A stretch of 34,016 nucleotides of DNA from an uncultured Prevotella sp. (lineage in GTDB: Bacteria; Bacteroidota; Bacteroidia; Bacteroidales; Bacteroidaceae), in assembly GCA_946540105.1 (NCBI GenBank), contig CAMNIA010000005.1, positions 1 through 34,016 on the forward strand, given 5' to 3'. How positions within the stretch are numbered: position 1 is the first letter of the stretch; every line of letters starts with the position of its first letter. Below are positions 1-34,016 of the stretch, one piece after another. The notes under the pieces are model-generated. The model was not told where the DNA came from. It was given only the letters and a program-made list of their open reading frames with translations, and ran no database searches. Position numbers and translations under genes: made by a program.

Positions 1-69
1 GTAGCCGTTGCCAACAGCAAAGTACGCCCGTATACCGCACAGCGTACGTGTCTGGACTTCGAAATATAA
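1..69 (+). CDS. C-terminal fragment of a protein of unknown family, truncated by window start
   Basis: Frame 1 is open from base 1 (..VAVANSKVRPYTAQRTCLDFEI) to TAA at 67-69, followed by an A-rich spacer and a hairpin. Confidence 0.5.
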   Translation, partial: VAVANSKVRPYTAQRTCLDFEI

Positions 70-116
70 AAAAGTAAAAAAGTAAAAAGGTAAAAAATAA
101 AAAATAAAAAATAAAA

Positions 117-152
117 AAAGAGGGGGTGTCTATTTTGTGACACTCCCTCTTT
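117..152. terminator. Bidirectional intrinsic terminator between convergent genes
   Basis: 14-bp stem aaagagggggtgtc / gacactccctcttt (one G-T wobble), 8-nt loop; on the minus strand it is followed by a T-rich tract. Confidence 0.8.
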
Positions 153-168
153 ATGATTTAGCTATGAC

Positions 169-1185
169 TTACTTTTTGTTCAAAGCGAGGTCGATGGCTA
201 CAGCGATGGCTACGGTAGCACCAACCATGGGGTTGTTACCGATACCGAGGAAGCCCATCATCTCAACGTGGGCAGGAACAGAAGAGGAACCTGCGAACTG
301 TGCATCGGAGTGCATGCGTCCCATGGTGTCAGTCATGCCGTAAGAGGCAGGACCTGCTGCCATGTTATCGGGGTGCAGGGTACGACCCGTACCACCACCA
401 GAGGCTACAGAGAAGTAAGGTTTGCCTGCCAGTGTGCGTTCTTTCTTATATGTTCCTGCAACGGGGTGCTGGAAACGTGTGGGGTTGGTTGAGTTTCCTG
501 TGATGGAGACATCAACGTTCTCGTGCCAGAGGATAGCTACACCCTCACGTACATCGTCGGCACCATAGCACTTTACCTTCAGACGGCTGGGATTGTTGCC
601 ATAAGGAATCTCCTTGACAATCTTAAGCTCGGAGGTAAAGTAGTCGAACTGAGTCTGTACATAGGTAAAACCATTGATGCGGCTAATAATCTGGGCAGCA
701 TCCTTACCAAGACCGTTCAGGATAACACGGAGAGGCTTCTTGCGCACCTTGTTTGCCATTTCGGCAATCTTGATGGCACCTTCGGCAGCTGCAAACGACT
801 CGTGACCAGCGAGGAAGGCGAAACACTCAGTCTCCTCACGGAGCAGACGGGCAGCAAGGTTGCCATGACCAAGACCCACCTTACGGTCGTCGGCCACTGA
901 ACCAGGGATGCAGAAGCTCTGCAAACCAATACCGATAGCCTCGGCAGCATCAGCAGCGGTCTTCACACCTTTCTTTATAGCGATGGCGGCTCCGCAGACA
1001 TACGCCCACTTTGCATTCTCGAAGCAGATGCGCTGTGTGTCCTCACACATCTGATAGGGGTCTACACCAGCTTTTTCACATATCTCGTTGGCTTCCTCAA
1101 TGCTATTGATGCCATTGTCTTTCAGGGCTGCGAGCACCTGGTTGATGCGGCGCTCCTGACTTTCAAATTGTACTTTCCTAATCAT
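169..1185 (-). CDS. GGGtGRT family protein (function unknown)
   Basis: Contains the signature SGGGTGRTLHPDNMAAGPASYGMTDTMGRMHSDAQFAGSSSVPAHVEMMGFLGIGNNPMVGA; start chosen at 1185 behind AAGGAGGA. Confidence 0.9.
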   Translation of the reverse strand: MIRKVQFESQERRINQVLAALKDNGINSIEEANEICEKAGVDPYQMCEDTQRICFENAKWAYVCGAAIAIKKGVKTAADAAEAIGIGLQSFCIPGSVADDRKVGLGHGNLAARLLREETECFAFLAGHESFAAAEGAIKIAEMANKVRKKPLRVILNGLGKDAAQIISRINGFTYVQTQFDYFTSELKIVKEIPYGNNPSRLKVKCYGADDVREGVAILWHENVDVSITGNSTNPTRFQHPVAGTYKKERTLAGKPYFSVASGGGTGRTLHPDNMAAGPASYGMTDTMGRMHSDAQFAGSSSVPAHVEMMGFLGIGNNPMVGATVAIAVAIDLALNKK

Positions 1186-1198
1186 CGTCGTGTCCTCC

Positions 1199-1900
1199 TT
1201 ATTCTTTACGTGGGTCAATAGCTTTTACTGCGCCCTGCTCCTCGGTGGTACGACCATAAGAACCGGTATTCTTCTTCATAGCCTCATTGGCATCCATACC
1301 GCCCTTGATAGCTTCCATCATCTTGCCGAGGTGAACATATTCGTAACCACAAACCTCGTTGTTTGCATCGAGATACATCTTGGTGATATAACCCTCGGTG
1401 AGTTCGAGGTAGCGGGTACCTTTGGCAACAGTGCCATAGAGCGTACCAGTCTGAGAGCGAAGACCCTTACCCAGATCTTCAAGTCCGGCGCCAATAGCCA
1501 AGCCGCCTTCAGAGAAGGCAGACTGCGTGCGTCCATAGACAATCTGTAGGAACAACTCTCGCATAGCGGTGTTGATGGCATCGCACACGAGGTCGGTGTT
1601 GAGTGCTTCGAGTAGCGTCTTGCCTGGCAGAATTTCACTTGCCATAGCAGCAGAATGGGTCATACCGGTGCATCCGATGGTTTCCACCAATGCTTCCTGG
1701 ATGATGCCGTCCTTCACATTGAGGCTGAGCTTGCAGGCTCCCTGCTGAGGAGCACACCATCCGATGCCGTGAGTGTAACCCGAAATGTCCTTAATCTCTT
1801 TTGCCTGAATCCATTTGCCCTCTTCGGGAATGGGTGCAGGACCATGATAGGCGCCTTTGCAGACGCTGCACATGTTCTTCACTTCCGTTGAGTAAATCAT
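1199..1900 (-). CDS. NifU-like iron-sulfur cluster assembly scaffold-related protein
   Basis: ORF 233 aa with IGCTGMTHSAAMASEILPGKT motif; immediately upstream of and co-directional with GGGtGRT gene. Confidence 0.8.
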   Translation of the reverse strand: MIYSTEVKNMCSVCKGAYHGPAPIPEEGKWIQAKEIKDISGYTHGIGWCAPQQGACKLSLNVKDGIIQEALVETIGCTGMTHSAAMASEILPGKTLLEALNTDLVCDAINTAMRELFLQIVYGRTQSAFSEGGLAIGAGLEDLGKGLRSQTGTLYGTVAKGTRYLELTEGYITKMYLDANNEVCGYEYVHLGKMMEAIKGGMDANEAMKKNTGSYGRTTEEQGAVKAIDPRKE

Positions 1901-1928
1901 GTTAAAAGTATTTGTTGTGTTAAAAGCG

Positions 1929-2015
1929 TGGTGCCGCGAGCGGGACTCGAACCCGCACAGCCGTTATGGCCAAGGGATTTTAAGTCCCTCGTGTCTACCA
2001 TTCCACCATCGCGGC
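1929..2015 (-). tRNA. tRNA-Leu (anticodon UAA), CCA encoded
   Basis: Reverse complement GCCGCGATGGTGGAATGGTAGACACGAGGGACTTAAAATCCCTTGGCCATAACGGCTGTGCGGGTTCGAGTCCCGCTCGCGGCACCA; 7-bp acceptor stem, anticodon loop CTTAAAA, long variable arm, GGTTCGAGTCC T-arm. Confidence 0.97.
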
Positions 2016-2041
2016 AGCCTGTGATTTTTTTGAATCGGGTG

Positions 2042-2072
2042 CAAAGGTACAAAAAAAAATAATAATTGGCAA
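2042..2072 (-). promoter_or_regulatory. Bacteroidetes-type promoter for tRNA-Leu
   Basis: Minus strand TTG (2072-2070) - N20 - TACCTTTG (2049-2042), about 26 nt upstream of the tRNA 5' end. Confidence 0.75.
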
Positions 2073-2129
2073 TTCTTTTTGAAAAAAAATGATGCATACA
2101 GAGAAGACACTCAACCGAGAAGGGGCGGT

Positions 2130-5100
2130 TTAGTGTTTCTTGCGTGGAAGGAGACGCTCCTCGAGTGCCTGGAAGACAACAAAGAGAGGCGGCACAACGA
2201 AGAGGAGTGCGATGGTTCCGATGAGCATTCCGCCGATGGTTCCTACTCCCAGAGACTGATTGCCATTAGCGCCCACGCCTGATGCCAATGCCAGTGGGAG
2301 CAGTCCGAACACCATTGTCATGGAGGTCATCAAGATGGGACGCAGTCGGACTGCCGCGGCACTGAGTGCTGCAGCAGTAATGCTCATGCCCTGTCGGCGG
2401 CGTTCTGAGGCGTACTCGGTGAGGAGGATAGCTGTCTTGGAGAGCAGTCCGATAAGCATAATGAGTCCTGTCTGCATGTAGATGTTGTTTTCGAGTCCCC
2501 AAAGGCGGGCAAAGAGGAAGCTTCCCGCAAGTCCAAAGGGTACGCTGAGGATGACAGCGAGGGGGATGAACAGACTCTCGTACAGTGCGCAAAGAATAAG
2601 ATAGATGAAGACGATGCACAGAACGAAAACGGCTGTGGTGGTATTTTCTGCCGATGCTTCTTCACGTGTCATGCCGCCGAACTCGTAGCCATAGCCTTCG
2701 GGAAGCACAGTCTTAGCCACCTGGCGAATAGCTTGTATGGCTTGTCCGGTACTGTAACCCTCAGCAGGAGTGCCACTGACGGCAATACTAGGAAAGAGGT
2801 TAAAGCGCGACAGCGTTTCGGAGCCATAGATGCGGGTGAGCGTAAGATACTCTGCGATGGGTGCCATATTTCCTTCTGCATTGCGGACAAAGATATTATT
2901 GAGAGACTGTTCGTCCAGTCGGAATTGCGGTTCCGCTTGTACCATGACACGATACAACTTGGTGAAGCGCACGAAGTTAGAGGCATAGATGCCACCAACG
3001 TATCCGCCCAGCGCTTGCAGCACATCGCTGGGTGCCACACCATGTCGCAAGCACCGTGCGGCATCAACCTCGACACGGTATTGTGGATACTTCAACGAGA
3101 AATTGGTGTAGGCGCGACTAATCTCCGGTCGGTCATTGAGCGCTGCGATGAATCGGTTGGTGAAGGTGAGCAGGTCATTGATGTTACCACCCTTTTTATC
3201 CTGCACATGTACCTCGAAACCATTGATGCGTCCAAAGCCTGGCAACATATTCTGAGTGTTGACCTGAATCTTGGCATTGGAGATGTCGGCAGTACGCCGA
3301 TAAATCTCGTCCATGACACTTTGGACATCATCGCCTTTAGCAGTACGCTCACTCCACTTTTTCAGTTTCAGTGTGAAGTTACCATTGGATGCAGACTGGT
3401 CGAATCCTACACTGCTGCCTGCCACCAGTGAATAGGTTCGCAGTTGTGGAATGTCGCTGATGCGTTGTTCGATATTTTGCATGATGCTGTAGGTCTGCTG
3501 TAGCGTGGAACCTGGCGCCGCCTGTACATTGATAAATATAGTACCCATGTCTTCGTTGGGTACGAGTCCTGTCTTTGTTGTCTTTATGAAGACCCCCAGA
3601 ACAACAACCGCCACCGCGACGAGTAAGGCAATGAGCCACTTACGGCGGAAGGTTTTTGATACGGCAGTTTTATATTTGCTGGCAAGTGCTGTGAAGGCCG
3701 TTGCAAAAACGATGTGGAAGCGTGAAGAGAAGCTAAGTTTCCGGTTTCTGTCCTGGTCGTTTGTCTTGTCAACTTCATGAGGTGTCATGATGAGCGCACA
3801 CAAAGCTGGAGACAGGGTCATGGCATTAAGAAGAGATATTGCAACAGCAATAGCCATGGTGATACCAAACTGCGTATAGAATGTTCCCGTTACACCTGGT
3901 ATAAATGTCACGGGTATAAAAACTGCCATGAACACCAATGTAGTGGTGACGAGTGCCGAAGTGATGCCATGCATCGCTTGTACGGTGGCCTCGTAGGGTG
4001 AGGTATATCCTTCATCGAACTTAGCCTGCACCGCCTCTACCACCACAATAGCATCATCGACAACAGTACCGATGACCAAGACGAGTGCGAAGAGTGTCAG
4101 CATGTTGAGTGAGAAACCGATGGCATAGATGGCAGCAAGCGTGCCAATGAGCGAGACAACGATAGCCACTGCAGGTATGAATGTAGAGCGGAAGCTTTGG
4201 AGGAAGATGTACACAACAACGATGACCAGTAGCAGTGCTTCGATTAAAGTTTCGAGGACGCTTAGAATTGACGCGTCAAGATAATCCTTCTTTGACTCTA
4301 GATCCTCAATGACAATGCCTGGTGGCAGTGTCTGTCGGATGTCTTCAACCTCACGGTCAATCTGCTTGATAATCTCGTTCGCATTCGAACCGCTGGTCTG
4401 ATTGATGGAGACATTGATTCCGGGATGCCCGTTGGTTTCTCCGATGAAATCGTAGCTTTGTGGTCCCAGTTCCACTTTTGCCACATCGCCTATGCGGAGT
4501 ACGTCACCGTTTGGCAGTGAACGGATCACCATATTCTTATAGTCAGTCTCCTCTTCATAACGTCCGCGGTATTTCAGCACATACTGAAAAGTGTTGTCCG
4601 AGTCCTGTCCCAATGTACCGGTAGCTATCTCGACATTCTGTTGGTCAATTACCTTGGTGATGTCGGCAGGTGTCAGTCCGTAGGCAGCCATTTTCTGGGG
4701 GTTGAGCCAGATGCGCATGGAGTAGTCTGCCCCCATGACATTTACCTCGCCGACCCCAGGAATGCGACTGAGACGCGGTTCGATATTTATCTTTGTGTAG
4801 TTTGCCAGGAAAGTCCGGTCGAAAGAGTCATCGGGACTATAGAGTGTAATCTGTTTGATGTTGCTGGTTTGACGCTTACGCACCGTCAGTCCACTCTTCA
4901 CCACATCGCTCGGCAGCCGGCCCTGCACCGTTGCAGCTCGGTTTTGAACATTGACCATCGCCATATCGGGGTCGGTACCCTGTCTGAAGAACACGCTGAT
5001 GGAAGCCCTTCCGGTGTTGGAAGCACTAGAAGACATATACATCATGCCCTCAACACCATTGATAGCTTCCTCGAGTGGTACTACAACACTTTTCTGTACC

Positions 5101-5270
5101 GTCTCAGCATTAGCGCCTGTGTAGTTTGCAATGACACGTACGGTAGGCGGTGCGATTTCCGGAAACTGTTCCAAGGCAAGGCGTGAGAGTCCTAGTAGTC
5201 CGACGAGGACTATGAGCACGCTGATGACACATGCCAGGATAGGTCGGTCGATAAAAGTTCTGACTTTCAT
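2130..5270 (-). CDS. RND (HAE1-type) efflux transporter permease
   Basis: 1046 aa; MKVRTFIDRPILACVISVLIVLVGLLGLSRLALEQFPEIAPPTVRVIANYTGANAETV, typical AcrB-like architecture. Confidence 0.95.
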   Translation of the reverse strand: MKVRTFIDRPILACVISVLIVLVGLLGLSRLALEQFPEIAPPTVRVIANYTGANAETVQKSVVVPLEEAINGVEGMMYMSSSASNTGRASISVFFRQGTDPDMAMVNVQNRAATVQGRLPSDVVKSGLTVRKRQTSNIKQITLYSPDDSFDRTFLANYTKINIEPRLSRIPGVGEVNVMGADYSMRIWLNPQKMAAYGLTPADITKVIDQQNVEIATGTLGQDSDNTFQYVLKYRGRYEEETDYKNMVIRSLPNGDVLRIGDVAKVELGPQSYDFIGETNGHPGINVSINQTSGSNANEIIKQIDREVEDIRQTLPPGIVIEDLESKKDYLDASILSVLETLIEALLLVIVVVYIFLQSFRSTFIPAVAIVVSLIGTLAAIYAIGFSLNMLTLFALVLVIGTVVDDAIVVVEAVQAKFDEGYTSPYEATVQAMHGITSALVTTTLVFMAVFIPVTFIPGVTGTFYTQFGITMAIAVAISLLNAMTLSPALCALIMTPHEVDKTNDQDRNRKLSFSSRFHIVFATAFTALASKYKTAVSKTFRRKWLIALLVAVAVVVLGVFIKTTKTGLVPNEDMGTIFINVQAAPGSTLQQTYSIMQNIEQRISDIPQLRTYSLVAGSSVGFDQSASNGNFTLKLKKWSERTAKGDDVQSVMDEIYRRTADISNAKIQVNTQNMLPGFGRINGFEVHVQDKKGGNINDLLTFTNRFIAALNDRPEISRAYTNFSLKYPQYRVEVDAARCLRHGVAPSDVLQALGGYVGGIYASNFVRFTKLYRVMVQAEPQFRLDEQSLNNIFVRNAEGNMAPIAEYLTLTRIYGSETLSRFNLFPSIAVSGTPAEGYSTGQAIQAIRQVAKTVLPEGYGYEFGGMTREEASAENTTTAVFVLCIVFIYLILCALYESLFIPLAVILSVPFGLAGSFLFARLWGLENNIYMQTGLIMLIGLLSKTAILLTEYASERRRQGMSITAAALSAAAVRLRPILMTSMTMVFGLLPLALASGVGANGNQSLGVGTIGGMLIGTIALLFVVPPLFVVFQALEERLLPRKKH

Positions 5271-6361
5271 ATCTCGACACCCTCCTTCAGTAGTCCAGCA
5301 CCCTCGCCGATGATAACGTCACCCTTTGTGAGACCCTTTTCTACAATATATTCCTTGCCGTTGTTCAGTCGGAACACCTCGACAGGTGTCGCCTTCGTTT
5401 TTCCATTCACTACGCGATAGACGAAGGTACGGTTTTGGAGTTCGTAAGTGGCAGTTTGCGGAATGACAATGCAATTATTCTTGTATGTAGGAAGGAGTAC
5501 GGTAGCATTGGCCCCATTTCGTAATAGTTTCTCAGGATTAGGGAATACCGCCCTCAAGGTGACAGCGCCTGTGGTGGCATCGACAGTGCCACTGACAGCA
5601 TCAATACGTCCTTTATGTTCATAAACAGATCCGTCAGGCAGTTGCAGTTCTACCGCAGGTGTTTGCTTGACAAATTGTTCCAGACTGCCGTATTGCTGCA
5701 CCAAAGCCATTGTTTGCGTTTCAGTAATGGAGAAATAGGCATAGACCTCATGGTCATCAGCCACCGTTACCAATGGCTGTGGAATGTTACTGCTCACGAG
5801 TGCTCCTACATGGTATGGAATCATGGATGCCGACCCGCTGACAGGGCTTTTCACTTCGGTGTATCCCAGGTTGTTGCGCGCATTGACTTCCTGTGCTTTC
5901 GCCAGTGCCAGAGCCGCTTTAGCCTCATTGAGTTCATGGAGTGCTTTCTGCACCGTATAATCGCTGATAACCTGCCCCGCTTGGAGTGTGAGGCTGCTCT
6001 CATATTCCATCTGTGCCGTAGCCAGTTTGGCCTTAGCCGTCTCCACATTGGCTGCCGCCACTTTAAGCGCAGCCTGATAAGGCACTTGGTCGATGATGAA
6101 AAGCGTTTGTCCCTTTGTGACCCGCTGCCCTTCGTTGATAGCTATGCGTGTAATGGTTCCGCTCACTTGGGGGCGAACCTCAACAATCTGGCACCCTGTG
6201 AGTCGGGCTGTATAAGGAGACTTCAGAGTCAGATTGCTCAGTGTCACATTGAGCGTTTTATATTGGGCCTTTTCAGGGTGTTGCTGTTTGCCTCTCCCGC
6301 CACATGCGTAAAGTAGGAAGGTTAATGCGGTGAGTAGGAAAAGGAGGAGTTTAGCTTTCAT
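5267..6361 (-). CDS. RND efflux periplasmic adaptor (MFP) lipoprotein
   Basis: Start at internal Met MKAKLLLFLLTALTFLLYACGG (lipobox); VEVRPQVSGTITRIAINEGQRVTKGQTLFIID adaptor motif; 4-bp ATGA overlap with permease. Confidence 0.93.
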   Translation of the reverse strand: MKAKLLLFLLTALTFLLYACGGRGKQQHPEKAQYKTLNVTLSNLTLKSPYTARLTGCQIVEVRPQVSGTITRIAINEGQRVTKGQTLFIIDQVPYQAALKVAAANVETAKAKLATAQMEYESSLTLQAGQVISDYTVQKALHELNEAKAALALAKAQEVNARNNLGYTEVKSPVSGSASMIPYHVGALVSSNIPQPLVTVADDHEVYAYFSITETQTMALVQQYGSLEQFVKQTPAVELQLPDGSVYEHKGRIDAVSGTVDATTGAVTLRAVFPNPEKLLRNGANATVLLPTYKNNCIVIPQTATYELQNRTFVYRVVNGKTKATPVEVFRLNNGKEYIVEKGLTKGDVIIGEGAGLLKEGVEI

Positions 6362-6393
6362 GCCATTTCTTTTATTTAAGTATGTTATCGTGG

Positions 6394-6401
6394 CAAAAGT
6401 A
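6394..6401 (-). promoter_or_regulatory. -7 box (TACTTTTG) upstream of RND operon
   Basis: Matches TAnnTTTG; no clear -33 TTG at the right distance. Confidence 0.4.
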
Positions 6402-6456
6402 ATCATTTTTTCTGTAAAAGCCACACACTTTTCGTTAATGTTCCAAAAATAATAAA

Positions 6457-6488
6457 GGTAAATAGGTAAAAAGGTGAAAAGGTAAAAC
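6457..6488. repeat. Tandem octamer array ggtaaaaa x4 (degenerate)
   Basis: ggtaaata ggtaaaaa ggtgaaaa ggtaaaac read directly. Confidence 0.85.
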
Positions 6489-6508
6489 CATCATTCATAA
6501 ATTATTGT

Positions 6509-6516
6509 TATCTTTG
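6509..6516 (+). promoter_or_regulatory. -7 box TATCTTTG of rsmI
   Basis: TAnnTTTG consensus 9 nt upstream of the chosen ATG at 6526. Confidence 0.65.
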
Positions 6517-6525
6517 CAGACAATT

Positions 6526-7197
6526 ATGGGCATATTATATATTGTACCTACTCCTGTAGGTAACATGGAAGACATGACACTACGTGCTATCCGCATTTTA
6601 AAAGAGGCGGATTTAGTGTTGGCTGAGGACACCCGTACTTCAAGTCATTTGTTGAAGCATTTCGACATTAAGCAACACCTGGTGTCACACCATAAATTCA
6701 ACGAGCATGAAGCCAGCAGAGGGGTGGTGGAGCGTCTTTTGTCAGGTGAAACCATTGCGCTGATTAGTGATGCCGGCACGCCTGGCATCAGCGACCCTGG
6801 CTTCTTCTTAGTGCGTGAAGCCGTAAAGGCTGGCATTGAGGTACAGACGCTGCCGGGTGCCACCGCTTTTGTTCCCGCACTGGTGAGTAGCGGACTGCCT
6901 TGCGACCGTTTTTGTTTTGAGGGGTTCCTTCCTCAGAAGAAGGGTCGTCAGAGCAGACTCAACGCGCTTGCCGACGAGAAGCGTACAATGGTATTTTACG
7001 AATCGCCATACAGGCTGGTGAAGACGCTGCATCAGTTTTGCGATGTTTTTGGCGCAGACCGCCAGGTCAGTGTATGTCGGGAGATTTCAAAGATTCACGA
7101 GGAGAGTGTCCGTGGTATGCTTTCCGATGTTATCTCGCACTTTGAGGAGCAAGAACCTCGGGGAGAGTTTGTCATTGTAGTAGCAGGTAAGACGTAA
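6526..7197 (+). CDS. rsmI: 16S rRNA (cytidine(1402)-2'-O)-methyltransferase
   Basis: MGILYIVPTPVGNMEDMTLRAIRILKEADLVLAEDTRTSSHLLKHF...LISDAGTPGISDPGF. Confidence 0.95.
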   Translation: MGILYIVPTPVGNMEDMTLRAIRILKEADLVLAEDTRTSSHLLKHFDIKQHLVSHHKFNEHEASRGVVERLLSGETIALISDAGTPGISDPGFFLVREAVKAGIEVQTLPGATAFVPALVSSGLPCDRFCFEGFLPQKKGRQSRLNALADEKRTMVFYESPYRLVKTLHQFCDVFGADRQVSVCREISKIHEESVRGMLSDVISHFEEQEPRGEFVIVVAGKT

Positions 7198-7229
7198 GAA
7201 ATAAGAAATAAAAAATAAAAAATAAAAAT
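7195..7229. repeat. Tandem heptamer array TAAGAAA/TAAAAAA x5
   Basis: TAAGAAA TAAGAAA TAAAAAA TAAAAAA TAAAAAT, beginning at the rsmI stop codon. Confidence 0.85.
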
Positions 7230-7249
7230 TAAGATGGGGTTTGAAGTTT

Positions 7250-8101
7250 ATGAAGAAGATATTTGTTATTGTCATAGGCCTATTGAGCCTATTGGCCTGT
7301 CAGCAAAAAGGAAACAGCACAAGTGACAATGTGCCAAGACGGGTTTGCGACTCGCTGAACCGCATTATAGAGTTGAAGAATAACGAGATGAACGACATGA
7401 TGGGAACTCTGAATGACATCGAAGAGGGTTTCCGTGCCATCAATGCCGCAGAACAGCGTGTCACCATCGCAAAAGAAGGCGAGGGCACCTCGCAAAAGGA
7501 GCGAATTCGGGAGAACATGGAGTTCATCACCGAGCAGATACAGCAAAACCGCGAACTCATCAACAAGTTACGCAATCAAGCGCGCCAAAGTACCATAAAA
7601 ACCGATCAACTACGGCGTACGCTTGACAACTTATCACGTCAATTGGAAGAGAAAGATGCCCAGTTGAGTCTGTTGCAGGCAGAACTGGAAGCCAAGAATC
7701 TGCAAATAGGCGAGTTGAACACACAGTTGACCGACCTTTCTTCCGATGTCAAGACGCTGCAAGAAGAGTCGAGCCAGAAGTCGCAGACCATCACTACCCA
7801 GGACAAACAGCTCAACACGGCATGGTTTGTCTTTGGCAACAAGAAAGAGTTGAAAGACCAACACATTCTGGAAAACGGTGAGGTTCTGCGCTCGAACTTC
7901 AACCGCGACTATTTCACCAAGATAGACATCCGCATAGACAAGGAGATACGCCTATATAGCCGTTCGGCCAAGATATTAACGGCACACCCTGCAGGAAGCT
8001 ATATGCTCACGCAGGATGCCAACAAGCAATACATACTACGCATCACCAATCCGCAGCAGTTTTGGTCAACCAGCAAGTATCTTGTGGTCTTGGTGAAGTA
8101 A
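7250..8101 (+). CDS. Predicted lipoprotein with coiled-coil region, function unknown
   Basis: MKKIFVIVIGLLSLLACQQ lipobox; long Q/E/L-rich heptad region; ORF start at 7241 also possible. Confidence 0.75.
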   Translation: MKKIFVIVIGLLSLLACQQKGNSTSDNVPRRVCDSLNRIIELKNNEMNDMMGTLNDIEEGFRAINAAEQRVTIAKEGEGTSQKERIRENMEFITEQIQQNRELINKLRNQARQSTIKTDQLRRTLDNLSRQLEEKDAQLSLLQAELEAKNLQIGELNTQLTDLSSDVKTLQEESSQKSQTITTQDKQLNTAWFVFGNKKELKDQHILENGEVLRSNFNRDYFTKIDIRIDKEIRLYSRSAKILTAHPAGSYMLTQDANKQYILRITNPQQFWSTSKYLVVLVK

Positions 8102-8107
8102 GAGGAA

Positions 8108-8142
8108 TGATGTTTGATGTATGATGTTTGATGTTTGAAGTT
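8108..8142. repeat. Tandem heptamer array TGATGTT x5
   Basis: TGATGTT TGATGTA TGATGTT TGATGTT TGAAGTT in the convergent spacer. Confidence 0.9.
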
Positions 8143-9803
8143 TAATAATTAAAAGAAGAGCCTCCAAGGAACTCTCTCAGCAAAGAGGTTGGTGGTATTT
8201 GCTCTTCGGAAATTGGCTTTATATATCTCAGGAACTTGCGTAAGCGGTAGGCTTCGGCAAACTCTTCGCTGTTTTCGTACACCTGCTCCAACAGCGGCTC
8301 TGCCTGTCGCTTAATGACAGCCAGTTCAAATAACATGGCAGAGTTGAACATGGCATCAGCATTTTCCTGAAAAGGAAATATCCAACGGTTTTCACCTTTA
8401 CGGACACTAGGCCACCGATGGATCGTTTCCTGCGCTGAAACACCCCGATACTTATAGTCACGGATTATACGCCTAAGCAGTCGGTTGTCGGTGGTTGGTA
8501 CATAGTTGTGGTTATCAAGCAGTATCGTGGTTAGGGCAGAAGCGTAAACACGGAAAATCTGTTCATCGGGAATATCGCTAGTCAGTTCTGGATTTAAGGC
8601 GTGGATGCCCTCAACCACCAGAATTTCATTGCCCTTTAGCTTCAGTTTCTTTCCACTCTTCTCACTTTTCCCCTGTTGGAAATTATAGCGGGGAAGTTCC
8701 ACTTCTTCACCTCTGAAAAGCGCATTCAACTGTTCGTTCAGTAGCGGAAGGTTCAAAGCATGCAGGTGTTCAAAGTCATATTCGCCAGCCTCATCCTTAG
8801 GAGTTAGCTCTCGATCGAGGAAGTAGTCGTCAAGGGATATGCCGATAGGCTTCAACCCGTTGACGGCAAGTTGAACTGACAGACGTTTACACGTTGTCGT
8901 CTTGCCACTGGAGGACGGACCTGCTATCAGCACCATTTTCGTACCTTTTCTATTAGCAATCTCGTCGGCAATCTGAGCTATCTTCTTCTCCTGTAAAGCC
9001 TCACTAAGCTGAATCAACTCATTGGTACGGCCGGCATCGATAGCTTCATTCAAATCACCCACGGTACGCATGCCAAGTATTCCCTGCCAGCGGTGATGCT
9101 CTTTAAAGATTTCAAACATTTTATCCTGTCGCACGAATGTTCCCAACTTTGAAGGGTCTTCCATTGAAGGGATACGCAACAGGACACCATCGTAGTAGCA
9201 TTCCAGACCGTAAAGGTATAGCTGACCCGTCGAGGTAAGCATGGAGCCATAATAATAGTCGGGATAGCCATCAATATCGTAGTAAGTGGTATAGAGTGAG
9301 ACCAAACCCTCCAATAATTTCACCTTCGAGAAAGAACGCAGCTTTCGGAACATGCTTATAGCTTCCTCGGTAGTTGTCTCATGCCGATGGATGGGGATGT
9401 CGGCATCGATAATCTGTTTCATGCGCTGACGCAGTGCATTGACATCATCTGGAGTGACGGGACGATCCAGGCGCAGGTCGACATAATAACCATTTGACAC
9501 TGGGATGTCAATGACCACAGTGCATTCAGGCCATAAGTCGTGGGCAGCCTTGTTGAGTACAAAGAAAAGACTGCGTGTATATGCACGAATGGCTGAAGGG
9601 TCATGTAAATCAAGGAATTCAATATCCTTGGGTTTATAGACACGATAATGCATTCCCTCTACCTTATTATTGACTCGTGCGCTAATCGGTCCATATTGCA
9701 TTTTAAGGCCTAAAAGCGAAAAAATTTCAGAAAGTGTGGTTCCGATGCTTATATTTAAAGTTTTTTTATTATTTTTGCAACGGATTTTAACTTGTTGTTC
9801 CAT
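8142..9803 (-). CDS. Nucleoside kinase (TGS-like N-terminus + PRK/uridine kinase domain)
   Basis: MEQQVKIRCKNNKKTLNISIGTTLSEIFSLLG N-terminus; Walker A VLIAGPSSSGKTTTCKRL; LVVEGIHALNP. The longer track start at 10112 is rejected. Confidence 0.88.
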   Translation of the reverse strand: MEQQVKIRCKNNKKTLNISIGTTLSEIFSLLGLKMQYGPISARVNNKVEGMHYRVYKPKDIEFLDLHDPSAIRAYTRSLFFVLNKAAHDLWPECTVVIDIPVSNGYYVDLRLDRPVTPDDVNALRQRMKQIIDADIPIHRHETTTEEAISMFRKLRSFSKVKLLEGLVSLYTTYYDIDGYPDYYYGSMLTSTGQLYLYGLECYYDGVLLRIPSMEDPSKLGTFVRQDKMFEIFKEHHRWQGILGMRTVGDLNEAIDAGRTNELIQLSEALQEKKIAQIADEIANRKGTKMVLIAGPSSSGKTTTCKRLSVQLAVNGLKPIGISLDDYFLDRELTPKDEAGEYDFEHLHALNLPLLNEQLNALFRGEEVELPRYNFQQGKSEKSGKKLKLKGNEILVVEGIHALNPELTSDIPDEQIFRVYASALTTILLDNHNYVPTTDNRLLRRIIRDYKYRGVSAQETIHRWPSVRKGENRWIFPFQENADAMFNSAMLFELAVIKRQAEPLLEQVYENSEEFAEAYRLRKFLRYIKPISEEQIPPTSLLREFLGGSSFNY

Positions 9804-9822
9804 AGACGATAGTTTTAGATGC

Positions 9823-9830
9823 GGCAAAGT
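9823..9830 (-). promoter_or_regulatory. -7 box TAACTTTG upstream of nucleoside kinase
   Basis: Reverse complement of caaagtta, about 20 nt upstream of ATG 9803. Confidence 0.5.
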
Positions 9831-9873
9831 TAGCGAAAAAATAAAAAATAAAGAAACAAAAAAATAAAAAACT

Positions 9874-11622
9874 ATGTCAATCTGGGTTATTTTTACGTTA
9901 CTGGGCTCATTAGCACTCCTCATGTACGGAATGAAGTCTATGAGTGAGGCTCTCCAGAAGATGGCTGGTCCGCAATTGCGACACGTTCTTGGTGCTATGA
10001 CTACCAACCGCTTTACAGGCATGCTTACGGGAATGTTGGTCACAGCTAGTGTACAATCTTCGACGGCAACCACGGTGATGACGGTCTCGTTTGTCAATGC
10101 GGGACTGCTCACATTGGCTCAGGCCATCTCCGTCATTATGGGAGCTAACATTGGTACAACACTGACGGCATGGATTATGTCGGCAGGTATGTCTTTTGAT
10201 GTTAGCCAGTTGTCCTATGTGGCTTTCTTCTTAGGTATTATCCTCATCTATCAGAAGAAATACCGCTATATTGGAGATTTCCTGTTCGGATTGGCATTTC
10301 TGGTCTTTGCGCTTTCCATACTACGTACAACAGGTCAGAATATGAATTTAGGGGAGAACGAGGCACTGCTGTCTTTCTTCTCCAGCTTCGATCCCAACTC
10401 GTTCTGGACCACACTGACATTCCTCTTACTGGGTGGAATCATGACCTTCTGTGTCCAGTCTTCTGCAGCCGTCATGGCTATCACCATGATTCTGTGTTCC
10501 AGTGGTGCACTGCCCATCTATCAAGGTATCGCACTAGTTATGGGAGAAAACATTGGAACCACTGTTACCTCTAATCTTGCAGCCATGTCAGCCAACACGC
10601 AGGCTCGCCGTGCCGCTTTAGCCCACATGTTCTTCAACGTCTTCGGCGTTATTTGGATTCTCTTTGTTTTCCGTCCATTTATTGACATGGTATGTGGATG
10701 GGTTGGCTATGATACCACACTGACCGTAGATGGTGCTGGCAAAGCCGCTTTCCTGGAAAATGCTGCCAAGCTGAGTTTCGTATTGGCTGCCTTCCACACT
10801 GCCTTCAATGTAGCTAATACCTTTATCTTAATATGGTTCATCCCACAAATAGAGAAATTTGTATGTTGGGTCATCAAATCGAAGAAGGTGGACGAGGAGG
10901 AAGACTTCCGGCTGCATTTCATCACTGCTGGTTTCATGAAGACTCCCGAGCTTTCAGTACTTGAAGCCCAGAAGGAGATACAGTCGTTTGCCAGCCGTAT
11001 GCAGCGCATGTTCGGAATGGTGCGTGAACTGCTGACTCTTTCCAGCAGTGCTACCGATAAAAAAGACAATCAGGCCGGCGACTTCAACAATCTCTATACG
11101 CGTATTGAAAAATATGAAGGCATCAGTGACAACATGGAACTGGAGATAGCCAAATACCTAGACTCCGTCAGTGATGCGCACCTCTCTGATGAGACTAAAG
11201 CCAAGATTCGCGCCATGCTACGTGAAATCTCAGAGTTGGAGTCTATCGGTGATGCTTGCTATAACATGGCACGCACCATTAGTCGGAAATATAACGGCAA
11301 GCAAGACCACTTTGTTGATCGCCAGTATGACCACCTGCATCAGATGATGGAACTTACTGACCAGTCGCTCACCGAGATGAATCGCCTGTTGGGAGGACGC
11401 AAGGACTCGTACGACATCAACCGGTCTTTCAATATTGAAAACGAAATCAACAACTACCGCAACCAGTTAAAGTCGCAGAATATCAACGACATCAATAATC
11501 ACGAGTACACCTATGCCGTAGGTACTATCTACATGGATATCATCAACGAGTGCGAAAAGCTGGGCGACTATGTAGTTAACGTTGTTGAAGCACGTATGGG
11601 TACACGCCAGAAAAACATGTAA
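9874..11622 (+). CDS. Na/Pi cotransporter family protein with C-terminal PhoU-like domain
   Basis: LYGMKSMSEALQKMAGPQLRHVLGAMTTNRFTGMLTGMLVTASVQSSTATTVMTVSFVNAG; duplicated QSSA repeat; helical C-terminus. Confidence 0.93.
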   Translation: MSIWVIFTLLGSLALLMYGMKSMSEALQKMAGPQLRHVLGAMTTNRFTGMLTGMLVTASVQSSTATTVMTVSFVNAGLLTLAQAISVIMGANIGTTLTAWIMSAGMSFDVSQLSYVAFFLGIILIYQKKYRYIGDFLFGLAFLVFALSILRTTGQNMNLGENEALLSFFSSFDPNSFWTTLTFLLLGGIMTFCVQSSAAVMAITMILCSSGALPIYQGIALVMGENIGTTVTSNLAAMSANTQARRAALAHMFFNVFGVIWILFVFRPFIDMVCGWVGYDTTLTVDGAGKAAFLENAAKLSFVLAAFHTAFNVANTFILIWFIPQIEKFVCWVIKSKKVDEEEDFRLHFITAGFMKTPELSVLEAQKEIQSFASRMQRMFGMVRELLTLSSSATDKKDNQAGDFNNLYTRIEKYEGISDNMELEIAKYLDSVSDAHLSDETKAKIRAMLREISELESIGDACYNMARTISRKYNGKQDHFVDRQYDHLHQMMELTDQSLTEMNRLLGGRKDSYDINRSFNIENEINNYRNQLKSQNINDINNHEYTYAVGTIYMDIINECEKLGDYVVNVVEARMGTRQKNM

Positions 11623-11654
11623 ACGACAAGTGACAAACAAAATAACAAGGCATC

Positions 11655-14600
11655 ATGAAGAAGCTATTTTTATTAAGCACGCTGTTGCTGATAACTTTAA
11701 ATAGTATGGCGCAGGTGACCTCTTCTGGCATCAACGGCAAGGTGTCGGACGGAAAAGAAGACATCATCGGAGCTACCATCACAGCACGGCACGTACCAAC
11801 AGGAGCGGTCTACTATGCCGTCACGAACATTGATGGAGTATATTCTATTACCGGAATGAAGGCAGGCGGTCCTTATGAGGTAGAAGTTTCCTATATAGGA
11901 TACCGTACTACAAAGTTTACGGACATCCAACTTCAGTTGGGACAGAACACCGTACTTGATGCCCTCATAACGGAAGACAGTCAGCAGCTCAATGAGATTG
12001 AGGTGGTGGCAGCGACACGCAACACCATGCGCTCTGACCGCTCCGGAGCCGTCACCAGCATGAACCTGCAGCAGATGAGCACCGTGCCGACCATCGGACG
12101 CTCCATGACGGACCTGATGAAGATGATGCCACAGTCGGCAGCAAACGGTGTCTCCGTCGGAGGAGGTAACTTCCGCCAGTCTAATGTTACTATTGACGGA
12201 GCCTCGTTCAACAATGCCTTCGGCCTTGACGAGACATTATTACCGGGTGGCGGTACCCCTATCTCGCTCGATGCACTGGAGCAGATGACCATCTCGGTCA
12301 CCCCCTACGACGTACGTCAGAGCGGATTCACGGGAGGTGGCATCAATGCTGTCACACGCAGCGGTTCCAACGAGTTCAAGGGTTCTGCCTATACCTACAT
12401 CACTAGCACCAGCCTGAAGGGCGCTCGTGTAGGCGACACATCGCTTCCTGTCACTAATGGACGCAACGACACCTATGGTTTTACCCTCGGCGGTCCCATT
12501 CTCAAGGACAAGCTCTTCTTCTTCGTCAATGCTGAAATAGAGGACAATAAGACTGAAGGTCCTATGGCACGTGCGGGAGACGGCGGTACGACCTTCTCTA
12601 ATACCAGCCGACGCCCGTTGCTGAAAGAACTGGAGAGCCTCTCCGACTATCTCCGCAACACCTATGGACTGGAGACCGGTCCGTGGCAGGAGTACAGCGT
12701 CAAGACCCCGGCCTATCGCATTCTGGCACGTCTGGACTGGAACATCAACGACAATCATAAGTTCAATATCCGCTTCTCCAAGTCCAACCGTAAGAAAAGC
12801 AATCCCGCCACTATATCGCGCACCATAGGGAGCAGCCAGGAGACAGCGATTTATAATGGTAGCCGCAATAACTATGGCAGCAACACGAATTACGGGATGT
12901 CCAGTTTCTCGAGCCGCTATTATTCCGAATTCCGCTTTACCACTTTTGCTGCTGAGCTGAACAGCACTTTCGGACAATGGCGGAACACGCTTCGCGGCAC
13001 GTGGTCCTTTCAGGACCAGCCTCGTTCCAACGAATACGGCCTCTCTATTCCTGTCATCGAGATTGTGATGAGCGACGGCCAGTCGCCCGCCCACTATCCG
13101 ACATGGGCAATGACGGGCGACCTCTATTCCTATGGCAATGTGGCACAGACCAAGACTACCGTCATCACTGACGAGCTGAATGTTACCATTGGCAAGCACA
13201 ACCTCTTTGCCGGCATTCAATATGAGCATAACTACGCCTCCAACGGCTACGCGCAGGCTGCCGCAGGATACTATGCCTATGAAGCCACGCCCCAGCAGGT
13301 CGCCACCGGTCAGTGGGCAGCTATCTTCAACGCGCCTCCCCGCGTCTTCGGTATAACCTATGGCAACGATACCAATCACTCTATGTACACGGCTGAGATG
13401 AAGACCAACCAGTGGTCATTCTACATTCAGGACAACATTGCCCTCTCAGACCGTTTCCGCATGTCTGCCGGCGTGCGATTTGAGCTGCCGTCGTATCCGT
13501 CGCTCGCCAACTGTTATAATCCCGATTACTATGCCCTCGACTTTGGCGGTCAGCACTTCCGTACCGACAACACGCCAACAACGAGCCTGTCATTCTCGCC
13601 TCGAGTGGGCTTCAATTGGGACATACTGGGTGACCGCCGCTACATCCTGCGCGGTGGTTCTGGCGTGTTTGTAGGACGCCTGCCTTTTGTGTGGCTTGTC
13701 TCGGCTGTGCTTAACTCCGGCATGGGTCAGACCTCCTACGTAGCCACCAACAGTAATGGCAAGGTGAAGCCGTCCTTCACCATGAGCCAGCAGGACATGC
13801 TGCAGCAGATTAACGCTCAGGCATCGACCTCCGTGCCCAGTGGCCCTACCATCCTGAGTGACAACTTACGCATGCCCAAGACGTGGAAATCGTCGCTGGC
13901 CTTCGATGTCAGGCTGCCCTACGACATCGACTTCACCGTTGAGGGTGTTTACCAACGCGACCTCAACCCCGTTGTTGTCAGCAACAAGGACATCTATTGG
14001 GACGGCAGTTCCACCATCGACCTCGGCCACGGCGACGTACGCCACAAGATGTCGTATTACGATGCCTACCACTCCGCCTACGTGCTGGAGAATGCCGGTC
14101 GTGCTGCCTACTACGCCTCACTGAGCTTCCAGCTGCGTAAGAAGTTCGACTTCGGACTCAACCTCTCTGCCGCCTACACGCTCTCGCGTGGCAAGTCCTA
14201 CAGCGAGTGCATCGGCTCACAGGTGTCTTCCGCCTATAGCAACTACCGTCACAGCATTCATGGCGTGAACGACAATGAGACGGGCTACTCCATGTACGTT
14301 GCTCCCAGCCGCCTGCTTCTCTCTGCATCCTATAGGCTCAAAGAGGGCAAGCACTCCACATCCACTTTCAGTCTTGTCTATGACGGCTATCAGTACGGCT
14401 ACCTGAACGACTATGCCTACAGCCGTTACTCCTATGTCTTCAACAACAATGTCAACAGCGACGCCCTGGCTCCCGGCAACCTCATCTACGTGCCCGCCAG
14501 CCGTGAGGAACTGAACAGCTGGAACTTCGTCGACAACGGCACCGTCAACGGACAGACCTATACTGCCGACATGCAGCGAGATGACTTCTGGACTTACATT

Positions 14601-14954
14601 TGTCAGGATGACTATCTGAAAAATCGTAAGGGTCAGTATGCAGAACGCGGCGGTGCGAAGATGCCTTGGCATCATCAGCTCGACTTCAAATACTTGCGTG
14701 AGATGACATTCGACTGGGGTAAGACGAAGCACACGCTCCAACTTGGTGTTGACATTCTGAACCTGCCTAACTTCCTATGCAAGGACTGGGGAGTATTCAA
14801 GCAGGTTTCCAGCAATGCGCTCCTAAACTTCAAGAACGGTCAGTACACATACAACCTGGTAAATGGCAAACGCCACACTGAGACTTTCCAAAACTTCGAA
14901 AATAAAGACTCTACCTATCAGATTATGTTCACCATCCGCTACTTGTTCAACTAA
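11655..14954 (+). CDS. TonB-dependent receptor (Oar-like, carboxypeptidase-regulatory-like N-terminus)
   Basis: Signal peptide, GKVSDGKEDIIGATITARHVPTGAVYYAVTNIDGVYSI, plug domain, C-terminal aromatic beta-strand FTIRYLFN. Confidence 0.92.
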   Translation: MKKLFLLSTLLLITLNSMAQVTSSGINGKVSDGKEDIIGATITARHVPTGAVYYAVTNIDGVYSITGMKAGGPYEVEVSYIGYRTTKFTDIQLQLGQNTVLDALITEDSQQLNEIEVVAATRNTMRSDRSGAVTSMNLQQMSTVPTIGRSMTDLMKMMPQSAANGVSVGGGNFRQSNVTIDGASFNNAFGLDETLLPGGGTPISLDALEQMTISVTPYDVRQSGFTGGGINAVTRSGSNEFKGSAYTYITSTSLKGARVGDTSLPVTNGRNDTYGFTLGGPILKDKLFFFVNAEIEDNKTEGPMARAGDGGTTFSNTSRRPLLKELESLSDYLRNTYGLETGPWQEYSVKTPAYRILARLDWNINDNHKFNIRFSKSNRKKSNPATISRTIGSSQETAIYNGSRNNYGSNTNYGMSSFSSRYYSEFRFTTFAAELNSTFGQWRNTLRGTWSFQDQPRSNEYGLSIPVIEIVMSDGQSPAHYPTWAMTGDLYSYGNVAQTKTTVITDELNVTIGKHNLFAGIQYEHNYASNGYAQAAAGYYAYEATPQQVATGQWAAIFNAPPRVFGITYGNDTNHSMYTAEMKTNQWSFYIQDNIALSDRFRMSAGVRFELPSYPSLANCYNPDYYALDFGGQHFRTDNTPTTSLSFSPRVGFNWDILGDRRYILRGGSGVFVGRLPFVWLVSAVLNSGMGQTSYVATNSNGKVKPSFTMSQQDMLQQINAQASTSVPSGPTILSDNLRMPKTWKSSLAFDVRLPYDIDFTVEGVYQRDLNPVVVSNKDIYWDGSSTIDLGHGDVRHKMSYYDAYHSAYVLENAGRAAYYASLSFQLRKKFDFGLNLSAAYTLSRGKSYSECIGSQVSSAYSNYRHSIHGVNDNETGYSMYVAPSRLLLSASYRLKEGKHSTSTFSLVYDGYQYGYLNDYAYSRYSYVFNNNVNSDALAPGNLIYVPASREELNSWNFVDNGTVNGQTYTADMQRDDFWTYICQDDYLKNRKGQYAERGGAKMPWHHQLDFKYLREMTFDWGKTKHTLQLGVDILNLPNFLCKDWGVFKQVSSNALLNFKNGQYTYNLVNGKRHTETFQNFENKDSTYQIMFTIRYLFN

Positions 14955-14990
14955 GCTTTCACGCTAATTCAAGAAATACCAAGCACTCCC

Positions 14991-15503
14991 CTATTCCCCT
15001 TCTGCTTTCCAAAAGCGGAAGGGGTTTCGGCTTAAATGACCATTATAATAGCGGCGGTCGCCTGTAACCTCTTTCCCAATGAAATGGGGAATTACTGGAG
15101 TTTCCGAAGCGTCAGACAGTTCTACCTCTGCCATGACAAGCCCTTCATTATCACCGAAGAACTCATCGACTTCAAAGGTATGGCTGCCACTCTTCACAAG
15201 CCAGCGACGCTTGTCAATAATTGCCGACTCACAGAAAGTCAACATCTGTTCTGCATCACTGACAGGAATCTCTTGTTCGAACTCGTAACGTGATAAGCCG
15301 CCGTCCTGTGAGGGACCTTTAATAGTAAGGTACGCGCGTAAAAGTGTGCTGCCATCATCCTGGCACGTCTCCTTCATGCGAATACGCACCGTCCTGCCAT
15401 GCCCGCTACAGATATACCCTTGGCGAATATGGCTACTGGAAAAGGCCTCGCGCTTATAAGAGTCATCAAGCACAAGGAACTTTCGCTCTATCTCTAATGC
15501 CAT
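14991..15503 (-). CDS. CYTH domain-containing protein
   Basis: MALEIERKFLV (ExExK motif), TVRIRMKE, LTIKGPSQDGGLSRYEFEQEIP. Confidence 0.9.
   Translation of the reverse strand: MALEIERKFLVLDDSYKREAFSSSHIRQGYICSGHGRTVRIRMKETCQDDGSTLLRAYLTIKGPSQDGGLSRYEFEQEIPVSDAEQMLTFCESAIIDKRRWLVKSGSHTFEVDEFFGDNEGLVMAEVELSDASETPVIPHFIGKEVTGDRRYYNGHLSRNPFRFWKAEGE
14996..15024 (+). terminator. Candidate terminator hairpin for TonB receptor gene, inside the 3' end of the convergent CYTH CDS
   Basis: CCCCTTCTGCTTT-CCA-AAAGCGGAAGGGG, 13-bp stem with one wobble, followed by TTT. Confidence 0.45.
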
Positions 15504-15507
15504 CTTA

Positions 15508-15657
15508 CTAATTTGCCATCATGGAGAAAGTCCAAACCATATAACAGATGGCGAGGATTATAAGCACTCCGAATATCCACATAATGACCTTCTTACCCTG
15601 TTCTTCCTGCTTCTTCTGCCAAGCTTCACGCTTGGCGGTACCTTTTTTGTTTGACAT
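15508..15657 (-). CDS. 49-aa predicted small membrane protein (not in ORF track)
   Basis: MSNKKGTAKREAWQKKQEEQGKKVIMWIFGVLIILAICYMVWTFSMMAN*: charged N-terminus plus one TM helix; located between prfB and CYTH on the same strand. Confidence 0.7.
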   Translation of the reverse strand: MSNKKGTAKREAWQKKQEEQGKKVIMWIFGVLIILAICYMVWTFSMMAN

Positions 15658-15677
15658 AATATTATTATTTTAGTTAC

Positions 15678-16799
15678 TTAATCTTCATCCATAGAAGGAA
15701 ACTGCATCAAGTATGCCTTGATGAAATCGTCAATCTTGCCATCCATGACACCATCAACATCAGAAGTCTGATAGTTGGTACGATGATCTTTGACGCGGCG
15801 GTCATCGAAGACGTAGGAACGAATCTGAGACCCCCACTCTATCTTCTTTTTTCCAGCTTCAATCTTCGCCTGAGCCTCAAGGCGTTTCTGCATAGCCCGA
15901 TCATAGAGCTGCGAACGCAATAGCGCCATGGCACGCTCTTTATTCTTAGGCTGATCACGTGTCTCGGTGTTTTCAATAAGGATTTCTTCCTCTTCTCCCG
16001 TGTCAGGGTCAGTATACCAATAACGCAGTCGGACGCCTGACTCCACCTTATTAACGTTTTGTCCGCCCGCCCCACTGCTGCGGAATGTGTCCCATGACAG
16101 TTTTGCCGGGTCAACATACACCTCAATAGTGTCGTCAACCAACGGAGAGACAAAGACAGATGCAAAGGATGTCATGCGCTTGCCTTGAGCATTATACGGA
16201 GATACACGTACCAGTCGGTGAACACCATTTTCACTTTTCAGATACCCATAGGAATATTCTCCGCCTTCAATCTGCATTGTCACACTCTTGATACCTGCCT
16301 CATCACCATCCTGCAGGTTAGCGATGCTTACCTTATAACCGTGAGACTCTGCCCATCGCTGATACATTCGCATGAGCATCTGCGCCCAGTCCTGAGCCTC
16401 TGTGCCACCAGCGCCGGAATTGATTTTCAGCACACAGTCCATCGGATCTTCTTTCTGTCGCAGCATATTTTTCAGTTCCAATGCCTCGATAGCCTCAATG
16501 GCATGGCGGTAATCAGCTTCGACCTCATCCTCCGTTACCATCTCCTCCTTATAAAAATCGAAAGCCAACTGCAACTCGTCAGCAGCAGAACGCACTTCGT
16601 TATAACCATCAATCCACTTCTTGATAGCCTTGACTTTCTTCATCTGTTCTTCAGCCCGTTTCTGGTCTTCCCAGAAATCAGGAGCCTGGGTACGAAGGTC
16701 TTCTTCCTCGTATTCTATTTTCTTTTCATCTATCTTCAAGTACTTGTACAATGCATCAGCACGCTCAAGCACATCCTTCAGTTGCTCTTGTGTTATCAT
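15678..16799 (-). CDS. prfB: Peptide chain release factor 2 (no frameshift)
   Basis: GGQNVNK GGQ motif, SPYNAQGKRMTSFASVFVSP; continuous reading frame from ATG. Confidence 0.96.
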   Translation of the reverse strand: MITQEQLKDVLERADALYKYLKIDEKKIEYEEEDLRTQAPDFWEDQKRAEEQMKKVKAIKKWIDGYNEVRSAADELQLAFDFYKEEMVTEDEVEADYRHAIEAIEALELKNMLRQKEDPMDCVLKINSGAGGTEAQDWAQMLMRMYQRWAESHGYKVSIANLQDGDEAGIKSVTMQIEGGEYSYGYLKSENGVHRLVRVSPYNAQGKRMTSFASVFVSPLVDDTIEVYVDPAKLSWDTFRSSGAGGQNVNKVESGVRLRYWYTDPDTGEEEEILIENTETRDQPKNKERAMALLRSQLYDRAMQKRLEAQAKIEAGKKKIEWGSQIRSYVFDDRRVKDHRTNYQTSDVDGVMDGKIDDFIKAYLMQFPSMDED

Positions 16800-16804
16800 A
16801 TTGC

Positions 16805-18613
16805 TTATTCTGCATACATAGCGTCAATCTGTTCCTTGTAATTTTCACAAAGGACCCGGCGCCGAATCTTAAGTGTATTGGTCAATTCGCCACGTTCCAT
16901 TGACAAATGATGAGGGAGCAAGGTAAAGCGTTTCACCTGCTCATAGTGAGCCAACTGCTGCTGCAGCGTGTCAATGCGTTCCTTCATCATTTCAATGATA
17001 CGGGGGTCGGCACAAAGCTGTTCGCGACTCTCGAAAGCGATTCCGTGTTTCTCAGCATACTCTTCAAGAAGGGAATAGACAGGCACGATGAGCGCAGAGA
17101 CAAATTTCCGCTGGTCAGCTATAATGCTAATCTGGTCAATGAACTTGTCAACCAAAAGCTTCGACTCAATCATCTGTGGTGCAATGTACTTACCGTTCGA
17201 TGTCTTAAACAGGTCTTTGATACGCTCCTTCAAGAACAGTTCGCCATTTCTCATATATCCTGCATCACCAGTACGGAAATAGCCATCGGCAGTAAAAGCT
17301 TCCTTTGTAAGGTCATCACGATTGTAATAGCCACGCGTGATAGTGGGACCTTTAAGCAAGATTTCGTCACCCTCACCTATCTTCACATCAATGCCTTCAA
17401 TAGGTATGCCGACACCACCTACGGTAAAAGGTTCGCCCAAGTGGTTGCAGGAAACAGTAGCCAACGATTCTGTAAGGCCATAGCCGACAACCATGTTAAT
17501 ACCGATGGAATGGACAAATTCCTCAACATGTGAAGAGACTGCAGCACCTGCCGTAGGAAAGAAGTGTGCATTCTCCAAGCCTAGTTCCTTGCGCACCAGC
17601 GAGAAGACCGTCCGGTTAAGCATCTCATACTCCAGATGTAAGGCTACTGGCGGTTTCTTGCCCAAACTAAGATACTCAATATTGTGTTTGCGACCCACTG
17701 CCAAGGCGTGTTTGAACAATTTGCGCTGCATTCCATTGGAATGGTCAATCTTATCCATCACACCCATATAGACTTTTTCCCAGAAACGAGGTACAGCCGA
17801 CATACAAGTCGGATGCGTTTGACGCATGGACTGCTGAACCTCCTGAGGATGCGTATTGACAATCATGGTAGCGCCTTCAGTCAGCGAAAGTATCGCCCAT
17901 CCTCTTTCAAAGATGTGGGTATATGGAAGGAAATTCATCACACGGTCATTCTCTCCTACAGGGACACATTTGTCATTAGCCTCGAAAGCCGCATGAAACT
18001 GTCCGTGCGTTAGAATCACACCTTTAGAATCTCCGGTAGTACCACTCGTATATAGAATATTCGCTATATCATCATAAGATGCGTCACGTTGTAATTGCGC
18101 TACTTCTGTCTGCCGTGGCATGTTTTCGCCTAGCTTCAAGAAATCGCTGAAATAAAGACTGTTAGGATCGTGGGTGGCGATACGCACTTGAGAGTCAAAG
18201 ACGATAATCCGCTCCAACGAAGGACACATTGAGAAAACACGCCGAGCCTTGTCATATTGCTCCTGCTCGCCAACGAAGAGGAAGCGTATTTTCGCATCGT
18301 TGACCATGAACTGAATCTGCTGTTCGGAACTGGTAGCATAGAAAGGAATGGTAACAGCTCGAACTCCCCATGCCCCAAAGTCACATTCAAGATACTGTAC
18401 TGAATTCTGTGAAAAGATGCCGATGTTCTCCTGCACCTTTACACCAAGGTTGAGGAGTGCATTAGACACTTGGTTCACTACCTGCGACACTTGGTTCCAG
18501 GACAGCGATTTCCACTCGCCTCCGCTGAAATCCTGATAGATCAGCATTTCACGGTTGCCGTACTTTTTAGCTTGCTCGTGAACAAGCACTGACATGTGAC
18601 AATTGGTCTGCAT
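16805..18613 (-). CDS. AMP-dependent long-chain fatty acid-CoA ligase
   Basis: ILYTSGTTGDSKGVILTHGQ, VGYGLTESLATVS, YFRTGDAGYM; start at 18613 or 18595. Confidence 0.93.
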   Translation of the reverse strand: MQTNCHMSVLVHEQAKKYGNREMLIYQDFSGGEWKSLSWNQVSQVVNQVSNALLNLGVKVQENIGIFSQNSVQYLECDFGAWGVRAVTIPFYATSSEQQIQFMVNDAKIRFLFVGEQEQYDKARRVFSMCPSLERIIVFDSQVRIATHDPNSLYFSDFLKLGENMPRQTEVAQLQRDASYDDIANILYTSGTTGDSKGVILTHGQFHAAFEANDKCVPVGENDRVMNFLPYTHIFERGWAILSLTEGATMIVNTHPQEVQQSMRQTHPTCMSAVPRFWEKVYMGVMDKIDHSNGMQRKLFKHALAVGRKHNIEYLSLGKKPPVALHLEYEMLNRTVFSLVRKELGLENAHFFPTAGAAVSSHVEEFVHSIGINMVVGYGLTESLATVSCNHLGEPFTVGGVGIPIEGIDVKIGEGDEILLKGPTITRGYYNRDDLTKEAFTADGYFRTGDAGYMRNGELFLKERIKDLFKTSNGKYIAPQMIESKLLVDKFIDQISIIADQRKFVSALIVPVYSLLEEYAEKHGIAFESREQLCADPRIIEMMKERIDTLQQQLAHYEQVKRFTLLPHHLSMERGELTNTLKIRRRVLCENYKEQIDAMYAE

Positions 18614-18637
18614 ATACACAATAGTATTAATTAGGTG

Positions 18638-18645
18638 CAAAGGTA
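18638..18645 (-). promoter_or_regulatory. -7 box TACCTTTG of acyl-CoA ligase operon
   Basis: Reverse complement of caaaggta; no TTG at -33. Confidence 0.6.
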
Positions 18646-18654
18646 CAAAAAAAA

Positions 18655-18682
18655 GTGAAAAGTGAAAAGTGAAAAGTAAAAA
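18655..18682. repeat. Tandem heptamer array GTGAAAA x3 + GTAAAAA
   Basis: Read directly, in the divergent promoter spacer. Confidence 0.9.
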
Positions 18683-18688
18683 AAATCG

Positions 18689-18696
18689 TATCTTTG
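18689..18696 (+). promoter_or_regulatory. -7 box TATCTTTG of argE-like gene
   Basis: TAnnTTTG 9 nt upstream of ATG 18706. Confidence 0.65.
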
Positions 18697-18705
18697 CATT
18701 CGAAT

Positions 18706-19764
18706 ATGAATTACAACGACTATACCACTGAGGCTATTGGTCTGCTTCAGCAGCTCATCCAAACGCCATCCTACAGCCGCGAAGAGGATGCGGCTGCTCA
18801 GATTTTATTCGATTTCATCGGCAAATGTGGATTACCCGCGAAACGAATAGGTAACAACATTCTAGTACAAGAATCTCTGGATGCGCAAAAGCCGACCCTA
18901 CTCCTTAACGCACACATTGACACCGTGAAACCCGTCAGTTCGTGGACACGCGACCCTTTTACTCCTACTATAGACGGCGATTGCCTTTATGGACTGGGGG
19001 CAAACGACTGCGGTGGAGGACTCGTAAGTCTGTTGCAAGCATTTCGTATCCTCAGAAACAAGCCTCTGCCCTACAACCTGATTTTCCTTGCATCCTGCGA
19101 GGAAGAAGTAAGTGGTTCAAACGGATTTTCATTAGCACTTCCTCAACTGCCCCCCATTGATGTCGCCATAGTAGGTGAGCCCACAGGAATGCAACCGGCT
19201 ATTGCAGAGAAGGGGTTGATGGTTATTGACGGTATAGCACACGGCAAAAGCGGACATGCAGCCCGCGAGGAAGGCGTTAACGCTATTTACGAAGCACTGG
19301 ACGACCTGGTGTGGCTTCGTGACTATCGGTTCAAGAAAGAAAGCGCGTTATTAGGACCTACTAAGATGACGGTAACGATACTGAACAGCGGCACACAGCA
19401 CAATGTAGTACCTGATGAATGCCGCTTTGTGATTGATGTCCGTACTAACGAATATTATCAGAACAAATATCTCTTTAGCTTCCTGCAGAAACACATGAAG
19501 AAATGCGAACTAAAAGCACGGTCCTTCCGTCTGTCTTCGTCACATATCAACGAGACCCACCCGCTGATTGAGTGTTGCAAGAAGATGGGAATGACTCCTT
19601 TTGGTTCTCCTACGCTTAGTGACCAGGCACTGATGCCCTTCCCGTCGTTTAAACTTGGTCCTGGTGACAGTGCCCGCAGTCACTCCGCTGATGAATATAT
19701 CCGCCTTAGCGAGATAGCGCAAGCGATAGAAACGTACGTCACACTTATCACATCACCTGCCTAG
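18706..19764 (+). CDS. argE: M20 family metallopeptidase, probably acetylornithine deacetylase
   Basis: LLLNAHIDTVKPVSSWTRDPF, YGLGANDCGGGLVSLL, SCEEEVSGSNG, VGEPTG; start moved from TTG 18694 (inside the -7 box) to ATG 18706. Confidence 0.82.
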   Translation: MNYNDYTTEAIGLLQQLIQTPSYSREEDAAAQILFDFIGKCGLPAKRIGNNILVQESLDAQKPTLLLNAHIDTVKPVSSWTRDPFTPTIDGDCLYGLGANDCGGGLVSLLQAFRILRNKPLPYNLIFLASCEEEVSGSNGFSLALPQLPPIDVAIVGEPTGMQPAIAEKGLMVIDGIAHGKSGHAAREEGVNAIYEALDDLVWLRDYRFKKESALLGPTKMTVTILNSGTQHNVVPDECRFVIDVRTNEYYQNKYLFSFLQKHMKKCELKARSFRLSSSHINETHPLIECCKKMGMTPFGSPTLSDQALMPFPSFKLGPGDSARSHSADEYIRLSEIAQAIETYVTLITSPA

Positions 19765-21237
19765 CCAGCTTTCAGGATTTAGCTTCGCCGTCTCTCGGCG
19801 CAGTTGGAACTGAAGGATATTGTCTTGTCCTACCCGCCCAATAACCTGTCGCGTAGTGACACGCTGTCCACGCGAGACATTGACACTGGAAAGGTTACAA
19901 TAGACGGAGATATAACTTCCGTGTCGCACCATTACGACCATCGTACCCCCGAAGCTAAAGACACGGCTCACCTCACCATCAAAGATGCTGCGTGCCATTG
20001 CCCCGTTTTCTCCTTGAATATTGATACCCTTATTATCTAATGTCACGTTGCGCAGACCTTCAACATTATACTGACCGAAGTGGCTCACAATGCGATAGCT
20101 ACCTGTAATAGGCATCGGTAGCCGTCCGCGATTGCTCTCAAAATTGCCGCTGATACGAATGTCCTCTGAAGGTGCCGTCATTGGAGCTCTCTCAACCTTG
20201 CGCTCTTCCTCTTTACGCAACTTCTCGGCTTCACGTAAACGGCGGTCAGCCTCTTCCTTCTCACGTTTGCTCTTGGCAGCCAAGGCTTCAGCTTTCGCTT
20301 TCTCTTCACGCGCACGGGCTTCTGCCAGTCGTTTCTCGCGGGCAGCAGCTTCTGCACGCCGTTTCGCTTCTGCAGCAGCACGGGCTTTCTGACGAGCAAC
20401 CTCCTCGGCAATCAGCCTATCAATCTGTGCATTCAGTGCGGCGTCTTTCTGCTTCTGCTGGGCAATGATTCCCTGAATGGCTTTTTGTTCTTTCTGCAGC
20501 GACTTTACCACATTTTGCTGTTCCGTTTGCTTGCCTTCCAGTTCACGGCGTTCGTGCTCACCCTTTGCCAACAGACGTGTCTTCTGCTCCTTGGCATCAT
20601 TCAGCTCCTGATACTTGGCGGAGAGCTCTTGTTGTTGAATCTTTACTTGGTCTCCCTGCACATGCTGATAGGCAGCATACTCCTTCATAAAGCGAAGGCG
20701 ACGGAACATCTGAGCAAAATTATCTGCGCTAAAGATAAACATCAGCTGACTTTGCGAAGAGCGGTTGCGATGCATATATCGCATGGACTTGACATAACGT
20801 TTCTTGCACGTTTCCAATTCATGCTTCAGGCTGTCTATCTGTTCACCCATATAGGCAATCTCTGTATCCAGCGCGCTAAGGTCACGTCGAATGGTATCAA
20901 TAGTACGGCGTTTGCCAGCTATTTCCGTATTGATAATCATCAGATTTCGCAAGCGTTTCTTAACATCTTGTTTAGAGGATGCCAAGCGTTTCTCTTGTTC
21001 TTTGATCTGTTGCTGTATCTGCTTGCGTTGTTTTTCCAGATCCTGTATAGAGAGTGTTTTCTGAGTCTGGGACTTCTTTGTATTGTTTCCTGTCTGTCCT
21101 GCTCTCTTTTTCCTAACTTGCGTAGTTTTCTTTGCAGCAACAGTTCTCTTCACACCTGCCGTATTGCGTTTTTGCTGCGCATACGGAGTAAGTGCAAAGG
21201 AAAGCAGGATAAGGATTAAGATGCTAAGTCGCTTCAT
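19753..21237 (-). CDS. EnvC-like murein hydrolase activator (coiled coil + degenerate LytM/M23 domain)
   Basis: Signal peptide, long coiled coil, C-terminal LytM fold sequence ending LNPESWLGR with Zn ligands substituted. Confidence 0.88.
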   Translation of the reverse strand: MKRLSILILILLSFALTPYAQQKRNTAGVKRTVAAKKTTQVRKKRAGQTGNNTKKSQTQKTLSIQDLEKQRKQIQQQIKEQEKRLASSKQDVKKRLRNLMIINTEIAGKRRTIDTIRRDLSALDTEIAYMGEQIDSLKHELETCKKRYVKSMRYMHRNRSSQSQLMFIFSADNFAQMFRRLRFMKEYAAYQHVQGDQVKIQQQELSAKYQELNDAKEQKTRLLAKGEHERRELEGKQTEQQNVVKSLQKEQKAIQGIIAQQKQKDAALNAQIDRLIAEEVARQKARAAAEAKRRAEAAAREKRLAEARAREEKAKAEALAAKSKREKEEADRRLREAEKLRKEEERKVERAPMTAPSEDIRISGNFESNRGRLPMPITGSYRIVSHFGQYNVEGLRNVTLDNKGINIQGENGAMARSIFDGEVSRVFSFGGTMVVMVRHGSYISVYCNLSSVNVSRGQRVTTRQVIGRVGQDNILQFQLRRETAKLNPESWLGR

Positions 21238-21246
21238 TCGTCAGCG

Positions 21247-22197
21247 TTATAGTGACATAAAACGGCGAAGGATTTCATCGACTGGCATTTGTCTGTATTT
21301 GCCTGACAGTTCTGTCCTTGTCTCCCAATCTTCGTCCTTGCCTATATAGTTGAGCTTCATGTCTATCTTCACAAGTTTATCTGGAGCAGTAAAGGTTACC
21401 ATGTGTTTGGTTGGGAAGAACTTCCGCTCATTGGCTTTAAACTCATCGTAATCCCAGTTCAGCTGATAATTGCCGCGAACATAGTCATCATACTGTATAT
21501 TAGTCATTTTGATGCGTGCGTTCTTGGCATCTGTCAGCCAACGGTATGACAACTTGCCCTTGGAATAGGAAAGCACCACGTCATCATCGACGCCTGGCTC
21601 TGCCTGCAGGTTGTTCTGCTGACTTTGAGTCATATAGGAGCGTCCAGGCTGATAGAGTTCGTTCCAGAAAAGGGCTTGGAGTGTGTAAAAGTCGATGTTG
21701 TTAATGCGCAGGAAGTCCAGCTGGTCATAAGGGACTTTCAGGTACTGCTTGTTGATACGGTCAACAATAAGCACATAATCTTTGGTAAACTCCAGACGGC
21801 CTGCCTCCACAAATCCAAAGGCCATGAGTTGCAGTCGGATGACATCATCACGTTTCATTTTAAGGTTTCCAGTCAGTGTCATCTGTCGATTGCCGACCTC
21901 CACGCTGAACTTAATCTTAGACGTAATGAACCGTACCAGTTGTGCGTTCTCGCTCACCTGTCCTAAGAATTCCTCTTTATTAAGGGGAGCCTGTGGACCG
22001 TCAGCTTGATTGTCCACTACAGTTGTTGACCTATCTTTGCGTTGCATCGCCTTTTCCGACTTCGTCTTCCTTTCCGTAGTCTGCTCACTCTTCAGCCTAC
22101 CCGAATGGCGTCCCAGGCCTTTGCTTGAACTACACGCGGTCGCCATCATCAGGGCGATAACCGTTGCTGTCATCAATACAAAACGTGTTGTTTTCAT
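21247..22197 (-). CDS. DUF4292 family lipoprotein
   Basis: MKTTRFVLMTATVIALMMATACSSSKG lipobox; position in dut-TPR-DUF4292-EnvC order. Confidence 0.85.
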   Translation of the reverse strand: MKTTRFVLMTATVIALMMATACSSSKGLGRHSGRLKSEQTTERKTKSEKAMQRKDRSTTVVDNQADGPQAPLNKEEFLGQVSENAQLVRFITSKIKFSVEVGNRQMTLTGNLKMKRDDVIRLQLMAFGFVEAGRLEFTKDYVLIVDRINKQYLKVPYDQLDFLRINNIDFYTLQALFWNELYQPGRSYMTQSQQNNLQAEPGVDDDVVLSYSKGKLSYRWLTDAKNARIKMTNIQYDDYVRGNYQLNWDYDEFKANERKFFPTKHMVTFTAPDKLVKIDMKLNYIGKDEDWETRTELSGKYRQMPVDEILRRFMSL

Positions 22198-23927
22198 TTT
22201 GTCAAGTATTTTTTGTTTTTTATCTTTCTCATCAGTAATTGCTTATCGGTAGTATCACTGGCGTCTTCGTCATAGTGATCAAGGGCTTTCTGCCACAGTT
22301 CGAGGGCTTTGTCATGCAAGCCAGCCATATAATAGATGTCGCCAGCATGCTCCAGCATCACGAAGGAGCTGTCGGGGTCGTTTTCTATTGTCTGGTCAAT
22401 ATATGTCTTTGCCTCCTGATAGCGTTTCTGTCGGAAGAGTATCCATGCATAGGTATCTAAGTATGTCGGATTCTTGGGTTCTGCCTTCACCGTCTTCAGC
22501 GACATTTGTTCTGCATCAGCCAGCCGTTCGCCTTTCAGGCTGAGGTAGTACGCATAGTTATTCAAACAGCCTATGTTATCGTCTTTCCACTGCAGACAGG
22601 AGTCATAGGCGGCGAAGGCCTCTCGCTCCATGCCTTTCTGATGATATATGTCACCCATCACCGCATAGAAGTCGGACACGATTTCAGGGTTGCTCTCCTG
22701 CGTAATAACGCCTATGCCGTTTTGGAAGGCATCCAAGGCACTGTCCAGATCTTTCTTTTGAAAGTATGCCATCCCTTGATAGTAGTAGAATGCCATTTCC
22801 TCCGGATTATACTGACGGGCATCGCGACAGAGGGCTATCACTTTGTCATGGTCTTCGGCCTGCCATGCGTAGCTGACCAGTTGTAGACGCGCTGCCGCGT
22901 GGTCTGGTGCCATCTGCAGCACCTGTTCAAGTACCTGACTGATGCTGTCATTAGACATTTGCTTCATATTCATATAGGCTGCACAGAAGATGGCTACCTC
23001 CACGTCTGCCTGCGGCATGTTGAGCATGCGGTGAAACAGGTTAAGCACATGGGTTGAGTCTCCTCCGTTCTGCTCGCTGTCGGCAATCACGCGACGCATC
23101 AGTCCTATGCGGTCTTCTGTTGTTGCGTTCTTGTTCACAAGCACCCGCTCAACGTATTCGTTCATCATTACAGAGTCTTTCTGGTCGCCGTAATAAGCCA
23201 GCAGTGCCAATTGTGCGTTACGGTTCTCAGGCTCCTGACGCAGGATGTCCTGATAGATGCCGACGGCCTTCTTCTTCTGTCCGTTGACATAGAGGGTGTT
23301 AGCATACAGGCACAGGTAGTTATTGTCATTCGGATATTGGTCAGCCAGCATTTTCATCTCAGCAATAGCAGCCTGCTTATCGCCTTTCTGTGTGTAGAAG
23401 TTACTCTTGGCATACGACAGCCGCTCGCTTTTTCCTTCTATTGTCTCCAGCCGTGTCAGCGCCTTAATGGCATTGTCATAGTCTTCTTGCTGTTCATACA
23501 GTTGGATGAGCATGCCCAGGACATCCTCCCGCTCAGGGTATTTGTCATACAAACGCTGCAGGGCGGTGGTAGCCTCCTTGTATTGCCGTTGACTGACATA
23601 CACGTTAGCCAGCGTCTCAAGGTACGTTTCATTATCGGGCTCCAGCCTACTGGCTTTCTGAAGATAGGCGAGCGCCGTCTCTTTTTGCTTCAGTGCCGTA
23701 TAGTATTGTGCCAGATAATAAAAGGCCTCTGAGCGTGTGGAGTCTATCATGACGCAGTGTCGCAACAAGTCAAAGGCAGCATCGTCATTCCCTTTTTGCC
23801 GTTCGCAGACAGCCTCCAAGAATAAGGCGTCATAGCGTTTCGAGAGCTGAGACGCATCTGACGGACTGACCTGTGCAAGACAAGTCAATCGCGTTGCGAG
23901 CAATATCAAGAATAGCGTCTGCTTCAT
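22194..23927 (-). CDS. Tetratricopeptide repeat protein, secreted
   Basis: Repeated TPR motifs (e.g. AFYYLAQYYTALKQKETALAYLQKASRLEPDNETYLETLANVYVSQRQYKEA); signal peptide; ATGA overlap with DUF4292 gene. Confidence 0.92.
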   Translation of the reverse strand: MKQTLFLILLATRLTCLAQVSPSDASQLSKRYDALFLEAVCERQKGNDDAAFDLLRHCVMIDSTRSEAFYYLAQYYTALKQKETALAYLQKASRLEPDNETYLETLANVYVSQRQYKEATTALQRLYDKYPEREDVLGMLIQLYEQQEDYDNAIKALTRLETIEGKSERLSYAKSNFYTQKGDKQAAIAEMKMLADQYPNDNNYLCLYANTLYVNGQKKKAVGIYQDILRQEPENRNAQLALLAYYGDQKDSVMMNEYVERVLVNKNATTEDRIGLMRRVIADSEQNGGDSTHVLNLFHRMLNMPQADVEVAIFCAAYMNMKQMSNDSISQVLEQVLQMAPDHAAARLQLVSYAWQAEDHDKVIALCRDARQYNPEEMAFYYYQGMAYFQKKDLDSALDAFQNGIGVITQESNPEIVSDFYAVMGDIYHQKGMEREAFAAYDSCLQWKDDNIGCLNNYAYYLSLKGERLADAEQMSLKTVKAEPKNPTYLDTYAWILFRQKRYQEAKTYIDQTIENDPDSSFVMLEHAGDIYYMAGLHDKALELWQKALDHYDEDASDTTDKQLLMRKIKNKKYLTK

Positions 23928-23954
23928 AATCACACCATCACTTCCCGCTCTATT

Positions 23955-24428
23955 CTACTTTACACCGGTATGCCCGTAGCCTCCCTCGCCACGTACGGTT
24001 TCGTCCAATTCTTCTACCACAACCAACTCGCTCTGTTCGTAGCGAGCAATAACCATCTGTGCAATGCGTTCGCCGTCGTTTACAACAAAGTCTTTGTCAG
24101 AAAGGTTTATCAGCACCACGCCGACCTCACCACGATAGTCGGCATCGATGGTTCCTGGAGCGTTCAGCACCGTCAGCCCATGCTTCAGTGCAAGTCCGCT
24201 GCGAGGCCGTATTTGAGCTTCGTAGCCTTCGGGCAGCGCGATGTGCAAGCCGGTAGGTATCAGGCGGCGCTCCATAGGGTGCAGCGTTATGGGAGCATCC
24301 AAGTTGGCACGAAGATCCATGCCAGCACTTTGGGGGGTGGCATAGGCGGGCAACTGCTGATGTCCGCGGTTCACCACTTTAACACGAACCACACTTCGAC
24401 CGTCAGGTTGAAGAATCTTATCCATCAT
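23955..24428 (-). CDS. dut: dUTP diphosphatase
   Basis: [59 protein letters not shown]. Confidence 0.96.
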
Positions 24429-24518
24429 TAGAAACGTTTCTCTTATATTATAAATAATGTGCAAAAGTAGTTCTTTTTTCTCAAACCACCATACAAATTA
24501 CAAAAAAATACGCAAAAA

Positions 24519-24550
24519 TTGTCACTTTTCAGATTTTTTCGTTAACTTTG
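24519..24550 (+). promoter_or_regulatory. Bacteroidetes-type promoter of DUF3467-AraC genes
   Basis: TTG (24519-24521) - N21 - TAACTTTG (24543-24550). Confidence 0.75.
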
Positions 24551-24577
24551 CACGTACTTTAATACAATTATTTCACA

Positions 24578-24895
24578 ATGAACAACGGAAACGACAATCA
24601 AAAACAGCTGCAAATAGAAATACCGCCTGAGGTAGCTCAGGGCGAGTATGCCAATTTTGCTATCATTACCCACTCCAGTAGCGACTTCTTCGTTGACTTT
24701 GCCCGTGTAATACCCGGCATCAACAAGGCACAGGTGAAGAGCCGCGTCATCTTGGCACCTGAGCACGCCAAGCGTCTGCTGGGCGCACTGCAAGAGAACG
24801 TCATGAGATATGAGCGCGAATTTGGCACCATTAAAATCCCACAGCAGAATCCGCGCACCATAGCCCCCTTCCCTAACAATAAGGGCGAGGCTTAG
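24578..24895 (+). CDS. DUF3467 domain-containing protein
   Basis: 105 aa; YANFAIITHSSSDFFVDFARVIPGINKAQVKSRVILAPEHAKRLLGALQENVMRYE. Confidence 0.88.
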   Translation: MNNGNDNQKQLQIEIPPEVAQGEYANFAIITHSSSDFFVDFARVIPGINKAQVKSRVILAPEHAKRLLGALQENVMRYEREFGTIKIPQQNPRTIAPFPNNKGEA

Positions 24896-24900
24896 CCGTC

Positions 24901-26022
24901 ATGTTGAAATCGCTGCTCATAGCGCTACCCATGCTGGTATGCGGCATCTTTACGGTGGAGCTCCTGCTTAGCTGGCTCCACAAAAAAGATGTCTCACAAG
25001 GTTGGTTGTCGCTTTGGGCTTTGGTTGCGACGCTGTTGTATGGCGGTCACTTCTTTTATTTTCACCATAGTACGAGCTGGATACCCTTGAGCGACAGTAT
25101 CTATATTGCCTGTAATCTGGCTGTCTATCCGTTGTACTTGGTGTACATCAGCACCCTCACCGACAGCCGCCCCTTTAGCAAGCAACCTTTAATGCTGACT
25201 TTACTCCTTGGTCCTGCCGTGCTTTTGGGTATTGCGGCGGCATTCCTCTACACACAGATGACGGAACGTGAGACGGCAACTTTTATCAGTAGCTATCTCT
25301 ATCAGGGAGTTTACCAGGACCTGCAGGGACTGCCCTTAGCACAGAGCATCATCCACGTCACTGCTCATCTGGTCTTTGCCGTACAGGTCGTTGCAGTTAT
25401 GGTGACAGGTATCCGCAAGATTCATCGCTACAACCGACAGCTGAAATACCTCTACGCAGATACGGAAGACAAAGAACTGGCAGGCATTACCGTCATTCTG
25501 TGGCTGTTTGTCGCTACTTCACTGATCTCGGTGTTTGTCAACGCCATCGGGCGCGAACACTTCTGCGACACTTTACAGTTAGCATTTGTGTCTGTTGTCT
25601 TCTCTACCCTACTCTTTAGCATCGGATGGATTGGATTGCACACCTACTCTCTTGCAATAGAGATGAATCAAGACGCTGCACCGCTGGAGCCACAGCCGGC
25701 AGAAGCGCTGACGAGTTCCGACTCGTACATACTGGCCATGCAGTTTGACCAACTGATGAACAGCGAACAGATATACCTGAAACACGACTTGCGACTGGAT
25801 GCTATAGCACGGCGGCTAGGCACCAACCGTACCTATCTGTTAGCCGCACTGCGTCAGGAAATGGACACCACGTTCAACGAGTACGTCAACCGCAAGCGCA
25901 TCAACTTTGCACGCCAACTGATGACGAACAATCCGTCAATGTTGAAGTCTGAGATTGCCGCACGCGCAGGCTACAACTCGATGTCGGCATTCTACCGCAA
26001 CCTGAAAACATTTAACGACTAA
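24901..26022 (+). CDS. Membrane-anchored AraC-family (multi-TM + HTH) transcriptional regulator
   Basis: Hydrophobic helices in N-terminal ~240 aa; C-terminal LRLDAIARRLGTNRTYLLAALRQEMDTTFNEYVNRKRINFARQLM. Confidence 0.85.
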   Translation: MLKSLLIALPMLVCGIFTVELLLSWLHKKDVSQGWLSLWALVATLLYGGHFFYFHHSTSWIPLSDSIYIACNLAVYPLYLVYISTLTDSRPFSKQPLMLTLLLGPAVLLGIAAAFLYTQMTERETATFISSYLYQGVYQDLQGLPLAQSIIHVTAHLVFAVQVVAVMVTGIRKIHRYNRQLKYLYADTEDKELAGITVILWLFVATSLISVFVNAIGREHFCDTLQLAFVSVVFSTLLFSIGWIGLHTYSLAIEMNQDAAPLEPQPAEALTSSDSYILAMQFDQLMNSEQIYLKHDLRLDAIARRLGTNRTYLLAALRQEMDTTFNEYVNRKRINFARQLMTNNPSMLKSEIAARAGYNSMSAFYRNLKTFND

Positions 26023-26113
26023 TTATTGTCTTTTTCGTTCGCCTTCTTTCTGACTACTCACACGCAGTGAACAGTCGGAAATCAAGACCTAATTTGTAAA
26101 TTATACGTAGGTT

Positions 26114-26146
26114 TTGCAAATATGGGAATAGGAATTGCAAAAATGC
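26114..26146. promoter_or_regulatory. Candidate regulator binding site: 12-bp direct repeats spaced 21 bp
   Basis: TTGCAAATATGG (26114) and TTGCAAAAATGC (26135), 21 bp start to start. Confidence 0.4.
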
Positions 26147-26170
26147 AACACGCCATACCTTTTATATTAT

Positions 26171-26178
26171 TAACTTTG
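26171..26178 (+). promoter_or_regulatory. -7 box TAACTTTG upstream of surface gene cluster
   Basis: TAnnTTTG match; no TTG at canonical -33 distance. Confidence 0.5.
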
Positions 26179-26235
26179 CGAAAGTATTGGAAAAACTACG
26201 CAAAGAAACTAAATTCTAAGTAAACATCATAAGCT

Positions 26236-27951
26236 ATGAGAAAGGCAAGACTTTTACCTATATTGTTACTATTTGTGGCAGGAGGCGTGAATGTGCAGGC
26301 TCAGGAAGAAGACCTGCGGAAAGACTTTGAGAACTACCGCAAAGGAGCGCATAAGGACTATGACGACTTCCGCAAGCAGGCGCTGATGGAGTATAGCGAC
26401 TTCGTACGCCAGGCGTGGAAGAAATTTGGTGCTGAGCCTGCCGTTCCCGTTCCCCAAGAGGAAGAGATTTTCCCGATGCTCGCCCCAGGTGCCGACCAAG
26501 AGACGGCATCGTGGTTTGGCAGACAGATGGACAAGCTGAAGAACATGTTCAAGAAGAAGGGTAAGAAAGTACCCGACCAGCTAGCACAGGTAGAACAGCT
26601 GCAGAACCAGCAAAAGGCCGAAGAGAAGAAGAAGGAAAAGAAAAACAAGAAGGAAAAAGCTGAAGAGAAGAAGGAGAAAGCTGAGCAGCAGAAGCCTGAG
26701 GCGAAAAAACCTGTCCAGATGGCTGTCAAGCAAGTCATCCAGCCTGCACCCCTCATCAAGCAACCGGAACCGTTGGCTGAAGTCAAGCAGGATAAATTTC
26801 TGGAGAACGATTACGTTGAATTCAGGGTTTTTGGCACTTTATGCAAGGTGCGCATCGGCGAGAACTGCCGTTTTAAACTCAACGGCATCACTTCCGACGA
26901 AATTGCTGACATCATCCGCGACGAATTCCCCAAGACACAGTATGACAACCTGCTATACGACTGTCTGCAGGAGCGCAAGCACCACGACTTGTCGGACTGG
27001 GCATATTACCAGATGCTGCTGACACTAACGCGCAAGTTCTACGGCGAAAACAGCAACGAAGGAACGCTGGTGCTGGCTTTCCTCTACTCGCAGTCAGGCT
27101 ATAAGATGCGTATAGCACACGACGACAGCAACCTATACATGTTGGCTGCCACACGCCACTTCATCTACAACAAGTCCTTCTACTACATGGACGGCGAGTG
27201 GTTTTTCCTGCTTGACGGTCGCAAAGCCGAGAAACTGTCGGTCTGTCAGGCTGGTTTCCCAAAGGAAAGCTCACTGTCACTTCAGATTTCGGCGGCACAG
27301 CGTTTAGACATGAATCCTACTGGCGAGCGTACCATCACCTCCATCAAGAATCCTGACTTCACGTTTACACTTCACTCGAACAAAAACTACCTCGACTTCT
27401 ACGAGACCTATCCCTCGTCGAACATCGACAACAACTTCATGACGCGATGGGCGATTTATGCCAACACGCCACTGGAGAAAGGCATTCGCGACCAACTCTA
27501 TCCGCAGATGAAGGAGAAACTTCAAGGACTCTCCGAACTGGAGGCTGTACAGCAGATGCTGTGGTGGCTGCACGGCAGACTGGACCTCGAAGGCAGCATT
27601 AGCAATTCCGACACCTTCCTGTACCGCTACGACGAAGACTGCTGGGGTGAAGACCGCGCCTTCTTTGGCGAGGAAACGCTATTCTACCCCTACTGCGACT
27701 GCGAGGACCGCTCCATTCTGCTCTCGCATCTGGTACGCGACCTCTTAGGACTCGATGTCATCCTCGTCTACTATCCAGGACATCTGGCAATGGCAGTCGG
27801 TTTCAACGAGCCAGTAGAAGGCGACTTCATCATGCTCGACGGACGGAAGTTCATTGTCTGCGACCCCACCTATATCGGTGCTAGAGTCGGCGAGACGATG
27901 CCAATCGTAAACAACGACGATGCCACCGTCATTCTGTTACAGAAATCATAA
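26236..27951 (+). CDS. Secreted transglutaminase-like protein with N-terminal 11-aa repeats and K/E-rich linker
   Basis: Signal peptide; repeats KDFENYRKGAH/KDYDDFRKQAL/MEYSDFVRQAW; C-terminal CDCEDRSILLSHL...YYPGHLAMAVGF...VCDPTY. Confidence 0.75.
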   Translation: MRKARLLPILLLFVAGGVNVQAQEEDLRKDFENYRKGAHKDYDDFRKQALMEYSDFVRQAWKKFGAEPAVPVPQEEEIFPMLAPGADQETASWFGRQMDKLKNMFKKKGKKVPDQLAQVEQLQNQQKAEEKKKEKKNKKEKAEEKKEKAEQQKPEAKKPVQMAVKQVIQPAPLIKQPEPLAEVKQDKFLENDYVEFRVFGTLCKVRIGENCRFKLNGITSDEIADIIRDEFPKTQYDNLLYDCLQERKHHDLSDWAYYQMLLTLTRKFYGENSNEGTLVLAFLYSQSGYKMRIAHDDSNLYMLAATRHFIYNKSFYYMDGEWFFLLDGRKAEKLSVCQAGFPKESSLSLQISAAQRLDMNPTGERTITSIKNPDFTFTLHSNKNYLDFYETYPSSNIDNNFMTRWAIYANTPLEKGIRDQLYPQMKEKLQGLSELEAVQQMLWWLHGRLDLEGSISNSDTFLYRYDEDCWGEDRAFFGEETLFYPYCDCEDRSILLSHLVRDLLGLDVILVYYPGHLAMAVGFNEPVEGDFIMLDGRKFIVCDPTYIGARVGETMPIVNNDDATVILLQKS

Positions 27952-27974
27952 CAAATCAATTATTTAGAATACTC

Positions 27975-29525
27975 ATGAGAAAAAGACTTTTAACACTGTC
28001 TCTACTTTGCGCAGTCGCTGTGACTTACACAATGGCTCAAGGTATGAAAGTAGTAGAATTCAAGCTTCTGGAGAATGACCTTACTGCCAATACACACGGC
28101 ACGTCGAAACAAGACCAGAACGGCGAGACGGCAGCACTCATCAAAATTCAGACACCAGAGCGCGGCTTTACTTTCGACGGAGGCTCGCTGGGCATCGTAG
28201 CTACCGAGGAACATGCCGGTGAAATCTGGCTTTATGTGCCCCGCCGGGCCCAGAAACTCATCGTTCAGCATGCCGCCTTTGGCGTGATGCGCGACTTCTT
28301 CTACCCCATACCCATAACGGGTGGACGAACCTACGAGATGCTGATTGACATTGGTACGGGTCGCTACGCCACCATCACGTCACAGAAGGCCGGCTCGGAG
28401 ATATACATTGACGGAACACCTGCAGGCAAGGCTCCCGTCTACAACAAATACCTGAACTACGGCAAACACGTCATCGCCGCCAAGAAAGACCGCTATGAAG
28501 GCGAGACTGAGATTTATGTCACCACCAACGATGACAGCAAGAAGGCACGCGTCATCAATGTTGAACAACGCGACATGAGCGACCACTTCGGCAATGTAGA
28601 GGTGAGCGTTGACAACAAAGCCGACATCTGGTTCGAAGGCAAGAACGTGGGTAACGGCAAGTGGGAAACGCAGCTGCGCGAAGGCAACTACGTCGTGGAA
28701 ACACGTAAGGCCGACTGCGACCCTGTCAAGACGTCGTTCACCGTCGTGAAACAACAGCATAACAGCATCAAAGCTGCTGCGCCTACGCCCCACACTGGTG
28801 TACTCAGCGTCTATACACGTCCACGCAACGCACAAGCCACCATCAACGGCAGCCAAGTCATCGACATGACAGAAGCACACACACTGCCTATTGGCACCTA
28901 CCAGCTGGCATTCAGCCGCAAAGGCTATGTACCGAAGAATCAGGAGTTCACAGTCCGTCATAACGAGACTACGCGCGACACCGTAACACTCGAACGTATC
29001 AAATACATCAAACCCAATACCTTCTATTTCGGCGCAGGCTACAGCATCCGACAGCTGGGCGGTATCACAGCGCTGGTAGGCGCTACCTACAAGAACTACG
29101 ACCTGCAGGTAAGCTACACCTTCGGATTAGGCAAGTCGGATAACGTGCATTGGTACTCCACCGACGGCAAGGACACCTATCTCAGCACCATGACATACAA
29201 GCGCTCAACACTCGCCGTCAAGGCTGGTTACCAGTTTGAGCTGACTGAGCGTCTGGGCATCACACCACAAGTGGGTGTTGAGTTCGAACGCTTGTCGGGC
29301 ACTGTTGAGCAGGGAACCAATACCTATGGTGATGGCGCAACCGCCACCTGCATCAGTTTGGGAGCCAAGCTGCTGTTTGCTCCTGTCGAACGCTTCTACG
29401 CCTTTGTCAACCCGGCTTTCTCTATCGCGGCTAAGAAGGACGACAACTTCACGAAGATAGCTGACGCCAGCGACATCAAGGCTGGTGGATTCATGATGAC
29501 TATGGGCGTCATCTTTAACTTCTAA
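27975..29525 (+). CDS. PEGA domain protein with C-terminal outer-membrane beta-barrel-like region
   Basis: GSEIYIDGTPAGKAPVYNKYLNYGKHVIAAKKDRYEG and further PEGA-like repeats; C-terminal aromatic strands ending GVIFNF. Confidence 0.75.
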   Translation: MRKRLLTLSLLCAVAVTYTMAQGMKVVEFKLLENDLTANTHGTSKQDQNGETAALIKIQTPERGFTFDGGSLGIVATEEHAGEIWLYVPRRAQKLIVQHAAFGVMRDFFYPIPITGGRTYEMLIDIGTGRYATITSQKAGSEIYIDGTPAGKAPVYNKYLNYGKHVIAAKKDRYEGETEIYVTTNDDSKKARVINVEQRDMSDHFGNVEVSVDNKADIWFEGKNVGNGKWETQLREGNYVVETRKADCDPVKTSFTVVKQQHNSIKAAAPTPHTGVLSVYTRPRNAQATINGSQVIDMTEAHTLPIGTYQLAFSRKGYVPKNQEFTVRHNETTRDTVTLERIKYIKPNTFYFGAGYSIRQLGGITALVGATYKNYDLQVSYTFGLGKSDNVHWYSTDGKDTYLSTMTYKRSTLAVKAGYQFELTERLGITPQVGVEFERLSGTVEQGTNTYGDGATATCISLGAKLLFAPVERFYAFVNPAFSIAAKKDDNFTKIADASDIKAGGFMMTMGVIFNF

Positions 29526-29575
29526 CCTTTCTCCTTAAATTATATAGTATACTCATAACATAAGACACTTAAGAT

Positions 29576-31006
29576 ATGAAGACCAAGAATATCATCATCA
29601 TGCTGGCCGCACTACCCCTCGTGGCAGGCTTCACAGGATGTAAGTCGGACGACGAGACCTCAGCTCGACCTGCTAAGGAGACGCTGATAGTGCAAGGTGG
29701 CGACATCACCTTCTCCAGCACTGAGGAGAAGAAGTACGTAGCCATCAATGCCGACTGCGCCTGGCACGTGGTCGACTTCCAAGTAAGCGATGCATCTGGA
29801 AATATTGATACCGATAAGTCACAACGCGGTGATTTCGGCGACAAACTGTCGGTGGAACCAATGCGCGGCAACGGCAACGGCACACTCATCATCAACATCA
29901 ACAAGAACAGCGGCACGCTGAAGCGTGGCAACGCATACATCATCCTACAGTCCGACGGCGGTCTGCGCCAACGCGTCAACATCACACAGCTCAGTAATGA
30001 CCCAGGCATGAGTATCGACGGCACTTCTGACGGCGGTCTTGACTTCACAATGGCTGGAGGCGATAAGACGTTGACTATTGAGAGCAATACCGCATGGACC
30101 GTAGAGACAAAGTATGACGGTCTCACCAGCGACTGGATCACGTTGAGCAAGGCAGCAGGAAGCGGCAACGACTTCATCACAGTCACCACCACTGCCGAGA
30201 CTACAGGACAAAACCGCGAGGCTACCCTTTTGTTTAAGTATGACAACAAGGTTGCCAACGTAATTGTACGCCAAGGTGCCAAGACCGACATCACGCTGTC
30301 GCTTGACAAGCAAGGCATACTCTTTACCGCTTTTTATATTCCGGAAGAACATTATGAGTTCGAGAGAGAACACATACAAGAACACTGGGAGAGTCAGACC
30401 GTCAAGGTAACATCCAATGCCAGCTGGTCAGTCAATGTCATTACGAACGATACAGAGTCGTGGCTCAAGGTCGACCGTACCAACGGAATCGGTAACGGTG
30501 AATTCAGCGTCGCATGTAACGCTATGACAACGAACACACAGGGCAAACAGGCTGTTATCGTGGTTGTTGCAGGCAACAAAGCAAGCTACCTATTCATCAG
30601 TCAGGCAGTAGAGGGCTATAGTGTTGACCAACTCACTGTCACGACACTTTACTCGATGTCCGTCTTCAACGACTATGCCAACTTCCGCTTCGACTTTGTC
30701 AATGGGCAACAGGGCAGCAACCAGCCGACTGGTGAGTATGGTGTCGTATACAGTACGGAATACACTGAACCCACTGTTGACAATGGCACCAAAGTGGTTG
30801 CCGGTAGTGGCAAGACTTCAGGTAGCGTAGCAGTAGAGGTTAAGAACCTTCAACCCTCCACCAAGTACTACGTCCGTGGCTTTGTCTATAGCGGCAATGG
30901 TGTAAAGTACACGCCCAACACGGTAACCATCACCACATCAGGCAGCTCCAACCAGCCAGGCGAGAGCGACAACCCAGACCCGCAGCTGGCTCGTCAACAC
31001 TACTAA
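29576..31006 (+). CDS. BACON domain surface lipoprotein with C-terminal FN3-like domain
   Basis: MKTKNIIIMLAALPLVAGFTGCKSDDE lipobox; BACON-like repeats (KTLTIESNTAWTVET...WITLSKAAGSGNDFITVTTTAET); LQPSTKYYVRGFVYSGNG. Confidence 0.82.
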   Translation: MKTKNIIIMLAALPLVAGFTGCKSDDETSARPAKETLIVQGGDITFSSTEEKKYVAINADCAWHVVDFQVSDASGNIDTDKSQRGDFGDKLSVEPMRGNGNGTLIININKNSGTLKRGNAYIILQSDGGLRQRVNITQLSNDPGMSIDGTSDGGLDFTMAGGDKTLTIESNTAWTVETKYDGLTSDWITLSKAAGSGNDFITVTTTAETTGQNREATLLFKYDNKVANVIVRQGAKTDITLSLDKQGILFTAFYIPEEHYEFEREHIQEHWESQTVKVTSNASWSVNVITNDTESWLKVDRTNGIGNGEFSVACNAMTTNTQGKQAVIVVVAGNKASYLFISQAVEGYSVDQLTVTTLYSMSVFNDYANFRFDFVNGQQGSNQPTGEYGVVYSTEYTEPTVDNGTKVVAGSGKTSGSVAVEVKNLQPSTKYYVRGFVYSGNGVKYTPNTVTITTSGSSNQPGESDNPDPQLARQHY

Positions 31007-31039
31007 GATATTCATTTGGTCAACTTAAAAGATGTCAAC

Positions 31040-34016
31040 ATGAATTATTATCAAATATATAAAAAATCGCGGTTTCTCTTGCTAGTAGCGATGCTACTTT
31101 CTGTGTCGTGGATTCATGCACAGAATGAAGAGATATTTGCCGTGGAGCAGAATCAGGAGATAACCCCAAATCAACCTATTACTGCAACACGGAGCGTTAC
31201 CATAACACCAGGTCTTGACTCTGCGTGGCTTACGGACATGTCGATGGGCAGTGCGTGGGTGAATCCATTGGAGTTTATTGCGAGTATTTATTACCCCAGT
31301 TCAACTACGACATACACGTTCGTGAACAGTATGCGTGGTACAAACAACCCGAAGGATGGCGAATTGCAGACTGATGGGACAACTGGAGGCTCTGGCTATA
31401 AGCCTGAGTCTATGAACCTACCTCGTTGCGGCGGTTACGTTGTCTTTGAACCCCAACAAGATGGATCTCTAATTGTCCCCATCCGTGTCTTCACAAATAA
31501 GCCTCTATTTGTTACCGATGGAAATGGCAAAGCCAAGACTGACATCCAGTTCAAGGATGCCAGCGGTCAGACATATACGCTGTTGACAACAACCCTTTGT
31601 GCAGTTTCAGATACTGAAGACGTGACGGGATTCGTATCGTTTAACGTCACTAAAGGTGAGAAGTATTATGTGTTTAGCACAGGTTCTAAGGCACGTTTTG
31701 GTGGCTGTGTCTTCTCTACGGAGACCATCGAGATAGACCCTGCCACAATGAAGGATGTGAAGGATATCCTCGAAGGTGCCACAGCCACTACAGCAGAGCC
31801 CTATGCCGTACTGAGCGACAACAATACTGTGCTGACATTCTACTATGATGACCAAAAAGAGTCAAGAGGCGGTATGGATGTTGGACCGTTTTCAAGTACT
31901 ACTGACAGGATGTGGCATAGTTATAGAGAAAGTATAACCTCTGTCGCTTTTGATGCATCTTTTGCTGACTATACACAGTTGACCAGTACTGCCATGTGGT
32001 TCTATGACTTTACAAATATGAACACAATAAGTGGCTTAAGCAATCTTAAGACTAACAATGTGACGAGTATGTATAGTATGTTTGGTAACTGTACTAGTTT
32101 GCGAAGTCTTGACATCAGTGGCTTAAATACTGCTAATGTAACCAATATGGAAAGTTTGTTCTCTGGCTGTTCTGCATTGACTAGTATAAATCTGACAGGC
32201 ATCAATACGGCCAACGTAACAAACATGGGTTTCATGTTTAATGGATGTTCATCGATTAACGAACTTGATCTGTCAGGATTTAATACTTCCAATGTCACTA
32301 CGATGGTTGCCATGTTCTTTGGTGACTCCCAACTTAAAACTATCTACGTGAGTAATTTGTGGAATGTAGAAAATGTCATCAGCCACAGTAATCTATTTAG
32401 CAACGAAGTCCCCGCTCCCATACGACGTGCGCTGCCAGAGGATAGTGGTGAAAGGTTGTTTGAAAATTGTGAGTTACTTGTGGGAGGAAAAGGTACTTCC
32501 TACAACGCTAATCACGTGAATGTAGATTATGCCCACATTGACGGAGGCGAAAATAACCCTGGCTACTTTACTGATGTCAATACTACTGCTGACAATGACC
32601 TGGAGATTTTTGTCATTGACTCTAATTCCACATTTACATCCGGTGAATCGATTACACCTACTCCGAGCATTGTGCTGACTCCCGGAAATAACACAGAATG
32701 GTTAGTTAACGACTATTTGGGTTTCGATTCTCAGAGGAGTTCAATAGATTTTGCTGCCAATACTTATTATCCCAATAAGACCTTAACTAAGACTTTTTCT
32801 AGGAGCATGTGTGGAACAGACAATCCTGTAGATGACAACGGTTCATCGTATGTTCCACAAGACAAGAATTTGCCTTCTTTAGGTAGTTACTTCATCTTCG
32901 AACCCAAGCAAGACGGTTCGCTGATTCTTCCCGTCTCCATTAATGCCTCAAAGCAGCTCTTTGTGACTGACGGAAATGGAAATATCAACACAGACATTCA
33001 GGTAAAGAATGCTAACGGTCAGACTTTGAGGATGCTCGCTTCGCCCTTGTGTGCATTCTCGGATATGGTCACAAATGGCTTTATATCTATGAACGTCAAG
33101 CAAGGTCAGAAATACTATGTCTTCTGCACTGGCTCTAAGATGCATTTAGGCGGCTATGTGTTCTCGACAGAGGCCATAGAGATTGATTCTGGCACCATGT
33201 CGAATGTAAAGGATGCACTTGCTGGCAGTACTGAGCCTTACGCTATTTTGGCCGACAATACGCTAACATTCTACTATGACAACCAAAGGTTCGCCAAAAA
33301 CGGAATGAGTGTCGGACCATTTACAAATCAATCAGAACGAGAATGGAGTAATCAAACACAAAGTATCACTACGGTTGTTTTCGATGCTTCGTTTGCTAAT
33401 TGCACTACAGTGAATAGTACGGCTTATTGGTTCGATGGTTGTTCTACACTTACATCCATTCGTGGTATAGATAATCTGAAAACTGACAATGTGACGAACA
33501 TGGAATCTATGTTCAACTCCTGTTCCAGTTTGACAAGTCTTGATTTGAGAAGCTTCAATACTGCAAATGTAACGGACATGGCAGGCATGTTCGCACTTTG
33601 TTCCAGTTTGACAAGTCTTGATTTGAGCAACTTCAATACTGCCAATGTGACTAACATGAGAAGAATGTTTTATGATTGTTCTGGCTTGACGGGTCTTCAT
33701 TTAAGTAATTTTAATACAGGTAAAGTGAAATACATGGACAGTATGTTCCAGAACTGTTCCAATATAACAACCATCACCGTTGGTGAAGGATGGACAGTTG
33801 AGAATCTTCAAATCGGCAAGCAAATGTTTTTGAATTGTACTAGCCTTAAAGGTGGAGCTGGAACTACTTATGATGCAAGTCATGTTGACCACACCTATGC
33901 CCATATTGACGGCGGTGAGAACAACCCGGGTTACTTCACTGATGCCAATGCTAGCACGGAACCGACGTTCGACTACAATGGTGTGCTGACGGTTAATGGT
34001 CAAACGACGATGCAAG
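31040..34016 (+). CDS. BspA-like/DUF285 26-residue-repeat surface protein, truncated by window end (not in ORF track)
   Basis: Continuous frame from ATG 31040 to the edge (992 codons, no stop seen); signal peptide MNYYQIYKKSRFLLLVAMLLSVSWIHAQ; repeats such as FNTANVTNMRRMFYDCSGLTGLHLSN. Confidence 0.9.
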   Translation, partial: MNYYQIYKKSRFLLLVAMLLSVSWIHAQNEEIFAVEQNQEITPNQPITATRSVTITPGLDSAWLTDMSMGSAWVNPLEFIASIYYPSSTTTYTFVNSMRGTNNPKDGELQTDGTTGGSGYKPESMNLPRCGGYVVFEPQQDGSLIVPIRVFTNKPLFVTDGNGKAKTDIQFKDASGQTYTLLTTTLCAVSDTEDVTGFVSFNVTKGEKYYVFSTGSKARFGGCVFSTETIEIDPATMKDVKDILEGATATTAEPYAVLSDNNTVLTFYYDDQKESRGGMDVGPFSSTTDRMWHSYRESITSVAFDASFADYTQLTSTAMWFYDFTNMNTISGLSNLKTNNVTSMYSMFGNCTSLRSLDISGLNTANVTNMESLFSGCSALTSINLTGINTANVTNMGFMFNGCSSINELDLSGFNTSNVTTMVAMFFGDSQLKTIYVSNLWNVENVISHSNLFSNEVPAPIRRALPEDSGERLFENCELLVGGKGTSYNANHVNVDYAHIDGGENNPGYFTDVNTTADNDLEIFVIDSNSTFTSGESITPTPSIVLTPGNNTEWLVNDYLGFDSQRSSIDFAANTYYPNKTLTKTFSRSMCGTDNPVDDNGSSYVPQDKNLPSLGSYFIFEPKQDGSLILPVSINASKQLFVTDGNGNINTDIQVKNANGQTLRMLASPLCAFSDMVTNGFISMNVKQGQKYYVFCTGSKMHLGGYVFSTEAIEIDSGTMSNVKDALAGSTEPYAILADNTLTFYYDNQRFAKNGMSVGPFTNQSEREWSNQTQSITTVVFDASFANCTTVNSTAYWFDGCSTLTSIRGIDNLKTDNVTNMESMFNSCSSLTSLDLRSFNTANVTDMAGMFALCSSLTSLDLSNFNTANVTNMRRMFYDCSGLTGLHLSNFNTGKVKYMDSMFQNCSNITTITVGEGWTVENLQIGKQMFLNCTSLKGGAGTTYDASHVDHTYAHIDGGENNPGYFTDANASTEPTFDYNGVLTVNGQTTMQ
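33521..33627 (+). repeat. Exact 29-bp direct repeat, 78-bp period, within DUF285 repeats
   Basis: tgttccagtttgacaagtcttgatttgag at 33521 and 33599. Confidence 0.95.

Follow-up and report, generated by a model that had tools for sequence, protein, structure and literature searches.

The nearest precedent for the gene clusters described here is a caspase-CHASE2 fusion reported in a cyanobacterium (PMC3501461). The prokaryotic caspase (metacaspase) operons share with our loci the linkage of CHASE2 to a cysteine enzyme and the organization into multigene operons, but here the cysteine enzyme is an exported transglutaminase-like protein accompanied by F8, LPP20-like proteins, a PEGA barrel, and surface proteins, and the window locus itself has neither CHASE2 nor a caspase. 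A lipoprotein export signal of the Bacteroidetes has also been described (PMC5080379), and our locus has in common with the Sus-like surface lipoprotein systems a surface-type lipoprotein with a C-K-acidic N terminus. In contrast to those systems, it has no SusC or SusD, and its predicted barrel is an OmpA-type eight-strander carrying PEGA domains, not a TonB-dependent channel. The PARCEL/DUF285 surface repeat proteins (PMC2996958) contain a repeat that is identical in kind (TIGR02167, DUF285) to the one encoded here, but the Bacteroidales copies are tied to a PEGA-BACON operon and have relatives with type 9 secretion-like tails; Bacteroides, Prevotella, and Porphyromonas do not appear in the main text of the PARCEL paper. 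Members of the transglutaminase/papain-fold superfamily (PF01841, PF04473; 3isr, 4xz7, and 3kd4) share a Cys-His-Asp triad and a predicted core fold with the enzyme of this locus, which differs from them by a large extra N-terminal region, a K/E-rich linker, and a genomic context that is unseen in described members.

Gene layout and transcription of the locus

The window, the whole stretch of DNA that was analyzed, is an entire contig of 34,016 bp (G000:C5) from an uncultured Prevotella genome of 1.38 Mb that is 56% complete, and the loci that it matches carry mostly Prevotella and other Bacteroidales names. Its last four genes encode a predicted exported transglutaminase-like protein (26236–27951, 571 amino acids), a predicted PEGA-domain outer-membrane protein (27975–29525, 516 amino acids), a BACON surface-type lipoprotein (29576–31006, 476 amino acids), and a DUF285/PARCEL secreted repeat protein (31040..34016, at least 992 amino acids). 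An initial annotation of this DNA had placed all of these genes on the plus strand with gaps of 23, 50, and 33 nt, and this layout is exact by ORF calls. The last gene starts with an ATG at 31040, in an open frame that extends from a TTG at 31016, and is cut by the contig end; because the window is the entire contig, this gene is truncated and downstream genes lie outside view. Elsewhere in the window, an AcrB-family efflux pump and an HlyD-type membrane-fusion protein are encoded at 2130–6424.

A pattern scan identified the sequence TAnnTTTG (TAACTTTG) at 26171..26178 on the plus strand, 65 nt 5′ of the enzyme start. The same pattern is found 30–65 nt 5′ of the enzyme gene in all eight members of the window's clade that are without CHASE2, and in none of three checked CHASE2-linked relatives, in which the enzyme gene overlaps CHASE2. 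This site is probably the promoter of the four-gene operon, with the features of a Bacteroidota-type −7 element. The short spacing of the genes and the presence of one promoter motif indicate that the four surface genes are probably transcribed together, as had been suggested. No clear −33 element was seen in the window's promoter region, a scan for sigma-70-type promoters gave matches no better than those in shuffled sequence, and terminator-like sites (15 versus 8.3 expected) were set aside as evidence.

The initial annotation had also assigned to the system a DUF3467 gene (24578–24895, plus strand; Pfam DUF3467, E = 2.6e-30) and a membrane AraC-type regulator (24901–26022, plus strand; Pfam HTH_18, 5.8e-13). 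Membership of DUF3467 was rejected, since this is a core gene that 93 of the 120 genus genomes carry beside other genes and that is not next to the operon in the relatives examined; no RpoC C-terminal motif lies within 1.5 kb of it. AraC family matches were found in 107 of the 120 genomes, and the ten full-length relatives examined adjoin unrelated genes. The regulator gene precedes the enzyme gene in only five loci (the window and its closest relatives L037, L041, L046, and L051), its stop is separated from the enzyme gene by 213 nt, and a −7 element of its own is conserved in front of the operon. The proposal that the regulator is part of the system was not borne out by these observations, and the AraC gene is a separate transcription unit and not a core member.

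The same data bear on whether the locus could be a glycan or mucin capture system akin to polysaccharide utilization loci, under the adjacent AraC regulator. The BACON domains, the surface-type lipoprotein, and the nearby regulator in five loci would fit such a role, but the regulator is not conserved with the operon, and neither SusC nor SusD nor any glycoside hydrolase is detected by Pfam in the set of proteins encoded at 24.5–34 kb. Assignment as a polysaccharide utilization locus was rejected because the SusC/SusD pair is absent from this set of proteins; for the same reason nutrient capture is the least likely of the explanations considered, and we regard it as very improbable.

Predicted properties of the enzyme and the surface proteins

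The protein encoded at 26236–27951 consists of a signal peptide, N-terminal helices, a K/E-rich linker, and a C-terminal core that contains the putative triad C489-H516-D543. The linker, a low-complexity segment rich in Lys and Glu that joins the N-terminal helices to the core, corresponds to window positions ∼26590–26700. In an alignment of the family, Cys-489 and His-516 are each conserved in 71 of 71 sequences and Asp-543 in 70, with Glu replacing Asp in the remaining one; a DCEDR motif and the His are invariant. The window enzyme has no meaningful match in Pfam and does not reach the gathering score of Transglut_core, 14 of 71 relatives match this model weakly (best E = 7.6e-4), and five match DUF553 weakly. 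A search of PDB sequences with the enzyme alignment matched nothing. The AF2 model of the enzyme has a pLDDT of 91.2 and a pTM of 0.87, and its top PDB fold matches in Foldseek belong to the transglutaminase superfamily (3isr, XPC, 4xz7, PNGase, and 3kd4); the best of these has a probability of 0.97 but a weak E value of 2e-2, and the top matches agree on the superfamily. The invariant triad, the weak Transglut_core and DUF553 matches of relatives, and the predicted fold thus support the earlier description of this protein as transglutaminase-like, and an enzyme of this type, with its activity predicted, is a highly likely assignment. From the signal peptide at its N terminus, recognized by inspection, the enzyme is probably periplasmic. 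It is the founder of a family that has no Pfam model and that occupies 86 Bacteroidales loci. Tandem copies of the enzyme gene are found in three loci (L057 at 8345–11602, L107, and L109).

The product of the gene at 27975–29525 contains, in order, a signal peptide, a conserved N-terminal domain, PEGA domains (PF08308; Pfam PEGA 6.8e-18, two copies), and a C-terminal eight-stranded barrel. The barrel is of the OmpA/OmpX/Ail type (Foldseek E = 5e-6 for OmpA and 5e-5 for Ail); in the AF2 model the barrel region has a pLDDT of ∼90, and the pTM of the whole model is only 0.44. With both PEGA domains and a barrel detected, this protein is predicted to be a PEGA-domain outer-membrane protein with a transmembrane β-barrel.

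The lipoprotein encoded at 29576–31006 matches Pfam BACON and BACON_2 (BACON, 7.9e-12). Its lipobox Cys is followed by KSDDE, and a C-KSD(D/E)(E) sequence is kept in most orthologues. This N terminus is export signal-like and resembles the motif described previously (PMC5080379), and surface exposure is predicted.

The product of the last gene (31040..34016) has leucine-rich-like repeats and matches both Pfam DUF285 (7.3e-51) and NCBIfam TIGR02167 (E = 5e-70). By eye, most of its intact relatives end in C-terminal tails of the type GRR..KGVYI.NGKKVIIK, which are type 9 secretion-like; the window copy lacks its 3′ end. The TIGR04183 model gave no score, and the type 9 secretion gene sprA is present in the window's genome.

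Gene neighborhoods across the Bacteroidales

Neighborhoods were collected in a genome scan that yielded 79 loci with flanks of up to 10 kb, and more genus genomes were read besides; because retrieval relied on patterns taken from the window enzyme, the counts favor near relatives. In 26 loci, a window-type PEGA gene is followed on the same strand by an adjacent BACON gene, 4–93 nt apart, and a DUF285 gene then follows in most of them. The same-strand partners in the 86 enzyme loci are LPP20S-like (41), LPP20L (26), CHASE2 (26), PEGA (25), BACON (20), DUF285 (16), caspase (13), DUF4384 (12), and F8, either as a neighbor (11) or fused (13). In eight genus genomes, all 11 of 11 window-type PEGA genes flank BACON, against 0.03 expected (a rough estimate; the loci are not independent), which excludes grouping of PEGA and BACON by chance; DUF285 genes are few in several of these genomes. 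A lack of conserved co-occurrence would have refuted the initial annotation, but the neighborhoods of relatives do show the four surface genes conserved together, and the recurrence of PEGA-BACON with DUF285 next to it argues for one conserved unit. It is very likely that 26236–34016 is the start of one conserved operon.

We considered whether two modules are merely adjacent, with a PEGA-BACON-DUF285 adhesion operon lying beside an independent enzyme gene to which it is functionally uncoupled. PEGA-BACON-DUF285 clusters are found without the enzyme (G119, G035:C3, G013:C65, G083:C24, and G083:C82), so the surface part does not require the enzyme, and the enzyme is often present without PEGA-BACON among its 86 loci. 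Yet the tight same-strand pairing of the two recurs across distant branches of the enzyme tree (the window clade, L033, L068, L074, L075/L078, and L098), and LPP20-like genes accompany both modules, even where the enzyme is missing (L158 and L164). On this evidence we consider uncoupled modules rather unlikely.

The ancestry of the window operon was examined by maximum-likelihood analysis of 93 enzyme core sequences, a quick search that left several forks unresolved. In the resulting tree, the window enzyme falls in a clade of nine with 98% support. One member of this clade, L038, has the gene order CHASE2-TG-F8-PEGA-BACON-DUF285, with CHASE2 directly 5′ of the enzyme gene; near the clade, L033 has CHASE2-TG-F8-PEGA-BACON-DUF285-LPP20L-LPP20S in a single run. 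The clade members without CHASE2 have AraC, c15, or other genes at the upstream place, and Pfam detects no CHASE2 gene beside the enzyme at the window locus; such a gene is present at 26 of the 86 loci that carry the enzyme. The enzyme gene of relatives lies 3′ of and overlaps CHASE2, is beside or fused with F8, and is near genes for LPP20-like proteins and exported caspases. The window's genome also contains an enzyme paralogue, in which LPP20S-like, DUF4384, and CHASE2 genes accompany a truncated enzyme gene (L111, G000:C85, 1–2622) that is cut at the contig edge; the upstream part of this paralogous locus is in L110, to 3233. The tree and neighborhoods make it probable that the window enzyme was derived from CHASE2-type clusters, and the distribution of TAnnTTTG among relatives with and without CHASE2 suggests that CHASE2 was lost and an own promoter gained in the window lineage.

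F8 is a small exported protein with no match in Pfam, and a weak match to an NCBIfam LapA-retention model is the only lead to its identity. Apparent F8-enzyme fusions were observed in 13 loci (L040, L042, L052, L053, L054, L059, L061, L069, L071, L075, L078, L090, and L118), and the occurrence of the F8 region within the enzyme protein suggests a functional link between the two. Other CHASE2 loci of the genus were collected with Pfam CHASE2. In Prevotella genomes without the enzyme, CHASE2 and F8 are found with a TPR-CHAT protein (L169 at 7398–13718, L171, L173, and L175); the CHAT match was tested in L169 (E = 9e-52), and the other three were judged by length, start, and context. CHASE2, a caspase, and F8 occur together in L170, L172, and L174. 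The exported status of the caspases and CHAT proteins was judged from their N termini by eye. As CHASE2 and F8 clusters elsewhere encode a caspase or a CHAT protein, the enzyme seems to occupy the caspase/CHAT place. An OmpA-type protein is encoded near the CHASE2-F8-CHAT genes of L169.

These neighborhoods could also indicate a module for envelope-stress or programmed-death signaling, in which the enzyme would be a protease effector and the surface proteins its sensors or substrates. This reading draws on the interchange of caspase, CHAT, and enzyme in CHASE2 and F8 clusters, on the cyanobacterial caspase-CHASE2 fusion (PMC3501461), and on six loci in which the enzyme occurs with c20 (L066, L073, L081, L093, L095, and L077), most of which add SIG28 and/or metacaspase C27; SIG28 is sigma factor-like by eye and has no Pfam match. 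The window locus, however, lacks CHASE2, F8, and caspase, the PADLOC defense models match none of the window proteins, and signal peptides are present on those caspases and CHAT proteins that were inspected visually, in contrast to described systems, whose effectors are cytoplasmic. We therefore judge a stress or death module to be improbable.

Proposed function and significance

As a whole, the locus is best explained as an outer membrane-spanning envelope apparatus served by a periplasmic cysteine enzyme, a reading to which we give an even chance. The specific surface-apparatus mechanism that follows is put forward tentatively. Because they lie N-terminal to the OmpA-type barrel, the PEGA domains would be periplasmic, where they may hold or guide the cysteine enzyme. 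The enzyme, in turn, would trim or crosslink envelope or surface proteins, and the BACON lipoprotein and the repeat protein would form an exterior binding layer. In the broader Bacteroidales cluster family from which this enzyme probably comes, a CHASE2 membrane sensor, F8, and LPP20-like proteins accompany an exported cysteine enzyme (transglutaminase-like, caspase, or CHAT). With its CHASE2 partner lost and its own promoter gained, the window enzyme is probably controlled by transcription and not by a sensor.

Among the open-access literature searched, we found no named system with this four-gene composition, in agreement with the initial annotation. The PEGA and BACON domains were not found together there, nor were the CHAT domain and CHASE2; co-mention of CHASE2 and transglutaminase exists, not as a system of the window type. 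The individual domains are known, and their combination and the grouping of CHASE2, F8, and a cysteine enzyme are apparently undescribed in this literature. We place at about one in three the prospect that the window operon is a distinct undescribed system. The wider cluster family to which the operon belongs is well supported as context; the biochemical function is inferred. This context of CHASE2, caspase, and LPP20 changes the interpretation of the locus and is not visible from a single window. It is conceivable, although we hold this only tentatively, that these clusters form a modular Bacteroidales envelope system, in which a CHASE2 sensor and F8 are combined with an exchangeable exported transglutaminase-like, caspase, or CHAT protein and some branches are wired to a PEGA barrel and surface proteins.

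These results provide a testable context for several exported orphan protein families in Bacteroidales of the gut and rumen (transglutaminase-like proteins, PEGA barrels, BACON lipoproteins, PARCEL proteins, and LPP20-like proteins) and link them to CHASE2, caspase, and CHAT in the envelope. Related clusters in named isolates suggest laboratory routes: Xylanibacter rodentium (L084) has enzyme, LPP20S-like, DUF4384, and caspase genes, and Parabacteroides acidifaciens (L065) has enzyme, LPP20L-like, and PEGA genes. If the proposal is true, it would describe a modular system in which a periplasmic enzyme acts on or through the cell surface.
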